From assembly GCA_018266375.1 (NCBI GenBank), contig JAFEAO010000005.1, positions 254,619 through 318,618 of the forward strand: 64,000 bases of DNA. The letters run 5' to 3'. Shown in pieces: positions 1 through 64,000 of this stretch; the first letter of the stretch is position 1; each line of letters opens with the position of its first letter. This stretch comes from Bdellovibrionales bacterium (lineage in GTDB: Bacteria; Bdellovibrionota; UBA1018; CAIMNF01). Both the position numbers and the translations under genes were made by a program. The notes beneath the pieces are model-generated. The model did not search any database. It saw only the letters and a list, made by a program, of their open reading frames with translations, and had not been told where the DNA came from.

Positions 1-2
1 AA

Positions 3-380
3 CTATTCGAAGAACAGAAAAAAGGTCTGCTCTACTCCTACAAGTGGGTAAACGAGGATTTTAAAGTAAATGCTGACGAGATGTCCGATGAAATGGATCT
101 CACCAGCGCGGAGCTCGAGCAAAGCATGCGTATGCGCCTTCGCAGCCGCGAAGCGTTCTTCATCAAGAAGATCGACGAAGCTCTCAACAAGATTCAAGCA
201 GGAACATTCGGTGTTTGCGAAAGATGTGAAGAAGACATCGAACTCTCCCGCCTTGAAGTACGGCCAACCACTCATCTGTGCATCCACTGCAAAGAAGCAG
301 AGGAAATCATGGAAACCCGCTCTGCGGACGGCCGCAAATCAAAAAGCGTCGGTATGAAGGGCAACCTTCGTAGCGCGTAA
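3..380 (+). CDS. dksA: DksA/TraR-family zinc-finger transcription factor (5' end cut by window edge)
   Basis: The reading frame is open from the first complete codon, so a few N-terminal residues are missing; 125 residues are visible. A coiled-coil segment is followed by a C4 zinc finger (CERC, then CIHC 17 residues later). The spacing and the RLEVRPTTHLC context are typical of DksA. The coiled-coil tip reads SDEMDL, so the two aspartates of the DxxD motif are present; in E. coli DksA these act in the RNA polymerase secondary channel. The family potentiates ppGpp control of rRNA and amino-acid promoters. The complete paralogue 414 bp downstream on the other strand is about the same size, which suggests that fewer than ten residues are lost here. 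It is followed directly by a structured non-coding region. Confidence 0.9.
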   Translation, partial: LFEEQKKGLLYSYKWVNEDFKVNADEMSDEMDLTSAELEQSMRMRLRSREAFFIKKIDEALNKIQAGTFGVCERCEEDIELSRLEVRPTTHLCIHCKEAEEIMETRSADGRKSKSVGMKGNLRSA

Positions 381-410
381 TCCAAGTCGCGCCATCCAGG
401 TGCGCAAACC

Positions 411-745
411 AAAATGTGCCAGCAGGCACATAGAATGACGACTTAGGGATAAGTCATTCATGATCTCGTAGGTTCAGGATGGACCGAAGCATTCGTAAAC
501 AAACAACGAAGTACCATGTCGCTGACATGGCAAAGCGGTTCCGCCGCAAGGCGGGCAGCAGCAGTCCCGCAAGTTTTGTGAGTGCCCCTCATTCAACTCG
601 CAAGAAACGCATACTAAGGATGGTGTGTGTAGTCGCTCGGACAGGATGTTCGGGCGAACTCAGATGGATCTGAGGCCTTGTTCCCCCTGGTAGTAGTGCC
701 TAGGCCCTGAGCTTTCAGGATGAAAGTTTGGGGCTTAATGTTTTT
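411..745 (+). ncRNA. Candidate CsrA-sequestering (CsrB/Rsm-like) small RNA
   Basis: No credible protein is encoded between the two dksA genes. The plus strand can fold into a row of hairpins, six of which carry GGA at or in the apical loop: 440-455 (loop GGGA), 471-485 (loop AGGAT), 609-628 (loop AGGA), 634-656 (9 bp, loop AGGAT), 659-674 (6 bp, loop TGGA) and 702-736 (about 15 bp with G-U pairs, loop AGGAT). Further hairpins without GGA are at 414-431, 514-530 and 541-554 (GCAA tetraloop). The last GGA hairpin is followed five bases later by TTTTT and could end the transcript. Repeated (A)GGA loops are the binding sites of CsrA/RsmA dimers in CsrB, CsrC and RsmX/Y/Z. The ends are uncertain: it may be a free RNA or the 3' UTR of the upstream dksA gene. 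csrA itself is not in this window. Confidence 0.6.
702..745 (+). terminator. Possible intrinsic terminator ending the GGA-hairpin RNA
   Basis: A stem of 13 continuous pairs (15 with flanking G-U and A-U pairs, several of them G-U) closes an AGGAT loop. It is followed by TTAATG and then TTTTT at 741-745. The T tract is slightly detached from the stem, so termination efficiency is uncertain. The loop also carries a CsrA-type GGA. Confidence 0.4.
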
Positions 746-793
746 AAACACTTCAAGTTGCGCGACTTAAAAACAGCGAATCATATCATCGGA

Positions 794-1177
794 TTAGTGA
801 ACGAATTCGATGCGATGACCGAGGATAGCGCTCGCGCTGACCTTTTCTTCTTCTTCTTTGCAGGCGATACAAAGCGTCGTCGTCGGACGTGCTTGGAGAC
901 GTTTGAACTCGATGTTGTCACCGCAGCTCACGCACTCGCCGTAATTTCCCTCTTCGATACGGCGGAGGGCTTCATTAATGGAGCGAAGGGTGTGGTTCTC
1001 ACGATTTTTCAATTGCATACGGATACCTTGCTCGATATCCGCGTTGGCCTGATCCACTTCGTCCTTATCTTCAGGACGAACCATCAGGTTCTCGTCGATC
1101 ACCGCCATATTCATCAAGATTTGGTTCTTCTGCTCCGTGAAAATCTTTTTGAATCGCAGTAGGTCGGTTTTACGCAT
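794..1177 (-). CDS. dksA: DksA/TraR-family transcription factor, complete
   Basis: A protein of 127 residues with the full DksA layout: N-terminal helix, coiled coil with a DEVDQA tip that matches the DPVDRA tip of E. coli DksA, and a C-terminal C4 zinc finger (CVSC ... CIAC) with RLQARPTTTLC between. The two tip aspartates and all four cysteines are kept, so it should bind the RNA polymerase secondary channel and modulate ppGpp-sensitive promoters. It is shorter than E. coli DksA (151 aa) and resembles the short DksA forms of deltaproteobacteria. A G-rich stretch lies about 10 nt upstream of the ATG. It is transcribed towards the other dksA paralogue, with the hairpin-rich RNA between them. 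Confidence 0.92.
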   Translation of the reverse strand: MRKTDLLRFKKIFTEQKNQILMNMAVIDENLMVRPEDKDEVDQANADIEQGIRMQLKNRENHTLRSINEALRRIEEGNYGECVSCGDNIEFKRLQARPTTTLCIACKEEEEKVSASAILGHRIEFVH

Positions 1178-1267
1178 CTCTTAAATCCCCCATCAAGATG
1201 TAAGTCACTGTTGTAAAAATCTAAACTGTAATACTGGTAATGCCGTGGCTACGAAACACTGGACTAG

Positions 1268-1864
1268 CTAGCTCGTTCCCCTCATCCCTCTTAAAGCATC
1301 AATCACCATTTGGCTAATACTTTCTAACGTCTCCATCACACCATCGCCGCGATTGGCAATCGCCTCGAAGTACGGACGGCGTCCGGGATTGAATGTGACC
1401 TCGAGCTCTTGAAGAGTCGCCGCGTTCGGAAGATCGCGCTTATTATATTGAAAAACCAACGGAATCCGGCCCAAATCATAGCCTTGACGCTCAAGTGCTT
1501 TTTGAAATTGTTCCCACGCTTCGAGGTTTGCTTCGATCCGTTCGGGCGCCGAATCGATCACGAACACGACACCGTCAACGCCTTTCAAAATAAAATCGCG
1601 CGACGCTTCGTAAAAGGTTTGTCCCGGAATAGTGTAGAGATGAAACCGAGTCTTATACCCGCGCACTTCTCCTACCGAGAGCGGCAAGAAATCAAAAAAC
1701 AGGGTGCGTTCGTTCTCGGTGCTAAGGCTCACGAGTTTCCCGGTGCGATCGGTCTGCGTGTTTTCGTAAATGTACTGAACGTTCGTGGTTTTTCCGCTCA
1801 AGCCTGTGCCGACATAGACAATCTTGCAATTGACTTCTTTTGAGACGGAATTGACGAAGCTCAT
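1268..1864 (-). CDS. mglA: MglA-type Ras-like small GTPase
   Basis: A soluble G-domain protein of 198 residues. It has P-loop GTGLSGKTT, a switch region with TIPGQ (the MglA-type version of DxxG), and base-recognition motif NKRD. MglA is the polarity switch of Myxococcus motility; in Bdellovibrio its homologue controls prey invasion. No mglB-like (roadblock) partner lies next to it in this window. Its ATG overlaps the recR stop by four bases, so it is the third gene of a dnaX-recR-mglA unit. The next gene downstream, dksA, starts 90 bases away on the same strand. The call is firm at family level; the polarity or predation role is inferred from homologues. Confidence 0.9.
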   Translation of the reverse strand: MSFVNSVSKEVNCKIVYVGTGLSGKTTNVQYIYENTQTDRTGKLVSLSTENERTLFFDFLPLSVGEVRGYKTRFHLYTIPGQTFYEASRDFILKGVDGVVFVIDSAPERIEANLEAWEQFQKALERQGYDLGRIPLVFQYNKRDLPNAATLQELEVTFNPGRRPYFEAIANRGDGVMETLESISQMVIDALRGMRGTS

Positions 1865-2475
1865 TTCGGGCCCTGCATTTCGACGCGGTTTTCAAGTGCC
1901 TTACCCAGGGTCTGACGATCGGTAAACTCGATCGTGCCGCCAAAAGGAATACCGTAAGCGACTTGGCTAAGCTTAATGCCGATCGGCTTGAGTAAACGCG
2001 AAAGGTACAACGTCGTCGCTTCACCTTCCACCGATGGATTCAGCGCGAAAATCACTTCGCGTGTGTCTACGGTTTTTAATCGCACGAGAATCTCTTTAAG
2101 TTTGATATCCTCGGGCCCGATTCCGTCAAGTGGCGACAAAAGACCATGGAGAACGTGATATACGCCCTTGTAGGTGCCAGTGCGCTCGATTGGCGTCACG
2201 TCGCTTGGACGTTCGACGACACAAATCTGGTTTTGATCGCGGTTGATGTCGCTACAGATTTCACAAAGCGCACTGCCTTCGTTGTTTGCTTCAGCAAAAT
2301 TAAAGCACTGAGCACAAAGCTTGAGTTTGGCTTTTGCGTCTCGAAGCGCCTGCGACAAACTATCGGAGTAAGAGGCGTCTTGATTCAAAATAAAGTACGC
2401 AAGGCGGGTTGCTGTCTTTTCGCCGATCCCAGGAAGTTTAGAAAGCTCGAATACGAGTTTAGAAAGTGGATTCAT
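1861..2475 (-). CDS. recR: Recombination mediator protein RecR
   Basis: A protein of 204 residues, normal for RecR. The N-terminal helix-hairpin-helix (KLPGIGEKTATRLA) is followed by a C4 zinc finger (CAQC ... CEIC) and a Toprim domain that begins ICVVERPSD. RecR works with RecF/RecO to load RecA on SSB-coated gaps. Four-base ATGA-type overlaps with dnaX upstream and mglA downstream indicate translational coupling. Many bacteria place ybaB/ebfC between dnaX and recR; here it is absent and the two genes overlap directly. Confidence 0.97.
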   Translation of the reverse strand: MNPLSKLVFELSKLPGIGEKTATRLAYFILNQDASYSDSLSQALRDAKAKLKLCAQCFNFAEANNEGSALCEICSDINRDQNQICVVERPSDVTPIERTGTYKGVYHVLHGLLSPLDGIGPEDIKLKEILVRLKTVDTREVIFALNPSVEGEATTLYLSRLLKPIGIKLSQVAYGIPFGGTIEFTDRQTLGKALENRVEMQGPK

Positions 2476-4055
2476 TCAAAAATTTCGATCTGGGTCAAAT
2501 CTCCGCCAAAAAGCGCTTTCGCTTCTTGGACGACTTCGTTTGCGAGAATACTTTTTACTTTTTGATCGCGCGCTTCGCTCTTCATGCGCTCGGTACGCTC
2601 AACCACGCTCTCGCTGTTGTTCTCGGACGAAAAGACTTCAATGACAGGTTTAATTCCGAACTGGGATTCAAACAAGGAAATCAATTCGGCTTTCAGGTTC
2701 TTTTGCTGAAGCGAGTCCGCTTTGGCTTTATCTTTAGCGCGGAACCCGAGGCGAAGCGTCTCGCCGGCCGCCGCTGGAAGCGTGTGCTCAACTGCGGACT
2801 CCAAAATAACAGCCAACACAGGTTTAATTTCGAAGGATTTTTCGATAAACGATTCCCAAGACGGAACCGCTGGCTTAGCCGACGGTGCACGCACCTCTTC
2901 CGTCTTTAGTGACGGACTTTGGGGCAACCCCCGGTCAACCGGAACCAATTGCTCGGCAAACGCTGTCTTCACGACAAGGAGGTCAAATACGAGCTTCGGT
3001 TGAGCCGCTCGCGAAAGCAGGTCGAGGCCATGGTGAAAAACTTGGAAAATGAGTTCGTTTTCTTCGATCGGGCGCGCGGTCTTTAGACTCGCAATCTGCT
3101 TCAACTCGTCGTCGTTGAAATGGGTGTCCAGCCTATCGATACCGACTTGGATCAAGATCAAAGAATGGAGCATCTCGATCATGACCTTCAAGAGCACTTT
3201 TAGATCGATGCCCTGAGCGAACGCACCTTGAACCACGGTAAGTGCCGACTTCGCATCGCGATCCAAAATGTTTTTAAGCAATGCGTATACGAGTTCAGTC
3301 CCGACAAGACCGATGCTGTCGCGAACCGCTTTCGCTGTAACTTTCAGACCCGAAAACGAAATCACTTGGTCGAGTATGGAGAGCGCATCCCGCATCGAAC
3401 CTTCAGCTGCGCGAGCGATCAAATTCAAAGCTGCATCTTCGAAATCGATTTTCTCGGCGGTGAGCACTTCTTTACAGCGATCCGCGATTTGCGCGATCGT
3501 CATGCGCTTGAAATCAAAACGCTGACAGCGTCCGAGAATCGTTTCCGGAATTTTGTGCGACTCGGTCGTCGCGAAAATAAACACGACGTGTTCCGGCGGT
3601 TCTTCCAGCGTTTTTAACAACGCATTGAAAGCCGCGGTCGAGAGCATGTGAACCTCATCGATGATGTAAATCTTGTATTGGCCCGAAGTCGGAAGGAACT
3701 TCGCGTTTTCGCGGATCTCGCGAACCGCATCGACGCCGTTGTTCGATGCACCGTCGATCTCAAGCACGTTGACGGAGTTGCCCACCGCGATTTCTTTGCA
3801 GTCCGGACAGTTGTCACAAGAAAACAGGAGACCGTCTTTTTCAATTACGTTCGGGCAGCGGAGTGTTTTGGAGAAAATACGAGCGATCGAAGTCTTACCG
3901 ATACCGCGCGAACCGGAGAACACATACGCCTGGTGAGTGCGTTTCAATTTGATCGCGTTAACAAGCGTGCGCACGACGGACTGCTGTCCGACGATATCGT
4001 TAAATTGTTTGGAGCGGTATTTACGGGCTAAAACTACGTAAGGACCTGAATTCAC
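2472..4055 (-). CDS. dnaX: DNA polymerase III subunit tau/gamma
   Basis: The clamp-loader ATPase, 527 residues. Walker A is GSRGIGKTS at residues 48-56, followed by a zinc module (CDNCPDC), Walker B with IIDEVHML, and the AAA+ lid domains. The C-terminal part after about residue 370 is the variable tau region, shorter than in E. coli (643 aa). The start is GTG, chosen because GGAGGAG lies at ideal distance upstream. I saw no obvious slippage heptamer; whether a gamma form is made cannot be judged. It leads the dnaX-recR-mglA unit. Confidence 0.97.
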   Translation of the reverse strand: MNSGPYVVLARKYRSKQFNDIVGQQSVVRTLVNAIKLKRTHQAYVFSGSRGIGKTSIARIFSKTLRCPNVIEKDGLLFSCDNCPDCKEIAVGNSVNVLEIDGASNNGVDAVREIRENAKFLPTSGQYKIYIIDEVHMLSTAAFNALLKTLEEPPEHVVFIFATTESHKIPETILGRCQRFDFKRMTIAQIADRCKEVLTAEKIDFEDAALNLIARAAEGSMRDALSILDQVISFSGLKVTAKAVRDSIGLVGTELVYALLKNILDRDAKSALTVVQGAFAQGIDLKVLLKVMIEMLHSLILIQVGIDRLDTHFNDDELKQIASLKTARPIEENELIFQVFHHGLDLLSRAAQPKLVFDLLVVKTAFAEQLVPVDRGLPQSPSLKTEEVRAPSAKPAVPSWESFIEKSFEIKPVLAVILESAVEHTLPAAAGETLRLGFRAKDKAKADSLQQKNLKAELISLFESQFGIKPVIEVFSSENNSESVVERTERMKSEARDQKVKSILANEVVQEAKALFGGDLTQIEIFE

Positions 4056-4087
4056 AAAACTCCTCCACCCTCTTGAAATGTACCGGA

Positions 4088-4121
4088 AACTTAGCTTATT
4101 CAGTCGGGAAATTCAATTTCC
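4088..4121 (-). promoter_or_regulatory. Candidate promoter and overlapping operator for dnaX-recR-mglA
   Basis: On the minus strand TTGAAT (plus 4111-4116) and TAAGTT (plus 4088-4093) are separated by exactly 17 bases, a plausible sigma-70 -35/-10 pair about 30 bases before the dnaX ribosome site. A perfect 7-1-7 inverted repeat, GGAAATT-C-AATTTCC (4107-4121), covers the -35 element and could be a repressor site. No regulator can be named. Confidence 0.35.
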
Positions 4122-4191
4122 AAATCATCTCGGGCCTGTATGTGCTTTCATTGCAGCTAACGATGACGCAACCGCTCTACAAAGATTGAAA

Positions 4192-5262
4192 CTACTTCAC
4201 CTGCTCGGGTTCAAGCGATTTTGTGGCCTTCAAGTCCCGCCAGCTCTTGCCTTCGCGAGCTTGCTTGGTGCTTAGCTTTTTTACCCAGGCTGCGTGCTCT
4301 TCATATGTTTTCGAGAATACGTGAGTTCCATCCCACTTGGACATAAAGTACAAAAACTCGGTATCGCCCGGGTAAAGTGCTGCGCGGATCGAGTCCGGAT
4401 GCGGATTCGAGATCGGCCCAATCGGAAGTGCCGCGATCATGTAGGTATTGTACTCCGTCTTGTGCTGAAGATCCGAGCGGCGGATGTTACCGTCGTATCG
4501 TTCCCAAATTCCGTAAATCACCGTCGGGTCACTTTGGATCCGCATGTGCTTGCGCAAACGGTTATGGAATACCGAACTGATGATCGGACGCTCGAACGAC
4601 GCGCCAGTTTCTTTTTCGATGATCGAAGCAAGCGTCACCACCTGCAAGCGGGTCATGCCGAGCTCTTTAGCGCGCGCTTCGAACTCCGGAGTCCACGTGC
4701 GCAAGAAGGCGTCGACCATCCGATGGATGATGCTCGTCGCTTGATCGTTGCGATCGTAAAAATAAGTGTTGGGAAATAAATACCCCTCCAAGCTCCGAAT
4801 ACCTTCGCTCGACAATCCCAACGCCGCAATCAGTTCTCGACTTTTCAGGATTTTCAATGTGTTTTTAGCATTTAAGATTCCAGAATTTTCAAACATTTCG
4901 GCAATTTGATAGATGTTATCGCCTTCACGCACGAGCACCGCGCGTTGAATTCCGATTCCACTTTTTAGAATTTTGAAAATCTGCTCGGGGCTCATCGATG
5001 GGCTGAGTTCGTAATCCGCGGCTTTCATGTTGACCCAACCACCGGTAATTTTTCCGAGCCATACCATCGCGGTCGCGTTCCGAATGAGTCCCGCTTTCTC
5101 CAAACTGTTTGAAATTTCTGTAGGGCGCATCCCGCGCAGAAGATCGAATTCAACTTTTTTGGTTGTTGCCGACGCGTCGATCGGCACGCGAGAAAAATAG
5201 TAGAGATACCCTCCCAAGACGAGTCCGGCGACCGCCGCGATTGCGATAAGCGATTTGAACAT
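4192..5262 (-). CDS. mltG: Endolytic murein transglycosylase MltG (YceG family)
   Basis: A protein of 356 residues with one N-terminal membrane helix (about residues 2-22) and a periplasmic YceG domain. The C-terminal half carries the catalytic core: LASIIEKE with the general-acid glutamate, VFHNRL, then QSDPTVIYG and ALPIGPISNPH. MltG cleaves nascent glycan strands at the inner membrane and sets their length. The start is placed at the ATG giving MFKSLIAI; six residues further upstream would need a GTG. It is divergent from rho across a 182-bp spacer, with dnaX 136 bp downstream on the same strand. Confidence 0.95.
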   Translation of the reverse strand: MFKSLIAIAAVAGLVLGGYLYYFSRVPIDASATTKKVEFDLLRGMRPTEISNSLEKAGLIRNATAMVWLGKITGGWVNMKAADYELSPSMSPEQIFKILKSGIGIQRAVLVREGDNIYQIAEMFENSGILNAKNTLKILKSRELIAALGLSSEGIRSLEGYLFPNTYFYDRNDQATSIIHRMVDAFLRTWTPEFEARAKELGMTRLQVVTLASIIEKETGASFERPIISSVFHNRLRKHMRIQSDPTVIYGIWERYDGNIRRSDLQHKTEYNTYMIAALPIGPISNPHPDSIRAALYPGDTEFLYFMSKWDGTHVFSKTYEEHAAWVKKLSTKQAREGKSWRDLKATKSLEPEQVK

Positions 5263-5444
5263 GCAAGGAACAGGATACACCCAAAAAATCTGTAGACGAG
5301 GCCAAAAAGCTTTGTTATTTATGAGTTATCTTCGGTCAATTCAACCGGTCGCTTTGATCTTCAGCGCGCCAGCAGTTTGACGGTGGCCGATCTTCAATCA
5401 ACTGCCGATCCAAAATTCGTTTCAAATCCAGACATTAAAAACAT

Positions 5445-6953
5445 ATGAGCAATCAAAATAAAAAACCCGGTCAGAAACCTCGTCCACAAGGCCAAGGCGG
5501 CCGCCCACAACGTTTTATCCCTCGCGGGGATCAGAGCGGAGGGGGCAACCTCCCGCTAGACGACGCCAAAAATTATGGCATTGAAAATGACGTCACGGTG
5601 ATGGATGAAACCGATAACTCCCCGACGACGGACGTTGGTGCGACGATTCCGGATGTCGCAACTGACTCTCCAAGTGATGCGCCTGCACCAAGCAATGGCC
5701 AGTCGATGCACCTCAAAGAACTCAAAAACAAAAAAGCCCAAGAGCTTCTCGAGCTTGCTCACGCACTCGGTGTCGAAAACGCATCGAACCTCCGCAAGCA
5801 AGATCAGATTTTCATGATCCTTCAAAAAAAGGCCGAGAAGAACGAGCATATCTACGCAGACGGCGTTCTCGAGTGCTTGCCCGATGGATTCGGTTTCTTG
5901 CGCGCACCCGAGTACAATTATCTTCCGGGTCCGGACGACGTTTACGTCTCTCCTTCTCAAATTCGCCGTTTCGGTCTCCGCACCGGCGATACCGTGAGCG
6001 GTTCAGTTCGCGCGCCGAAAGAAGGCGAACGTTACTTCGCACTTCTCAAAGTCGAGCAAGTCAACTTCCAGGCGGCCGAACTCAATACCGAACGCGTGCT
6101 CTTTGATAACCTCACTCCACTTTATCCAAAACAACGCTTGAACCTCGAGTATCAACCGACAAACTACAGCACTCGGATCATCGACCTCATGGTTCCGCTC
6201 GGGAAAGGCCAGCGTTGTTTGATCGTCGCTCCTCCGCGCGCCGGTAAAACTGTGCTCATGCAGGACATCGCGAACGCGATCACATCGAATCACCCTGAAG
6301 TTAAACTCATCGTCCTCCTCATCGACGAACGCCCCGAGGAAGTCACAGACATGCAACGTTCGGTGAAGGGCGAAGTCATCAGCTCGACCTTTGACGAACA
6401 AGCTTCACGCCACGTTCAAGTCGCCGAGATGGTCATCGAGAAAGCAAAACGTCTCGTCGAAAATAAATACGACGTCGTAATCCTTCTCGACTCGATCACA
6501 CGTCTCGCGCGTGCGTACAACGCGGTCGTTCCTCCATCCGGCAAGATCCTGTCGGGCGGTGTCGACTCGAACGCTCTCCACAAGCCAAAACGTTTCTTCG
6601 GTGCCGCGCGCAACATTGAGGAAGGCGGATCACTCACGATTGTCGCAACCTCGCTCGTCGATACCGGCTCACGCATGGACGAAGTCATTTTCGAGGAATT
6701 CAAAGGTACCGGTAATTCGGAGATCGTTCTCGATCGCAAATTAATGGAAAAACGTATTTTTCCATGTTTGGACATCAACAAGTCTGCGACTCGTAAAGAA
6801 GACCTTTTGTTGCCAAAAGAAGTCATCAACCGCATTTGGATCTTGCGCAAAGTCCTTCATCCGATGAACACCGTCGATGCGATGGAATTCCTGCTTGATC
6901 GAGTCGCCCAATCGAAGACGAACGAAGATTTCGTAAAGTCGATGAGCAACTAA
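5445..6953 (+). CDS. rho: Transcription termination factor Rho, with N-terminal low-complexity extension
   Basis: A protein of 502 residues against about 419 in E. coli. Residues 1-86 are Gln/Gly/Arg- and then Asp/Thr/Pro-rich and look disordered. The Rho_N helical domain begins around [16 protein letters not shown], followed by the cold-shock RNA-binding fold, and by the RecA-like ATPase with Walker [10 protein letters not shown] near residue 268, [12 protein letters not shown], and [11 protein letters not shown]. Rho is a hexameric helicase that ends transcription. The 160-nt region upstream could hold an autoregulatory leader, but I could not define one. The gene opens a plus-strand run rho-prfA-prmC-murA. 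Confidence 0.97.
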
Positions 6954-6958
6954 TAATC

Positions 6959-6977
6959 GTGGGTGTTCTGCGCCCAC
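6959..6977 (+). other. Small hairpin between rho and prfA
   Basis: A 7-bp stem GTGGGTG/CGCCCAC (one G-U pair) closes a TTCTG loop just after the rho stop. It is not followed directly by a T run; a palindromic ATTTTTAAAAAT lies about ten bases on. It could be a weak attenuator or an RNA end, but the evidence is thin. Confidence 0.25.
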
Positions 6978-7000
6978 TTGGCTAGATTTTTAAAAATTCT

Positions 7001-8071
7001 ATGTTTGATAAACTTGAATCCGTAGAACAACGGTATTTTGAATTGGAAAGCAAACTTGCCGATCCGACGATGGCTGATAAACCGGAGGAGTTTCGCAGGC
7101 TTTCGCGCGAACACTCAGGCCTCCAGGAGCTCGTTCAGACCTATCAAAAATATCGTCAGGTCAAAAAGGACATTGCGGATAATAAAGAACTTATTTTTGA
7201 TGCCGACTTAGGGGCGATGGCCAAAGAAGAGCTGAAAATTCTAGAACCACAACTCGAGCCGCTCACGAAACAGTTGCAGCTCCTGCTTTTGCCACAGGAT
7301 CCGAACGATCAAAAAAACATCCTCCTCGAAATTCGAGCCGGAGCGGGGGGCGAAGAGGCGGCTCTGTTTGCGAGCGAGCTTTATCGTATGTACCAAAAAT
7401 ACTGCGAACGCCAGGGATTTAAACTTTCGATGATGTCGGCAAGCCAGGCCGAAAAGGGTGGTTTAAAAGAGATCATCGCTCTCGTTGAAGGCAACAAGGT
7501 TTATAGCCGTCTTAAATTCGAAGCGGGCGTCCATCGCGTGCAACGCGTTCCGGAGACCGAAGCTCAAGGCCGCGTTCACACTTCGACCGTGACTGTCGCA
7601 GTATTGCCCGAGGCCGAAGAAGTCGACATCAAGATCAATCCAGCCGATCTCCGCATCGACGTGTTCCGTTCATCAGGCGCAGGCGGTCAGTCGGTCAACA
7701 CCACCGACTCCGCAGTCCGGATTACTCACATTCCAACCGGCGTCGTAGTCGCATGTCAGGACGAGCGTTCACAACTCAAAAACAAAGATAAAGCGATGAA
7801 GATCTTGCGCTCGCGCATCCTGGAAGCCGAGCAAGAACGCGTCGCCAAAGAACACTCCGATACCCGTCGCGCCATGGTCGGCACAGGCGATCGCTCCGAG
7901 CGCATTCGAACCTACAACTTTCCACAAGGCCGTTTGACCGATCACCGGATTAACTTTACCTTGTATCAATTGCCGGATGCAATGGAAGGCCACGTCGACC
8001 AGTTGATAGATGCGCTTCAAGCGCACTATCAAGCGGAAGCGCTGAAGACAGCGGGCTATGCTCAAGCTTAA
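7001..8071 (+). CDS. prfA: Peptide chain release factor 1
   Basis: A protein of 356 residues. The GGQ catalytic motif is at residues 228-230 (SSGAGGQSVNTTDSAVRI). The PxT-type codon-recognition tripeptide is PET at 184-186 and sits in the RF1 context RVPETEAQGR, which separates it from RF2 (SPF). It releases peptides at UAA and UAG stops. It overlaps prmC, whose product methylates the GGQ glutamine, so enzyme and substrate are translated from one message. Confidence 0.97.
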   Translation: MFDKLESVEQRYFELESKLADPTMADKPEEFRRLSREHSGLQELVQTYQKYRQVKKDIADNKELIFDADLGAMAKEELKILEPQLEPLTKQLQLLLLPQDPNDQKNILLEIRAGAGGEEAALFASELYRMYQKYCERQGFKLSMMSASQAEKGGLKEIIALVEGNKVYSRLKFEAGVHRVQRVPETEAQGRVHTSTVTVAVLPEAEEVDIKINPADLRIDVFRSSGAGGQSVNTTDSAVRITHIPTGVVVACQDERSQLKNKDKAMKILRSRILEAEQERVAKEHSDTRRAMVGTGDRSERIRTYNFPQGRLTDHRINFTLYQLPDAMEGHVDQLIDALQAHYQAEALKTAGYAQA

Positions 8072-8930
8072 GAATCAGATTCGTCGGATTCTTTCGCTAT
8101 CCAAAAATAAAAAGTCCGTCGATGCGGAAACCGACCTCATCTTGTTCCACTTTTTTCGAGACAAGTACCGTGACTACCCGGCTCAGTGCGAGGTGACTCC
8201 AGAGATCGAAAAGTCGGCGCTAGCTATCGCCCGCAGACGCTCTAACGGCGATCCGCTTCAGCATATTTTGGGCTATCAGTTTTTTTACGAGCATGAGTAC
8301 AAGGTCGATCCGCATGTTTTGATCCCGCGCCCGGAGACCGAAATTTTAGTTCAAGCGGCGATCAACTGGGCCAGACACCATGGCTGCCGCAAGATGGCGG
8401 AGCTTGGGCTTGGATCCGGCGTGATTTCCGGAGAAATCTTGTTTGAATGCAAAGGCGTTGTCGGGCTCGCGACCGAGATATCTCCCGATGCGATTCGCCT
8501 CGCAAAAGGCAACCTAGCGACCGTATTGGGCCCGGATTGGAACAAAAGAATCGACATTATTCAAACACAAAGTCCATCGCAGGCCTTTGACTCTCTCCTT
8601 TCAAACGCGCCCTTCGATTTAATTGTTTCAAATCCGCCTTATGTTTCACGAACCGATGAAATCGAAGAAGAGGTTCTGAGGCACGAACCCCACCTGGCAT
8701 TGTTTCCGGACATTCAAAACCCGAACCGTCATCCGAATTTCTTTTACGAAAATTTTTTAAAATATGCGCCACAATTACTCGAGCGTCATGGTGCGGCTTT
8801 TTTTGAAGTTCCGCATGAACGCGCCGGAGAAATCAACGATCTTTTTTCCGCCGTCGGTCAGTCCTATGCCATCGAGCTCATTCCAGATTTGACTGGACGC
8901 CCCCGCGTTCTGAAGGTTACTTTCATTTAA
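8058..8930 (+). CDS. prmC: Release factor glutamine N5-methyltransferase
   Basis: A protein of 290 residues of the HemK/PrmC family. The N-terminal substrate-binding part includes GDPLQHILGYQFF and IPRPETE. A Rossmann SAM-binding domain follows, with the catalytic NPPY at residues 192-195. It methylates the glutamine of the GGQ motif in release factors 1 and 2. The ATG lies 14 bases inside the end of prfA, and its TAA shares one base with the murA ATG, so the three genes are translationally coupled. Confidence 0.95.
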   Translation: MLKLKNQIRRILSLSKNKKSVDAETDLILFHFFRDKYRDYPAQCEVTPEIEKSALAIARRRSNGDPLQHILGYQFFYEHEYKVDPHVLIPRPETEILVQAAINWARHHGCRKMAELGLGSGVISGEILFECKGVVGLATEISPDAIRLAKGNLATVLGPDWNKRIDIIQTQSPSQAFDSLLSNAPFDLIVSNPPYVSRTDEIEEEVLRHEPHLALFPDIQNPNRHPNFFYENFLKYAPQLLERHGAAFFEVPHERAGEINDLFSAVGQSYAIELIPDLTGRPRVLKVTFI

Positions 8931-10195
8931 TGGATTTACTCCGAATTCGCGGTGGAACACGCCTGCAAGGTTCTGTCGAAATCAGCGGCGCAAAGAACGC
9001 GGCCTTGCCGATTCTGTTCGCAGCCATTCTCTCGGATCAAAAATCACATATTTCCAACGTTCCGCTGCTTGCGGATATCGGCACCACGCTCAAAGTTTTG
9101 GATTCGCTCGGCCTAAAAACCGAGTTTCATCTGACCGACCACAAAGTCGTCGTGGACGGGTCAAATCTTGCGTCGGTCGAAGCGCCCTACGATCTCGTCC
9201 GCACCATGCGTGCGTCGGTCCTTGTGCTTGGACCCCTGCTCGCTCGCAAAGGCGAAGCCAAAGTCAGCTTGCCTGGAGGTTGCGCGATCGGTGCGCGTCC
9301 GGTCGACTTCCACCTGTCCGCACTCGAAGCCCTCGGCGCAAAATTCGAGATCGAAGGCGGTTACATCCACGCCAATGCTCCTCAGGGTTTGCGCGGTGGA
9401 GTGATGAAACTCCCCTTCCCAAGCGTCGGCGCAACCGAGAACGCGTTGATGGCTGCGGTGCTCGCCAAGGGCGCGTCGCAAATTCAAAACGCTGCTTGCG
9501 AACCCGAGATTGTCGACCTCGCCGTAGCACTCCGTTCGATGGGCGCGAAGATCGCCGGCGAAGGCACCCCAACCGTCAAAATTGAAGGCGTGGCTAAACT
9601 CGACGGCATGAAACACTCGGTGACGGCCGATCGGATCGAAGCCATGACTTATTTATGCGCGGGTCTCGTCACCGGCGGATCAGTGACCGCTCTCGGTATT
9701 GAAGAAGCCTCAATGACTTCGGCACTCCAAATCCTCACCCAAATGGGCGCGAAAGTGGAATGCGCAAAAAGCAAAATTACCGTGAGCTCGACCGGCGCCC
9801 TAAAGTCAGTGTCCTTTACTACGGAACCGTTTCCAGGATTCCCGACCGATATGCAGGCACAGTTCATGGCGCTTTTGACTCAAGCTCAAGGTGAATCGAC
9901 GATTACAGAAACCATTTTTGAGAATCGGTTTATGCACGTTTCGGAGCTGATCCGCCTGGGTGCAAAAATCTCGACTCAGGGGAATCAAGCAAAGGTTCAG
10001 GGTCCGGTAAAACTATCGGGTGCGATCGTGATGGCAACTGATCTCCGCGCCAGCGCCTCTCTCATTGTTGCAGGACTCATTGCGGGCGGTGAAACGGTGA
10101 TTCGCCGGATTTATCACCTGGATCGCGGTTACGAAAACATCGAAAAGAAGCTCTCCGGGCTCGGAGCTAAAATCACACGCGAGAAAGAGAAGTGA
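8930..10195 (+). CDS. murA: UDP-N-acetylglucosamine 1-carboxyvinyltransferase
   Basis: A protein of 421 residues with the inside-out alpha/beta barrel signature of the family. Lys22-Asn23 lie in SGAKNAALP, and the catalytic cysteine is Cys118 in PGGCAIGARP. A Cys rather than Asp at this position predicts fosfomycin sensitivity in related enzymes. It transfers enolpyruvate from PEP to UDP-GlcNAc, the first committed step of peptidoglycan synthesis. The start overlaps the prmC stop by one base. Length and motifs are normal. Confidence 0.97.
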   Translation: MDLLRIRGGTRLQGSVEISGAKNAALPILFAAILSDQKSHISNVPLLADIGTTLKVLDSLGLKTEFHLTDHKVVVDGSNLASVEAPYDLVRTMRASVLVLGPLLARKGEAKVSLPGGCAIGARPVDFHLSALEALGAKFEIEGGYIHANAPQGLRGGVMKLPFPSVGATENALMAAVLAKGASQIQNAACEPEIVDLAVALRSMGAKIAGEGTPTVKIEGVAKLDGMKHSVTADRIEAMTYLCAGLVTGGSVTALGIEEASMTSALQILTQMGAKVECAKSKITVSSTGALKSVSFTTEPFPGFPTDMQAQFMALLTQAQGESTITETIFENRFMHVSELIRLGAKISTQGNQAKVQGPVKLSGAIVMATDLRASASLIVAGLIAGGETVIRRIYHLDRGYENIEKKLSGLGAKITREKEK

Positions 10196-10204
10196 GACAG
10201 AATT

Positions 10205-10858
10205 ATGATTACCGACAAAAAAGTCGAACAGTATTGTATCGATCACTCCACCCCACCGGGCAGCACCCACAAAGAACTCATTCAGACCACCCATCAGCAG
10301 CTTCCACAAGCGGCTCGCATGCAAGTTGGTGCCCTCGAAGGGCGTTTTCTATCCTTGATTGCGCAAATCACCGGCACGAAGACCGTTTTGGAATTCGGGA
10401 CCTTTACCGGATACAGCGCCCTGTCTTTTGCCGAAGGACTGCCGGCAGGCGGCAAAGTAACCACTCTCGACATCGATCCGAAGGCGACTAAGATTGCGCA
10501 AGAACATTGGAACAAAAACCCGAACGGCAAAAAGATCGAACTCATTTTGGGTAGCGCTCTCGACTCGGCCAAAAAGCTTGCCCAGGAAATCCGGCAAGGC
10601 TTGCGGCCCAAGTTTGATCTCGCTTTCATCGACGCGGATAAAGCCAACTACGAAAACTACTATGAAGCTTCGCTAGGACTACTCAAATCAGGCGGAGTCA
10701 TCCTCATCGACAACGTTCTCTGGAACGGCGAAGTGCTTGCGCCCGAAGACGCCGCCGGTGAAGCCATCGCAAAATTCAACGAAAAAGTAACCTCCGACAA
10801 TCGCGTGGAAAAAGTATTGCTTCCGATCCGTGACGGGATTTATTTAATCCGCACATAA
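10205..10858 (+). CDS. Class I SAM-dependent O-methyltransferase (caffeoyl-CoA/catechol OMT family)
   Basis: A soluble protein of 217 residues. SAM motif I is LEFGTFTGYSAL, followed by TLDIDPK (ribose-binding acid) and LAFIDADKANYENYY with the metal-binding aspartates typical of the divalent-cation-dependent O-methyltransferase_3 family. The C-terminal NVLWNGEV is also family-typical. The substrate cannot be deduced from sequence; bacterial members methylate small catechols or other hydroxyl compounds. It follows murA by 9 bases and is the last gene of the run. It converges on the large secreted-protein gene with a 32-bp spacer. Confidence 0.88.
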   Translation: MITDKKVEQYCIDHSTPPGSTHKELIQTTHQQLPQAARMQVGALEGRFLSLIAQITGTKTVLEFGTFTGYSALSFAEGLPAGGKVTTLDIDPKATKIAQEHWNKNPNGKKIELILGSALDSAKKLAQEIRQGLRPKFDLAFIDADKANYENYYEASLGLLKSGGVILIDNVLWNGEVLAPEDAAGEAIAKFNEKVTSDNRVEKVLLPIRDGIYLIRT

Positions 10859-10890
10859 CGTAAATCACGCGTGCCGATCAGCTCATCGGA

Positions 10891-13800
10891 TTAGTAAGTA
10901 CAGGTATCGCCGGTTTGAGTCGCTCCGGCCGGACAAGTACCGAATCCGTTCACTTGCCAGAGTTCCTTCAGTGTAATATTCTTAATTTGCGTGGTATCGA
11001 CCACGGTGTCGATCGGCTTCAGGGTCTTCGTGCCCATGATTTCGAACATTTGCTCGACCCGCACGTGAATTTGCGTGCGCTCTGCAGCCGCGCAACGGCG
11101 TTTTGTACTGCTTTCTACATAAGTACGGCGATATGGCGAACCGACGGCATTTTCAGGGCATCCATAAATCGCGGCCGCACGAACGTAGACCGGACAAGCA
11201 ATTGCCCCTGCCGGATCCGATGATGGGATTGGAGCTTTCATTCTTGCCGCGGTATAGCCAGTCACCAAGTCGTTCCAACCTTGACCTGTTGGACGAGCCA
11301 ATGTCGAAACCAACTCGAAAGCGCCCGCGGCGGTACTGCCGCCGGCTTTACCCTGCTGATTTTGAACGACCATCGGGTTCAGGCGTCCGCGAACAACGAC
11401 ATCCGCAAAACTGCCGTACTGATTGCATCTTGCTCCGTCGAGAGTGTACCAACCAGTCAGCAGGCGACCTGTACGGTCAACGAGCTCGATCGCGTTAGTT
11501 TGGCCGCCATCGGCCGCGGCATCGCTGGAAGCCCAAAGAGCATCGAAATTTGCATAACCATCTTTGTCATTTTCGACGCAGTCAAATTTAACCGGAGAAG
11601 CGCCGGACGTATTTGCACTACCGAATTGGAATCCGCAGCAGTTCAATTTTTTATTAATCGCATTACCAAACCGCAAAGCGTAACTCGAACCGGTAACCAA
11701 CGGCGATGTCTCGGATGAACCGTCGCATTTGTTGTCCGCAGGAAGGAAACTGCAACTTCCTCCGTTACCGAAGGTGTAACCCAACTGACATTGCCAGATC
11801 CCGCGTTGATAGAGCTCGGTGTTGCTTGGAGCAGGAACGCCGACCGACGGCGACAAAAGGATTTTGTCGACGATCACGCCGCCCGAAGTCTGCTCACTTG
11901 CAGAGTTCATCACCAAGATCCCTTTGTGGAATGATGGGTTGAACTTCTGTACGAACATCACGCGATCAGGATTATCGGTCCACGCACTCATCGCGGGTAC
12001 GCAGCGATAACCCGAAAGCGGATCGGTCGAGTCAATTACTTCCATGACTTCGTTGACGTTCGGACATCCGCACTTCGACGTTGTTCCGAACGCGGATGCC
12101 ATCCGTCCGTCGATGCCGGCACCGTTATCATTTGCGATCGCTACCGGGCCATAGAAAGCATTGGGTTTGCCGTCGGCGGCACGCTGAGAAAGCACATCAA
12201 GCGTATCCCCGCCGAATCTCTGAGATCCGTTCGAACTCAAAACAGACGCCGGCTGAGGCAAGGATGACGATGCCGAAACAATCGGCGTCGTCAATTCATC
12301 CCCCGCCTGCATACACACGCAGTGCAAGTAGTCGTGATAAACGTAGTGAGGCACGAGCTTTGGTAAACTTGCTGTCGGTGAAGGCGAGGCATACGGAACC
12401 GAATACTGATACGGAGTTGCAGCCGGGTTCGGCGGAGCGTACATACTATCGTCCGTAAATGAATCCGTCCGAGGCGTGTCGGTGCCTCCTACGTTTGCGA
12501 TTTGTAAGTCGTAGCGAACAGGTAATCTCCCGCTACCGCAAACTGGGTAGCCTTGCGCGTTCCGGATAAATTCTGTTTTTGACGAATCGTCCACTGCTTC
12601 GGTAGACGGACCTGCCGGACTGGTTGCCGGTCCTGCGTAACCCAAGAGATCCGGGCGGCATGCCAACTTACCACCGCCAACATCCTTCAAATTGTAATTT
12701 ACCGGACACGTACAGACCCCTCCAGTATCGAGGTACTGACCTTCTTTACAGCCAACGCACTTCCAGCCGACCTGATCCCAGAGGTCGCCGGCATTATCGC
12801 ACACGCAAAGGTCGCCGCTCGTACAAGCTGGATTTGATGTATCCGTCAAATCCCAACATTCGCGGTGAGCCGGGTGAGCAGGATCGGTGGAGGTACAGGT
12901 TCTAAAGCAACCCACTGCTTTCGTTCCGGCGATGACACCTGCATTGTTAGCGATCGGAGTGGCTGCAGCGGTCACGCCGTAAGCCGCGATCATCGCATCC
13001 CATGGTTTCCAATCGGTGAAAGCCGCTGCTGCAGTATCAATCGTACCGTAATCTTTAAGAACAGGTTTTACGCCCGGAGTTGGAGTTGGAGTTGGAGTCG
13101 GAGTCGGAGTTGGAGACGAGCCTGAGTTCACGACAAAAAGCCCACTCGTTGAACAGAGCGAAGGACCCCCAGGTGATGGCGCTGGACCTCCGCAGTTTTG
13201 AGCGGTGTTGTAGCCGACATGACAATAACATGCTTTCAAACTCGCAAAAGCCGCCGGAGTGTTACAGGTGAACCAGTTATCACCGGGGCCGCTACCGCAA
13301 TCACACCAATTCCCCCCCCCTGCAGCACTAGGGATAGGGCATCGTGGAACATAACAAGCTCCCGCCTGACCCACCAAAAAATCTCCAAGCGCTTCCAGGC
13401 TCTGCTCCGACACGGATTTCACAGTATCTTTGGCCTTGATCGCGAATTCCTGCGTTTTCTTGCCAAGATTGGCGATGAACTCAAATTTGCTTTTTGTATC
13501 GTTATTTACGACACAATAAATGGCGCCACACGTAATTGTTAGGGTTGTCTGGTGAGCCAAGGTATCCTCGGGAACCGCGGTTAACGATACCGTGCAACTT
13601 GCGCCCGCGTTTAAATTGGTGCAATTATTAGTGTTGGTCAGCACGAAGTTGCCGTCTGGATTATCAGTCCTTATCACACAGTTGTTATAATTTACGGTGC
13701 CGTTATTCGTGATTATGATCGAAAGCGGCGCGCTCGGGGTGCCGGCAGGTAGCACTCCAAAGTCGTGACTATTAGGATTGAATGTTGCTGCGCCTCCCGG

Positions 13801-15240
13801 TCCTGGCGTAGGAGTTGAGATCAATCGATACTCAATATCCATGTTGCCGTCGCCATCGAAGTCACCCTGAATATTTTCATAATAGCCAGCAGTAAGTAGT
13901 TCTGGATTTGTAGCATTACAATATGCGACGGCATTCGCAGGCACTGGCCCAGGACCGTCACCGCTAAGGTAGCAAGGCGAGCCCGTATAAGTTGAAAAAC
14001 AAGAACTAAAAGGCGTCGTCCCGCCCGTAGATTGATAATAGTACGTACAATTCCTGTATCGGTAGTGTGTCGAATCGATAGGCCATGGATCGCATTCTGA
14101 AACAGGCGGCGAGCAGGCAAGAGCTTTCGCGTCCGGCACAACAATGTCATAAGCTTTTTTAGCATATTTCAGGGCCGTTTTGTTGTTTTTGATCATCTGC
14201 TCGATGATCGCCCACTTGTCATCCATTTTTTTATTCGGATTATACTGAAGTCCAAATGGACCGGTGTAACCCGAGGCCATGACGACAGGCTCATAGCCGG
14301 TGACGCAGGCACATCCTACGTTTAAACCGGCATTTTTTACCCGATGCGTGTCGCCTGCACCCAAGTAGCACTGAAATATTCTATTGCCTGCATCCCATCT
14401 GATCGCTGAATTATCCGGGACTGGCGCTGCCGCGCCTCCCGGTCCCGAAAACAAAGACGGACGCAATTGGGTTTCAGGGTTCATCACTGGAACAACATTG
14501 TTTGGCGCGGTCGCAGTAGGAACGCAAATTTTCGATGAGCCCGATGCCGTTCCAAAACCGATGGTGGTCCCCATCGGCGTCGAGTTCATCGAGGACATAT
14601 AATCGACCGCCGGACTTGCAGCTGGATTTACGAAGTCAGAAAGAAATTGTACTTGCGATATCGGCGCGCCGACGCTCGGATCCAATTTCATCGGCTGTGC
14701 TCCGGCAACTTCACAGGTGTAACCAGAACAACATGTACTTTGTGTTCCAACTAACCCAGTACACTGGCGTCCGGCGCCGCCTACACTGAAATCACACGCG
14801 CTTGGCGGAGAACCAGTAGGCGTCGGGGTTGGCGTTGGCGAACTACACGGGCCGGCTGGATCTATCTCACAATGGGTTTCATAACCACTTACATCAAACC
14901 ACATCGGCGTGCAACTTACCATTGAGTACGCCGGTCGGTTTTGACAACGACAACGTCCAGTAGCGTCCGGATCAGTCCAGCCGCTAGGGTAGGTGGCCGT
15001 ATCACAAAAAGTTGCGATTTGAGCAGCATAAGGAGGGCTTGTCTGATGTCCGGGCCCTGGAGGAATGCAGAGTTCAGTACAAGTGGTCATTGGGTTAGGA
15101 TCAAAAGGAGTTCCAAACGTGGCCATGCAATCCACAGGACACTGGGCCCTGGCTGCATCCAAAGCAAACAGTTGCGCACTCAGTATTAGCACCACACACG
15201 AATACTGACTTAGAATTTTATATATCCCCTTAAGCCCCAT
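10891..15240 (-). CDS. Very large secreted Cys-rich protein with Pro-Thr linkers and an ASH/HYDIN-type domain
   Basis: About 1,449 residues. The chosen ATG gives MGLKGIYKILSQY followed by a hydrophobic core and AARA-QC, a Sec signal peptide. An ATG 18 bases further upstream lies at or before the start point predicted from the TATAAT at 15262-15267, and GGAGAG precedes the chosen start. The mature chain is rich in Cys, Gly, Pro and Thr, with two Pro-Thr linkers, short EGF-like Cys clusters, and around residues 485-575 a beta-sandwich segment (NPNSHDFGVLPAGTPSAPLS) of the choice-of-anchor-D/ASH class. I see no catalytic motif. It is probably a surface or periplasmic structural protein or an adhesin; its function is unknown. 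Confidence 0.8.
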   Translation of the reverse strand: MGLKGIYKILSQYSCVVLILSAQLFALDAARAQCPVDCMATFGTPFDPNPMTTCTELCIPPGPGHQTSPPYAAQIATFCDTATYPSGWTDPDATGRCRCQNRPAYSMVSCTPMWFDVSGYETHCEIDPAGPCSSPTPTPTPTGSPPSACDFSVGGAGRQCTGLVGTQSTCCSGYTCEVAGAQPMKLDPSVGAPISQVQFLSDFVNPAASPAVDYMSSMNSTPMGTTIGFGTASGSSKICVPTATAPNNVVPVMNPETQLRPSLFSGPGGAAAPVPDNSAIRWDAGNRIFQCYLGAGDTHRVKNAGLNVGCACVTGYEPVVMASGYTGPFGLQYNPNKKMDDKWAIIEQMIKNNKTALKYAKKAYDIVVPDAKALACSPPVSECDPWPIDSTHYRYRNCTYYYQSTGGTTPFSSCFSTYTGSPCYLSGDGPGPVPANAVAYCNATNPELLTAGYYENIQGDFDGDGNMDIEYRLISTPTPGPGGAATFNPNSHDFGVLPAGTPSAPLSIIITNNGTVNYNNCVIRTDNPDGNFVLTNTNNCTNLNAGASCTVSLTAVPEDTLAHQTTLTITCGAIYCVVNNDTKSKFEFIANLGKKTQEFAIKAKDTVKSVSEQSLEALGDFLVGQAGACYVPRCPIPSAAGGGNWCDCGSGPGDNWFTCNTPAAFASLKACYCHVGYNTAQNCGGPAPSPGGPSLCSTSGLFVVNSGSSPTPTPTPTPTPTPGVKPVLKDYGTIDTAAAAFTDWKPWDAMIAAYGVTAAATPIANNAGVIAGTKAVGCFRTCTSTDPAHPAHRECWDLTDTSNPACTSGDLCVCDNAGDLWDQVGWKCVGCKEGQYLDTGGVCTCPVNYNLKDVGGGKLACRPDLLGYAGPATSPAGPSTEAVDDSSKTEFIRNAQGYPVCGSGRLPVRYDLQIANVGGTDTPRTDSFTDDSMYAPPNPAATPYQYSVPYASPSPTASLPKLVPHYVYHDYLHCVCMQAGDELTTPIVSASSSLPQPASVLSSNGSQRFGGDTLDVLSQRAADGKPNAFYGPVAIANDNGAGIDGRMASAFGTTSKCGCPNVNEVMEVIDSTDPLSGYRCVPAMSAWTDNPDRVMFVQKFNPSFHKGILVMNSASEQTSGGVIVDKILLSPSVGVPAPSNTELYQRGIWQCQLGYTFGNGGSCSFLPADNKCDGSSETSPLVTGSSYALRFGNAINKKLNCCGFQFGSANTSGASPVKFDCVENDKDGYANFDALWASSDAAADGGQTNAIELVDRTGRLLTGWYTLDGARCNQYGSFADVVVRGRLNPMVVQNQQGKAGGSTAAGAFELVSTLARPTGQGWNDLVTGYTAARMKAPIPSSDPAGAIACPVYVRAAAIYGCPENAVGSPYRRTYVESSTKRRCAAAERTQIHVRVEQMFEIMGTKTLKPIDTVVDTTQIKNITLKELWQVNGFGTCPAGATQTGDTCTY
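13076..13117 (-). repeat. Hexanucleotide tandem repeat encoding a Pro-Thr linker
   Basis: Seven back-to-back copies of GGAGTY (plus strand; the last is GGAGAC) encode a (Pro-Thr)n spacer in the large secreted protein. Each unit is two codons, so copy-number change by slippage would lengthen or shorten the linker without a frameshift. Confidence 0.85.
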
Positions 15241-15261
15241 CACCAACGTTCTCTCCATAAT

Positions 15262-15267
15262 ATTATA
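15262..15267 (-). promoter_or_regulatory. Candidate -10 element for the large secreted protein
   Basis: A perfect TATAAT on the minus strand lies 22 bases before the chosen ATG. No good -35 sequence is visible 16-18 bases upstream, so it may depend on an activator or an alternative context. Confidence 0.35.
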
Positions 15268-15373
15268 GAGTTTTTTCGGATCTAAAGACACATAAAATCT
15301 AACTCAATGACTTTGGTCGAGAAAAAACGTCAAGCGAATCAACGCATTAAATTCCAGCGTAAATCCAAATTTT

Positions 15374-15379
15374 TATAAT
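15374..15379 (+). promoter_or_regulatory. Candidate -10 element for the lipoprotein gene
   Basis: A perfect TATAAT in an AT-rich stretch about 95 bases before the lipoprotein ATG. The -35 region is not recognisable. Confidence 0.3.
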
Positions 15380-15472
15380 CCAGCCTCTTCAGGTGTCTTT
15401 TTGCTTGGGTAAATGGAAATCGGGGATATACAATGAAACACGTTGAACCATTCATCTGTGAAGGAGACCGAT

Positions 15473-16225
15473 ATGATGAAAACTTTTTCTAAGTTCGCGT
15501 TTACTTGTGTACTCGCGATCTCTCTCTCTGCCTGCAGCGGCGGCCAAAAATTCTTCGATACTGCCAATATGGTAGTCAGTACCCACGGTACGAACGACTC
15601 TTATGTTGATTTGAGCGCCACGTTCGAGATGGGAAACGTCTCCCTGACTGAAGCGACCTTTAACGTCGTCGATCCAAACAACCATAACAACGTCGGCAGC
15701 GTCAGCTTCCAACAACTTCCAAGCGGTAAAGGTACCGTGAGCCTGAGCGTAAACATGACAACTCTCGTGCACGCCGATCCGGATCTGGGCTTGGCCCTTC
15801 CGAACGGCAACGCACTTCCACTCTCTTTGAACATCGAACGCGGCGATTCAATGGGTATCCCTGTCGGCGACTACTCTCGCGTTTATCTCGGTGGTAGCCT
15901 GCAAACCACCCTCTTCGCCGGTCTTGCGATCGCGATCGAAGGCTTGGACCAAGTAATGGACCGCTTGAGCACGGGTGCGAACATCTTCTTTATGTTCCGT
16001 CCAAACGATAACCTTATGGCTGTCGGCGGCATTTACGCGAGCCCGAATCCACACCAAAACGGTGTAGCGGTTTTCGGAAAGTACTCTCGTAGCGGCGGCA
16101 TGCTCGACGAAGAAATCGACGAGTCTCTAGACAACGATTTCTACAGACTCGATCATGAAACTCAAAACCGCCTCATGAACTTCATGTACGGCGAACCTAA
16201 AACGATCCAACTAAAAAACATCTAA
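15473..16225 (+). CDS. Lipoprotein of unknown function
   Basis: About 250 residues. The start is set at the first of two adjacent ATG codons because AAGGAG lies 7 bases upstream. The sequence begins MMKTFSKFAFTC with a hydrophobic core and the lipobox LSAC-SGG, so it is exported and acylated. The mature part has alternating beta-strand-like segments (VDLSATFEMGNVSLTEATFNV) and no recognised catalytic motif. It sits alone on its strand with its own terminator. The residue after the lipid Cys is Ser, which under the E. coli rule favours the outer membrane. Confidence 0.85.
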   Translation: MMKTFSKFAFTCVLAISLSACSGGQKFFDTANMVVSTHGTNDSYVDLSATFEMGNVSLTEATFNVVDPNNHNNVGSVSFQQLPSGKGTVSLSVNMTTLVHADPDLGLALPNGNALPLSLNIERGDSMGIPVGDYSRVYLGGSLQTTLFAGLAIAIEGLDQVMDRLSTGANIFFMFRPNDNLMAVGGIYASPNPHQNGVAVFGKYSRSGGMLDEEIDESLDNDFYRLDHETQNRLMNFMYGEPKTIQLKNI

Positions 16226-16241
16226 TCCAAACCTTTAACGA

Positions 16242-16277
16242 CCCTGCCTGGGATCTTCTCAGGCAGGGTTTTTTATT
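16242..16277 (+). terminator. Strong intrinsic terminator after the lipoprotein gene
   Basis: A perfect 9-bp GC-rich stem (CCCTGCCTG / CAGGCAGGG) is followed at once by TTTTTTATT. It overlaps the stop codon of the convergent truC-like gene by a few bases. On the minus strand there is no T run, so it acts for the plus strand only. Confidence 0.93.
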
Positions 16278-16951
16278 GGGCAAAATCCAGCCTGATCAAA
16301 GAGCGCATGCCACCTTCTCCCCCACTTGCTCCGGTGATAAATTTTTTCGCCCGTCATCGGATGAGTGAATTCCAAACTATACGCCTTCAAAAACAACCCG
16401 CTGCCCGGAACAAGCTCGCGCCACAGGCGATTGTGTTTGCCATCTCCATAGACGGTGTCGCCCACGATCGGGTGTGACTCGTGCTTTAAACTGCGGCGGA
16501 TTTGATGCATTTTCCCTGTTTTAGGTCGTGCAAGAACGAGGGTGTATCTTGAGCGCGCGTGCTTCCCGATCGGACGGTCGATCTCGAAACGATGAAGCGA
16601 AATGAAGTTGGTCTCGCCATGGGTTTCGTCCGCGACGGTAAACTGTCCCTGAAGCCATCCGCGCGCGACCGCGAAGTAGTCTTTTTTTACCGTGCGTTCT
16701 TTGAATTGTTTTTGAAGCTTTGAGGCGATCTCCGAGCTTAGCGCAAACACCATCACGCCGGACGTGGCTCCATCCAGGCGATGAACCGGGTAAATGTATT
16801 TGCCGGTTTGAATGCGTAAATTTTTAACCATGTGTTCTTTAAGAACAGACGCGCCCGGCATTCCGCGCTCCGGCGGATGCACTTGAATTCCCGCGGGCTT
16901 ATCGACCACGAGGAGATGTTCGTCTTGATAAAGAATGCGGATCGAGGTCAC
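16259..16951 (-). CDS. truC: RNA pseudouridine synthase, TruC-like (RluA family)
   Basis: About 230 residues starting at a GTG that gives VTSIRILYQDEHLLVVDKP, the exact N-terminal motif of the family. A longer frame would run into the upstream transpeptidase gene. There is no S4 domain. The catalytic aspartate is Asp60 in HRLDGATSG, and PKTGKMHQIRR and HPIVGDTVYGD follow in order. The short size and these variants match TruC, which modifies U65 in some tRNAs, better than RluC/RluD. The target RNA is inferred from similarity only. Confidence 0.85.
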   Translation of the reverse strand: MTSIRILYQDEHLLVVDKPAGIQVHPPERGMPGASVLKEHMVKNLRIQTGKYIYPVHRLDGATSGVMVFALSSEIASKLQKQFKERTVKKDYFAVARGWLQGQFTVADETHGETNFISLHRFEIDRPIGKHARSRYTLVLARPKTGKMHQIRRSLKHESHPIVGDTVYGDGKHNRLWRELVPGSGLFLKAYSLEFTHPMTGEKIYHRSKWGRRWHALFDQAGFCPIKNPA

Positions 16952-16982
16952 GAACGCAGCATAGCATGCGCTCCGACGAGGC

Positions 16983-18677
16983 CTATAGGACTTTATCGAT
17001 CGTCTTCGTGCCATTAACGATTCGTCTCTGGCTTTCGTCGTAAGTGTTTTTAAGCTTATTCCAAAAGTCTTTGTATTGATCATTAGACGCAGAAAGCTTC
17101 GCAACATTTTCATCCGTCATTTTCTGAGGATAAATCTCGATAGAAGACTGTCCTTTCGGAGCTCCTTTGACCCATGCGGCGATCAGTGCCGATTCCGTAT
17201 TCGGAATCGATATACACCCATCCGAACCACCTGTACCATGGATCACGATGTCGCCGCCTTTGCTTGCCGGATTTCGGTCTTTGCTTTTCATCTCCGAAAG
17301 CATTGAGCTGCGATCGCTCCAGTTTTCGTAGCCAATGTGGGTCGAAATAAAATATCCACTCTCGACGTTTGGCGCAGAAAGCGTGAATCTTCCTTCCGGA
17401 GTATGCATATCGCCATACTTTAGTTTCGGGCCTGCTTTCTTTTGAACCAACACTTCATCGATTGTCTTAAACGGAATCCGCTTTCCGTCGGACTCGATGT
17501 ACATCGTCACCGGCGCGCTCGGAAAAGAACTCATCCATTTTCCGCCCTTTTCGAAGGTTCCGCTCTTATTGATCCTTCCTCCGCCATCTTTAATAGCCTC
17601 CACATAGAGGGCCGGAAACTTATAAGATCCTTTCGAGCAATCTAAATCGAAGTCGAGCTTGTTTTCCGATTTAAAAATTTGAAGCTCAATACAAAGGCGC
17701 TCCTGCGAAAGAGCAAAAACCTTGTCTTTGGTCGCTTGAGGCGGATTAAATGTAAAGCTCGCTATCGTATAGGAGTTTTTCTCGTCAGGAACAAGCTGCT
17801 TAAGCTGTCTCATGATTTCATCATGACGTGTTTTTAATTTTGCCAAATCGTCCGCATTGAGAACAGCAAGGCTTTTTGTGATGGTAGTCAAGTTACCCTT
17901 ATCTTTTCCAAGCGGGTCTTTTACGGTCTTGGTAAGGCATCCATCGTTGCAGTCTTTGGAGTTGCCTGCATTTCTTGTCGGAGTTTTAGAACTCATCGAT
18001 TCAGTTGAGCCAGTAGATTCGGTCGCACTAGCGGCATTTTTCACTGTTGCCGTGATTTTAAATTTTTTCTGGATGAGACTCACTTTGTTTTCGAGTTTAC
18101 GACACATCGGCGTTTTTGATTGCGCTCCGGTGCCGCACACCGCAAGGGCGGCCGAGATCAACCCCATCAAGTCGTCTTTCTTTTTCGAGTCCTTCAAGAC
18201 ATCTTTCAAAAAATCGTAGCGATCTTTTGATCCCGTTTTTAGCGGGGCACTTTGAAACGTGGCTTCGCAACGCGAGTAAGTGGTCTGTCTTACGCGCGGG
18301 CTGAAATCAACGCAAACCCCGTCGCCGAAAAGAAGCGGGTTACAAGTAAAGTCGCTTTTACACGCGGCGGTTGTCGAGCCCGCCGGCTTTGTACATCCGC
18401 CGGCTGCACGCACGCTGAGCCAACCTCCATAAAAGCATTGTTCGCCGAGTGACGCTGGTGGATCCGCATAGGCTGCATCAAATAATTTGAGTAAGATATC
18501 ATTCGAAACAAATGACTCTTTTTGATTCGCGAGTACTTCTTTTGCGGCGATAACCGCTTCGCGAAACTCTGGGTAGGTCTGAACGAACCCTTCGGTCTCC
18601 GTGAGCGTTTCCGAATGTGCGGCTTGTGCGATCCCCAGTAAAGCACCCATCAAAAAGAGCAAATAACCCATTTTCAT
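16983..18677 (-). CDS. Secreted L,D-transpeptidase (YkuD family) with long N-terminal region
   Basis: A protein of 564 residues. The N-terminus is a clear Sec signal peptide (MKMGYLLFLMGALLGIAQAAHSE). Residues about 40-180 form a Cys-rich segment (CFYGGWLSVRAAGGC ... CEATF). A Ser/Thr-rich linker is near residue 225. The YkuD domain occupies roughly 360-525 and ends in HGTGGSDGCISI, with the catalytic Cys near residue 487. These enzymes make 3-3 peptidoglycan cross-links or attach proteins to the wall; in predatory relatives, L,D-transpeptidases also act on prey wall. Which applies here is unknown. It is divergent from lpxC across a 272-bp spacer and probably shares a message with the truC-like gene. 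Confidence 0.88.
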   Translation of the reverse strand: MKMGYLLFLMGALLGIAQAAHSETLTETEGFVQTYPEFREAVIAAKEVLANQKESFVSNDILLKLFDAAYADPPASLGEQCFYGGWLSVRAAGGCTKPAGSTTAACKSDFTCNPLLFGDGVCVDFSPRVRQTTYSRCEATFQSAPLKTGSKDRYDFLKDVLKDSKKKDDLMGLISAALAVCGTGAQSKTPMCRKLENKVSLIQKKFKITATVKNAASATESTGSTESMSSKTPTRNAGNSKDCNDGCLTKTVKDPLGKDKGNLTTITKSLAVLNADDLAKLKTRHDEIMRQLKQLVPDEKNSYTIASFTFNPPQATKDKVFALSQERLCIELQIFKSENKLDFDLDCSKGSYKFPALYVEAIKDGGGRINKSGTFEKGGKWMSSFPSAPVTMYIESDGKRIPFKTIDEVLVQKKAGPKLKYGDMHTPEGRFTLSAPNVESGYFISTHIGYENWSDRSSMLSEMKSKDRNPASKGGDIVIHGTGGSDGCISIPNTESALIAAWVKGAPKGQSSIEIYPQKMTDENVAKLSASNDQYKDFWNKLKNTYDESQRRIVNGTKTIDKVL

Positions 18678-18733
18678 ACCTACTTATCGGACAGCCAGAG
18701 ATTTGACTTAAGCTAGAATTACGCAGACTTACT

Positions 18734-18749
18734 GTGCACAAAAGTGCAC
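18734..18749. promoter_or_regulatory. Perfect inverted repeat GTGCAC-AAAA-GTGCAC
   Basis: Two copies of the self-complementary GTGCAC, four bases apart, in the divergent spacer between the L,D-transpeptidase gene and lpxC, about 57 bases before the transpeptidase ATG. The geometry suggests a dimeric-repressor operator. No regulator can be named. Confidence 0.35.
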
Positions 18750-18874
18750 GCCGGAGTGTGTACGGACGAGCACAACTTGTTTCGTTTGAAGGCTTCCGAC
18801 GGCTTTTTAATTGGAGTTTTGTTCGTAAATACATGAAACCATTATTATTTATATTTTACTATTCAACAGCAAAA

Positions 18875-18892
18875 CTGGCATATAGGTTGCTT
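18875..18892 (+). promoter_or_regulatory. Sigma-54 (-24/-12) promoter-like element upstream of lpxC
   Basis: CTGGCA-N6-GTTGCTT: the GG (18877-18878) and GC (18889-18890) doublets are 12 bases apart, as required for sigma-54. The predicted start is near 18902, giving a leader of about 48 nt before lpxC. It lies in the most AT-rich part of the spacer. A 9-base core match can occur by chance about once in a window this size, but its position is apt. Confidence 0.45.
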
Positions 18893-18949
18893 ATTCTTTA
18901 CTTGAGGGGTCGGTCATGACGACAAAGGCTCCTCTACTATAGAGGCACT

Positions 18950-19918
18950 ATGAATCCGCAAAACGTCAACCAAGTCACTCTCCGCCGCGAGATTAAAATC
19001 GAAGGCATTGGCTTGCACTCAGGAAAGCGTGCATGTGTGACTTTGGCTCCAGCCTTACCCAACACCGGAATTTTATTCGTTCGCAAAGATCTCGAGCAAG
19101 AAACTGCAATTCCAGCTTCTTTCGAATTCGTGACTCAAACTCGGCTCGCAACCACACTGGGCCGCAAAAACTCACAATCTTCGGCAACCATCTCAACCGT
19201 TGAGCACCTTCTTTCGGCACTTAAACTCATGGGCGTCGACAACGCGACTGTGACCGTTGAAGGCCCTGAAGTTCCGATCATGGACGGCTCGGCGATGGCT
19301 TTCTGCGAAGCGATTCAATCCGCAGGTCTTTATGAGCAAGTCGGTACCGCTAAACGCGTGACTGTACTCAAAAAACGTATCGAAGTTCGCAAAGGCGATA
19401 AAGTGGCTTCAATCAGTCCTTCAAGTCGCTTGCATATTCAAGCTCGTATCGAGTGGACTCATGCTGCGATCGGCACTCAAGAATTTCAATTCACCCTCGG
19501 CAAAGACGATTTCCGTCAAATCGCCGATGCGCGCACCTTCGGATTTTTAAAAGACGCGGAAGCACTTCAAAAGATGGGTCTCGCTTTGGGCGGCTCGTTA
19601 GCGAACGCGATCGTCTTAGACGAAACCCGTGTCGTAAACCCAGATGGACTCCGTCATGATGACGAATTCGTCCGACACAAAGTACTCGATGCAATCGGTG
19701 ACTTTGCCCTGTCACCGATTGCAATTTTAGGTGACGTGAATCTCGTTAAAGCGGGTCACGAGCTCCATTCTGAACTCGTTGCTGCGATCTTCGCGAGCCC
19801 GGATAACTACGAAGTGAAGCTTCTCTCTGACGTTTTTGCTACTCAGAAACCGGAAGCAAGCGTTGCCGGTGGCCTGCCTGCTTGGGTTACCGCTGCTAAT
19901 CTTCAGCGCGTTTACTAG
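18950..19918 (+). CDS. lpxC: UDP-3-O-acyl-N-acetylglucosamine deacetylase
   Basis: A protein of 322 residues. Zinc ligands are His86 in STVEHLLSAL and the His/Asp pair in HDDEFVRHKVLDAIGDF. LpxC catalyses the committed step of lipid A synthesis in the cytoplasm, which shows that the organism makes LPS. AGAGG precedes the ATG by four to five bases. No other cell-division or LPS gene is adjacent, unlike the ftsZ-lpxC linkage of enterobacteria. Confidence 0.97.
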   Translation: MNPQNVNQVTLRREIKIEGIGLHSGKRACVTLAPALPNTGILFVRKDLEQETAIPASFEFVTQTRLATTLGRKNSQSSATISTVEHLLSALKLMGVDNATVTVEGPEVPIMDGSAMAFCEAIQSAGLYEQVGTAKRVTVLKKRIEVRKGDKVASISPSSRLHIQARIEWTHAAIGTQEFQFTLGKDDFRQIADARTFGFLKDAEALQKMGLALGGSLANAIVLDETRVVNPDGLRHDDEFVRHKVLDAIGDFALSPIAILGDVNLVKAGHELHSELVAAIFASPDNYEVKLLSDVFATQKPEASVAGGLPAWVTAANLQRVY

Positions 19919-20089
19919 TTCACTCTTTAAAAACAACCTCAATTCCCCCTAAATTTCTTCATTTTTGATTCATCCTCAATCTATTCTTTTCATTTAAAGT
20001 GCTCAAAAAATTCAGTGATTCCGTGTCCGATGCTGTCAGACAAGACTCATATTGTGTTAATTGTTACAGCGCGTTAATCTTTTAGTTAT

Positions 20090-21694
20090 ATGGGGAATTC
20101 ACTTACTAAATTGAACGTTTGTAGTTTAGCGGTCCTTTCCATCTTCGCGATCTCTGGCTGTAACCTACAGGGCAGCCTGAGAACATCGGCTAAGAGCATG
20201 GCCACGTCAACACCGACTGCGGCATCTACTCCAAACCCTTGTCTGGGCGGATCACTCGATCCACACCTGATCGGCAAATCGGTCTCAGGTAGACCAGGAG
20301 CTACGGTGACTATCAATGCAAGCGGTACCGCCGCTCACCAACTCTTAATCTTTAAAAACCAAGCCGACATGATCGTCAAGGCCGCGAACGTCTCTTCTTC
20401 TTGGGCGGTCACCCTCCCGAACAAAGCGGGGCAATACACCATCGCTCTCGTCGATTCGTGTAACCACAAAGTTTCTCACGGCATGGCGACGGTAAACGAC
20501 ACGAGCACGGGCTTTACTTCGAATGCTTCCAACTCGTTGACTTACACTCATAACCCATATCGTTGGTGGCCGATGAGTAACTTGGCCGTTGCCGACTACA
20601 ATAAGAGCGGTCACGATGGGGTTGCTTTCGGTTCGGGTAACAACGGTATGGACGGTTCTGTCACCAACGGTGGCGTGCACCTTTATAAATTCGACACCGT
20701 TCAAAATAAAATGGTTTATGACACCGTCGTACCGGATACCAATCAGGTCGAAGGTTTGAAGTTCGCCGATCTCAATGAAGACAGCTATCCGGACCTCGTC
20801 TGGGGAAGCCACACTTCCGAGCAATTAAAAATCGCATACGGCAGCGCAACTGGCTTCGGCGCACCGGTGACATTGAACTTGCCTGCGTCTCCAACTTCCG
20901 GCACGAGATACGTTTACGATATCGCGGTGGCTGACTTAAATAACGACGGCCACACTGACATTATTGCCGTAGGCGGCATTCTACAAGGCGGAGTAACCTG
21001 GGTTGCGGGCGACATCAATATCTTTAAGGGCGATGGTCACGGCGGATTTACATCAAGTCTCCTCGAAAGAACCACATTGTTTTCCTCGGTTTCAATCGCA
21101 GACGCTAACGACGACGGCTTACTCGATATCTTCGTGTACGACGGCGCGCTCAATCGCCTGATTCAAAAGACGGATGGGTCATTCTCGTTCGGTACTTTGA
21201 ACACCGATTACTATACTAGCGCCAATGCTCACGGCGGCGGTGATTATGATCACGTCCAAGTAGGTTATTTGAACTCCGACACCAAACCCGATGCCGTCGT
21301 GATTCACACCGATGGTCCAAGTTCGGTGTTTACGTCGAACTCGACCGACATGAACTTGGTTGCGGGACAGATCCCGTGGTTCACGGATCAACACGGCGGT
21401 CGCGCGACCATCGCGGATCTCAATACCGACGGAACTCCGGAAATCTATATGCCATTGAAAAACCGCGCACTCTTCGCCGACCTGCCCGGCATTATGGTGA
21501 GATCTCCGTCCGATCTCACTTCATCGTTATCGCCGACAGCCGGAAATACGATCGTCGGCGCGACTTCGTTCTCGGATTGGTCGTTCAACGATATGATCTT
21601 CGGTGACTTCAATGGCGACGGTAAGGTTGATATCTTCATGCCGATCAACAACTTGAAGATCATCGACTTCCTCTACGGAGCCTCAGCCGATTGA
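20090..21694 (+). CDS. FG-GAP/VCBS-repeat lipoprotein
   Basis: A protein of 534 residues. A signal peptide ends in the lipobox ISGC-NLQG, so the protein is lipid-anchored. After an Ig-like segment to about residue 140, repeated calcium-loop motifs follow: LADLNEDSYPDLVW-type, DLNNDGHTDIIAV, DANDDGLLDIFVY and DFNGDGKVDIFMP. These mark an integrin-alpha-type beta-propeller of FG-GAP repeats. Such proteins bind ligands at the cell surface; here adhesion is possible but unproven. I saw no SD sequence right before the ATG. It converges on purM with a 10-bp gap and no clear terminator. Confidence 0.85.
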   Translation: MGNSLTKLNVCSLAVLSIFAISGCNLQGSLRTSAKSMATSTPTAASTPNPCLGGSLDPHLIGKSVSGRPGATVTINASGTAAHQLLIFKNQADMIVKAANVSSSWAVTLPNKAGQYTIALVDSCNHKVSHGMATVNDTSTGFTSNASNSLTYTHNPYRWWPMSNLAVADYNKSGHDGVAFGSGNNGMDGSVTNGGVHLYKFDTVQNKMVYDTVVPDTNQVEGLKFADLNEDSYPDLVWGSHTSEQLKIAYGSATGFGAPVTLNLPASPTSGTRYVYDIAVADLNNDGHTDIIAVGGILQGGVTWVAGDINIFKGDGHGGFTSSLLERTTLFSSVSIADANDDGLLDIFVYDGALNRLIQKTDGSFSFGTLNTDYYTSANAHGGGDYDHVQVGYLNSDTKPDAVVIHTDGPSSVFTSNSTDMNLVAGQIPWFTDQHGGRATIADLNTDGTPEIYMPLKNRALFADLPGIMVRSPSDLTSSLSPTAGNTIVGATSFSDWSFNDMIFGDFNGDGKVDIFMPINNLKIIDFLYGASAD

Positions 21695-21704
21695 GAGGTC
21701 GGTT

Positions 21705-22676
21705 TCAAAGTTTCAAACCCTGGAATTTATCCGACGTCTTTCCGAGAACTACCGGCTGTTCGCCCAAGCTTTGCAATTGCGCGAGCGCCTTTACTTCATC
21801 CTTTACCAGGAATACCATCCCAACGCCCATGTTAAAGGTCTTGTACGCTTGCTCGCGGTCCAGTTTCGCTCGTGATACGATTTCATTCATCGCAGCAGGG
21901 CGTTCTTGATCGGCCGGAAGACGGGTAATCTCGTAACCCAGTGATTCATTGATCCGAGGAATATTGTGGAAACCGCCGCCGGTGATGTGCGCGATCCCGG
22001 TAATGTTATCCCGCTGATTGGAGAGCAATCCCATTACGGTTTTAGTGTAAAGTCGAGTCGGCGTGAGAAGTTGTTTTTTTAGCTCCGTGTCCGCTGGTTT
22101 CAAAAGCGCACGGACAAGACTGTAGCCGTTGGAATGGAAGCCTGAGGAGCGAACCCCGATCAGCGTTTGACCGGCCTTAGCTTGAGATCCGTTAATCCAC
22201 TCTCTACGAAGCACTTCGCCCACTGCAAATCCCGCAAGATCATAAACCCCTTCGGCATAAACGCCCGGCATCTCGGCCGTCTCTCCGCCAATGAGCGCAA
22301 GCTTGGCTTCTTTACATGCGGTCGCAATGCCTTGAACGACTTGCGTGCTCACTTGAAGGTCGAGTTTACCCGTCGCAAAATAATCCAAAAAAAACATCGG
22401 ACGCGCGCCGGTGCAAAGTACGTCGTTTACGCACATTCCGACCAGGTCTTGCCCGATAGTGTGGTGGACCCCGAGTTCTTGGGCAAGTTTGACTTTAGTC
22501 CCGACTCCATCGGTACCGCTGGCAAGAAGTCGCTCCTCGTCCATTTCGTATAACGCGGCAAATCCGCCGACCCCGGAGATCACCCGGCTGTCGTAAGTGT
22601 CTTTGATGAATTTGCCGATCTTTTCGACAAACAAATCGCCTTTTTCGATATCTACGCCCGCGCTTTTATAATCCAT
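21705..22676 (-). CDS. purM: Phosphoribosylformylglycinamidine cyclo-ligase (AIR synthetase)
   Basis: A protein of 323 residues. Motifs are LASGTDGVGTKVKLA (ATP and substrate binding), DLVGMCVNDVLC, GGETAEMPG and HITGGGFHNIPR. It makes 5-aminoimidazole ribonucleotide from FGAM, step 5 of purine synthesis. It is the last gene of the leftward purine operon, 14 bases after purH. Confidence 0.97.
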   Translation of the reverse strand: MDYKSAGVDIEKGDLFVEKIGKFIKDTYDSRVISGVGGFAALYEMDEERLLASGTDGVGTKVKLAQELGVHHTIGQDLVGMCVNDVLCTGARPMFFLDYFATGKLDLQVSTQVVQGIATACKEAKLALIGGETAEMPGVYAEGVYDLAGFAVGEVLRREWINGSQAKAGQTLIGVRSSGFHSNGYSLVRALLKPADTELKKQLLTPTRLYTKTVMGLLSNQRDNITGIAHITGGGFHNIPRINESLGYEITRLPADQERPAAMNEIVSRAKLDREQAYKTFNMGVGMVFLVKDEVKALAQLQSLGEQPVVLGKTSDKFQGLKL

Positions 22677-22690
22677 ATAAATAATCCACT

Positions 22691-24241
22691 TTAATGCCTA
22701 AAATGCCTTATTCCGGTCATGCTCATGCCGATTCCAAACTCGTCACAGGCTTTAACCACTTCGTCGTCGCGGATCGATCCGCCAGGCTGCAAAATATATT
22801 TTACGCCCAAAGCCTGGACGACATCAATCGAATCGCGGAACGGAAAAAACGCGTCCGACACCAGAACCGTTTGGAATTGATCCCAAGTCTTGTCTTTGAG
22901 CTTTGGTGCGATGAGTTTTGAAATGCACTCAAGGCGATTTGGCTGGCCTGTTCCGCTCGCCAAGGTCACCACTCCACCGTCTTTAGCCGTATAAAGACCG
23001 ATGCAGTTTGATTTGAGGTACTTGGTAACCACCAAGCCAAATTGAGCGGTGGGTTTGAGTGCATCTTTAAAAGGCTCTTTCGTCACCGAGCGCCATTCCT
23101 TTGAGACGCCCTGGTCTTCGGACTGGCAAAGAATCCCCCCATGGATCGAACGAACCGTCCACTCGGTGTCGGTTGCCGGCTTCAACGGAGTTTTCATCAC
23201 GCGCACGTTTTTCTTGGTGGCAAAAATCTTGAGCGCATCCACCGAATAAGCCGGAGCGACGACTACCTCGATAAAGCGTTCTTTTAGGAATTGCGCAACC
23301 TCTTCGGTGACCTCATGGTTGAAAGCGAGGATTCCACCGAACGCGCTGACCGAATCCGCGTCCCAGGCCAGCTTCAGCGAATCGAGCGGATTGGCATGAA
23401 CTGCAACTCCGCAAGGATTTCCGTGCTTCACAATCACCGTAACAGCCTTCCCTTCGAATGTGGTATTGAGTTCAGATGCGCATTTAAACGCCTGATCAGC
23501 ATCGAGCAAATTGTTGTACGAGAGTTCTTTGCCCTGAATGAATTCCGCGCTGGCAAACGTGCGGGCTTGTGTCGAGTTATCAAAAGGAAGCAACGCCGCT
23601 TTTTGGTGCGGGTTCTCCCCATACCTAAGGGCAGAACGAGTTCCCTCGCCCATCCGTTGAGACAAAAAGAAGGCCACATTCAGGTCGTAAGACGCAATTC
23701 GTTGGAAAGCTTTTAAGGCAAGCGTCTCACGCAGCTTGAGCGAAGTCTCGCCGCCTGATTTTTCGAGTTCAAGCATGAGTTCAGAATAGTCTTCAGGCGA
23801 CACGACGCACGCGATGCTACGGTAGTTCTTTGCGGCCGCGCGGATCATGGTCGGGCCGCCGATATCGATATTTTCGACCCAAGTGGCGAGATCATCGGTA
23901 GACCGGACCGTGGATTCAAACGGATACAGGTTGCATACCACCAGATCGATCGGCGCTATTCCGAGCTTTTGAGCTTGCTCTTGATCTTCTTTTAGCTCAC
24001 GACGGTACAAGAGAGCGCTCCCGACTTGAAAGCTGATCGTCTTCATTCTTCCGCCGAAAGCTTCCGGGTTACCCGTGATTTTTTCGATCGGCGTGATATC
24101 GACACCTTTTTCTTTGAGGAGCGTTGCCGTTCCTCCGGTACTCACGATTTCAACTCCAAGTTTCCGGAGTGTCATCGCGAGGTCCACAATCCCTTCTTTG
24201 TCCGAAACACTGAGTAATGCACGCTTGATTTTGACGTTCAT
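22691..24241 (-). CDS. purH: Bifunctional AICAR transformylase / IMP cyclohydrolase
   Basis: A protein of 516 residues. The N-terminal MGS-like cyclohydrolase domain begins KRALLSVSDKEGIVDLA. The C-terminal transformylase carries the Lys-His pair in IVKHGNPCGVAV and ends NQFGIGMSMTG-like before GIRHFRH. It performs the last two steps to IMP and uses 10-formyl-THF, which the folD gene of the divergent operon can supply. Three bases separate it from purQ. Confidence 0.97.
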   Translation of the reverse strand: MNVKIKRALLSVSDKEGIVDLAMTLRKLGVEIVSTGGTATLLKEKGVDITPIEKITGNPEAFGGRMKTISFQVGSALLYRRELKEDQEQAQKLGIAPIDLVVCNLYPFESTVRSTDDLATWVENIDIGGPTMIRAAAKNYRSIACVVSPEDYSELMLELEKSGGETSLKLRETLALKAFQRIASYDLNVAFFLSQRMGEGTRSALRYGENPHQKAALLPFDNSTQARTFASAEFIQGKELSYNNLLDADQAFKCASELNTTFEGKAVTVIVKHGNPCGVAVHANPLDSLKLAWDADSVSAFGGILAFNHEVTEEVAQFLKERFIEVVVAPAYSVDALKIFATKKNVRVMKTPLKPATDTEWTVRSIHGGILCQSEDQGVSKEWRSVTKEPFKDALKPTAQFGLVVTKYLKSNCIGLYTAKDGGVVTLASGTGQPNRLECISKLIAPKLKDKTWDQFQTVLVSDAFFPFRDSIDVVQALGVKYILQPGGSIRDDEVVKACDEFGIGMSMTGIRHFRH

Positions 24242-24244
24242 ATT

Positions 24245-24973
24245 TTAGCTTCCTACCGCGTTCTTGAAAAACTGGCTGATCATTTTTGCGTTCACCGTCT
24301 TTTCCGCCGTCGAAACATCCAGAGAATTCAAAAAATCTTGCATTGCCGCTTCCGGGTGCGGCATCAGTCCAAAAATTTGTCCGGATGGATCGAGGAGCGC
24401 TGCTCCCTGATTGTAAGCGCCGTTTACATCTTCGGTGTAGCGGAGCGGAATATGCGCGGTGAATTCGCCCTTGAGTTGAATGCGGCCCTCTTTATGCCGC
24501 ATCGGCATCATAATGGTGCCGGACATCCCTTTAAACCAAGGCGATTTTGCCGCCTGATCCGTAATGGTGCATCTTACCCAGCGATTGAGAAACGTGCCGT
24601 GATCGTTGGTGCTGAGAGTTGCATGCCGATCGGCCGACCCAAAGTTCTTTTCGAAGACACCGAGCTGGATCAAGATTTGGAATCCATTACAAATCCCAAT
24701 CGTCAAACCACCCTTACGATTAAACTCGGCGAAGATCTCCATCAATGTTTCACGCATTTTCTCGGCGAGAATTTTGCCGCTTTTCAACTCGTCTCCAAAA
24801 GAGAACCCACCAGGAAGAGCAAAAATTTGGTAATTGAGGAGGGTTTTCGGATTTTTTAAGAGTGTGTTGACGTGGATAATATCTGCGATTGCCCCAACAT
24901 CTTGAAACGCCTTTGCAGTTTCTCTCTCACAGTTAATTCCATCGCCGGTCAGGACGAGCACTTTCTTACTCAT
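24245..24973 (-). CDS. purQ: Phosphoribosylformylglycinamidine synthase, glutaminase subunit
   Basis: A protein of 242 residues. It is a class I glutamine amidotransferase with nucleophile Cys95 in GICNGFQ, an oxyanion region ALPGGFSFGDELKSG, and the C-terminal His-Pro-Glu in MPHPEAA. It supplies ammonia to the PurL part encoded just upstream; the two genes overlap by four bases. The glutaminase is therefore separate while PurN and PurS are fused to PurL. Confidence 0.95.
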   Translation of the reverse strand: MSKKVLVLTGDGINCERETAKAFQDVGAIADIIHVNTLLKNPKTLLNYQIFALPGGFSFGDELKSGKILAEKMRETLMEIFAEFNRKGGLTIGICNGFQILIQLGVFEKNFGSADRHATLSTNDHGTFLNRWVRCTITDQAAKSPWFKGMSGTIMMPMRHKEGRIQLKGEFTAHIPLRYTEDVNGAYNQGAALLDPSGQIFGLMPHPEAAMQDFLNSLDVSTAEKTVNAKMISQFFKNAVGS

Positions 24974-27900
24974 ACAGCACCTCGAAAACGCGCTTCAAAT
25001 TCGGCAACACCCACCGTCTCGCGGCTCGTTCCAAATTGCAGCTCGAGCTGTGCCGTGGTATCGACGATTCCGATGCGCTTTACATCTGCCAAGTCAAAAG
25101 AAGCCTTAAGCGATGCTTCTTGGCTTGGATCGACCGATACCAGAATTTGTGCCGGCGACTCTTCAAACCACTCGTTAGCTTCTTGAGCGGACGCCGCTTG
25201 AATTTTCAAACCACCGCGGTGGAGCATCACCGACTCCATAGCGGCAAAGATCATACCGCCTTCGCTGACGTCATGAGCACTTTGGAAAACGCCCTTTTGC
25301 GTAGCTCTAAAAAATGACTCGTAAAACTTACGGGCTGTCTGCGCGTTAAACGTTTGTGCCGTTGTCTTGCGACCCAGCAGATAGAGCACAGAGCCGGGCT
25401 TCGCGTGAGGCTTCAAAGCACGAGTAACATCCGGGTGATGCGCAATCGCGGTCACGAGCAATGTCGGGAGCACGCTGATTTTTACTTTCTCGCCGGACGG
25501 AAGCTGGCCCTTGAAATCGTTTTTCATGCTGTCTTTGCCCGAAACGAGTGGCATCTCGTATGCAAGCACGGTATCGGCAAGACCACGACAGGTCCGAACG
25601 AGCTCGGCCAATTTTTGTTCCGCTTCCGGATTGTCTTCGCCCGGCAGCGGGTCCGGCCAGCAAAAGTTATCGCAAAGCGCGACCTTTGACGGATCGGCGC
25701 CCGTCACCATGACGTTTCTAACCGCTTCATCGACAGCGTTAATGGCCATCCATTCCGGATCGACATCGCTCAAGTGCGGGCAAATACCGGAACCGATCGC
25801 GGTTCCTTCTTTTTGACCGCCGCCATGAGCCCCCATCCAAATCACGCCGCCATCGTTTGGTGCCGAAGGCCCAAAGCCTTCGAACGGTTTAACCGCGGTT
25901 GCGGATTGAACTTCATGATCGTACTGACGAACCCAGCGCTCTTTTGATGCAAGCGACGGATGCGCCGCGAGTGCAAGAAGCTTCTGGCTTGGGGTACCCA
26001 CCATCGGGTTTGACAAGCGCAGCGAGTTTTTTTGGATTGCCGTCTTACGGGGCCCGCTCCAAGTCGCTTTCAACTTCATTTTTGGAAGCCCATCATGAAG
26101 AAACGCGAGACTCAGATCGGCAACTTTTTCAGTGCGATAGAAAACCTCAAGCTTGCCGCTCGCAGTAAACTCGCCGATCACGTTGATCTGAACGCCCATC
26201 TGCTTTGCGAGCGCAAGGAGCGCATCTTTTTTAGCCGGTGGTACCGACATCGTCATGCGCTCTTGGCTCTCGCTGACCATAATCTGCCAAGGCATGAGGC
26301 CCGGATATTTCAGCGGTACGAGGCTGAGGTCAAGTTTCGCGCCATTTGTCTGGCCAGCCATTTCGCCGACCGAAGAGCTGATTCCGCCCGCACCGTTATC
26401 GGTGATCGACGAGTACAACCCTTGATCGCGAGCAATGAGGATAAAATCGAGCACGCGCTTTTGCGTGAGCGGATCCCCGATCTGAACCATACCGGTCGGT
26501 GTAGTCGAATCGAGTCCGAGCGAGCTTGAAGTGGCACCGTGAATTCCGTCAAGACCGACCGAACCACCACAAACCACTACCAAGTCTCCGGGTTTTTGGC
26601 CCTTTTCAGCGCTTGGACGTCCGGTCACTGTTTGCGGCATTACTCCGAGCGTTCCGCAGTAAACAAGAGGTTTACCCGCAAAGCTCTCATCAAAAATCAT
26701 CGCTCCATTTACAGTCGGAATGCCACTTTTGTTGCCGCCGTCTTGAATCCCTTTGTGTACGCCTTTAAGCACGTCTCGCGGATGAAACAAACCGACCGGG
26801 ATCGCACCCTGCTCAGCTGGATTGCCGAAGCAAAGGACGTTGGTGTTAGCGATCGGCTTTGCACCCAAACCTGTTCCAAGAATATCGCGATTGACGCCCA
26901 AGATACCGGTGAGCGCTCCGCCGTAAGGATCGAGTGCCGACGGTGAGTTGTGGGTCTCGACCTTGATGCAGACATCCACGTTCTCATGAAAGCGCACGAT
27001 ACCGGCGTTGTCGTTAAACACTGAGATCAGCCAATCTTTTTTAGCTTTGAGTTTTTCGGTCGGACCTTGAATATAGTCCTTGAAGAGCCCTCGAACGTGC
27101 CCGGACTTCGACGGCTGAACTTTATCGATATATTCGATCTCAGCCCTGAAAATTTTATGCTTACAGTGCTCACTCCAGGTTTGGGCTAAGACTTCGATTT
27201 CAACATCGGTAATTTTACGATCGCCGTAATGCGCTTGGATCACTTTCATTTCATCGACGGTCAGAGCCCAATGGTGATCGGCACTTAGCTTTCCGAGATC
27301 TTCGTCCGATAAACCATGAAGCGAAAGTGTTTTGACCTCGATCGATTCGGTCTTTGGAACTTCAAGAGCCTTGAAGTTTAAAGTCGACAGACGATCGTCG
27401 CCGCGAGGAATGCGCTTTTCTTGGTGGATCAATTTATTGATGACGTGCGGGCGGCCACCCTTCTTTAAAAACACGGCTTCGCCCGAGCTCACTTGCAGCT
27501 GGCGGCCCTGAAAACAGGACTCAAACGCGAGCAGTTCAGAAAACGCGCGAGCCGGGTTGTCGGTCACACCCGGCAAAAATGAAATCACCTGGAGATCGTC
27601 GAACTCAAAGCTTGACCACTCTTTTGCCGTTGGATTGACCCAAAACCCCTGATCAACCGCATCGGTAAGACGTGGCGCGAGCGCGGTCAACGTCTTCGAG
27701 TCGATTTTCTCGCGCGAGTAGTAAATCCAAAAAAGCTGAGCCGTTCCTTCTTCGCGACTCGGAATCGCCATCAACGTTACGTTCTGATCAATCATTTCGA
27801 GAACCTTTGGATAAATTGACCATTCAATCCGCTTTCCTTTTTGAATAAAACTCTCAAGCGTGTCTTGTGGCTCACGGGCAAAAGACTCTTGAATTAGAAT

Positions 27901-28353
27901 TGGGCCGGTATCCACACCGCCATCGACAAGATGAACCGTCACGCCACTTCGCGCTTCTTTGGCTTCAAACGCTCGTTCATACGAATTCAGTCCCGGATAC
28001 GCGGGTAATAGCGACGGGTGGATGTTTACCACGCGGAAATAGCCGCCTGGATCTTTGAAGGCATCCAAGAAGGATTGACTCAAGATACGCATGAATCCCG
28101 CAAGAAAACACCAAGTGACATCGCGAGAACGAAGTTCTTGGATGATTTTCTGTTCGCGTGTTTCACGCGATTTCTCATCCACGAGCAGGACTTCAATTTC
28201 CGGAAACTCTTCTTTTACTTTTTTGATGATGCCGGCGCCGGGTTGGTCGACGACCAAAATTGCGCACTGAATATTCTTAAGTGTCTTCGCTTTTTCGAAG
28301 AGCTTAATCGCGTTGGTGCCGGTACCCGATGCAAAAACCGCTGCCTTAATCAT
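24970..28353 (-). CDS. purL: Fusion protein: PurN formyltransferase - PurS-like - PurL FGAM synthase
   Basis: A protein of 1,127 residues with three parts. Residues 1-195 are a complete PurN (GAR transformylase): FASGTGTN at the start and active-site residues Asn110, His112 and Asp144 in VVNIHPSLLP and HLVDGGVDTGP. Residues about 210-300 resemble a PurS or FGAM-synthase N-domain (ISFLPGVTDNPARA). The remainder is PurL, with QTWSEHCKHKIF, GGNKSGIPT, and a second half with GGVIWMGAHGG and SGKDSMKND. It has no C-terminal glutaminase, which is provided by purQ. One chain would thus carry steps 3 and 4 of purine synthesis, GAR to FGAR to FGAM. No frameshift is visible at the junctions. Confidence 0.93.
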   Translation of the reverse strand: MIKAAVFASGTGTNAIKLFEKAKTLKNIQCAILVVDQPGAGIIKKVKEEFPEIEVLLVDEKSRETREQKIIQELRSRDVTWCFLAGFMRILSQSFLDAFKDPGGYFRVVNIHPSLLPAYPGLNSYERAFEAKEARSGVTVHLVDGGVDTGPILIQESFAREPQDTLESFIQKGKRIEWSIYPKVLEMIDQNVTLMAIPSREEGTAQLFWIYYSREKIDSKTLTALAPRLTDAVDQGFWVNPTAKEWSSFEFDDLQVISFLPGVTDNPARAFSELLAFESCFQGRQLQVSSGEAVFLKKGGRPHVINKLIHQEKRIPRGDDRLSTLNFKALEVPKTESIEVKTLSLHGLSDEDLGKLSADHHWALTVDEMKVIQAHYGDRKITDVEIEVLAQTWSEHCKHKIFRAEIEYIDKVQPSKSGHVRGLFKDYIQGPTEKLKAKKDWLISVFNDNAGIVRFHENVDVCIKVETHNSPSALDPYGGALTGILGVNRDILGTGLGAKPIANTNVLCFGNPAEQGAIPVGLFHPRDVLKGVHKGIQDGGNKSGIPTVNGAMIFDESFAGKPLVYCGTLGVMPQTVTGRPSAEKGQKPGDLVVVCGGSVGLDGIHGATSSSLGLDSTTPTGMVQIGDPLTQKRVLDFILIARDQGLYSSITDNGAGGISSSVGEMAGQTNGAKLDLSLVPLKYPGLMPWQIMVSESQERMTMSVPPAKKDALLALAKQMGVQINVIGEFTASGKLEVFYRTEKVADLSLAFLHDGLPKMKLKATWSGPRKTAIQKNSLRLSNPMVGTPSQKLLALAAHPSLASKERWVRQYDHEVQSATAVKPFEGFGPSAPNDGGVIWMGAHGGGQKEGTAIGSGICPHLSDVDPEWMAINAVDEAVRNVMVTGADPSKVALCDNFCWPDPLPGEDNPEAEQKLAELVRTCRGLADTVLAYEMPLVSGKDSMKNDFKGQLPSGEKVKISVLPTLLVTAIAHHPDVTRALKPHAKPGSVLYLLGRKTTAQTFNAQTARKFYESFFRATQKGVFQSAHDVSEGGMIFAAMESVMLHRGGLKIQAASAQEANEWFEESPAQILVSVDPSQEASLKASFDLADVKRIGIVDTTAQLELQFGTSRETVGVAEFEARFRGAV

Positions 28354-29648
28354 GAGGCGCCTCCTGCCGAAGCGCCGATGTCTTTGCGATACTGCTCGCC
28401 GGAAAACTTAACCTGAGAGATGGCGCCGTACGCGCGAGCTCGAACTTCGGATGAATCACGCCCCCAGGCGGTAAGTCCCAGCACGCGTCCGCCACCACTT
28501 ACAAGTCTACCGCCCATGTCCTTTACTCCTGCAAAAAACCATTGCTGATTTGGGGCTGAGACCGAGGGAGAACTCGAGATCTCAATACCACTTTCAATTT
28601 TTTCTCCGAAGAGTCCTGGGTATCCCTTCGCTGCTTTTACGACATGAATCGAAACTCCCTCGGTCGAAATCTTTGATGTACGGAATGCGGTGATATCTCC
28701 TTTTCCGATCGCGAGTAAAAACTCGGCAAAGTTACCTTGAAGAAGCGGCATGATCGCCTGTGTTTCCGGGTCGCCAAAGCGAACGTTATACTCAAGCAGC
28801 AACTCACCCATTAATCCGACAAACAGAATTCCACGGTAAGGACTTCCCGCCTTTTTCATTCCATCGAGAGTCGGACGAACCACGGATTCTTCGATTCTCT
28901 TTAAAAATGCGAAGTCCACCCAAGGCGACGGACAGATTGCGCCCATTCCGCCAGTATTCGGGCCTTGATTATGGTCAAGCAGGCGTTTGTGGTCGCAGGC
29001 GCTCGCCAAAAATTTAAACTCATCGTCGAGGCAGGCATAAAACAGAGACACTTCGCGGCCGGACAACTTTTCTTCGATGACCATCCCGTCTTCGATGCCG
29101 AGTGTTTTGTCAGCATAAAACTTTTTTACGATGTCTCTAGCCTCGACGGTCGAATCGCATACGATCACACCCTTGCCGAGCGCAGGACCTGAAAGCTTGA
29201 CCGCCACACCAGCCCAACTTTGGGTTTGATCGACCGCACGCAAAGCTTCGGCCTCGGTCGAGACATTATAGAATCGAGCGGTCGGAATCTTATTCTCGGT
29301 CATGAACTGTTTCGAAAATGACTTGGATTCCTCAAGACGTGCGGCCGCACGAGTTGGGCCCACCGTCGGAATGCCTGAGCGAGTCAGCTCATCCACCCAT
29401 CCTTCGAAAAGGAATTTTTCGGGCCCCACCATTACGAAATCAATTTTGTTTTTCGCACAAAACTCGATGGTTTGGACTAGAGAGAGATTTTCAAGCAGCG
29501 GCTCGACCGCAGCACCTGTACCCGCCGTTTCGGACAACATCCCCGGATTGCCCGGCATCACAAACACTTGTGTCACACCAGGATCGCGAGCGAGACGCCA
29601 ACTCAACGCATGCTCACGGCCACCCGAACCGAGTACGAGCACTTTCAT
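28350..29648 (-). CDS. purD: Phosphoribosylamine-glycine ligase
   Basis: A protein of 432 residues of the ATP-grasp superfamily. The N-terminus is MKVLVLGSGGREHALSW. Other motifs are VVKLSGPALGKGVIV-like, GPNTGGMGAICPSPW, and VRFGDPETQ for metal binding. It makes glycinamide ribonucleotide, step 2. It overlaps the genes on both sides by four bases. Confidence 0.97.
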   Translation of the reverse strand: MKVLVLGSGGREHALSWRLARDPGVTQVFVMPGNPGMLSETAGTGAAVEPLLENLSLVQTIEFCAKNKIDFVMVGPEKFLFEGWVDELTRSGIPTVGPTRAAARLEESKSFSKQFMTENKIPTARFYNVSTEAEALRAVDQTQSWAGVAVKLSGPALGKGVIVCDSTVEARDIVKKFYADKTLGIEDGMVIEEKLSGREVSLFYACLDDEFKFLASACDHKRLLDHNQGPNTGGMGAICPSPWVDFAFLKRIEESVVRPTLDGMKKAGSPYRGILFVGLMGELLLEYNVRFGDPETQAIMPLLQGNFAEFLLAIGKGDITAFRTSKISTEGVSIHVVKAAKGYPGLFGEKIESGIEISSSPSVSAPNQQWFFAGVKDMGGRLVSGGGRVLGLTAWGRDSSEVRARAYGAISQVKFSGEQYRKDIGASAGGAS

Positions 29649-30619
29649 GCTCCACCTCTAGTTTGTTCAAGCTCTTCCGCAATGGTTTGCTGCGCGAGTC
29701 GAATGGATTCGTGCGCGAATTTTGCTTTCTTTGGATCTTCAAGCATTTCAGCAACTGCCGTGTAGATCGCCGCTACCGACAAGATCACGTCGCGAGCCAG
29801 ATGACCCGGAGTCAGTTTAAACTCGTCGATACAGCGTTCTTTGAAACGGATCGGATCTTCTTTTTTAGTCCGGGTCAAAACCTCGTGCCATTCCGTATTC
29901 AGATAGAACTGGCGCAAAATCTCTTTTGAAAGCGTCTGGCCCTCAAAGGTTAGGCGCATCTCATCAAGACCAATCGTATCGACCAAGATAATCTCGCGGT
30001 CAGCGCCCTGACGTGCTCCGAAAGCGAATTCAAATTTTCCGTCCCACAACTTCAGTCCGACTTTATCGAATTGAGTGCGCAGCAATTTGCCGATGGCTGC
30101 GGTTAGCTCCAAAAGAGAGGTCCATTCGCCTTCCGACATTCCCGAGAGCTTGCGCGCCTCTTCATGCGTGAGTACGCGATCAACTCTTTCGAGCTTGGTC
30201 GTGAAGTCGATAATCGGTTCCGAAAACTCCTGGCCTTCGCAGTACTCGGATGAGCGTTTAAGGAGAGAGGAGCCTTTCGGAACTCCGAAGCGGTAAATCA
30301 CCTCCAGTGGAACGAGCGTCCACACGGGTTTGCTTTGATAGACCTCTTCGCGTCCGCGAGGCACCTCGATCTTACGAACTCGAAACTGCTCTTCGCTCTC
30401 ACCCGGACCCACATAGTGATTTTTAATTCCCGCGCGATTGAGCTCTTCGAAAAAAAGACGGCCCATCTTTGCAAGCGCAAGACCCTTGCCCGGAATCAGG
30501 TCCGGCATCTGGCCCCAGTCGAAAACAGAATAACGATCGGTGAATTTAAAGATAAGTTCATCGGATGAATCGGGGCCCGCGTGCAAGATTTCCTTGACTG
30601 AACCCGAGTGGATCAGCAT
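29645..30619 (-). CDS. purC: Phosphoribosylaminoimidazole-succinocarboxamide synthase
   Basis: About 324 residues from the ATG that gives MLIHSGSVKEI; a longer frame would begin inside purF and lacks homology. Motifs are GSVKEIL (P-loop), FTDRYSVFDWG, and KLWDGKFEFAFG. It joins aspartate to CAIR, step 8. It is longer than E. coli PurC (237 aa) and nearer to the 300-aa form. The start overlaps the purF stop by seven bases. Confidence 0.95.
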   Translation of the reverse strand: MLIHSGSVKEILHAGPDSSDELIFKFTDRYSVFDWGQMPDLIPGKGLALAKMGRLFFEELNRAGIKNHYVGPGESEEQFRVRKIEVPRGREEVYQSKPVWTLVPLEVIYRFGVPKGSSLLKRSSEYCEGQEFSEPIIDFTTKLERVDRVLTHEEARKLSGMSEGEWTSLLELTAAIGKLLRTQFDKVGLKLWDGKFEFAFGARQGADREIILVDTIGLDEMRLTFEGQTLSKEILRQFYLNTEWHEVLTRTKKEDPIRFKERCIDEFKLTPGHLARDVILSVAAIYTAVAEMLEDPKKAKFAHESIRLAQQTIAEELEQTRGGA

Positions 30620-32031
30620 CGTTGCACTCCCACACTTCGATGCTGGACAGCAGGATAAGGGTACTCTCCGGTCAAGCAAGCGCGACAGTGCGTGAGTCCT
30701 GAGAGCGCCTCAGTGAGATCGTCCGTCTGAGCGTAATAGACTCCGTCCGCATGGAGGTGCTCCGCGACTTGCGGAACCGTACGATCATTCGCGACGAGCT
30801 CTTCGCGACTTGGAAAATCGATGCCATAATAGCAAGGATGAGTGATCGGCGGGCAAGTGCTCGCGAGATAAATTTTATTCGCGCCGTGAGATTTCAAGAG
30901 CTCAATGATCTTGCGCGAGGTGGTTCCGCGCACGATACTGTCGTCGACGAGCAACACGTTCTTGCCCGCAACAAGTTCGTCGATGACCGAAAATTTCAAT
31001 TTCACGGCCATCATGCGCTTATCCTGGCCGTTTGTAATGAAACTCCGTTGAACGTAACGGTTTTTAATCAGGACTTCACGGAACGGCTTGCCGAGCTTCT
31101 CGGCAAGCGCAATCGCCGCCGGACGGGAAGTATCGGGCACCGGTGCCACGACATCGATCTTGATATCGGCGGGAATTCGTTTCGCGAGCAACTCACCGAG
31201 CCGCAAGCGCGCCTCGTAAACGTTTTTGCCTTCGAAGGTCGAATCAGCGCCAGAAAAGTAAACCCATTCAAACATGCACGGAAGCGATTTCTTCGGCAAA
31301 AGGTCCTTTGAGATGAGCTGCCCGTTTTGTCCGATCCATACAAACTCACCCGGACGAATATCGCGGACATATTTGTAGTTCAAAAATTGAAGTACGCAGG
31401 TCTCAGAGGTGAGACAGTAAGATTTTTTGCCATCGGCACCCACGTACTCGCCCAAAATCAACGGACGAATGCCGTGACAATCACGGAAGGCAAACAACCC
31501 CTTGGCACCCAAAAGACCGATCACCGAGTAGCCACCCTCAATTTCGGTCATGACTCGAGTGACCGCGGCCGCCAACATCTCGATTAAGTCTTGGCCTGTC
31601 TGGCTGGTTGAAAATTGATCGGCAATCTTGTGGAGAATGAGCTCGAGATCGTTATCGCTCATGAAATAGCGTTGATTTTTATGAAGCTCTTCGCGCTTCT
31701 CGGCGTAATTCGAAACATTACCGTTATGGACCATACCGATCCCGACCGGGAACGACGCCGCCATCGGCTGCAGATCCTGCTCCTTAATCTCACCAATGGT
31801 CGAATAACGAGTATGGCCGATGGCGCTTTGGCCAATGAGTGAGTCGAGGGTTTTTTTATTGAAGACTTGGTTAACTTGTCCCAGCGCTTTGTGAAGATGG
31901 AATTTTCCAGTTTGCGCGTCGACGCTCAAGATTCCGGCGGAATCTTGTCCACGGTGTTGTAACATCAGGAGCGCCGAGTGCACTTCCTGAGAAGCTTGTG
32001 GAGAGCCCATGACTCCTACGATCCCACACAT
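30613..32031 (-). CDS. purF: Amidophosphoribosyltransferase
   Basis: A protein of 472 residues starting at MCGIVGV, so the N-terminal nucleophile Cys2 is freed simply by removal of Met, without a longer propeptide. GGAG lies 7 bases before this ATG. Other motifs are LQHRGQDSAGI, RPLILGEY and the PRPP loop VLLVDDSIVRGTTS. It commits PRPP to purines, step 1, and is the first gene of the leftward operon. A longer frame of 108 extra residues upstream has no homology and runs through the divergent promoter region. Confidence 0.96.
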   Translation of the reverse strand: MCGIVGVMGSPQASQEVHSALLMLQHRGQDSAGILSVDAQTGKFHLHKALGQVNQVFNKKTLDSLIGQSAIGHTRYSTIGEIKEQDLQPMAASFPVGIGMVHNGNVSNYAEKREELHKNQRYFMSDNDLELILHKIADQFSTSQTGQDLIEMLAAAVTRVMTEIEGGYSVIGLLGAKGLFAFRDCHGIRPLILGEYVGADGKKSYCLTSETCVLQFLNYKYVRDIRPGEFVWIGQNGQLISKDLLPKKSLPCMFEWVYFSGADSTFEGKNVYEARLRLGELLAKRIPADIKIDVVAPVPDTSRPAAIALAEKLGKPFREVLIKNRYVQRSFITNGQDKRMMAVKLKFSVIDELVAGKNVLLVDDSIVRGTTSRKIIELLKSHGANKIYLASTCPPITHPCYYGIDFPSREELVANDRTVPQVAEHLHADGVYYAQTDDLTEALSGLTHCRACLTGEYPYPAVQHRSVGVQRC

Positions 32032-32089
32032 AGAATTCTCCGTGATTGATTGATGACAGTTTACATTCGAAATGCCTACAAATCTAGTG

Positions 32090-32102
32090 TATAATCGACA
32101 CA
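32090..32102 (+). promoter_or_regulatory. Consensus -10 that would give a leaderless purK message
   Basis: TATAAT at 32090-32095 is preceded by TG and ends 6 bases before the purK ATG. The transcript would therefore begin at or within a base or two of the start codon. No SD sequence is present before this ATG. A TTTACA lies upstream (32060-32065), but at 24 bases it is too far to be a standard -35. Confidence 0.45.
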
Positions 32103-33229
32103 TGATTTCCTCGAGCACTTCAATTGGAATTCTCGGCGACGGACAACTCGCCATGATGCTTGGGGAGAGCGCGGAACGCCGCAAGATCCCGTTTATCGGT
32201 TTTGGCAAAGACAAGGATTCTTCCTTCGCGCGACGCTTCCCCAAAAACTTCGAACTTGAAATCAAAGGACAATGCAAATCATTTACTCTTGAGAACGAAT
32301 TCTTCAGTTCCGAAGCGCTTGCAGCATTCCAAGCTCGGTGGCACACGCCGATCTGCCCCAAACCCCAAGACTATAAACACTTTGAAAATAAAATTGCGCA
32401 GCGTTCTTTTTACAAATCCCTTGGAGTGCCATCTCCACAATGGTGCGTCTACCCAAAGACTCTTGAGTATCCTCAGATTCTGAAAACCTCTCAGGGCGGA
32501 TATGATGGATATGGCGTGAGGTTTGTTTCAACTGCGGCAGAACTCGCGCCAGCACTGGAAGCTCTCGGTCATTCAAAAGGTCGCGCGATCCTGGTCGAAG
32601 AGAAGGTCAAAATTCATAAAGAACTCGCTCAAGGCGTACTCCTCGATGGTCAGGGTGGAGTCGTTTATCTCCCGCTCGTCGAGTCGATCCAACAAAATGG
32701 AATCTGCATCTTAACTTTGTCTCAGCCCACACTTCCCGATGCCGAACTTCGCGATGCTCAATCTCAGGCCAAAGCCATCTTAGATAAAATTGCTAAGTCG
32801 GGTATCGCCGGGCTCTACCACTTTGAGTTTTTTTATACAACTGAGGGTCGGCTGGTCATGAACGAAGGAGCGCCTCGTCCTCATAACTCCACTCATCTCA
32901 CGTTGGACGCATCGGATTGGTCGCAATTTGATCTCTTAGTTGAATTTTTGAATCGGGGAATGCTTCCGCTTCCATCCGGTACTCAAATCGAAGCTACTCC
33001 GTCCATCATGGTTAACCTTTTGGGCAAAACCAGCGGCACCGAATATGCGCTAAAACTTCCTAAAATTGAGGATGGGATTGAAATTTATCCTAAGCTATAT
33101 TTAAAGAAAGAAAATCGTCCGGGCCGGAAAATGGGACACGTTAATTTGGTGGATCGCCGTGCGACTCCATTGTCGGCGAACGAGTTTTTGGCACTCGGGC
33201 ATAAAATTTTCAAGGAGTATGAGCTATGA
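32102..33229 (+). CDS. purK: 5-(carboxyamino)imidazole ribonucleotide synthase
   Basis: About 375 residues, an ATP-grasp enzyme starting MISSSTSIGILGDGQLAMML. Other motifs are KTSQGGYDGYGV and FEFFYTTEGRLVMNEGAPRPHNS. It carboxylates AIR with bicarbonate and ATP. The upstream in-frame ATG at 32072 was rejected because the -10 element lies between the two and the homology begins at the second. It is the first gene of the rightward operon, divergent from purF by 70 bp. Confidence 0.94.
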   Translation: MISSSTSIGILGDGQLAMMLGESAERRKIPFIGFGKDKDSSFARRFPKNFELEIKGQCKSFTLENEFFSSEALAAFQARWHTPICPKPQDYKHFENKIAQRSFYKSLGVPSPQWCVYPKTLEYPQILKTSQGGYDGYGVRFVSTAAELAPALEALGHSKGRAILVEEKVKIHKELAQGVLLDGQGGVVYLPLVESIQQNGICILTLSQPTLPDAELRDAQSQAKAILDKIAKSGIAGLYHFEFFYTTEGRLVMNEGAPRPHNSTHLTLDASDWSQFDLLVEFLNRGMLPLPSGTQIEATPSIMVNLLGKTSGTEYALKLPKIEDGIEIYPKLYLKKENRPGRKMGHVNLVDRRATPLSANEFLALGHKIFKEYEL

Positions 33230-33723
33230 GCATCACCGCTGACGCAAAGGTCGCGATCATCATGGGAAGCGATAGTGACTGGAAAATCATGAAACGCTCC
33301 AAAGACATGCTCGACCGCTTCGGAATTGCTTGCCACCAACAGGTGGTCTCCGCCCATCGTACTCCGCACGATCTCGCTCCCTTCGCGGCCGAAGCCGAGA
33401 AAGCCGGTATCCAAGTCATTATCGCGGGAGCGGGCGGCGCCGCTCACCTTCCGGGCATGATTGCGTCCTTTACTCGATTGCCGGTGATTGGTGTACCAAT
33501 TCAAGCAACCCCGCTTCAAGGCCTTGATGCGCTTTTATCAATCGCACAAATGCCCGAAGGCATTCCGGTCGCATGTATGTCGGTAGAGAACGCGGGTAAC
33601 GCCGGACTTTATGCCGCACGCATTTTGTCTCTCGCAGACCCATCGTTACAGAAAAAATTAATCAAACACCGCGACGAGATGGCCGAGGCCTCTCGCAAAA
33701 AAACTGAAAATCTAAAAGGATAA
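33226..33723 (+). CDS. purE: N5-carboxyaminoimidazole ribonucleotide mutase
   Basis: A protein of 165 residues, class I PurE: IIMGSDSDWKIM, then SAHRTPHDL with the catalytic histidine, and IAGAGGAAHLPGM. It converts N5-CAIR to CAIR after PurK. AAGGAG stands before the ATG, which overlaps the purK stop by four bases. Confidence 0.97.
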   Translation: MSITADAKVAIIMGSDSDWKIMKRSKDMLDRFGIACHQQVVSAHRTPHDLAPFAAEAEKAGIQVIIAGAGGAAHLPGMIASFTRLPVIGVPIQATPLQGLDALLSIAQMPEGIPVACMSVENAGNAGLYAARILSLADPSLQKKLIKHRDEMAEASRKKTENLKG

Positions 33724-33726
33724 AAA

Positions 33727-35019
33727 ATGATCGCCCGTTACGACGTAAAACAGGTTTCCGATATTTGGAGTGAAGAGTCCCGTCTCAAACACCTGCTTGA
33801 AGTCGAAATGGCTTTGATGCAAGCACAAGAAGAGCTTGGAATTATTCCCGCGGACACTCACAAAGCATACGCACAGGCGCAGATCAAACCAGACCGTGTT
33901 CTCGAAATCGAAAAGACCACTCGTCACGATGTCATCGCATTTTGCACCTCAATCACAGAACAAATACCAACCGAGCAGGCCAAGTATTTTCACTATGGAG
34001 TGACCTCGTCAGACATTCTCGACACCGCCTTGTCTTTGCAAGTTCGTCGCTCGATGGAGATTGTCGTCACCTCTTTGCGTTCGGTCGTAACCGAACTTGC
34101 CAAGAAGGTCGAAGCGACAAGCGACATTCTCGCTCTCGGCCGCTCTCACGGCATGGCTGCGGAGCCGATGATCTTTGGTCAAAAGTTTTTGTCATTCCAA
34201 GCCGAGTTCGAACGCCGCTTACACGACTACGAGCAAGCGATGATCACCGAACTCACCGGACAAATCTCCGGTGCGGTCGGAAACTACACTGTAGTGACTC
34301 CAGAACTTGAGATGAAGACGCTCCAACGCTTGAAATTACGGGTGGAATCGGTATCGACTCAAGTCATCCCACGCGATCGCATCGCAAAGATCATCGCAAT
34401 CGGCGCTCTCATAGCGACCGCGATCGAACGCCTTGCCGTCGAAATTCGTCACTTGCATCACTCGGACATCGCCGAGCTTCATGAAGGTTTTACCGTCGGC
34501 CAAAAGGGCTCATCAACCATGCCACATAAAAAAAATCCGATTTCGGGCGAAAACTTAAGCGGTCTTGCACGCATTCTCCGCTCTCACGTCGAAGTGGCGA
34601 TGGAAAACTGCATTTTGTGGCACGAACGCGACATCTCGCATTCAAGTGCCGAACGCTTATATCTTCCGGATCACTTCGGAATCTTGACCTACTCATTGCA
34701 ACGGCTCGCAACCACCATTTCGAATCTCGAAATCCACAAGGAATCGGTCGAGTCGAAAGTCGAGAAGCATTTTCAAACCCTGTCGAGTCTTGTACTTCAC
34801 GAGCTGATCAAGATCAACAACGTCACTCGCGAGACGCTTTACTCGCTTGTGCAAGCAGCGTCGTTCCAGTCATCATCACTCAAAGACTTTTTGAGCAAGA
34901 TCGAAGCCGCCGCGAAAGGTCAGGGACTGAAAGTCGATCTGTCGAAATTGAATTTGAACGAGATCAAAGCACACTACAAAAAGCGATTTGAAGCAGTGCG
35001 GGCGCGTTTCAAAAAATAA
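33727..35019 (+). CDS. purB: Adenylosuccinate lyase
   Basis: A protein of 430 residues of the fumarase/aspartase superfamily with signature SSTMPHKKNPISGEN and the HYGVTSSDILDTA region. It cleaves SAICAR in the IMP pathway and adenylosuccinate in the AMP branch. Three bases separate it from purE. purA is not in the window. Confidence 0.97.
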   Translation: MIARYDVKQVSDIWSEESRLKHLLEVEMALMQAQEELGIIPADTHKAYAQAQIKPDRVLEIEKTTRHDVIAFCTSITEQIPTEQAKYFHYGVTSSDILDTALSLQVRRSMEIVVTSLRSVVTELAKKVEATSDILALGRSHGMAAEPMIFGQKFLSFQAEFERRLHDYEQAMITELTGQISGAVGNYTVVTPELEMKTLQRLKLRVESVSTQVIPRDRIAKIIAIGALIATAIERLAVEIRHLHHSDIAELHEGFTVGQKGSSTMPHKKNPISGENLSGLARILRSHVEVAMENCILWHERDISHSSAERLYLPDHFGILTYSLQRLATTISNLEIHKESVESKVEKHFQTLSSLVLHELIKINNVTRETLYSLVQAASFQSSSLKDFLSKIEAAAKGQGLKVDLSKLNLNEIKAHYKKRFEAVRARFKK

Positions 35020-35038
35020 TTTTAAAAAGGGGGGTCGC

Positions 35039-35884
35039 ATGATTAAGCTCACAGCAAAGCCGGTAATCGAGAAAAGACGTGCCCAACTCGCAGCCGATAC
35101 GGCCGCTTTCAAAGCAAAATCGGGTAAGACACCTCACCTCTCGGTTGTGTTGGTGGGCGAAGATCCAGCAAGCCGGATTTACGTCGCCAATAAAAGCAAG
35201 GCCGCCGAACTCGTCGGATTTACTCATAAGACCATTTTGTTTCCCGCATCGGCGACTCCGACGGAAGTGAAAGCCAAAATCGATGCGCTCAACCGGGATC
35301 CAAAGGTGAACGGTATTCTCGTTCAACGCCCGCTTCCCAAAGCCTACGTTGAATCCGAGGTCATGTTCTGGGTCGATCCAAAAAAAGACGTCGATTGTCT
35401 ACATCCTGAAAACTTGGGGCTTGTTGTCGCCGGCCAGCCCCGTTTTGTTCCGTGCACGCCCGGTGGAATTATGGTAATGCTCGAACACTATGGCTACTCG
35501 GTTGCTAAAAAAGTTGCGTGTGTGATTGGCCGTAGTTCGATCGTGGGCAAACCTCTTGCGGCGTTGCTCTTGAACGACAACGCCACCATTATGCAAGTTC
35601 ATCGCTCGACTCAGAATCCTGAATCGGTCTGCCGCCAGGCCGACTTTGTTTTCGTCGCTGCGGGCGCCCCTCGCATGCTTAAAAAGGAATGGGTAAAACC
35701 GGGTGCAGTAGTCATCGACGTTGGTATTCATCGCGACGAGACCGGAAAAGTCTTTGGTGACGTCGATACCGACTCGGTTGGCGAAATCCCTTCGGCACTC
35801 ACTCCCGTTCCAGGTGGTGTCGGCCCGATGACCATTCAAGTGCTTCTTGAAAACACACTGCGCTCGGCGAAGCTAAGATCATGA
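35039..35884 (+). CDS. folD: Bifunctional methylene-THF dehydrogenase / methenyl-THF cyclohydrolase
   Basis: About 281 residues from MIKLTAKPVIEKR; AAGGGGGG precedes the ATG. Motifs are VGEDPASRIYVANKSKAA with the catalytic Lys, DVDCLHPENLG, PCTPGGIM and VIGRSSIVGKPLA for NADP binding. It makes 10-formyl-THF, the cofactor of the PurN and PurH reactions encoded on the divergent operon. Its location fits that supply role. Confidence 0.96.
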   Translation: MIKLTAKPVIEKRRAQLAADTAAFKAKSGKTPHLSVVLVGEDPASRIYVANKSKAAELVGFTHKTILFPASATPTEVKAKIDALNRDPKVNGILVQRPLPKAYVESEVMFWVDPKKDVDCLHPENLGLVVAGQPRFVPCTPGGIMVMLEHYGYSVAKKVACVIGRSSIVGKPLAALLLNDNATIMQVHRSTQNPESVCRQADFVFVAAGAPRMLKKEWVKPGAVVIDVGIHRDETGKVFGDVDTDSVGEIPSALTPVPGGVGPMTIQVLLENTLRSAKLRS

Positions 35885-36324
35885 CAAAAGCCCCGCCTAA
35901 GCTTCCAAAAATCTCCGCAGATGAACTTAACTCGCGATTCGTCGCTAAAACCGCACTTGAAGCTCTTGGAATCAAATTCACCGCCGTCACCGAAGAATAT
36001 CTTGAAGGATCAATGCCGGTCGACGCTCGCACTCATCAACCCTTCGGCTTCCTTCACGGGGGGGCCTCCGCTTTACTTGCCGAGAGCTTGGCGAGTACGG
36101 GTGCGAACATGCTCGTGGACACGAGTGTCTATCGTTGCTTTGGCCTGGAATTAAACGCCAATCACATCAGTGCGGTTCGTGAAGGCACTGTAACCGGACG
36201 GGCGACTCCGATCCACGTTGGTCGCACTACTCAAGTGTGGGATATCCGTATCTCAACCGCCGAAGGTAAGCTTGTCTGCATTAGCCGCTTGACGTTGGCG
36301 ATAACACCGATCAAACAAAACTGA
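35881..36324 (+). CDS. Hotdog-fold thioesterase (PaaI/YdiI family)
   Basis: A protein of 147 residues with the family core QPFGFLHGGASALLAESLAS, where the HGG loop and the glutamate nine residues on form the active site, followed by LNANHISAVREGTVTGRA. Such enzymes hydrolyse acyl-CoA or aryl-CoA esters. The substrate is not deducible. It overlaps the folD stop by four bases, so it belongs to the rightward purine operon, though it has no obvious purine role. Confidence 0.88.
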   Translation: MTKAPPKLPKISADELNSRFVAKTALEALGIKFTAVTEEYLEGSMPVDARTHQPFGFLHGGASALLAESLASTGANMLVDTSVYRCFGLELNANHISAVREGTVTGRATPIHVGRTTQVWDIRISTAEGKLVCISRLTLAITPIKQN

Positions 36325-36342
36325 ATAAAAAAGCTCGCCACC

Positions 36343-37365
36343 TTAAAAAAGCGTTTTTGGCTGATGGCCCATGTGCTGAAACCCCAGGTGCGTGACGACT
36401 CGTCCGCGTGGAGTACGCTGGATAAAACCTTCTTGAACTAAGTATGGTTCGTAGACTTCTTCGATCGTGTCCCGTTCTTCCGACAACACCGACGACAATG
36501 TCTCGATCCCCACCGGACCGCCATCGAATTTTTCAATCATCGCCAAAAGAAGCTTACGATCCATGGCATCGAGGCCCGCGTGATCAATTTCGAATAAATT
36601 AAGCGCCTCGTTTGCCGTCTTTTGATCGATCGTGAATCCGGTGACGGTTTTAAATTTTACCTGTGCAAAGTCGCGCACCCGACGAATCAAACGGTTTGCG
36701 ATTCGCGGAGTTCCGCGCGACCGCTTAGCGATTTCAAGCGCTCCGAGCTCATCGATTGAAACGTTGAGTAATCCTGCTGATCGCGTAACGATTTTTTGTA
36801 GATCGGCATGCGTATAGAAATCGAGGCGCATTTCAACGCCGAAGCGGCCGCGCAAAGGACTCGAGAGCAATCCCGAGCGAGTCGTTGCGCCGACGAGAGT
36901 AAAGCGCGGTAAATCAATTCGCACCGTACGTGCGCCTGGGCCCTGGCCAATAATGAGATCAAGTTTGTAATCTTCCATCGCGCCGTAGAGCACTTCTTCG
37001 ATCGCCATATGCAATCGATGAATCTCATCGATAAAGAGAACATCGCCTGGCTGAAGATTGGTTAACACCGCCGCGAGATCGCCCTTCTTTTCGACGGTCG
37101 GGCCGGTGACGATATGGATCTGCGTGCCCATCTCGCGCGCGATAATTTGTGCGAGCGTGGTCTTGCCGAGACCCGGTGGGCCGGCCAATAGCACATGATC
37201 AAGCGCATCGCCGCGTTGACGGGCAGCTGTCACGAACAAACTAATTTTCTCGCGAACGGATTCTTGTCCGATGTACTCGTCGAGAGTCTGTGGACGAAGA
37301 GTCTGTTCAACTTGAATGTCAGCGCCTTCGGAAGTTCTAGAAACGAGTCTTTCGGTTTCTTCCAT
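36343..37365 (-). CDS. ruvB: Holliday junction branch-migration ATPase RuvB
   Basis: A protein of 340 residues. Walker A is [11 protein letters not shown], Walker B is FIDEIHRL, sensor 1 is GATTRSG and the winged-helix end has QRTPRGR. It drives branch migration with RuvA. It is the last gene of the spt-ruvC-ruvA-ruvB row, three bases after ruvA, and converges on the thioesterase gene with an 18-bp gap. Confidence 0.97.
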
Positions 37366-37368
37366 GTC

Positions 37369-38031
37369 CTACCCCTGCAATGCTTGCTTGATGATGTCTT
37401 CGATGCGAGTTTTGTCGCCGTCGGCCTTACCCAATTTTTTAAGCGCGTTCTCCACCATCTGCTTGGCTTGAACTTCTTTGTACCCGAGACCCTGAAGGGC
37501 TAGGTACGCTTCGATGAACATCGGATTGGCGCGAGACACTCCTGTCGCAGCTTCAACAATCGATCCGCCGCGAGCCGTGCGAGCACTAGGAGTAGTAAAC
37601 ACACCGGCATCGATTTTCTTTTGAATCGGATCTTTGAGTTCGAGGATCATGCGCTCAGCGGTTTTTTTGCCGACCCCGGAGATCCCGGTCATCGCCACCT
37701 TATTTTCTTCTAAGATCATGTTGATCAAGGTCGCTTCGTCCGAGTGCGAGAGAAGCGAGAGCGCCATCTTTGGACCGACGCCCGAGACAGACAATAATGT
37801 CATGAAAAAATTCTTTTCAGATGGAGACAAAAACCCATACAGATCGAGCGCATCTTCGCGAACATGCGTGTAGATGTAAACTTCGGCCAATTGTCCGGGG
37901 ATAAAATGATCGTAACGGGGATGATCCGGAGTTTTTACAACGTACCCCACACCCGAGCTGACGCCGCCCGCGAGGATTAAAACTTCGTTCGCGTTCCGGT
38001 CCTTGATGCTTCCCGAGATGTACCCCAACAT
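37369..38031 (-). CDS. ruvA: Holliday junction DNA-binding protein RuvA
   Basis: A protein of 220 residues: an N-terminal OB-fold (MLGYISGSIKDR), helix-hairpin-helix pairs (SVSGVGPKMALSLL and GISGVGKKTAERMILELKD), and a C-terminal domain III that binds RuvB. Length is close to normal (about 200). Confidence 0.96.
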   Translation of the reverse strand: MLGYISGSIKDRNANEVLILAGGVSSGVGYVVKTPDHPRYDHFIPGQLAEVYIYTHVREDALDLYGFLSPSEKNFFMTLLSVSGVGPKMALSLLSHSDEATLINMILEENKVAMTGISGVGKKTAERMILELKDPIQKKIDAGVFTTPSARTARGGSIVEAATGVSRANPMFIEAYLALQGLGYKEVQAKQMVENALKKLGKADGDKTRIEDIIKQALQG

Positions 38032-38070
38032 ATAGGGCCATCATGTCGCGGAAGGCTTGATTTTGCAAAA

Positions 38071-38649
38071 TTATTTAGCTGATTTGAGGCTCTGAGCCAA
38101 GGCTTTCAGTGACGAGCCTTTTTTAGAACGACCCGTTTTTGGAAGCGGTGTTTTAGTACTACGATTGGCGAGGCCATGCGCCACAGCCAATGCAAGGGCG
38201 TCCGATGCGTCGACGGTCGCGAACCGTTGCGCGCCCAGCATGAGTTGCAACATTTTGGCAACTTGTTCTTTCTCGGCGCGACCGTGCCCGGTAATCGCGC
38301 TTTTAACTTCGGTCACGCTGTATTCAAAGATTTCGAGGTCATGGAGCGCGCCAGTGACCAGTACTACACCGCGGGCTTGGCCAAGCTTCAATGCTGACAC
38401 CGCGTTCTTAGCAAAGAAGACTTTCTCCACCGCCATAATCTCCGGACGGTATTTTTTAATGACGTCGGAGAGGCCTTCATAGATCTCGCGCAGACGGGAA
38501 GGCGTTGTCTCGTCGACCGGGATGTTTTTATATTCTTTATGGAAGAGGTTAATCGTACCGTGATCAACGGCCTGCATGCGGTTCCCCACCTTTTCGATGA
38601 TACCGTAGCCAAGAAGACGTGATCCGGGGTCAACCCCAAGAATTTTCAT
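38071..38649 (-). CDS. ruvC: Crossover junction endonuclease RuvC
   Basis: A protein of 192 residues. The catalytic acids are in ILGVDPGSRLLGYG (Asp), AVEKVFFAKN (Glu) and DASDALALAVAHG (two Asp). The C-terminal 25 residues are a basic extension. It resolves Holliday junctions. It starts ten bases after the stop of the gene upstream. Confidence 0.96.
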   Translation of the reverse strand: MKILGVDPGSRLLGYGIIEKVGNRMQAVDHGTINLFHKEYKNIPVDETTPSRLREIYEGLSDVIKKYRPEIMAVEKVFFAKNAVSALKLGQARGVVLVTGALHDLEIFEYSVTEVKSAITGHGRAEKEQVAKMLQLMLGAQRFATVDASDALALAVAHGLANRSTKTPLPKTGRSKKGSSLKALAQSLKSAK

Positions 38650-38659
38650 TAACTAAATG

Positions 38660-39919
38660 TTACGCGTGAACGCCGAAGTTTTGAAGCGCGAGTTTGTTGA
38701 GTTTCTCGGTGGTTTCGGCATTACCGAGAACGCCGAACTCTTTACCGATCTTCTCGAGGTGCTTCAGAGCGTAGTCAAGGTCCTCTTTAGTGTGAGAAGC
38801 CATATAGCTCGTACGGAGAAGCGCGCAGCCTTCAGGAACCGCTGGGCGCACGACAGGAGTCACGAACACGCCTTCTTCGCAAAGTTTCTGAGTCATAGCG
38901 AACGCCGCAACGTCATCGCCGATAAGCAAAGGAATGACCGGGGTCCGGCTGTTCAACGTGTTGAAACCCATGCTCTTCAGGTTGTCGCTCATGTATTTTG
39001 CGTTTTTACGTAAAGACTCGAGATGCTGAGTCTCGGTTTCCATGATGTCCAGGCACTTGAGTGCTGTGGCCGCTGATGCCGGAGACATCGCCGCAGAGAA
39101 CATGAATGGACGAGCTTTGTGCTTAATGTAGTGCACGACGTCCGCTTTACCCGCGATAAATCCACCGATAGAAGCAAAAGACTTCGAGAAAGTGCCCATC
39201 ACGAGATCGACGTCGTTAACGAGGCTGAAGTGTTGAGCCGTACCTTCACCTTTAGGTCCGAGAACGCCGAGCGCATGGGCGTCATCGACATAGACTTTAC
39301 AGCCGTATTTTTTAGCCAATTCCACGAGTGGCGGAAGGTTGAGAATGTCGCCTGACATGGAGAACACGCCGTCTGCGACGATCATCGCGCCTTCGTACTT
39401 TTCGCGTGAGTTTTTAAGAACGCGTTCCAAATCTTCCATGTCGTTGTGACGGAAACGGATGGTGTCACCAAGTGCAACCTGGGTGCCTTCCACGATTGAA
39501 GCGTGGTTTTCGCGGTCGCTATAGATTACATCCGAGCGGCCGATGAGGGCACCGAGCGTCCCTTGGTTGACGAAAAACCCTGTTGAGAAGCAGAGTGCGG
39601 CTTCTTTGCCAACGAATCTAGCAAGGCGGCGCTCAAGCTCTTCGTGAAGGTCCAAGTTACCGTTCAAAAAACGAGAACCGGTACAACCGGTGCCGTATTT
39701 AGTGATCGCGTCACGTGCGGCTTCCATTACACGTAGATCGTGAGTGAGACCGAGATAGTTGTTTGAGCCGATCATGACCTGGCGCTTGCCGGCGGTCACG
39801 ACGTTGTTGCCCGTTGAGGCTGTGATGGCGCGAAAGTAAGGATAGAGGCCCATGGCTTGAAGCTTCTTCGCGTCTTCATATTTATACGCTTTTGCAAAAA
39901 GGTCACCACCGTTGCTCAT
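38660..39919 (-). CDS. Serine palmitoyltransferase-like alpha-oxoamine synthase
   Basis: A PLP enzyme of 419 residues, fold type I. The PLP lysine is Lys246 in GTFSKSFASIGG; His140, Asp212 and His215 are the usual cofactor contacts. The motifs NNYLGLT, GTGCTGSRFLNG and TFSKSFASIGGFIAG match bacterial serine palmitoyltransferases better than BioF or Kbl, which usually have a different lysine loop. It would condense serine with an acyl-CoA to start sphingolipid synthesis. Sphingophosphonolipids are known from relatives of Bdellovibrio. No bio or acyl-carrier gene is adjacent. The substrate is inferred. Confidence 0.75.
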   Translation of the reverse strand: MSNGGDLFAKAYKYEDAKKLQAMGLYPYFRAITASTGNNVVTAGKRQVMIGSNNYLGLTHDLRVMEAARDAITKYGTGCTGSRFLNGNLDLHEELERRLARFVGKEAALCFSTGFFVNQGTLGALIGRSDVIYSDRENHASIVEGTQVALGDTIRFRHNDMEDLERVLKNSREKYEGAMIVADGVFSMSGDILNLPPLVELAKKYGCKVYVDDAHALGVLGPKGEGTAQHFSLVNDVDLVMGTFSKSFASIGGFIAGKADVVHYIKHKARPFMFSAAMSPASAATALKCLDIMETETQHLESLRKNAKYMSDNLKSMGFNTLNSRTPVIPLLIGDDVAAFAMTQKLCEEGVFVTPVVRPAVPEGCALLRTSYMASHTKEDLDYALKHLEKIGKEFGVLGNAETTEKLNKLALQNFGVHA

Positions 39920-40003
39920 AAAAACTCCTTTAATTCAATAGCTTATACCATGTTCGTCCGAGAGGTACAACTCCAATCCGAAGCGTTGCATTAGTATACT
40001 ATT

Positions 40004-40405
40004 ATGGTAAACTATTGTAAAGAGAGAAATTGGGGTAACCGTTTGATTAACAAAATAAAGCAAGCTGCACCACTAAAGCTCATCCACTCGTCTAAACCAG
40101 CTAAAAACGACCTGGGCGGACAGAGCGGTGAAGCATTTTCACGCCATCCCTCTCAAAAAGACACCTCCTCCGAACACTCAAAGACCGCTCCCGAGGCTCA
40201 TAAAAATGAGCTTGATCCCGATGAATCACCTATCGCAACTCAGGCTTCGGTCAATGAACAAGTCGGTCTGACAACTGTCGTGAAGGAATGGCTTGAAGAA
40301 GGTAAGGGCAATCTCACCTCTGTCAGCAAATCCAAAGTTTCGTTGAAGTACCAAGGCGAATCCGCTTCCGCAAAAGGGATGCTACTCAATAAGAAAATTT
40401 CTTAG
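40004..40405 (+). CDS. Small hydrophilic protein of unknown function
   Basis: A protein of 133 residues, rich in Ser, Lys, Glu and Gln, without membrane segment or signal peptide. The middle (about 30-85) looks disordered; the end has a short helical stretch (TTVVKEWLEEGKGNL). A TATACT box is three bases before the ATG, so either transcription starts elsewhere or translation starts further in (for example at the TTG giving LINKIK). I do not recognise the family. It is flanked by a divergent and a convergent gene. Confidence 0.5.
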   Translation: MVNYCKERNWGNRLINKIKQAAPLKLIHSSKPAKNDLGGQSGEAFSRHPSQKDTSSEHSKTAPEAHKNELDPDESPIATQASVNEQVGLTTVVKEWLEEGKGNLTSVSKSKVSLKYQGESASAKGMLLNKKIS

Positions 40406-40423
40406 CGCATATCGCGGCTCGAT

Positions 40424-43216
40424 CTACTTATATTTTTCAAAGTCCGCCCGGTCCGGTGCGTCCGGTGCGAGGTCGAGATAACCTCTAAAAGCTTTTGCCG
40501 CTTTTGCCTGATCGCCGCTATCGCGATACGCATAACCCAGACGTTTATAAATTTCAGGGTTCCCTCGGTCGAGTGCGAGCGCTGATTGATAGAGAGCGAT
40601 CGCGGATGAGAACTGCCTGCGCATGTAGTTGACGTTGGCGGCACCGAGCTTTGCCGATGCATCCATTGGATCCAGCTCCATGGCTTTGACAAAGCTCTGA
40701 GTTGCGAGATCCAAGTTGTTGGCGCGCATGTAGATGTTGCCCTGCTCGACCCATGATTTTACAAAACGCGGGTTGAGTTTCAATTCTTCGGACAACTCGT
40801 TGAGCGCGTCTTTCGAGCGGCCCATCTTAATGTAGAGCTGCGCGCGACGATAGTGTAGCTCCGGGTAACGCGGCGACACTTCGAACACGCGGTTAAGTTC
40901 TTCCGCCGCCTGCTCGAAGTTTGAATCCTTCAGGAAAATCTCGAAACGCTGAATGTAACCCATCGGATCGGATAGCTTGCGGTCCGAGTATGACTTAAAA
41001 GCATCGATGGCTTTGCGCTTGAGTTCCTTTTTTGTGATCATCCCACGCAAGTAAATCAAACCTTCGATTTTGTAGGTTTCCGGATAATCCGGATCGAGCT
41101 CCTTGGCTTGAGCCAAGAAGTGAAGCGCGCGTTCATCTTCGTGCGCTAAATAATAAATTTCGGCAATCCCGACGATCAAATCGGCACGGGCTTTCGGGAG
41201 GCGACCCAACTCTTCTTGAATTCGGCTGACCGCTACATCGACGTTATCGGTCTTCAGAAAACACTTTGCCGATCCGATGATGGCCGAATAGTTGAACGGA
41301 TCAAGACGTTGCGCAAGCGAGTAAAAAAACTGTGCATCCTTACATTGATCGAGCTCGCGAAGCGCACTCGCGTAAGACGCATACACCTCGGTGTCGATGG
41401 TGTCACGAGCCATCGATTTACGGTAGAAGGTGATCGCGGATTGAAAGTTACCCTGATGGAACGCAAGATCGCCCGCGAGACGATCGATCGAACTCTTTAG
41501 CTGAGGATGCGTACGGTATCTCGCCAGATACTGTTGGGCATCATCCCAATCGTGATTTCGAATTTGCGCATCGATGAGCTTGATCGCCGTTTCCGCTGAG
41601 CGAGGGTTTATTTCGAGCGCTTTTTTATAATTCATCTCGGCCTTGAGATATTCACCGGTTTGATAAAAAAGATCGCCAAGCTTTTCGAGCGGGATTTCAG
41701 AGCGCGGAAACGCATCGGCCGCTTGCAAATAGACGGCAGTCGCCTCGTGGTATTTGCCCGCGCGAAAAAAGCGCTCTCCTTCGAGGACATTAGCGTACAT
41801 TTGCGCCAGATCCTTATATTTGGAGTTTTTAGTCTGCTGCGAGAGAAGGGAGTAAAACTCAAGTCTCAAGTTTTCGTTCTTGGGATCGATCCGGATCGCG
41901 CGTTCGAGCGACAAAATGGCTTCATCCTGTTTTTGGTACAAAAGCGCTAGCTTCGAGCGATAGATGAGCGCCGAAACATATTCGCTCGGGCTTTGAAGTC
42001 CTGGGTTGCTGGTCAAAAACTCAACATAACGAAGCACCTGTTTCAGCTCGCCCTTCTTTTCATTGACGCGAACGATTCCAAGAATCGATTTCGCGTGCTG
42101 AGTATTCAGATTCAGTGCGCGCTTATAGTCGGCGATCGCTTCGTCGTACTCTTTGTTTTCTTCATGCAAATAGCCACGCAAATAGTAGAGTTTGGGCATG
42201 GGGAGCGCGCTTGCCGGAATCAAGTTTAAGTATTTGGCCGCGTTCGCGAACTCGCCTTTTTGAACATAGAGCCACGCCAAATAGTAGTAAAGGATCGGGT
42301 CGAACTTACCCGATACCTTCGAATACTCAATCAAACGCTGAACAGCGGCGTCATAGCGGTGAGAGGCGGCCAAAAACTCGACTTGGGCGAGCAAGGTCTC
42401 GACGAGATCGAGCTCTTTGAGCTTTGAGAGTTCAATGAGCTTGTTGATGACGGAGAAAGTATTTTCGTCCTTGTTGGATGAATCGATCAGGTTCAAATAA
42501 CTGGACGCCAGCATGGCGAGTGCTTTTACGTTTTGAGGATCGTATCGAAGCGCCAACTGAAAAATATCCGCTGCCCGACGATAACCGCTCACGGTATCTT
42601 CGATATACGGTTTCAGTCCCGCGGTATAAATCTGAGCGCTCTTCTGCGGGTCGACTTTGCCGACCCCTCCGGCAGGCAATTGCGGACGGACCGGTACCAT
42701 GACAATTTCAGGACTCGAGTTTTCATCGTCATCAAACATGGTGTCGTACATGACGAGTGCGAGTAAAATTAAGATGAGGAACGATCGTTTTGGAAGCTTG
42801 CTTTTTTTGATCTGGCGATGAGCGGCCTTATCGCGAATGAGTGCCTCCGGGCGCTCAAACACCATAGTGCTCTGTTGCCTCAACTCGGGATCGAAGTCGT
42901 CCGTAGCTGGAACTGAACTGCTGGTGGAATCAGCATCGGGTACCGGAGCCTCTTCGATTCCGATATTTGTTTTTTCTTCGTGCGCGCTCGGCACCTTCTT
43001 ATTGTGGTCGAAGAGAATGGTCTTTTCGTCATCGACTATAAAAAAGGACTCGAACTCGGAGTACTCCTTCGCCGCGAGAGCGAATTCATTGGGGTAGATC
43101 GAAACCATATCGTCAGGTTTGATCTCGCCGTTTCTAATTTTTGACTCAACCTGATCTAAGGTTAAAGGTGAGGACGCAGAGCCGTTTTGATCGCGGACGA
43201 CATACTGGTTTGCCAT
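40424..43216 (-). CDS. Large membrane-anchored TPR protein with N-terminal GYF-like domain
   Basis: A protein of 930 residues. Residues 1-60 resemble a GYF_2-type domain (QYVVRDQNGSASSPLTLDQV). A charged linker leads to one membrane helix near residues 145-160 (SFLILILLALVMYD). The rest, about 200-930, is an almost continuous array of tetratricopeptide repeats (e.g. AIADYKRALNLNTQHAKSI), probably periplasmic. TPR arrays assemble protein complexes. It begins 9 bases after nuoN and is probably read from the same message, which raises a possible link to the respiratory complexes, but nothing in the sequence proves it. Confidence 0.85.
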   Translation of the reverse strand: MANQYVVRDQNGSASSPLTLDQVESKIRNGEIKPDDMVSIYPNEFALAAKEYSEFESFFIVDDEKTILFDHNKKVPSAHEEKTNIGIEEAPVPDADSTSSSVPATDDFDPELRQQSTMVFERPEALIRDKAAHRQIKKSKLPKRSFLILILLALVMYDTMFDDDENSSPEIVMVPVRPQLPAGGVGKVDPQKSAQIYTAGLKPYIEDTVSGYRRAADIFQLALRYDPQNVKALAMLASSYLNLIDSSNKDENTFSVINKLIELSKLKELDLVETLLAQVEFLAASHRYDAAVQRLIEYSKVSGKFDPILYYYLAWLYVQKGEFANAAKYLNLIPASALPMPKLYYLRGYLHEENKEYDEAIADYKRALNLNTQHAKSILGIVRVNEKKGELKQVLRYVEFLTSNPGLQSPSEYVSALIYRSKLALLYQKQDEAILSLERAIRIDPKNENLRLEFYSLLSQQTKNSKYKDLAQMYANVLEGERFFRAGKYHEATAVYLQAADAFPRSEIPLEKLGDLFYQTGEYLKAEMNYKKALEINPRSAETAIKLIDAQIRNHDWDDAQQYLARYRTHPQLKSSIDRLAGDLAFHQGNFQSAITFYRKSMARDTIDTEVYASYASALRELDQCKDAQFFYSLAQRLDPFNYSAIIGSAKCFLKTDNVDVAVSRIQEELGRLPKARADLIVGIAEIYYLAHEDERALHFLAQAKELDPDYPETYKIEGLIYLRGMITKKELKRKAIDAFKSYSDRKLSDPMGYIQRFEIFLKDSNFEQAAEELNRVFEVSPRYPELHYRRAQLYIKMGRSKDALNELSEELKLNPRFVKSWVEQGNIYMRANNLDLATQSFVKAMELDPMDASAKLGAANVNYMRRQFSSAIALYQSALALDRGNPEIYKRLGYAYRDSGDQAKAAKAFRGYLDLAPDAPDRADFEKYK

Positions 43217-43225
43217 TAACTAAAA

Positions 43226-44674
43226 TCAGTGCCCGATGGGGACTCCTTTTAAAAATTGTACGATGGTCCCAGGCAGAACACCAAAATAAATGACTGCCAG
43301 CGCCGAAACCGTCGCTACAACGGTACTAACGGGGCTTCCTTTCCAATTCGATGCCGATGGATCCGCATCACGCATCACCATCAAAGCAACCGGCCGAATG
43401 TAAGCATAGGCACTTACGACCGCGCAAACCGCAGCAATGACGACAAATGCCGTCTCCCCGGCAGAGACGGAGCTCAAGAACACGAAATACTTACTGAAAA
43501 AACCGACCGTGAACGGAATTCCGGCCATCGAGAACAAGAAAACGATCCAGAGGCAAGTCGTATACGGACTGCGCTTCATGAGGCCCGTCAGATCAATGAG
43601 TTCTACGCCCATGTCGGCCTTCGGTTCCGACTGACTCAAAAGCACGAAGAGTCCTGATGTCATCAGGCAATAACCGAAGAGGTACATCCAGACCGAGAAA
43701 ATTTCTTGCGGGTGCGAAATCGAGCTCAAAATCCCTAGGAGCAAATAGCCGGTGTGAGAAATCGACGAATACGCGAGCATTCGCTTCAAGTTGGACTGGG
43801 TGAGAAGAACGGCGCTTCCAACGACCAGGCTCATAACGACAATCACGCGCACCACTTGTTTGAGTTGAGCCGCATAAGCACCCCATTCGATCCGCCCAAA
43901 GTCAACAATCCCAATCAAACGTGAGATCACGATGAAGCTTGCAGCGCTGATCACGGTTGCCATCATCCCGGTCACCGCAATCGGCGAGCCTTCATAGACG
44001 TCGGGTTTCCAAAAGTGGAACGGAACGGCCGCGACCTTAAAGAGAAACGCGATCAGCACCAAGAGGTGTCCGATATAAAAAAGAGTAAAATCGCCTTGAG
44101 CCACTTTCGACCATTCAAAAATTTTATCGATACTAACGCTGCCGGTAGCACCGAATATAAACGCGGCACCCAACAAAAACACAGCACCAATCGCGCCACC
44201 CATGACGAAGTATTTAATCCCCGCCTCGTTCGACCGGGCGTCGTGACGGCGAAAGCCCGCGAGGGTGTAAGCCGGAAGCGACATCACTTCGAGTGCGATA
44301 AAGATCGAAATCAAGTCCTTCGAGCCGATCATCACCGCCGCACCCAAGATCATAAGAAGCATCAAGTGGTAATAGTCGGAGATATGGATGCCTTCTTTGG
44401 TGAGGTAGCGAGAGGTGCCGAGCACGAAGATGCAACCAATCAAGCTAAAGAGTGCGAGTCCGACTTGAGTGAGCGCCGAAACTTCGAATGCACCGTTAAA
44501 CACGTTCTCCACTCCGCTGGGAACGGTAGTTACGCTGTAAAAGAACGTCGCAAGTAAAGTAAGAAGGGCAAAGATCTGGGCCGGGCGCTTTGTTCCGACC
44601 CTCACAACGCTAATCAAGATGGTCGCCAGCAATCCGATCGATAGAACCAACCAAGGCAAAATAGGCAGACTCAT
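43226..44674 (-). CDS. nuoN: NADH-quinone oxidoreductase subunit N
   Basis: A protein of 482 residues with about 14 membrane helices. The proton-channel residues of the antiporter family are present: Glu in FIALEVMSLPAYTL and Lys in FLFKVAAVPFHFW. This is the last complex I gene and the best internal reference for the degenerate N-type protein encoded upstream. It overlaps nuoM by four bases. Confidence 0.96.
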   Translation of the reverse strand: MSLPILPWLVLSIGLLATILISVVRVGTKRPAQIFALLTLLATFFYSVTTVPSGVENVFNGAFEVSALTQVGLALFSLIGCIFVLGTSRYLTKEGIHISDYYHLMLLMILGAAVMIGSKDLISIFIALEVMSLPAYTLAGFRRHDARSNEAGIKYFVMGGAIGAVFLLGAAFIFGATGSVSIDKIFEWSKVAQGDFTLFYIGHLLVLIAFLFKVAAVPFHFWKPDVYEGSPIAVTGMMATVISAASFIVISRLIGIVDFGRIEWGAYAAQLKQVVRVIVVMSLVVGSAVLLTQSNLKRMLAYSSISHTGYLLLGILSSISHPQEIFSVWMYLFGYCLMTSGLFVLLSQSEPKADMGVELIDLTGLMKRSPYTTCLWIVFLFSMAGIPFTVGFFSKYFVFLSSVSAGETAFVVIAAVCAVVSAYAYIRPVALMVMRDADPSASNWKGSPVSTVVATVSALAVIYFGVLPGTIVQFLKGVPIGH

Positions 44675-46128
44675 GAGCTAAACCCCCGAAGAATAACTGC
44701 GGGCTGGAATCCGAGATAGATGATCAGTCCGAGCATGAAGATCAAAATGGAAATCTCGAATACGCCGATATCCTTCGCGACGCTTTCCGCTCCGGTTTTC
44801 GGGTTCGGAGAACCGAATCCTAAATATTGGTAGAACTTGAACATATAGACCGTACCCAAGATCACTCCGATGCTCGAGAGTACCGTACACAGCGCACTCA
44901 CCGGATAAGAGAAGCTGAGAACCAAAAACTCGCCGACAAAGTTAACCGTGCCCGGCAAGGACACCGAAGCAAGAACCGCGATAAAGAACGCCACGAACAA
45001 CATCGGAAACCTCGGCGCCAAACCATGGAACCGGTCAAGAGTGAGGTCTTCTTTGCGCTCGGACATAAAGTGCAGGAGCATAAAAAGCACCACACTTGCT
45101 AAGGTATGCGCCACGCTTAAGAGCACTGCCGCCCCAACTCCGCCGCTTGTGAGCGAGAAAATACCAAGCATGACGAAGCCCAAGTGACTGATCGACGAGT
45201 AAGAGAGGAGCTCCCGCGGATTCTTGGATTGAATCGCGAGTAACGCCGCATAGAGCACTGAGATTGCGGCGACGGTCACGAGTATTCCATGATATTGGAT
45301 CGCCTGATCCCAAAAAATCGGGAGCACGAAGCGGATAAAACCGAATACACCGAGTTTGGACAGGATCCCCGACATGTATATAGTTGCAGGCATGGGGGCG
45401 TTGACGTAGGCGTCGCGAACCCAACCATGGAACGGCACCAGTGGCACCTTGATTGCGAATGCGAGGAAGAAGCCAAAGAATGCCAAACAAAGACGTTCGG
45501 GCGCGATCGACTTCGAAACCTGAACGAGATCGAAGATCTGTGCCGAATACTGACCGGTTTGCGATTGATACAAGTAGATGAGATAAAACATCGAGACAAG
45601 CATCATGATCGAACCCAAGAAGCTCATCAGGAAGAATTTGAAAACGGATGCGGCCTTGGTTTGCGTTCCCCAGATGCCTACCATGAAAATAATCGGCACA
45701 AATACGGCCTCATACGCGATATAAAAAGTGATCAGATTGGTACTGAGGAAAGCGGCATTCAATGCAAATGCCATAAAAAATGAGCTTGCGACGAAAATGC
45801 GCGGGCTCTTGCGGTACCAGTTCCCCTTTAAATAGACGGCGATAAAAGTCACGAGACCGGTCAAAACCACGAACCATTTCGAAACGGAATCAAGGCGGAA
45901 GCCGAGTTGGATCCCGAATTGCGAAAGCCAAGGAAGTGTTTGCCCGCCGAGGCCTTGACTCACTTCATAGCAACTGAGCGCGAAAAAGAAAATCGCCCCT
46001 GCGATTGCGTAAGCCCGCTGCAATCCCTTCGGAATCAAAAAACTGAGGATGCAAAGCGCGAGGGGAACGACCATAAACACGTTCAGCGATTCGTTTGCCA
46101 GAGTCATGGTGTTTTCAAAATTTAGCAT
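44671..46128 (-). CDS. nuoM: NADH-quinone oxidoreductase subunit M
   Basis: About 485 residues. The start MLNFENTM was preferred to an ATG five codons upstream because GGAG lies about 9 bases before it. Channel residues are kept: Glu in FYIAYEAVFVPI and Lys in FAIKVPLVPFHGW. It is an antiporter-like membrane subunit. It overlaps the end of nuoL. Confidence 0.95.
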   Translation of the reverse strand: MLNFENTMTLANESLNVFMVVPLALCILSFLIPKGLQRAYAIAGAIFFFALSCYEVSQGLGGQTLPWLSQFGIQLGFRLDSVSKWFVVLTGLVTFIAVYLKGNWYRKSPRIFVASSFFMAFALNAAFLSTNLITFYIAYEAVFVPIIFMVGIWGTQTKAASVFKFFLMSFLGSIMMLVSMFYLIYLYQSQTGQYSAQIFDLVQVSKSIAPERLCLAFFGFFLAFAIKVPLVPFHGWVRDAYVNAPMPATIYMSGILSKLGVFGFIRFVLPIFWDQAIQYHGILVTVAAISVLYAALLAIQSKNPRELLSYSSISHLGFVMLGIFSLTSGGVGAAVLLSVAHTLASVVLFMLLHFMSERKEDLTLDRFHGLAPRFPMLFVAFFIAVLASVSLPGTVNFVGEFLVLSFSYPVSALCTVLSSIGVILGTVYMFKFYQYLGFGSPNPKTGAESVAKDIGVFEISILIFMLGLIIYLGFQPAVILRGFSS

Positions 46129-47974
46129 ATTGCCCCACTCCAAATAAGAACCACGCCAGTACCGCGAAGATCGCCAAAAACATCATCATCAAATAGGCCT
46201 GCGAAGACCCGACCTGCGCGACCTTGAGCAAGTTACCCGAGAGATCGACAATGGCGACGGTCCAACGAATCATCCGCTGAATAACTTGCTGCTCGATTAA
46301 ATTTCCCATCCAGCGCGCGACGTTCTTCGTTCCATTTCCAAAAAACGAGAGATAGAACGCATCGATTTTAAATCCTTCACGAGCGATATCGTTCACTTGC
46401 TCGACTTTGGTCGTTTTTCCGTACTTTTTGTACGCGATGAATGCGGCCACCAGAGCGAGCGCCACACTTGCAAGCATGATGAAGCGACCCGACGAGCCGG
46501 CTGCCTCTTCGACATGCGCTTCATGAATCGGAAGCCCGAACCACCCCCCGACGACCGACGCCACGCCCAGAACCATGAGCGGCAGAGTCATCACAAGCGG
46601 GGATTCGTGCACGCTTTTTTCGACTCCTTGACCCATCCGAGACGGGCTCAAGAACACCAGCACTAGCAAACGAGTCATATAGAATGCGGTCAAGAACGCC
46701 GCCGCCATCATGACGAGGAAGAGCGGCATGCTACCGTGAGGAGACTGCAACGATTGAATCAGGATCTCGTCCTTAGAAAAGAAGCCCGAAAACGGCGGTA
46801 ACCCTAAGATCGCCGCCCAGCCCGCGACGAAGGTCCAAAACGTGATCGGAAGTTTTTTGCGAAGTCCGCCCATCTTGAAGACATCTTGCTCTTCGTGAAG
46901 AGCATGGATGACTGAACCCGCACCCAAAAACATGAGTGCTTTAAAGAACGCGTGAGTCATCACGTGGAACACGCCCGCGATCGTGAAGCCCACGCCGCAA
47001 GCGACAAACATGAACCCAAGCTGCGAAACGGTTGAATACGCGAGAATCTTTTTAATATCGGTTTGGGCGCAGGCGATGACCGCCGAGATGAATGCCGTGC
47101 AAGCGCCGACAGCCGCGATCACGCTCAGAGTTGTTGCTGAAGCCTCGATTGTCGTATGCATGCGCGCGAGCAAATAAATTCCGCTCGTGACCATGGTTGC
47201 GGCGTGAATGAGCGCAGAGACCGGGGTCGGACCCGCCATTGCGTCAGGCAACCAGGTAAAGAGCGGTATCTGCGCCGATTTACCCGTACACGCAAAGAAC
47301 ACCAAGAGGCCAAGCGTTGTCGTCATCTCAGGATTGAGCGGCGTATTCGCGATCTGGATGAAATCGAGCGAACCGACAAATTTATAAGCGATGAACATCG
47401 CGACAAGAAATCCAATATCCCCAATCCGGTTCATCACGAAAGCTTTCATCCCCGCTCCGACTTTCTCCGGATCGTGGTACCAGTAGCCGATAAGCAAGTA
47501 GGATGCGAGACCGACGCCTTCCCAACCAAAGAACACGTGTGGCATCGTTGCGCCGAGCACGAGATTCAACATCATGAAGCAAAAGAGATTCAGATAAGCA
47601 AAGTACTTAGCTGGAGCTGCGTCATGATGCATATACCCGATCGAGTACAGGTGAATGAGCGAGCCTACACCCGTGATCACCAAACAAAAGACAGAGCTCA
47701 GGGGATCCAAGCGCAGGGTAAAATCGACGCTCATCCCGGCGAGCTTGAACCACGGAAATAACATTTGATCAAAGAGTTGTCCTTCAGCCGGAAGCTGACG
47801 GAGTAAAAAGAAATTGTAAAGTGCGGCTGCAAAACTCAGAAGCATTGCCACGGTCGCGATCCCGCCTGAAAGTTCGGCTGAGACTTTTTTAGAATTACGT
47901 GTGGAGCGGAGATATAAAACCCCGTTAATCAGGAACCCGAAGAGCGGAAGCAAAATCAAATAAGATAAGTTCAT
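46115..47974 (-). CDS. nuoL: NADH-quinone oxidoreductase subunit L
   Basis: A protein of 619 residues, the normal length. Channel residues are kept: Glu in FFGWEGVGLASYLL and Lys in TGKSAQIPLFTWLPDAM. The C-terminal lateral helix and final membrane span are present. It is the distal pump subunit of complex I. Confidence 0.97.
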   Translation of the reverse strand: MNLSYLILLPLFGFLINGVLYLRSTRNSKKVSAELSGGIATVAMLLSFAAALYNFFLLRQLPAEGQLFDQMLFPWFKLAGMSVDFTLRLDPLSSVFCLVITGVGSLIHLYSIGYMHHDAAPAKYFAYLNLFCFMMLNLVLGATMPHVFFGWEGVGLASYLLIGYWYHDPEKVGAGMKAFVMNRIGDIGFLVAMFIAYKFVGSLDFIQIANTPLNPEMTTTLGLLVFFACTGKSAQIPLFTWLPDAMAGPTPVSALIHAATMVTSGIYLLARMHTTIEASATTLSVIAAVGACTAFISAVIACAQTDIKKILAYSTVSQLGFMFVACGVGFTIAGVFHVMTHAFFKALMFLGAGSVIHALHEEQDVFKMGGLRKKLPITFWTFVAGWAAILGLPPFSGFFSKDEILIQSLQSPHGSMPLFLVMMAAAFLTAFYMTRLLVLVFLSPSRMGQGVEKSVHESPLVMTLPLMVLGVASVVGGWFGLPIHEAHVEEAAGSSGRFIMLASVALALVAAFIAYKKYGKTTKVEQVNDIAREGFKIDAFYLSFFGNGTKNVARWMGNLIEQQVIQRMIRWTVAIVDLSGNLLKVAQVGSSQAYLMMMFLAIFAVLAWFLFGVGQYAKF

Positions 47975-47984
47975 CCCCGTCTCC

Positions 47985-48296
47985 TCAATCTCTCAATATC
48001 TGGATCTGGTCGGTATCGACCGATTTCAAGGTTCTAAACATCGCAATCACCAGACCCAAGCCCACCGCACTCTCGGCTGCGGCCACCGTCATCACAAACA
48101 AGACGGTCAGGTCGCCCAAAACCGATTGGTGCATTTTCGAGAAAGCCACGAAGCACAAGTTCACGGAGTTAAGCATGAGCTCGATACACATCAGCATGAT
48201 GAGGAGGTTCTTACGGATCAGAAGTCCGAAGAGACCGATTCCAAATACAATCAGGGCCACGACGACCATCATCATCGGTTGAATTTCGCCGTTCAT
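47985..48296 (-). CDS. nuoK: NADH-quinone oxidoreductase subunit K
   Basis: A protein of 103 residues with three membrane helices. The buried glutamates of the central half-channel are seen in MLMCIELMLNSVNL and AAAESAVGLGLV. Length is normal. Confidence 0.95.
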   Translation of the reverse strand: MNGEIQPMMMVVVALIVFGIGLFGLLIRKNLLIMLMCIELMLNSVNLCFVAFSKMHQSVLGDLTVLFVMTVAAAESAVGLGLVIAMFRTLKSVDTDQIQILRD

Positions 48297-48829
48297 GATA
48301 CTCCTCCCTTGCGTTGGCGCTTCGAGAGAGCAATCGTTGCGACGATTGCGCCCAAGAGCAAAAACGAGGTCAGTTCGAATTGAAAAAGATGATCCGTAAA
48401 GAGAAGCTCTGAAATCACGCGGAGGTTACCACCCAGCTCCTCTATTTTTTGATCGGTATAGATATTGGTGGGCGCTAGGCCGCTCACTCGGAGTGCGGCG
48501 TTGATCAACACGGTGACCATGCCCACGCACGCGAGACCCGCAATGCCCTTAAATAGTAAACTCGACTCTTTGATGTCGGTGATCGGACTGTCTTGGTTTA
48601 AAAGCATGATCACGAACACGAAGAGCACCATGATGGCACCCGTGTATACAAGAATCTGCAGCGCCGCGATCAGGTGCGCACCCATGAGCGCGTACAATCC
48701 GGAAAATGAAAAGAAAACCAGGACCAAAGCAAACGCGGAAGCCACCGGAGTCCGGCGAAAGATCACGAGCAAACTACCCACGATTGCAATGGTAGAAAAT
48801 GCAGCGAAGGCGATCATTGAACCGGTCAT
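48293..48829 (-). CDS. nuoJ: NADH-quinone oxidoreductase subunit J
   Basis: A protein of 178 residues with five membrane helices. The conserved AALQILVYTGAIMVLFVFVIML segment of helix 3 (quoted in part by position 59-80) identifies it. Four-base overlaps on both sides. Confidence 0.95.
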   Translation of the reverse strand: MTGSMIAFAAFSTIAIVGSLLVIFRRTPVASAFALVLVFFSFSGLYALMGAHLIAALQILVYTGAIMVLFVFVIMLLNQDSPITDIKESSLLFKGIAGLACVGMVTVLINAALRVSGLAPTNIYTDQKIEELGGNLRVISELLFTDHLFQFELTSFLLLGAIVATIALSKRQRKGGVS

Positions 48830-49269
48830 TTGTTACCTCGTTGTTCGAGGAGGAAGTCTTTTTCGTACACTTCCCGGTTTTGCTGGCTCATCTCGTAGAT
48901 ATTACTGAGCTTGATCGCGTCCTTCGGGCAAGCCTCCTCACACATACCGCAGAAGCAGCAACGGAGGATGTCGATATCGAATTTGACCGGGTACTTTTCT
49001 TTATCTTCGCGCTCTCCGGCGATGATATGGATACAGCTGGCCGGACAGACTGTCGGACACAGCATACATGCCGTGCAGTTCTCGACGTTGTTGACGGACT
49101 TAATGTAGTGCTGACCTCGGTAACGGCTTGAGTAGTCGCGACGCTGTTCCGGGAACTGAATCGTCACCTTCTTGTGAAACAGGAAGTTTTTGAACGTGAT
49201 CCACAAGCCCTGGATGATCTCGACGAAGTAGAGGCGGTTCCAAATAGCGGGTTTACGTTTGACTAACAT
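48826..49269 (-). CDS. nuoI: NADH-quinone oxidoreductase subunit I
   Basis: A 2[4Fe-4S] ferredoxin-like subunit of 147 residues with both cluster motifs, CTACMLCPTVCP and CCFCGMCEEACP. It holds clusters N6a and N6b that lead to N2 in NuoB. Confidence 0.96.
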   Translation of the reverse strand: MLVKRKPAIWNRLYFVEIIQGLWITFKNFLFHKKVTIQFPEQRRDYSSRYRGQHYIKSVNNVENCTACMLCPTVCPASCIHIIAGEREDKEKYPVKFDIDILRCCFCGMCEEACPKDAIKLSNIYEMSQQNREVYEKDFLLEQRGNK

Positions 49270-49270
49270 C

Positions 49271-50356
49271 TTAGAGGACCCCCATATAAATCAAAACTCC
49301 GGTGATGAGCACGTTGAGTAGAGCGAGAGGGAACATCACCTTCCAACCGAGGTTCATGAGTTGATCGAAGCGGAAACGCGGGATCGACCAACGTACCCAC
49401 ACAAAAATCCACATCCAGATCGCAATCTTGGTCACAAACGACAAGGCTTGGCAGAGGACGAGCGCGCCGCCGCTGGGCAATATTCCGAGCGCATCCAAGT
49501 GACCCACAACCCAATCCATACCCGGGAGAAGCTGCCACCCGCCAAAAAAGAGCGTGCAGATGAGCGCCGAAGCAACGGCCATATTGATAAACTCGGCCAT
49601 CATAAAAAGAGCAAAACGCATTGCTCCGTACTCCAAGTGATAGCCCGCGATCAACTCCGACTCGCCCTCGGGCAGGTCGAACGGAAGACGGTTGGTTTCC
49701 GCGAATACCGACACGACAAAAAGCACGAATCCGAGCGGTTGAAGGAATACGCCCCACTTCGGAATTTCAATCCCGGCAATAGTCCAAAGGACTTCACCCT
49801 GCTGAGCGGTGATCTCTCCGAGTTTCACGCTTTGGAAAATCATCGCAAGGCCAACAATCGAAAGACCGAGGCTCAGCTCGTAACTGATCATCTGAGCCGC
49901 ACTACGAAGAGATCCGAGGAGCGAGTACTTATTATTGGACGCCCAACCCGCCATAATGATGCCGTAGACACCCAGCGACGCGATCGAGAAGCAGTACAAA
50001 ATACCGACGTCGAGATTAGCGATCTGAAACTGAAGGTGTCCGTTTGCATCGGTGTAGGTCCCGGCGAACGGAATTACGGCGAACGTCATGAACGACGGAA
50101 TCACCGCTATCCACGGAGCAATATGCCAATAGTACTTATTAACGTGATCGGGAGCGCGGTCTTCCTTAAAGATAAACTTAAGAACATCGCACGCCGCTTG
50201 GAACAAACCGAACGGACCCATGCGATTCGGACCCAATCGATTTTGAATGAGAGCCGATCCTCGACGCTCAACAAAAAGCATGATCGGAACGACGGCAAGC
50301 AACCCCATGAGGACGATCGCGATCTTGCCGAACATGAAAGCGGTTTCGAAGCTCAC
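49271..50356 (-). CDS. nuoH: NADH-quinone oxidoreductase subunit H
   Basis: A protein of 361 residues with eight membrane helices. Hallmarks are ERRGSALIQNRLGPNR and AETNRLPFDLPEGESEL, which line the quinone chamber and the E-channel. It is an intact reference for the degenerate H-type paralogue upstream. Confidence 0.97.
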   Translation of the reverse strand: MSFETAFMFGKIAIVLMGLLAVVPIMLFVERRGSALIQNRLGPNRMGPFGLFQAACDVLKFIFKEDRAPDHVNKYYWHIAPWIAVIPSFMTFAVIPFAGTYTDANGHLQFQIANLDVGILYCFSIASLGVYGIIMAGWASNNKYSLLGSLRSAAQMISYELSLGLSIVGLAMIFQSVKLGEITAQQGEVLWTIAGIEIPKWGVFLQPLGFVLFVVSVFAETNRLPFDLPEGESELIAGYHLEYGAMRFALFMMAEFINMAVASALICTLFFGGWQLLPGMDWVVGHLDALGILPSGGALVLCQALSFVTKIAIWMWIFVWVRWSIPRFRFDQLMNLGWKVMFPLALLNVLITGVLIYMGVL

Positions 50357-51771
50357 GCGACACCCACTTTCGTTTTCTTATTGGCAAGTAACATCAGGAT
50401 TTCAGCCGTAGACTTCGAGCGGCCGCGAGGAAGAATCGCACGCTTCAGTTTTTGCTCTTTGCCCTGGTGATTGATGATCGTTCCGTCTTTCTCTGTATAA
50501 GCGAGACCCGGGAGAATGTGCTGGTATTTCGCGGTCTGGTGATCTTTATCCAGGAATACACCCACCCCGACTTGAATCGCATGTCCAAGTTCCGGCAGTA
50601 CCGCTCTGCCGCCCGTGAACACGACTGCGGCGCTAAAGTCGTGATCCACCCTGGGATTATGCGGAACAATTCCCAATTTCTCCGCGCCGCGAAGATTCGA
50701 CGTCTTGCTCGTCATTTTCAATATTTTATCCGCCGGCTGGTCTTGCGCCGAGGTTTCAATTCCCGGAGTGCCGAAGTGTTGAAGCACTGAACCCGGATAA
50801 TAAAGACCCGTGAACTCGCGAATCGCGCTCATCTCTTCAAGAGTGAGGTCGGTTCCGACTAAAAAAAGAACCTTCTTACCTTCGAGTGCCGTCTTCACCG
50901 CCAGGATCGAATCTTCCCAACTCGTCTTCTCGTTATTCCAACGAGGTTCGAGAACGCGGGTCTCGTCCTGGGTATAGTGATAGTTGAACCGACCTTCGTC
51001 ACACATCCAATATTTGTTCACTTCCAAGTTCTCGCGCGGGATCGTGCGATAGACGACGTTTCCTTCGTGTTGGAGTTCGATGTTGCAGCCCTTCGAACAG
51101 CCTTCGCAGATACTCGCGGTTTTCTTGAGCATCCAAGCGCGTTTGCGGAACCGAAAGTCGCGCAAAGTAAGTGAACCCGTCGGACAAATATCCGCATAAT
51201 TGCCTGCGTATTCGGTCTTGAGCGCTTCACCGTCGATCGTGGTGATATCGACGTTGTTACCGCGTTTGACCGCAACCATCTCGCGGATGCCGGCAATCTC
51301 GTCGCCGAAACGGATACAACGCGTGCAGTGAATACAACGGTTCATGTTCTTTTCGATCACCGGACCCATATCGACGTCGACATAGGTGCGGCGTTCTTCG
51401 GAGTGGCGCATGTACGCGCTTCCGTGGCCGTAAGAGTTATCTTGTAGATCGCATTCGCCGGACTTATCGCAGATCGGACAATCGAGCGGATGGTTCAAGA
51501 GGAGAAACTCCATCGTTCCGGCACGGCCCTTTTTAACATTTTCAGAATTGGTTTTGACCACCATGCCCTCAGCGGCGTTTGTTGAACACGCGGTTTGAAG
51601 TTTTGGCATCTTCTCCACTTCGACGTAACACATGCGGCATTGGGCGACGACCGTCAGTCCCGGATGATAACAAAACACGGGGATATCGACACCCGCGCGT
51701 TTCGCAACGGTAATGAGGTTTTCGCCCGGTTTAAACTCCACTTCTTTACCATCAATCGTACACTTAGGCAT
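50353..51771 (-). CDS. nuoG: NADH-quinone oxidoreductase subunit G, short form
   Basis: A protein of 472 residues. The N-terminal half has all cluster motifs: 2Fe-2S (CYHPGLTVVAQCRMC), His-Cys3 (HPLDCPICDKSGEC), 4Fe-4S (CIHCTRC ... CPTG) and the start of the molybdopterin-type domain (CEGCSKGC). The rest is much shorter than in E. coli (about 908 aa) or Paracoccus (about 670 aa), so the molybdopterin-like domain is largely lost. The N1a-N3-N4-N5 path should still work. Confidence 0.94.
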   Translation of the reverse strand: MPKCTIDGKEVEFKPGENLITVAKRAGVDIPVFCYHPGLTVVAQCRMCYVEVEKMPKLQTACSTNAAEGMVVKTNSENVKKGRAGTMEFLLLNHPLDCPICDKSGECDLQDNSYGHGSAYMRHSEERRTYVDVDMGPVIEKNMNRCIHCTRCIRFGDEIAGIREMVAVKRGNNVDITTIDGEALKTEYAGNYADICPTGSLTLRDFRFRKRAWMLKKTASICEGCSKGCNIELQHEGNVVYRTIPRENLEVNKYWMCDEGRFNYHYTQDETRVLEPRWNNEKTSWEDSILAVKTALEGKKVLFLVGTDLTLEEMSAIREFTGLYYPGSVLQHFGTPGIETSAQDQPADKILKMTSKTSNLRGAEKLGIVPHNPRVDHDFSAAVVFTGGRAVLPELGHAIQVGVGVFLDKDHQTAKYQHILPGLAYTEKDGTIINHQGKEQKLKRAILPRGRSKSTAEILMLLANKKTKVGVA

Positions 51772-53077
51772 GGCGCACCCGTTCTTTCACATCGCCCCTG
51801 ACGTAGGCTTCGAACTCAGGCCTGAATTTTTTGATAAAGCTGATCACCGGGCCCGCGGCCGCGTCGCCGAGAGCGCATAAAGTTTTACCGCCGATGTTGC
51901 CCGCGATGTCGGTGAGCATGTCGATGTCCGATGGCTTCGCTTTGCCGTCATGGGGGTGATGAACAATCCGGTGAAGAATCGACTCCATCCACTGACAACC
52001 TTCACGACATGGCGTGCACTGGCCGCACGACTCGTGCGCGTAGAATTTAGTCACACGCAGGAGGAGTTTGACCATGTCGGTGGTGTCGTCGCAAACCATG
52101 ATCGCCGCAGAACCCATCATAGTTCCTACCTTCTGAAGTGGCTCGACGTCGTACACAACGTCGATTTCGTCCGCGCTCAATACCGGCGCCGACGACCCGC
52201 CCGGAACGACGGCTTTGAGTTTGCGGCCCTTCCAAACCCCGCCGCCCAAATCTTCGATGATCTGACGGAGAGTCATGGAGCCGGCACCAATCTCATAAAC
52301 TCCTGGTTTATTGACGTGGCCCGAGAGAGAAATCAAACGGGTACCCCCCGATTTATCAATCTTGCCGAGCTTTGCAAAATTATCGCCGCCCATGCGCATG
52401 ACAAACGGAACGGTCGCGACGGATTCGACGTTGTTGACGGCAGTTGGACACGCGAATGCGCCTGAAACCGCCGGGAACGGCGGCTTCACGCGAGGCTCTC
52501 CGCGCTTGCCTTCAAGTGAGTTCAAGAGGCCAGTCTCTTCGCCGCAAATATACGCGCCAGCACCACGATGGATGGTGATATCGAGCGTGTTTTGTGTTCC
52601 GAGGATATTTTGCCCGAGGTAACCTTTAGCGTATGCTTCGTCGATCGCTTCCTGAAGTAACTTTGCTTCGCGTGCGTACTCTCCACGGATGTAGATATAA
52701 GAGTGCTTGCAGCCGATCGCGTGGGATCCGATGATAATGCCTTCGATCAGCGCGTGCGGAGTATAGCGAATGATCTGACGATCTTTGCAAGTACCCGGCT
52801 CGGATTCATCAGCGTTGATCACGAGATATTTTGGTTTATCCACCTTCGGGATGAAGCTCCATTTCATTCCCATCGGGAAGCCCGCGCCGCCGCGGCCCCG
52901 AAGATTCGCTTTTTTAACTTCGTCGATCACTTGATCGGGAGTCATCTCGGTCAAAACCTTCTTGGCCATTTTGTAACCGTCCATTTTGTCGAGGTAGTAC
53001 TCAAGCTTACGGTTCGAGTCTTTCCAAAAATGCGGTTCGAATAACTTCGTCACAGGAGTATTGGCTTCCACGCTCAT
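51764..53077 (-). CDS. nuoF: NADH-quinone oxidoreductase subunit F
   Basis: A protein of 437 residues. NADH/FMN site: GRGGAGFPMGMKW and GAGAYICGEETGLLNS. The N3 cluster ligands are in ESCGQCTPCREG plus a later Cys. It oxidises NADH and passes electrons to NuoG. It overlaps nuoE by four bases. Confidence 0.97.
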   Translation of the reverse strand: MSVEANTPVTKLFEPHFWKDSNRKLEYYLDKMDGYKMAKKVLTEMTPDQVIDEVKKANLRGRGGAGFPMGMKWSFIPKVDKPKYLVINADESEPGTCKDRQIIRYTPHALIEGIIIGSHAIGCKHSYIYIRGEYAREAKLLQEAIDEAYAKGYLGQNILGTQNTLDITIHRGAGAYICGEETGLLNSLEGKRGEPRVKPPFPAVSGAFACPTAVNNVESVATVPFVMRMGGDNFAKLGKIDKSGGTRLISLSGHVNKPGVYEIGAGSMTLRQIIEDLGGGVWKGRKLKAVVPGGSSAPVLSADEIDVVYDVEPLQKVGTMMGSAAIMVCDDTTDMVKLLLRVTKFYAHESCGQCTPCREGCQWMESILHRIVHHPHDGKAKPSDIDMLTDIAGNIGGKTLCALGDAAAGPVISFIKKFRPEFEAYVRGDVKERVRHA

Positions 53078-53568
53078 GCCTGGCCTCCTTTATTTTTTTC
53101 GATGAAATCACTTAAAGAGTTGATATCCAGGTTCTCGATGTAATCGTCATTCGCCATCATCGCCGGAGCCGTCGTGCAAGCGCCCAAGCACTCTTCTTCG
53201 GACAAGGTAAACCTGCCGTCCGGGGTGGTTTCTCCACACTTGATGGCGAGTTTTTTCTCGGCGTATTCCATGAGTTCGTCCGCTCCACGCAAACAACACG
53301 CGACGTTCGTACAAATCTTCAGGTGCATTTTGCCGACCGGCTTAAGGTTGTACATCGTATAGAAGCTCGCGACTTCGCGAATCTGCGCCGGGTGAACGCC
53401 GATGTAGTTTGCAACGTCCTCAAGCGTTTCCTTTGACAACCAGCCGTGCTCTTTTTGTGCCTCATGCAGGGCCGGGAGAATCAATGCCTTCTTGTTCGGA
53501 TAGCGCGGTTCCAATTTTTTCATCGCGGTATAAAACTTCTCGCTTAAAACTTTTCCTGTGGTCGCCAT
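53074..53568 (-). CDS. nuoE: NADH-quinone oxidoreductase subunit E
   Basis: About 164 residues from MATTGKVLSEKF, an ATG placed just after the nuoD stop. Thioredoxin-like 2Fe-2S domain with ligands in CTNVAC and CLGAC. It holds cluster N1a beside NuoF. Confidence 0.95.
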   Translation of the reverse strand: MATTGKVLSEKFYTAMKKLEPRYPNKKALILPALHEAQKEHGWLSKETLEDVANYIGVHPAQIREVASFYTMYNLKPVGKMHLKICTNVACCLRGADELMEYAEKKLAIKCGETTPDGRFTLSEEECLGACTTAPAMMANDDYIENLDINSLSDFIEKNKGGQA

Positions 53569-53569
53569 A

Positions 53570-54847
53570 TTAGCGGTCGAGCTCCCCTGCAATCACATTG
53601 ATGCTACCGAGGGCCGCGACGAGGTCGGCGATGTAACCGCCTTTGATCATCGGGTCCAAACCTTGGTAGTGCCAGAACGACGGCCCGCGAATACGCATGC
53701 GATGCGCGGCTGGGCCACCTTTACTGACGATGTAAAATCCGAGTTCGCCGTTTGCGGCCTCGAAGGCGGTGTACGCTTCGCCCGCAGGCACGTTGAATCC
53801 CGTCATGAAAAATTTGAAATGGTGAATGAGGCCTTCCATCGTGTTATACACGACGTCTTTGTCCGGGATGCGCACGCGCTTATCTTCAGACCAGATCGGG
53901 CCCGGTTTAATACGATCCGCGCATTGAGTGAGGATATTCAGAGATTGCTTCATCTCTTCCATGCGCACGTAGTAGCGATCGAACACGTCACCGTTTTGCG
54001 CGACCGGCACGTCAAAATCAATTTTATCGTAGAACATTGAAGGCTGATCGCGACGAAGGTCGATATCCACGCCGGCGGCACGCGCGTTCGGACCGGTGTA
54101 GCTGTATCTTAAACATTGCTCTTTGTTGAACACCGATACGTTTTTGGTGCGTTTCAACCAAATGCGGTTATCAGTGAGAAGTTTGTCCATCTCGTCGATG
54201 ACTTCACGAGTTTCTTTACACCACTCGCGCACTTCATTTTCCCAACCCTCGGGAGCATCGGCCATAAGGCCGCCGATGCGGGTGTAGGACGTAGTCAAAC
54301 GCGCACCACATACTTTTTCAATGAGCGTGTAAGCCTTCTCGCGCTGATGGAAGCCATACAGGAAGTATGAGAATGCACCCAAGTCGACCGCACTAATGCC
54401 CACGCAAATCAAATGGTCGATTACGCGAGAGAGTTCAGCGCACATCATTCGGATCCAAATCGCGCGCTCAGGCACCTCGACGCCCATCAGGCGCTCGACC
54501 GCCATCGCATACGTTACATTATTGATGAGCGACGAGCAGTAGTTCAAACGGTCGGTGTACACTATGAACTGGTGATACGTACGGTTCTCGCCTAGTTTTT
54601 CTTTCGCACGGTGAGTGTAGCCAAATTCCGAATAAGATTTTTCAATAATCTCGCCGTTCAGCTTCGCCATGCAACGAAAGGCTCCGTGCATCGCCGGATG
54701 GGTTGGCCCGATGTTCACGATCACGCGAGAGTCGTCGAAAATATCGTCCGAATCTTTTTTTAGTGTGATGTCGTATTGAGCCGGGAATCCCCAACGGGCG
54801 ATATCAAGTGGAACATCATGAAAATTGCTTTTATCGTTATCGCTCAT
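53570..54847 (-). CDS. nuoD: NADH-quinone oxidoreductase subunit D
   Basis: About 425 residues from MSDNDKSNFHD; a longer frame of 63 residues lies inside nuoC and was rejected. The quinone-site histidine is in NIGPTHPAMHG, and the quinone-site tyrosine is in TDRLNYCSSL. It is the 49-kDa subunit. It overlaps the nuoC stop by four bases. Confidence 0.96.
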   Translation of the reverse strand: MSDNDKSNFHDVPLDIARWGFPAQYDITLKKDSDDIFDDSRVIVNIGPTHPAMHGAFRCMAKLNGEIIEKSYSEFGYTHRAKEKLGENRTYHQFIVYTDRLNYCSSLINNVTYAMAVERLMGVEVPERAIWIRMMCAELSRVIDHLICVGISAVDLGAFSYFLYGFHQREKAYTLIEKVCGARLTTSYTRIGGLMADAPEGWENEVREWCKETREVIDEMDKLLTDNRIWLKRTKNVSVFNKEQCLRYSYTGPNARAAGVDIDLRRDQPSMFYDKIDFDVPVAQNGDVFDRYYVRMEEMKQSLNILTQCADRIKPGPIWSEDKRVRIPDKDVVYNTMEGLIHHFKFFMTGFNVPAGEAYTAFEAANGELGFYIVSKGGPAAHRMRIRGPSFWHYQGLDPMIKGGYIADLVAALGSINVIAGELDR

Positions 54848-55404
54848 GACAAAAGCTCCGGATCGATCGGTTCGGGCGATAAAAAAATCTGGTAGCCGCG
54901 AAGCGGATAATCTTTGCGCAAAGGATGGCCTTCCCAACGTTGGTCCATGAGAATGCGGCGAAGATCCGGATGGCCTTCGAAGTGAATCCCGAACATGTCG
55001 TAAATCTCGCGTTCGGCCCAGTTGGCGCCTTCCCACAGCGGGATTGCCGTCGGCATCTTCTCGCCGTCAGCGACGCGGGTTTTGATGCGCACGCGAGCTT
55101 TAGTTTCGAGATGCATGAGGTGGTACACGACAAAAAACCGCGGATCGCCTTCTTCGTCGACCGCGGTCATGTCGCTCAAAAACGAATAACCGTAACGATC
55201 TTTCGTCGAACGCAAGAAATCGATGATGATCGGTTTCTTTACGATGATGGTCGGAATATCAACGGCATCGGTACCTGGTTTCAAAATTTGCTCGATCGAC
55301 GAGGTAAAATCATTCGAGAGCGCCGTCAAGAGCTGTTCCCAAGCCGTTCCGTATTTATCGCTAAAATTACCCCAATTGGTCTTGATCGATGTACGCACGT
55401 CCAT
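54844..55404 (-). CDS. nuoC: NADH-quinone oxidoreductase subunit C
   Basis: A protein of 186 residues, the 30-kDa subunit. Signature is WAEREIYDMFGIHFEGHPDLRR (positions 125-146), followed by EGHPLRKDYPL. It is a separate gene, not fused to nuoD. Confidence 0.96.
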   Translation of the reverse strand: MDVRTSIKTNWGNFSDKYGTAWEQLLTALSNDFTSSIEQILKPGTDAVDIPTIIVKKPIIIDFLRSTKDRYGYSFLSDMTAVDEEGDPRFFVVYHLMHLETKARVRIKTRVADGEKMPTAIPLWEGANWAEREIYDMFGIHFEGHPDLRRILMDQRWEGHPLRKDYPLRGYQIFLSPEPIDPELLS

Positions 55405-55407
55405 TAT

Positions 55408-55977
55408 TTAAACCTTCCTCTGCTCAGAGCCACGAGGATGAGCATCCATCGACGACACCGCCGGGAGCGGAGTCGGAGGAGTTTTACCGTCGGGTGATTT
55501 CATGCGGCGGTGAGCATGAGTCTCTCCACGCGCGATCATGTCTTCCAAGCGCAGAAGACCGTTCAGCAATCCTTCCGGAGCCGGAGGACATCCCGGAACA
55601 TAAACGTCGACCGGCACGACCGTGTCGATGCCTTGAGTGACCGAGTAAACATTGAAAATCCCTCCCGATGATGCGCAAGCGCCCATCGAAATCACCCACT
55701 TCGGATCCGCCATCTGGTCGTAGATGTTGCGCAGGATCGGGGCCATCTTCAGGTTCACGATGCCAGCGACAACAAGCAAGTCTGACTGACGTGGAGAAAA
55801 GCGCACGACTTCGGCGCCGAAACGGGCCATATCGTATCCGGATGCGAGTGTCGCCATGAGCTCAATCCCACAGCAGCTCGTCCCAAATGGAAGCGGGTAC
55901 AGAGAGTTCTTCCGCGCCCAGTTCACAACGTTTTCAAGTTTGGTTGTAAAAAAATCCGCCGAACCGTCTTTTGACAT
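55408..55977 (-). CDS. nuoB: NADH-quinone oxidoreductase subunit B
   Basis: A protein of 189 residues. The N2 cluster ligands are the tandem Cys in GTSCCGIELM, Cys in MGACASSGG and Cys in VPGCPPAPE. It binds quinone with NuoD. A 15-base gap separates it from nuoA. Confidence 0.97.
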   Translation of the reverse strand: MSKDGSADFFTTKLENVVNWARKNSLYPLPFGTSCCGIELMATLASGYDMARFGAEVVRFSPRQSDLLVVAGIVNLKMAPILRNIYDQMADPKWVISMGACASSGGIFNVYSVTQGIDTVVPVDVYVPGCPPAPEGLLNGLLRLEDMIARGETHAHRRMKSPDGKTPPTPLPAVSSMDAHPRGSEQRKV

Positions 55978-55992
55978 CTGTGACCTCGTTAA

Positions 55993-56355
55993 TTATTCCC
56001 AGTCCAACGCGCCCTTGCGCAAAATATAGACATACCCGACTAACAATACAGCTATGAACACCGCCATCTCGATGATGATAAAATTTCCAGAGCTCAAAAG
56101 TTTTTTGTAAACGACCGCATAGGGATAAAAGAAAACTATTTCGACGTCGAACAACAAGAAAAGGATCGCCACGAGATAAAACCGGACCGACATCCGCCGG
56201 TTCTTGGCGTGGTCAACAGGAGGCACGCCGCATTCCACGGGCGAGTCCTTGGTTTTGTTGGGTAGGTTGGGTCCAATGAGGCTCGTGATCAAGAGCACGG
56301 CGCCCCCAATCGCTACCCCGGCCGCCATCATGATCAGCACCGGAATATACTCCAT
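55993..56355 (-). CDS. nuoA: NADH-quinone oxidoreductase subunit A
   Basis: A protein of 120 residues with three membrane helices. The loop motif SPVECGVPPVDHAKNR and the helix FLLFDVEIVFFYPYA are standard. First gene of the canonical operon; only 50 bases separate it from the complex-I-like block upstream, with AAGGAT before the ATG. Confidence 0.96.
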   Translation of the reverse strand: MEYIPVLIMMAAGVAIGGAVLLITSLIGPNLPNKTKDSPVECGVPPVDHAKNRRMSVRFYLVAILFLLFDVEIVFFYPYAVVYKKLLSSGNFIIIEMAVFIAVLLVGYVYILRKGALDWE

Positions 56356-56405
56356 TCCTATTATCCTTTCTCCGCTCGATGTCAGGAAAATTCTTTGAGA
56401 TTACA

Positions 56406-57770
56406 TTACCATAAATTAGGAATGGGTTGAGTATTTAATCTCGAAACGAAGCCCTTCCCGAATGCGGTCATGAGAATTACGCAAAGCATTACCAGCGTGA
56501 GCAAACTCCAATCTCCGCGATTTCCGGGAGACTCGGTTCGACCTACGTCGTCATGATGTCTGCGCAAGATCTGAGTGATCATCTGAACTGCTGCGATAGA
56601 GATAAAAAACCACGAAATAAGAAATGCGACCGAGAACGGCGCAAGTTCTGCGGTGTGAAGTTCCTTCAGAATCAAAAAATATTGATATCCGAGCATGAGG
56701 GGCGGGAAACCGAGGCCAGCAAGCACCGCAACAACGCTAAACCAACGATTGTTTTCAGCACCGCCCAAAAATGCACGGCCCAAAAGAGTCGTCGTCATAA
56801 GCAGTCCGACCAGCAATGTAAATAAAATTGGAAGCGCCGTGTTCGACGGAAGTAAAAGTGGAAACAAACTTAGGCTAAAGAGCGCGGCAAGCATATTAGA
56901 AAGCCATCTGTTGGGCTCTTTAGTACGCGCAGCCATCAACGAGTATCTTACGGCGGAAGTCGTGAGCACGACACCCAGAACCGACTGCGAAATCATTTTC
57001 GGCAAGAATTCGAACTGCGCATAAAACGGAACCGCTACTCGAATCAAAAATAGGATTGCTCCAAAGAAGCAAAACAGATTGAAATAGGGCAGCGACATCG
57101 GTGCCAAACCCACAATATGTATCCCGTGAAGGAGCCAGAAGGAGAAATAAAGAATCAAAAACCCCACGAAGCACTGAATGAGTTCCGGCTTACCCTTCAA
57201 CCCGGCCATAAATTCATTGATGTAACCCGTGCCCATGAGATATTCACCCACCAAGAACAGCACCAGGAACACCGATGTCACCATCAAAATGGAAAACGTG
57301 GTCTTTCCGAAAAACTCGGTCCAGTTTTTGCTCGCGTTCGACTCGACCATTACGAGGCTCATGCCTGAGATAATGAGGCCGACAAGTCCGATATACGTGC
57401 TCACCCAATGATTGGATTGCGAGAGCAGACACAAGAAGAACGCGCCGGACAAAAGACCCATCTGACCGCGGAGCTTCGAGACCACGCTCAAGCCCGAGTG
57501 AAGCGCCAATTGCCATGAGCCCACCGCCACCATAAAGAGCGAAATCATGCGGCAATAGCGTGAAACCGCGTCGCTGAATAAAATCATGAGTGGCGAATCA
57601 AAGGTAAAGAGATCGCTTCGAGCTCCGTAATAGAACGCTCCAAAAAAAGAAGTCAATCCCGTCACGAAGATAAGGAGGTGCGAACTTGTAGTTCGAAACC
57701 CCGCTCCACCGAGAACCAGCGCGAATTGAATTAAAATTAAAATTTCTGGAATCCAATTCAAGATCGTCAT
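56406..57770 (-). CDS. NuoN-like membrane protein of the complex-I-like block, channel residues lost
   Basis: A protein of 454 residues with about 13-14 membrane helices and the size and layout of NuoN. In the place of the helix-5 glutamate (canonical FIALEVMSL) it has YIGLVGLII, with Val130. In the place of the helix-7 lysine it has LILYFSFWLLHGI. By my alignment both residues essential for proton movement are therefore missing. It is the last gene of the ten-gene block and overlaps the gene before it by four bases. Membership in the antiporter-like family is inferred from position, length and hydropathy plus weak motif similarity. Confidence 0.7.
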   Translation of the reverse strand: MTILNWIPEILILIQFALVLGGAGFRTTSSHLLIFVTGLTSFFGAFYYGARSDLFTFDSPLMILFSDAVSRYCRMISLFMVAVGSWQLALHSGLSVVSKLRGQMGLLSGAFFLCLLSQSNHWVSTYIGLVGLIISGMSLVMVESNASKNWTEFFGKTTFSILMVTSVFLVLFLVGEYLMGTGYINEFMAGLKGKPELIQCFVGFLILYFSFWLLHGIHIVGLAPMSLPYFNLFCFFGAILFLIRVAVPFYAQFEFLPKMISQSVLGVVLTTSAVRYSLMAARTKEPNRWLSNMLAALFSLSLFPLLLPSNTALPILFTLLVGLLMTTTLLGRAFLGGAENNRWFSVVAVLAGLGFPPLMLGYQYFLILKELHTAELAPFSVAFLISWFFISIAAVQMITQILRRHHDDVGRTESPGNRGDWSLLTLVMLCVILMTAFGKGFVSRLNTQPIPNLW

Positions 57771-58735
57771 TGCGAGAGCCCCACAAAAAGCAACAACTGC
57801 GCCAGGAGCGCGATCAAGTATCTCACCGATGGCCAGGTGGTTTTATGCTCGCCAAATTCGATGCCTTGAATGAGCGCATATGCGTGGAGACATTGGACCA
57901 CGAACACAAAAATAATCCAGAGCGGATTCATCGCGACCACGCCCGGGAGCACCTCTCTAAACAAGAGGAAGCTGAGGGCGCCTGGAACGCCGAGAAGCGC
58001 GACCCGCGCAACGGCATCAAAGAGAGGCGACTGACGACTGCCGAGATCAAAAAGACGGGCACCGAGCAATACAAACCCGAGAAGCGAGCCCAACAACAAG
58101 ACAGGAACCCGCTCGGCGTCCATCACGAGAGCAAAAAGCCCAAACCCAAGCCACGATTGCGTCAGGTGGATCAAGATCCAGCGCACGCGCTTCGATATAC
58201 CGGCAAAAATCGCGGAGAACGCGTAGGTCGCGAGACCCAGGCAGCAAAGAGTGAGGTCCCAAATCTGGGAGTACTCGACCTTAACCTGATCTTTAATCCG
58301 CCCCATCACGACAAGCGTGATGAGTGCCGGGAGCACCACGGTATCGATATACGCGCGAGAAGTGAGTGCGACGTAGTGGCGGGCAAAACCCACGTTCCAC
58401 GGCATCACCGGAAGCGAAATCAAAAGACCGAAGAAAACCCAAAGCGTCGAATACTGCGATCCCTCGGATGAAACTCCATACACCGCGAGAAAGCAGCCAA
58501 AGAGACGGAGGAAATAAGCCTTCTGAGTGAGAATGAGGGCGGTCTTCTTTGAGTTCACCGCTGTTTGAAGGAATGCGACGAGATGAAGCGATATGAGCGC
58601 GAGTAAGTTTACGACGACCGACGAACTCATCAGCACGATCCCCGCGATGAGCGTCACCGGCAAACTTGCTATCACGCCGGAGAGACACCACGAGGCAAAT
58701 ACCATGATCATGACCGGGTTTAAACTCCAGATCAT
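57767..58735 (-). CDS. NuoM-like membrane protein of the complex-I-like block, shortened
   Basis: About 322 residues from MIWSLNPVM (ATG overlapping the previous stop), with nine to ten membrane helices, against 485 for the canonical NuoM here. The helix-7 region LLISLPVMPWNVGFARHYV aligns with canonical AIKVPLVPFHGWVRDAY, with Ser107 in place of the essential Lys. The match supports descent from NuoM and loss of pumping. Function unknown. Confidence 0.65.
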   Translation of the reverse strand: MIWSLNPVMIMVFASWCLSGVIASLPVTLIAGIVLMSSSVVVNLLALISLHLVAFLQTAVNSKKTALILTQKAYFLRLFGCFLAVYGVSSEGSQYSTLWVFFGLLISLPVMPWNVGFARHYVALTSRAYIDTVVLPALITLVVMGRIKDQVKVEYSQIWDLTLCCLGLATYAFSAIFAGISKRVRWILIHLTQSWLGFGLFALVMDAERVPVLLLGSLLGFVLLGARLFDLGSRQSPLFDAVARVALLGVPGALSFLLFREVLPGVVAMNPLWIIFVFVVQCLHAYALIQGIEFGEHKTTWPSVRYLIALLAQLLLFVGLSQ

Positions 58736-59574
58736 CCGATCCTCCCGCGAATCACCACGATAAGAATCACCCAAGCCGCAAGAATCGAAAGAGCACTCCA
58801 AAAGAAAAATTTAAACTCGCCGTCCACCACCGCTGTCGCGGATTTCGCGGCCTGAATCCAGCCTTGACTCTCTCCGAAACTGCGATTGAACCCTTTGTAC
58901 ATCCGCGCGCCACGGCTATAGATGCCGCGAACCATTTTATCGAAGCCGATCTTTTTACCGAATACGAGACCCGAGACCACCGCCGCGACCAAGAGTGAGC
59001 CGGCGAGAACGGTAAGCGCCTGCGGGTTATCGACAATCTTGAGAATGTATTCTTTGAACGGATAGAAAACAGCCAAGACAATCGGCAGTTCAATCCAAGC
59101 CATAATACTGTCTACATTCTTGATTTTGGCTAGTCTCAAAACTTCTTCGAGCACAAGATAAAACGCCGCTGCCGCAAGAATAATCTCGAAATCCCCATGA
59201 CTCGGAAAAAACTGATGCGTCAGAGCAAGTGCCGGAACCACACCCAATCCACCTTGGCGGAGGTGCACCGAAACCATAAACAAACCGAAAACCAAGAAAA
59301 TCGTCTGATAGAAGTTACCGAGTACCGATGCGCCGACGAGCGCCGCCAGTCCAACTGCGTTCGTGAGCAACAGCCACTTCGAACGCTGCGTGTGTATCCG
59401 ATCAATTAAGATCAACCCGACGAGTAAGAGCACCGTAAACCAACCATGGGTCAGCGAGCCAAGGACCACGATCAAATAAGGAATAATCCTCTTTTCACGA
59501 ATCACACTCAGTGCGCTCACCAGCAAGAACAGAAGTCCGATCTGATTCAAATCGAAGGTCTCAAGACCGATCAT
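58732..59574 (-). CDS. Membrane protein in the NuoL position of the complex-I-like block
   Basis: A protein of 280 residues with about seven membrane helices, less than half of a normal NuoL (619). The end has an amphipathic charged segment (YSRGARMYKGFNRSFGE) followed by a final membrane span, like the C-terminal tail of NuoL. I cannot find the channel Lys or Glu motifs. Its relation to NuoL is inferred from position and this tail. Confidence 0.55.
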   Translation of the reverse strand: MIGLETFDLNQIGLLFLLVSALSVIREKRIIPYLIVVLGSLTHGWFTVLLLVGLILIDRIHTQRSKWLLLTNAVGLAALVGASVLGNFYQTIFLVFGLFMVSVHLRQGGLGVVPALALTHQFFPSHGDFEIILAAAAFYLVLEEVLRLAKIKNVDSIMAWIELPIVLAVFYPFKEYILKIVDNPQALTVLAGSLLVAAVVSGLVFGKKIGFDKMVRGIYSRGARMYKGFNRSFGESQGWIQAAKSATAVVDGEFKFFFWSALSILAAWVILIVVIRGRIG

Positions 59575-59794
59575 CGCTTTGAACCTCGCTTCTAAAAGAC
59601 CAGATGCAAACCAATGAGATCACGCCAAACAGAAGCGCCGAACCAACATAGACTTCCGTACGTCGTGCGCACACAAGTAACACCAGCGACACCACCGTCA
59701 CCAAACGGAACAGCCCAAGCGACATCCGCACAACTCCGGTCGACACAAACAACTCGTAAAGCGCATATACAATGAGCACTCCAAGCGCGATCAT
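59561..59794 (-). CDS. Small membrane protein in the NuoK position
   Basis: A protein of 77 residues starting MIALGVLIVYALYEL, with an ATGA overlap to the previous gene and three hydrophobic segments. NuoK has three helices and about 100 residues. The only membrane-embedded acid is the glutamate near residue 14. A longer frame starting upstream lies inside the neighbour and was rejected. Positional analogue only. Confidence 0.6.
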   Translation of the reverse strand: MIALGVLIVYALYELFVSTGVVRMSLGLFRLVTVVSLVLLVCARRTEVYVGSALLFGVISLVCIWSFRSEVQSDDRS

Positions 59795-60159
59795 CGCCTC
59801 TTCCTCTCGTTGGTCAGGTAGATCAATGCAAGACAAGACAAGAACCCAAGCCCAATCCAAATCGGCACTAGGTCTTCTTGCCAATACTTCGATACCTTTA
59901 CTTCGATCGGTGCCGGGACCTCGACATTGAAAAGCGGGAACACCCCGCCACCAAAAACCAGAGCCAGGACGATCGCCATCACCACTCGACCACGTTCGAA
60001 TTTTTGTTCGGACCAACCGAGCAAGTGGACCGTGCGCCAATACTGAGCCGCGAAGCTGATCGAGACCCCTAAGAAAACCACCCCTAAGAACGGGTCGCGC
60101 ATCCAAGCGGCAATCGATACAGCGAGCATCAGGAGCGCATCGACATAAAATCGAATCAT
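59791..60159 (-). CDS. Membrane protein in the NuoJ position
   Basis: A protein of 122 residues with three to four membrane helices (MIRFYVDALLMLAVSIAAW at the start). It overlaps the NuoI-like gene before it. NuoJ in the canonical operon has 178 residues. I see no NuoJ signature, so the assignment rests on gene order. Confidence 0.6.
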   Translation of the reverse strand: MIRFYVDALLMLAVSIAAWMRDPFLGVVFLGVSISFAAQYWRTVHLLGWSEQKFERGRVVMAIVLALVFGGGVFPLFNVEVPAPIEVKVSKYWQEDLVPIWIGLGFLSCLALIYLTNERKRR

Positions 60160-60548
60160 AAGTCGCCCCTTCCGAAGTCCGTCTTCAGGCTCTTGAGATC
60201 AAACACGGCCGGTTGAATCTCTTTGGTTTGGCTGAGCGACTCGGGTCCACAAACCTCGACGCACATACCGCAGAAGATACAGTTCGAGTAATCGATCTCG
60301 AACTTAGAAACCCAGTGACGGTTGTTCTTTTGGTTGATGACCGAAGAGACTTCGATACATTTGGTCGGGCACACTTTGCGGCAATCGCCGCAGCCGGTGC
60401 ACTTTTCGATCTCATTAAAAAGGAGGCCCCGTGCGCGCGCCGGAAAATCATCTTTGCTTCTAGACGACACCGGATCCGGGTAGAACTCGGTATCGATTTT
60501 ACGAATCTCGTCTTCATTGGTAAAGTGTTTCCAGATGGATTTAAACAT
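60156..60548 (-). CDS. NuoI-like 2[4Fe-4S] protein of the complex-I-like block
   Basis: A protein of 130 residues. Eight cluster cysteines are complete: 50, 53, 56 and 60 (CTGCGDCRKVCP), and 90, 93, 96 and 100 (CIFCGMCVEVCG). The second motif has Gly where Pro is usual. This keeps the N6a/N6b wire. It overlaps the NuoH-like gene before it by eight bases. Confidence 0.88.
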   Translation of the reverse strand: MFKSIWKHFTNEDEIRKIDTEFYPDPVSSRSKDDFPARARGLLFNEIEKCTGCGDCRKVCPTKCIEVSSVINQKNNRHWVSKFEIDYSNCIFCGMCVEVCGPESLSQTKEIQPAVFDLKSLKTDFGRGDL

Positions 60549-61308
60549 GGGTCACCGCCGAGATCAGGAATAAAAAAAACGTGATTGGAATCAGATACTG
60601 AATGCTGATTCGAAATAAATCCGCTTGCGAGTACTTTGGAAAATATTGGCCCATCAGGCGAGACACCAAGTACACCGCAACCGTTTTTAAGTAAAAATCT
60701 ACAACAAACCAAGAGCCTCCCATGAAAATCTTGGTTGCGAGCAACGACCAAACAAAAAACCGCGAGCTCTTCAGCCAGAAAATACGCGGATACATCGGCG
60801 CGAACGGATGCTCGCCAAACAAAATCATGCCGGCGATTTGGAATGGAAACACAAACAAAAGATTTGTCCAGTTCCATGACCATTCGGAAATATTCAACGA
60901 ACCCTGCCCCACCCCGCAAGCAAGCACGCAAATGAAAGAGATGAACGCTCCAATAAGAAAGCGCATCTGGCTTCGGTCCGAGCTCACCCGCTCAAACACT
61001 TCGAGCTGGTCGTGAGTCGAGATGACAATTAAAAACCAGTTAAAGAGCAGGTAAAGGTAGAACGCGCAGTCGACGTTCAAAAACAAAAGCGCCGCGCATG
61101 AAAGCTGACACAAATATAAAAACACGGCGCGCCAACTCGAAATCGATTTGAGGTCAGCGATCATGTCGATCCATTGCTGACTCAGGTAATCGCCGAACAC
61201 AATCCCACGTCCCACGCGGGCCTGATGGATCACGTTCACACGCTCGCTTGCGACGAATGCAAAAAAAGAAATCGGGAAGAGACCGAACGCGGCAAGGAAA
61301 ACATCCAT
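60541..61308 (-). CDS. NuoH-like membrane protein of the complex-I-like block, degenerate
   Basis: A protein of 255 residues with seven to eight membrane helices. The first loop ASERVNVIHQARVGRG aligns with NuoH ERRGSALIQNRLGPN. The later quinone-chamber loop ETNRLPFDLPE is reduced to FGEHPFAPMYP. It is about 100 residues shorter than the canonical NuoH in the same array. The anchor role for the B/D/I module is inferred. Confidence 0.75.
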   Translation of the reverse strand: MDVFLAAFGLFPISFFAFVASERVNVIHQARVGRGIVFGDYLSQQWIDMIADLKSISSWRAVFLYLCQLSCAALLFLNVDCAFYLYLLFNWFLIVISTHDQLEVFERVSSDRSQMRFLIGAFISFICVLACGVGQGSLNISEWSWNWTNLLFVFPFQIAGMILFGEHPFAPMYPRIFWLKSSRFFVWSLLATKIFMGGSWFVVDFYLKTVAVYLVSRLMGQYFPKYSQADLFRISIQYLIPITFFLFLISAVTHV

Positions 61309-62321
61309 CAGCGATCCACCTCCGTCACCGAAAGGTTGGCCGAAGCGAGGATGATCGGAATATCGTCAAACGCCTCGCCCTCGAGGAGCAAGGGGATCGC
61401 ATTTTTAATTTGATCGGACGGAGTCGAAACCGACGTCGTCTTTATATTGAGATTCGATCCGACATCAAACGACACGTCCCATGATCCGCGAAGTGTTTCG
61501 AATTTGGCTTCAACTTTCTTCTTCGAAGCACTATCCGGAATTTTTACGTAATAATCGCCGCCTTCGATCTTGCGCGAGAGCTCGAGAATCGACTCCGCGA
61601 GTTCGAACGACTCGCCCATCGCATAACGCAAGCGCGACCCAACACTGCTGTTCCAACCGAGCTTCGAGGTCTCAACGCGCGCTTCGCTGATGAACCCGTA
61701 CTTGCCATCGTCGAGCACGAGTCCGAGTTGATCCAAACGATTTTGAAACGGATGCGTCCAGCAGAACATTGCTTTAATCCGCTCAAAGTCCTTGATGTAT
61801 TGCTTCGACCAGACTTCCACGCGCTCCAAAAAACCGTCCGTGATGTCGTAGCGGGTACCGCCCGGAATAATGTAAAAGTAGCCGTAACGCGAGCCCGACA
61901 AGCGCTCCACTAAATCGAGAAGCTCTTCGCGGTGTTTGCGCAACAAATGCGATAACATGTGGATTCCAAATTGAGACGCCATCGCCGACAAGTACCTGAG
62001 AGCGCTTACAGCATCGACCATCTCGGCCGCAATATCGCGTATCCACGCTGCACGCGCGGTAATTTGCGTACCCGTCGCTTGTTCGATCAATTCCGAATAA
62101 ATCCGATCCGCGATGAACGCGCTCTCCGGATCGATGCGCGAAAAACACCTCTGCGCTTCGATAAAGTTTTTACCTTCGGTTTTCTCAATGATTCTGCGGC
62201 TCGCGTAACCGAATTCAGGCACAGCGGTCACGATGCGATCGCCTTCAAGGCTGACGTTCAACTTCATCATACCGGGAAGCCACGGGTGGATCGGGCCCAG
62301 ATCAATTTCTTTTTGAATCAT
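61308..62321 (-). CDS. NuoD-like large subunit of the complex-I-like block, no Ni-Fe ligands
   Basis: About 337 residues from MIQKEIDLGPIHPWLPG; the ATG overlaps the previous stop. His12 matches the quinone-site histidine of NuoD. The shared segment TARAAWIRDIAAEM matches canonical PERAIWIRMMCAEL. Only two cysteines exist (Cys59 and one near residue 195), and no CxxC pair, so it cannot hold the Ni-Fe centre of group 4 hydrogenases. The quinone-site Tyr of NuoD aligns with Pro65. There is no nuoC partner gene. Confidence 0.85.
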   Translation of the reverse strand: MIQKEIDLGPIHPWLPGMMKLNVSLEGDRIVTAVPEFGYASRRIIEKTEGKNFIEAQRCFSRIDPESAFIADRIYSELIEQATGTQITARAAWIRDIAAEMVDAVSALRYLSAMASQFGIHMLSHLLRKHREELLDLVERLSGSRYGYFYIIPGGTRYDITDGFLERVEVWSKQYIKDFERIKAMFCWTHPFQNRLDQLGLVLDDGKYGFISEARVETSKLGWNSSVGSRLRYAMGESFELAESILELSRKIEGGDYYVKIPDSASKKKVEAKFETLRGSWDVSFDVGSNLNIKTTSVSTPSDQIKNAIPLLLEGEAFDDIPIILASANLSVTEVDR

Positions 62322-62692
62322 TTCTGAACCTCGCGCAGCGAGATCACGCCATTCATGATCGCTTCCGGGCGCGGCGGACATCCGGTGACGTAAACGTTGA
62401 CCGGAACCTTACCTTCCATATCCGTGGGGAACAATCCCCCGCCGCATGCGCAGGTGCCGATCGCGAGCACGTACTTCGGCCGGGCCATGCGTTCGTAAAA
62501 ACTCATCACTTCCGTCCCGAGTTTGGCATTGATCGAGCCCTGGAGAATGAGCAAGTTCGCGTTCTCCGGCGTATCGCTCGGCATGCAACCCAGGCGCTCC
62601 AGATCGTAACGACTCGAATCGGTTTGAATCCAATCATCCCCGCAGCAAGACATGCCGACACGGATGTACCGGAGGAGGGGCTTAAGCGTCAT
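62318..62692 (-). CDS. NuoB-like Fe-S subunit of the complex-I-like block
   Basis: A protein of 124 residues against 189 for the canonical NuoB. N2-type ligands are present: Cys16-Cys17 (MSCCGDDW), Cys81 (GTCACGGG) and Cys105 (VTGCPPRPE). The PPRPEAIMNG segment after the last Cys is conserved in the whole NuoB/hydrogenase small-subunit superfamily. It should hold one 4Fe-4S cluster beside the D-like subunit. Confidence 0.9.
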   Translation of the reverse strand: MTLKPLLRYIRVGMSCCGDDWIQTDSSRYDLERLGCMPSDTPENANLLILQGSINAKLGTEVMSFYERMARPKYVLAIGTCACGGGLFPTDMEGKVPVNVYVTGCPPRPEAIMNGVISLREVQK

Positions 62693-62906
62693 CGGATGAG
62701 CCCTTCCGTAAATAATGCTGGGATGCTAAAAAGAAAGACAAGAAGAGCACCATCACGACCAAAATCGCGATGAGATACGGAATGCTTTTTCGCTCCTTCG
62801 AGACGAAGAGCGGAAGAGCAAAAACCAAAGGAATCCAAAAGCAGAGCAGCGCCTGAGACAGCTGTGTCGTCTTGATTTCAAAAGGTAAAATCTTTTTGGA
62901 TTTCAT
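62682..62906 (-). CDS. Small two-helix membrane protein in the NuoA position
   Basis: A protein of 74 residues with two membrane helices (about 18-36 and 43-64) and a basic start. It precedes the B-like gene, as nuoA precedes nuoB, and overlaps it by 11 bases. The conserved ECG loop of NuoA is absent, and there are two rather than three helices, so homology is unproven. AAGG lies almost adjacent to the ATG. First gene of the 25-gene leftward array. Confidence 0.6.
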   Translation of the reverse strand: MKSKKILPFEIKTTQLSQALLCFWIPLVFALPLFVSKERKSIPYLIAILVVMVLFLSFFLASQHYLRKGSSDDA

Positions 62907-62907
62907 T

Positions 62908-62917
62908 CCTTATAAGG
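62908..62917. promoter_or_regulatory. Palindrome CCTTATAAGG between the complex I array and mfd
   Basis: A perfect 10-bp palindrome in a divergent spacer of only 36 bp. It contains TATAAG on both strands, so it could serve as -10 for mfd. For the leftward array the same element is too close to the ATG unless that gene starts further in. Confidence 0.3.
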
Positions 62918-62942
62918 CTACTGGTCAAGAAAGGACGAGTCA

Positions 62943-64000
62943 ATGGTCGGGCCGGAACGCGAGACAAAATTTACAAATCCTCTCGTACATGCCTTTCACG
63001 CACTCACGCGCGCCGTGGAGCATCAAAAGCCGATCGTGTGTCTCACTTCCTCCAAAGAATTCATCGACGAGTGTCTTCCAATCGCCGAATCGCTGGCATC
63101 GGCCATGCTGCCTGCTTGGGGTCAGATCGTTCAGGTCGCACAGTGGTCTGCTTGGGACCATTCGCCCTTTTCGCCCGTGGCATCCTCGCTCACTCAAAAA
63201 CTCGATCGCCTCAAAATTTTAAAATTACTCAGCGACGGTTCGAAACCTCTCGTCCTTTTTTGCATGGTCGACGCCTGGGTACAGCCCACTCTCCCTGAAG
63301 ACCTCTATCGCAAACAAACTCGAGTATTTAAAGCGGGCGACGACATCGGCACACTTGAAGACTTCCGCACACTGCTACGCAACAACGGCTATGTAAAAAC
63401 CGAGACGGTCGAAGAAGCCGGCCAGTACGCCATTCGAGGCGAGCTCTGCGACCTTTTTATCGCATCTGAGACACAGCCGATTCGAATCGAACTCTTCGAT
63501 ACGCTCATCGAACGCATTCGCCCGTTCCATCCGGGCACCCAGCGCACGTTTAGCGAAGAATCCAAGCTCCATTCGTTCACGTTGGCGCCGGCCGAGGAGG
63601 CGCTCATCCCTTGGGATAACCTGAACCCGTTCCTCGAAAAGCTCAAGGAGTACTGCGACGCCCATCACATCTCGCGCAAGGTTCGTGATCCGATCTTTGA
63701 AAACATCCGCACCGGATTTTTGCCCGAGCAGTTTCGTACTTGGATTCCATTTTTGTACCAAAAAGAAGGTTTTTTACGCGACTACTTGCCTTCAACCGCT
63801 GAGGTGATCAGTTTCGAGCCGGCGCAAATCCGTAGTCGTTTAAGCAACTTTCTCACCGAGCAAAAAAAAGAATTTGACCGCTACGAACAACGCCACTGGA
63901 TCTCGCCCGACTTCGATTTGCTTTACAAGAGCGCAGACCCGCTCATGGAAGGCGCGCTCAATTCTTCGGCGTTCCTCATTACCTCCACTCCCACCTACAA
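62943..64000 (+). CDS. mfd: Transcription-repair coupling factor, N-terminal part (cut by window edge)
   Basis: An open frame of 352 codons runs off the right edge without a stop. The start ATG has AAAGGA about 7 bases before it. The protein matches the Mfd N-terminal UvrB-like region: WDHSPFSPVASSL, then LEDFRTLLRNNGYVKTE, VEEAGQYAIRGELCDLF, and RIELFDTLIERIRPF followed by GTQRTF. Mfd removes stalled RNA polymerase and recruits UvrA. The helicase domains lie outside the window. It is divergent from the respiratory array. Confidence 0.92.
   Translation, partial: MVGPERETKFTNPLVHAFHALTRAVEHQKPIVCLTSSKEFIDECLPIAESLASAMLPAWGQIVQVAQWSAWDHSPFSPVASSLTQKLDRLKILKLLSDGSKPLVLFCMVDAWVQPTLPEDLYRKQTRVFKAGDDIGTLEDFRTLLRNNGYVKTETVEEAGQYAIRGELCDLFIASETQPIRIELFDTLIERIRPFHPGTQRTFSEESKLHSFTLAPAEEALIPWDNLNPFLEKLKEYCDAHHISRKVRDPIFENIRTGFLPEQFRTWIPFLYQKEGFLRDYLPSTAEVISFEPAQIRSRLSNFLTEQKKEFDRYEQRHWISPDFDLLYKSADPLMEGALNSSAFLITSTPTY

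Follow-up and report, generated by a model that had tools for sequence, protein, structure and literature searches.

The window, meaning the whole stretch of 64,000 nucleotides analysed here, contains a block of ten open reading frames (ORFs) on the minus strand, running from position 62906 to 56406 in the order A'-B'-D'-H'-I'-J'-K'-L'-M'-N'. The block constitutes a second complex-I-type gene block, vertically inherited in one order of Bdellovibrionota and located in the interval that separates mfd from the canonical nuoA-N operon. The features of the locus are as follows:

62943..63998, plus strand: mfd, the divergent neighbour and a marker of the block's conserved site
62682..62906, minus strand: A', 74 aa, two to three transmembrane (TM) helices, in the NuoA slot, assigned by position and constant length
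62318..62692, minus strand: B', 124 aa, NuoB homolog (PF01058, 1e-19; NCBIfam NuoB, 5e-34)
61308..62321, minus strand: D', 337 aa, NuoD homolog (PF00346, 2e-14; 49 kDa/Nqo4 chains in the PDB, to 3e-20)
60541..61308, minus strand: H', 255 aa, shortened NuoH homolog (weak PF00146 match, 0.005)
60156..60548, minus strand: I', 130 aa, NuoI homolog (NuoI-type ferredoxin Pfam family, 7e-11; NCBIfam NuoI, 3e-19)
59791..60159, minus strand: J', 122 aa, about four TM helices, in the NuoJ slot, assigned mainly by position
59561..59794, minus strand: K', 77 aa, three to four TM helices, in the NuoK slot, assigned by position
58732..59574, minus strand: L', 280 aa, in the NuoL slot, assigned by position and graded shrinkage
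57767..58735, minus strand: M', 322 aa, shortened antiporter subunit resembling NuoM
56406..57770, minus strand: N', 454 aa, antiporter subunit resembling NuoN, without pump residues
43226..56355, minus strand: canonical nuoA-N operon, 14 genes from the ORF list (nuoD, PF00346, 4e-109)

Adjacent genes of the block overlap by 1-14 bp (A'/B' 11, B'/D' 4, D'/H' 1, H'/I' 8, I'/J' 4, J'/K' 4, K'/L' 14, L'/M' 4, and M'/N' 4). The start of D' was placed most likely at 62321, giving 337 aa, and not at 62381, because the homologs span 335-337 aa; K' lies within a longer ORF, and its start was corrected to give 59794-59561. All ten ORFs described in the earlier note were confirmed, as was their location directly upstream of the canonical operon: nuoA starts at 56355 on the same strand, 50 bp downstream of N', and nuoA-N is complete to 43226. 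Among the ORFs of the window, no nuoC, nuoE, nuoF, or nuoG was found in the ten-gene block, and ORF and profile searches bore out the claim that it has no NADH module, no C subunit, and degenerate membrane subunits. A promoter and terminator scan gave nothing above chance.

When the window proteins were searched singly against Pfam, nothing convincing was returned for A', J', K', L', M', or N'. Full-length members from relatives were recognised by NCBIfam or Pfam for each subunit, L' excepted, and the window proteins were compared with these. H' aligned with full-length H' (hhalign, 98%), which itself matches PF00146 at 4e-53, and N' aligned with full-length N' over 426 columns (92%), while M' aligned with M' families at 87-93%. 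The match of J' to full-length J' (PF00499, 7e-13) was the best of its row and weak (33%). Profile comparison found nothing for K', the full-length form of which matches PF00420 at 3e-8, and no profile similarity was detectable between A' and full-length A', for which one relative gave a weak PF00507 match (0.006). L' had no profile match of its own, and its alignment was very divergent. The window's A', K', and L' are therefore putatively identified, by position alone. Unrelated folds in the membrane proteins had been named beforehand as an outcome that would speak against kinship with complex I; the AlphaFold models of M' (pLDDT 84) and N' (pLDDT 83) instead found their best Foldseek matches among complex I M/N and Mrp D subunits for M' and among NuoN/MrpD for N' (TM 0.7-0.8).

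The distribution of the block was followed in 38 named loci from metagenome-assembled genomes (MAGs), together with class outgroups. The search for the same gene order in other genomes, which the earlier note had proposed, located a full-length 11-gene version, A'B'C'D'H'I'J'K'L'M'N', in the mfd-nuoA interval throughout an order of uncultured Bdellovibrionota, homologous blocks being present at this site in most of its genomes. The block is always co-directional with nuoA-N, and the gap between N' and nuoA is mostly 8-70 bp (full range 8-207 bp). The C-less ten-gene architecture thus holds for the window and is not the basic form; it is a miniaturised derivative of the 11-gene block, which in most of the order retains C' and has L, M, and N at full length, and an origin as a free-standing reduced complex is rejected. 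In the family to which the window belongs, C' and about one third of the protein length have been lost; L' is about 640 aa elsewhere in the order as against 280 aa in the window, with intermediates of 414 (L039), 466 (L059), and 529 and 544 aa (L045 and L033). Lengths of 454 aa for N' and 74 aa for A' were conserved in all six genus members compared. In two congeners, G005 and G008, the block is cleanly gone and mfd directly faces nuoA; since both still have nuoA-D and NuoF, complex I does not need the block.

In the phylogeny of D', which had also been called for, D' formed a single clade of its own (support 100/99), apart from the nuoD sequences of the same genomes (100/100). Its branching roughly follows host taxonomy, and on this tree D' is seen to be inherited vertically while evolving much faster than nuoD. 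An origin by recent tandem duplication of nuo was unsupported, D' being an old clade of its own, as was an origin from the phylum's other second complex-I-type loci (L103-L108), which fall outside the D' clade. For a close pair of congeners, dN/dS was 0.02-0.05 for all ten genes, which are under strong purifying selection. Recurrence and dN/dS put the block far beyond chance, and the view that overlapping genes in nuo order form a maintained unit held up on order-wide synteny and these ratios. Debris is ruled out by dN/dS and the constant subunit lengths, and the block, being order-wide, is not the isolated decaying copy of one strain.

A residue census was performed on about 40 loci, with denominators that vary from 36 to 41 by residue. 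All 12 Fe-S cysteines of N6a, N6b, and N2 were present in 39/39 loci, with one misaligned cell; in the window, I' holds two complete 4Fe-4S motifs (N6a/N6b) and B' carries all four cysteines of N2. A pattern search identified YPDPVSS in I' as an order-specific signature. On alignment with Nqo4 (2fug), the residues of NuoD that bind the quinone headgroup were nearly absent from D' (His 0/41, Tyr 3/41), all three D' retaining Tyr being from outgroup families, and both are replaced by Pro in the window. Most pump residues are also lost, often by change of Glu or Lys to Gln: the NuoK Glu pair was found in 0/36 loci, NuoM E144 and K234 each in 0/39 (the latter mostly Arg), NuoN E133 in 1/37, and NuoN K217 in 0/37, and the charged axis of L' is missing essentially everywhere. 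In most genomes of family f2, two Lys (K247/K395 positions) persist in full-length N' and H' retains the R...GPNR loop, and one member of family f3 (L052) retains Tyr and the E-channel; in the genus of the window, those remaining Lys of N' are also lost. Loss of the quinone residues and of most pump residues extends to the full-length versions, in which every Fe-S ligand is retained, and this tells more about the block than its C-less gene set does.

NuoF was single-copy in 28/30 genomes and located in the canonical operon; there is no NuoEFG in the block, which may share that of the canonical complex I. Rnf and Nqr were not found in the genomes searched, a clear PFOR was present in 1/12 congeners only, and a heme-copper oxidase was present in all genomes checked. 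Ferredoxin supplied through PFOR, or Rnf, was thus set aside as an obvious donor, these enzymes being largely absent from the genus.

The block proteins would assemble as a small membrane complex shaped like complex I, in which electrons could pass N6a, N6b, and N2 in I' and B' to the pocket between D' and B'. Because His and Tyr are gone, the usual quinone chemistry would be impossible at this pocket, and because the charged axis is neutralised, the membrane arm would be unable to pump in the manner of complex I; with both functions lost, what is left would be an uncoupled, non-pumping redox module. The neighbouring complex I would be the most likely donor, since the nuo operon is shared and the block lacks a private NADH module, and electrons might arrive through shared NuoEFG or by contact with complex I. 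Ferredoxin is disfavoured because the hosts are aerobic, without Rnf and mostly without PFOR. From the sequence evidence we give about an even chance to an electron-carrying twin of this kind, which would have no coupling to quinone reduction or pumping of the complex I type and would probably work together with the complex I next to it. Against the redox reading, Fe-S clusters can persist for folding alone, and some capacity to pump or to bind quinone could come from residues at unusual positions.

If the clusters serve only the folding of B', D', and I', the block could encode a non-redox pseudo-complex that serves the neighbouring complex I as a structural or regulatory partner, whether in a heterodimer, in a supercomplex, or as an aid to assembly. 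Its constant position 8-207 bp from nuoA-N, the retention of fold with loss of charge and quinone chemistry, and the want of a private NADH module suit such a partner, which is nevertheless rather unlikely: G005 and G008 have complex I genes without the block, a chain of three intact 4Fe-4S clusters is a costly scaffold, and loss of C' and a halved L' are odd in a docking twin. The graded shrinkage, the clean loss in two congeners, and the fast evolution of D' could alternatively mark a relic, the remains of an ancestral second complex I that would have been without function since the class ancestor and would have eroded from full to reduced to absent. This is improbable and largely contradicted by the low dN/dS of ten genes out of ten, and it also conflicts with the genus-wide constant lengths, the intact overlapping ORFs, and the twelve cysteines that are invariant order-wide; decay lasting the lifetime of an order would be unexpected.

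A shade less probable again is a low-potential reductase of the MBS kind, fed by ferredoxin, in which N2 of B' would reduce a small non-quinone substrate such as a sulfur compound. MBS likewise lacks His38 and Tyr87 and its substrate is reduced at the cluster (PMC7684303), and the block has retained its Fe-S chain; MBS, however, has the antiporter Glu/Lys/His axis that is missing here (PMC7684303), and the hosts have heme-copper oxidases, no Rnf, and clear PFOR in a single congener. Least probable, and very much so, is persistence of quinone reduction and ion pumping by way of replaced residues: the two Lys of N' and the loop of H' in most f2 genomes, with the Tyr and E-channel of the f3 member, are compatible with it, but the quinone His is lost in 41 of 41 loci, the NuoK glutamates in 36 of 36, and the L' axis essentially everywhere, and the window's genus has lost the remaining N' Lys as well.

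A pump-free, quinone-independent twin of complex I that heads the nuo operon order-wide is considered likely when its two forms are taken together, namely a redox shunt that passes electrons of the complex I system on to a new acceptor, or a pseudo-enzyme joined asymmetrically with complex I in a supercomplex. Complex I is viewed as a machine with tight coupling, and here its Fe-S wire and overall plan have been retained, the quinone chemistry and charged axis removed, and the membrane arm then shrunk, under strong purifying selection. The living intermediates provide a natural dissection of the parts that serve electron transfer, folding, or pumping, and the block would offer an example, rare among bacteria, of an entire multi-subunit enzyme that has become a pseudo-enzyme or taken on a new purpose and is fixed next to the active paralog. 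Evolution has produced, and selection has kept, what is apparently an engine-less copy of complex I.

With the 14-subunit Nuo, the block has in common the subunit set, gene order, homology to NuoB, D, H, I, J, K, M, and N, and the N2, N6a, and N6b ligands; homologous B, D, H, and I with antiporter-type subunits are found in nuo order, L', A', and K' of the window being positional. It differs by the absence of E, F, and G, of the quinone His and Tyr, and of the E-channel, NuoK, and antiporter charges, so that the proton-pump set of complex I (NuoK Glu pair, antiporter Glu/Lys, and NuoH E-channel) is not there, and the window's family also lacks C' and has shrunken membrane subunits. The full-length block corresponds exactly to Nuo11 (e.g. 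of Desulfitobacterium) in having A, B, C, D, and H-N and no NADH module; relatives such as L061, L069, and L076 have this set, and the window, having no C', does not. The Desulfitobacterium enzyme is a proposed menaquinol producer and is rotenone-sensitive (PMC11238625), whereas the block lacks quinone-site and pump residues and is tied to a nuoA-N operon. With the MBS sulfane-sulfur reductase of Pyrococcus, the block has in common a complex-I-like Fe-S chain and a missing Nqo4 His38/Tyr87 pair; MBS retains two proton pumps, with their charged axis, and a tentative Mrp-type Na+ module (PMC7684303), whereas the block has neither axis nor Mrp module, no Mrp genes being recognised among its genes from ORFs and Pfam. 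Group 4 [NiFe] hydrogenases (Mbh, Ech, and Hyc/Hyf) have a similar small Fe-S and large-subunit core and a membrane arm. The CxxC ligand pairs of NiFe are absent from D', which has two isolated Cys and ends in ...EVDR; a hydrogenase identity is thereby ruled out, and sequence and subunit set are nearer Nuo. In general outline, the hydrogenase-related Ehr complexes share with the block the same kind of core and membrane arm. The claim that the block fits no described reduced relative stands, and no description of such a block in Bdellovibrionota or elsewhere was found in open-access papers. By descent the block belongs to the complex I superfamily, yet it departs in tested features from complex I, Nuo11, Mbh, and Mbs alike.

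The ten genes of the block (primed letters), predicted by ORF calling, overlap successively by 1-14 bp and lie between mfd and the canonical operon, as follows.

62906 to 56406, minus strand: block A'-N', ten ORFs
56355, minus strand: start of nuoA, 50 bp beyond the end of the block
56355 to 43226, minus strand: canonical nuoA-N operon, complete by ORF calls
62943 onward, divergent from the block: mfd, flanking its other side

The starts of D' and K' were best set to 62321 and 59794, respectively. When searched singly, the genes gave Pfam matches to NuoB, NuoD, NuoI-type ferredoxin and, weakly, NuoH, and no convincing match for the remaining six. Within the canonical operon, nuoG (50353-51771) encodes 472 aa, below the usual NuoG length, and part of the C-terminal domain may be missing; a 930-aa protein resembling tetratricopeptide repeats is encoded at 40424-43216, on the strand of nuoN and about 10 bp downstream of it.

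The window block is a reduced version of one that occurs throughout the order. Searching with D' matched 57 of 58 relatives; in most of them two D genes were spaced about 7-10 kb from each other, and 20 of these loci were fetched for ORF calling. Elsewhere in the order, in families other than the window's, the position directly upstream of nuoA was occupied by A'B'C'D'H'I'J'K'L'M'N', its subunits being of full length (L' ~640, M' ~505, N' ~490 aa). Profile searches of one such block, L069, identified B' (NuoB, 1e-58), C' (PF00329, 3e-18), D' (PF00346, 7e-70), H' (PF00146, 4e-53), J' (PF00499, 7e-13), K' (PF00420, 3e-8), M' (NDH_I_M, 6e-97), and N' (NDH_I_N, 5e-66), with a weak match for A' and none for L'. 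The window's family lacks C' and has shorter subunits, the mean block total falling from ~3,300 to 2,175 aa; lengths in the window's genus are 74 (A'), 255-269 (H'), 130-135 (I'), 116-122 (J'), ~280 (L'), 322-330 (M'), and 454 aa (N'). Intermediate L' lengths were found in the same genus (L059, ORF of 466), in another genus of the family (L039, 414), and at L045/L033 (529/544).

Profile comparison of genus and full-length subunits gave matches for H' (98%), M' (87-93%, with an additional antiporter-like match to L), and N' (92% with L059 added to the profile), a best but weak match for J', and none for L', A', or K'. AlphaFold models of M' (pLDDT 84, pTM 0.84) and N' (pLDDT 83, pTM 0.86), whose input alignments included full-length relatives and may bias them towards the antiporter fold, matched complex I M/N and MrpD chains in Foldseek (M', E from 5e-5, TM to query ~0.7, extending over a shortened antiporter fold; N', E from 1.5e-8, TM ~0.75).

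A scan of named genomes yielded 38 block loci. Every one comes from a MAG; the labels are Bdellovibrionales, Oligoflexia, Bacteriovoracaceae UBA1018 or similar, with a few loose or odd ones. The I' signature YPDPVSS, searched at the DNA level, marks this order, and its few matches elsewhere in the phylum are consistent with chance. Two class outgroups (L050 in f7, L051 in f8) carry a 12-gene block in which one additional ORF of antiporter type separates L' from N' (pairs of 446+481 and 475+493 aa), which recalls the '2M' complex I.

The block is old, vertically inherited, and under selection. In a tree of 46 D proteins, all 19 D' grouped together (support 100/99), as did, separately, all 15 nuoD sequences from that class (100/100). 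Branching of D' roughly tracks host families (f7/f8, f3, f2/f4, f5, f1), its detail being unsure because D' branches are much longer than those of nuoD. For the close pair L036/L037, dN/dS was 0.018-0.052 across all ten block genes and 0.006-0.055 for nuoA-D, values that are approximate because dS is high. Other complex-I-like D genes of the phylum (L103-L108) fell outside the D' group: L103 (G025:C31) and L104 (G027:C7) belong to a further complex-I-like, 11-gene-type block elsewhere in the genome (A to M seen), present in some genomes of the order, and L105-L108, from other families of the phylum, to B-C-D-I clusters with no recognised H beside D. Two Actinomycetota MAGs (L090, L092) have K/L/M/N-like membrane genes upstream of nuoA, apparently a neighbouring second complex-I-type set.

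For a residue census, the canonical subunits of the window served as reference for aligning about 40 loci. All four N2 cysteines in B' and all eight N6a/N6b cysteines in I' were kept in 39 of 39 loci, apart from a single misaligned cell. The second His of the NuoD motif HPxxHG (Nqo4 His38) was found in none of 41 D', with Pro the usual replacement; the quinone Tyr (Nqo4 Tyr87) was found in three of 41, all from side families f3/f7/f8, and is mostly Pro in the remainder. Alignment of one full-length D' with Nqo4 of 2fug gave the same replacements. The NuoK glutamates were absent from all 36 K' (mostly Gln within the order), the NuoN E133 and K217 positions of N' are mostly Gln, and M' has Arg at NuoM K234 and has lost E144. 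Only L052 (f3) retained NuoM E407 and K265, and it alone kept the NuoH E-channel in H'. Essentially no pump residues are left in L'; two NuoN lysines are kept in most of the order and gone in the window's genus.

From these sequences, the block would be a non-pumping electron-transfer complex supplied by the complex I system, to which it is linked order-wide through nuoA-N. It may instead be a purely structural partner; complex I does not need it, because two congeners (G005, G008) live without the block, about 100 bp separating their mfd from nuoA. A NuoF search across genomes found no private NADH module for the putative electron-transfer complex. A further, diverged domain of NuoF type occurs in the window's genome (G000:C6:133174-133599, in a 509-aa frame) and has no counterpart in congeners. 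Rnf/Nqr was not found in the congeners searched, a clear PFOR occurred in one of 12, and heme-copper oxidases occurred in all.

No published description of the block was found in a search of mainly open-access literature. Archaeal MBS is a precedent for loss of His38/Tyr87 being accompanied by a change of acceptor, with reduction taking place at the cluster, but unlike the block it retains the pump axis (PMC7684303). The 11-subunit enzyme of Desulfitobacterium is a proposed menaquinol producer (PMC11238625). By descent the block is a member of the complex I superfamily, but it lacks defining features that were tested for complex I, for Nuo11 (the type without an NADH module), for group 4 hydrogenases, and for MBS.

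Follow-up and report, generated by a model that had tools for sequence, protein, structure and literature searches.

A second complex I-type operon directly upstream of nuoA-N in a Bdellovibrionales bacterium has lost its proton-channel residues and probably encodes a non-pumping complex

The window, that is, the whole stretch of 64,000 nucleotides analysed here, comes from an uncultivated relative of Bdellovibrio and contains a ten-gene operon, A′B′D′H′I′J′K′L′M′N′ (minus strand, 62906 down to 56406), directly upstream of an intact nuoA-N operon. This arrangement raises the question of what a second set of complex I-type subunits does beside the complete enzyme, and whether it can still pump protons. 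The features are as follows.

62943..63998, plus strand: divergent mfd-type gene, cut by the window end, bordering the operon (TIGR00580, E 3e-20 over part of the model; UvrB_inter, E 5e-16; synteny)
62682..62906, minus strand: A′, NuoA-type, 74 aa, shortened (tblastn and HMM match to the accessory A′ of relatives, weak match to canonical NuoA)
62318..62692, minus strand: B′, NuoB-type, 124 aa, N2 cluster cysteines present (PF01058, E 1e-19; Cys mapping)
61308..62321, minus strand: D′, NuoD-type, 337 aa, quinone-site His and Tyr both replaced, NiFe ligands absent (PF00346, E 2e-14; alignment A1; residue table)
60541..61308, minus strand: H′, NuoH-type, 255 aa, E-channel Glu lost (PF00146 at only E 0.005; residue mapping)
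60156..60548, minus strand: I′, NuoI-type, 130 aa, both CxxCxxCxxxC motifs present (Fer4 families; alignment A2; motif count)
59791..60159, minus strand: J′, NuoJ position, 122 aa (position; tblastn to J′ of relatives)
59561..59794, minus strand: K′, NuoK position, 77 aa, both Glu lost (position; HMM to K′ of relatives)
58732..59574, minus strand: L′, NuoL position, 280 aa compared with about 615 (position; blastp chain through genome G003)
57767..58735, minus strand: M′, NuoM-type, 322 aa, without TM1-3, Ser107 at the NuoM K234 site (alignment; AlphaFold; fold match)
56406..57770, minus strand: N′, NuoN-type, 454 aa, Val130 at NuoN E133, Leu at K217, Tyr at K395 (alignment; AlphaFold; fold match)
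43226..56355, minus strand: canonical nuoA-N operon, complete, channel residues intact (open reading frames; PF00361 matches; residue mapping)

All nine junctions within the accessory operon overlap, by 1 to 14 bp each, and a gap of 50 bp separates the end of N′ from the canonical nuoA. The window's operon has no C′, and A′, H′, J′, L′ and M′ are shortened. An alternative genetic code was considered and found unnecessary, as the frames are open under table 11; the in-frame TGA flags seem to arise where matches extend upstream beyond the true start. Promoter and terminator scans gave results near chance level. The identities of L′, J′ and K′ in the window were assigned mainly by position and by chains of relatives, and a direct profile comparison of L′ of the window's genus with canonical NuoL gave no significant match.

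M′ and N′ of the window did not match PF00361, and a search of the whole genome with this family recovered only the canonical nuoL, nuoM and nuoN products. As Pfam was blind to both proteins, their alignment needed support from relatives, and their identity was based on full-length relatives together with the fold. In a full-length set (L061), M′ and N′ match PF00361 with E values of 2e-37 and 8e-45, and the M′ of full-length relatives scores above the NCBIfam NDH_I_M cut-off. AlphaFold models had mean pLDDT values of 86.5 for M′ and 85.6 for N′. Comparison with NuoM, NuoN and MrpD chains by VIA-align gave Z 27.7 over 300 residues at 3.3 Å for M′ and Z 36.2 over 441 residues at 3.0 Å for N′, so that both models show the antiporter-like fold that marks members of the complex I superfamily. 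M′ starts at about residue 54-90 of its structural matches, which indicates that the first helices (about TM1-3) are gone. The 347-aa mammalian ND2 chains were among the Foldseek matches of M′. Metazoan ND2 is an antiporter-like subunit without TM1-3, and M′ resembles it in lacking the same N-terminal helices; ND2, however, is part of a pumping enzyme, whereas M′ has no channel Lys or Glu, and L′, H′ and J′ are shortened as well. A PDB profile search with alignment A1, which was used for D′, was discarded, because canonical and E. coli sequences in the alignment made it non-discriminating.

An earlier note on this DNA had claimed that the channel Lys of the M-type protein is replaced by Ser107 and the channel Glu of the N-type protein by Val130, and that the helix-7 Lys region of the latter reads YFSFWLL. 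With E. coli NuoL, NuoM and NuoN as the residue ruler, the accessory proteins were compared with canonical and outgroup proteins, and both placements were borne out by alignment and by the predicted structures. Ser107, in the motif LISLPVMPW starting at residue 105, aligns with Lys234 of E. coli NuoM, and Val130, in YIGLVGL starting at residue 126, with Glu133 of NuoN; YFSFWLL starts at residue 208 and places a Leu at NuoN K217. In addition, the TM5 Glu site of the window's M′ falls into an alignment gap and E407 is replaced by Phe, and K395 is replaced by Tyr in N′. Other Lys or Glu residues that a better alignment might place at the channel positions were looked for in the predicted helices, and none was found; the charged residues within the helices of M′ and N′ lie elsewhere, and one basic residue, Lys72 of M′, survives in alignment with the canonical TM6 Lys.

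Homologues show the same loss, which is common across the class. A Lys at NuoM K234 (TM7) was present in 0 of 28 accessory proteins but in 10 of 12 canonical and outgroup proteins, and the NuoM TM5 Glu in 0/28 versus 12/12. At NuoN, the TM5 Glu (E133) was found in a single one of 28 accessory proteins and the TM7 Lys (K217) in none of 28, compared with 6/6 canonical and outgroup proteins at either position. In L, M and N taken together, residues of the TM5 Glu/TM7 Lys pairs occur in 0-1 of 24-28 accessory proteins per position. The observation in the earlier note is thus confirmed as correct, and it was understated; it did not extend to the absence of whole helices or to the probably greater age of the residue losses relative to the truncations.

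The loss extends to the remaining membrane subunits and to the quinone site. NuoH E157 and E216 were retained in 0/29 accessory proteins versus 29/29 canonical and outgroup proteins. NuoK E36, mostly Gln in the accessory set, was retained in 0/13 versus 23/23, and E72 in none of 13 accessory proteins. More than half of L′ is missing in the window. The quinone-site His and Tyr, expected in a pumping complex I, are both replaced in the window's D′, which according to alignment A1 has no NiFe ligands either. Among the accessory D′ proteins read, the Tyr is present only in G051, G056 and G057, and the His was lost throughout family f1 and in a few others.

The iron-sulfur ligands, by contrast with the proton-pumping residues, were kept. 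The Cys ligands of the Fe-S chain (N6a/N6b in I, N2 in B) are present in the window and nearly all relatives. The CxxCxxCxxxC motif occurs twice in the I′ of every relative read except G051, in which a stop codon splits the gene, and the N2 ligands of B′ are present in nearly all relatives. In G051, the least-eroded operon copy, the in-frame TAG lies between both cluster motifs (L150, around 6959) and represents either an assembly error or the onset of decay. The odd case for B′ is L152 (G049), where SCGCW stands in place of GCC at the first cysteine pair, in a locus that also contains runs of X; the N2 ligand pattern may have changed, or the assembly may be faulty. The sequence YPDPVSSR precedes the first Fe-S motif of I′ (60156-60548 in the window) and hardly varies among the accessory I′ proteins of the order. 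The Fe-S motifs could also have been kept for structure alone.

A reading of about 30 regions in relatives showed that, across most of the order, the position directly before the canonical nuoA is occupied by a full-length set including C′, with an L′ of about 640, an M′ of about 505 and an N′ of about 490 aa. In L061, which is typical of these, H′ matches PF00146 (1e-51), K′ matches PF00420 and C′ matches PF00329. With a threshold of E 1e-20, the I′ marker was detected in 50 of 58 class genomes and in 5 of 310 other genomes of the phylum; at the non-class matches read (L159-L163), the NuoB- and NuoD-type genes score as canonical-type. The closest I′ matches among named records are MAGs, mostly labelled Bdellovibrionales, Oligoflexia or Bacteriovoracaceae. 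A scan of viral contigs with D′ of G023 gave no match, and a plasmid search returned weak matches with less than 60% identity, two of five places among the matches listed being annotated as NuoI. No description of the operon was found in titles or abstracts of the open-access literature, which is weak evidence. Some genomes of the order (G049, G023 and G044, at loci L158, L164 and L165) have a further intact 11-subunit complex I operon beside the canonical nuo genes and the accessory set. At L164 and L165, a NuoM-type TM7 Lys site is Leu (FGFGV[L]GAIYPF), and the other channel residues are all present.

In a tree limited to complex I-type operons and rooted arbitrarily, the accessory clade was monophyletic with a support of 100, apart from the canonical clade, and family f1 had long branches. 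In the least changed copy, that of G051 (family f6), both quinone-site residues (His and Tyr), several Glu of NuoH, E133 of N and E407 of M are still present; a suspected absence of L′ in this genome was rejected, since a long open frame is present. In the full-length relatives the TM5 Glu/TM7 Lys pairs, the two Glu of NuoK and the key Glu of NuoH are already gone, usually along with the quinone-site Tyr; the window's family has further lost the quinone-site His and many helices. From these present states, read without a formal reconstruction, we infer that changes to the proton path came first, that most of the order then lost the Tyr, and that the large truncations and the loss of the His came last, in family f1.

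A redundant duplicate decaying under relaxed selection toward loss, with the missing residues and helices as erosion, would account for the long branches of family f1, the truncations, the loss of C′ and the stop codon within I′ of G051. It would also suit two species of the window's genus, G006 and G008 (L166 and L167), in which the operon is cleanly absent and the mfd-type gene lies directly beside nuoA; the I′ profile gave one weak match in each, as strong as those seen for canonical nuoI. However, comparison of L050 with L051 yielded dN/dS values of 0.023 for M′, 0.025 for N′ and 0.040 for L′, with all ten accessory genes between 0.02 and 0.05 and the canonical genes between 0.006 and 0.063, these values being approximate as dS exceeded 1 for most genes. 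Open genes with ratios of about 0.02-0.05 are not a set of pseudogenes, and at the level of sequence the accessory genes were shown to be under strong purifying selection. As the frames are intact in nearly all relatives, the Fe-S cysteines strictly retained and the operon persistent across the class, we regard decay as unlikely. Ions might instead still be moved along another path, with Arg/Gln networks and water replacing Lys and Glu: 18 of 19 order members outside the window's family have Arg at M K234, 16 of 19 order members have K or R at N K395, and single substitutions of some other residues of canonical complex I leave pumping intact (PMC9802314). Yet these basic residues are gone in the window's family, along with TM1-3 of M′ and more than half of L′, the NuoH and NuoK Glu are lost too, and the helices offer no replacement charges at the channel positions, so that this explanation appears improbable.

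The affiliation of the complex bears on the same question. The full-length relatives have the gene set A-B-C-D-H-I-J-K-L-M-N, of which the window lacks C′, and this set together with the family matches identifies an 11-subunit complex I without NADH module. Their gene order is that of such enzymes of the Ignavibacteria type (L130, L143) and of the Bdellovibrionota phylum (L158, L159), and the likeness includes the NuoD, NuoM and NuoN family matches and the Fe-S ligands of I and B. The accessory set differs from these enzymes in that the channel residues are gone from its L, M, N, K and H subunits and the quinone-site Tyr is usually gone too, and in the window it is shortened and without C′. 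Energy-converting hydrogenase-related (Ehr) complexes, which include Mbx, have antiporter-like subunits and neither NiFe ligands nor a known catalytic partner (PMC6349859). The accessory set resembles them in these points and in the lack of an NADH module, as would be expected of a relative of group 4 hydrogenases rather than of complex I. We consider this affiliation very improbable, because the relatives have C′-, J′- and K′-type genes and a weak A′ match in complex I order, as in Ignavibacteria-type operons, their full-length D′ scores best with NuoD models (in L061 just above one NCBIfam NuoD cut-off), and their M′ passes NDH_I_M.

The loss of the proton-pumping residues together with the retained Fe-S wiring points to a probably working but non-pumping complex. 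The absence of pumping of the complex I kind, suggested in the earlier note, is well supported and more widely so than for M′ and N′, as the loss spans L′, M′, N′, K′ and H′ throughout the class and is accompanied by that of the quinone site; judged from its residues, the accessory complex very probably would neither pump nor conserve energy itself. Mutations in canonical complex I showed that catalysis depends on the Glu-Lys pair and on the terminal residue, both being essential, and pair mutants lost catalysis rather than being merely uncoupled (PMC9802314), which makes it unlikely that the accessory complex is simply an uncoupled version of the same enzyme. Overall, we favor, with some reservation, a paralogous, non-pumping, Fe-S-bearing complex I of the 11-subunit type that is linked to the canonical complex I. 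A second, paralogous complex I without NADH module would have stopped pumping early in the class, trimming would have followed later and most strongly in the window's family, and a membrane-anchored Fe-S unit from I′ to B′ would still assemble and work beside the canonical enzyme.

As for its role, the earlier note had proposed an electron-transfer or regulatory assembly; both options would fit the strictly retained Fe-S ligands of I′ and B′ and the constant place before nuoA. Tentatively, the complex may serve as a side module for electron transfer whose acceptor is not that of the normal quinone reaction, or, a little less plausibly, an assembly or activity partner of canonical complex I. 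The genome encodes heme-copper oxidases; searches of it for POR-gamma and NiFe hydrogenase gave no match, so that no electron donor was evident. It is conceivable, if still doubtful, that the whole class has a non-pumping complex I dedicated to a task alongside the canonical enzyme encoded directly behind it, for example as a partner assembly or as an electron shunt.

Pairs involving G006 and G008 would allow canonical complex I to be compared in the presence and absence of the accessory set. As a natural paralogue with graded intermediates across the class, the accessory complex offers a series in which to study what residues pumping depends on, the order in which they can be lost and the other uses to which the scaffold can be put. 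If the proposed reading is true, the complex I scaffold would be kept under selection in these bacteria for something besides energy conservation.
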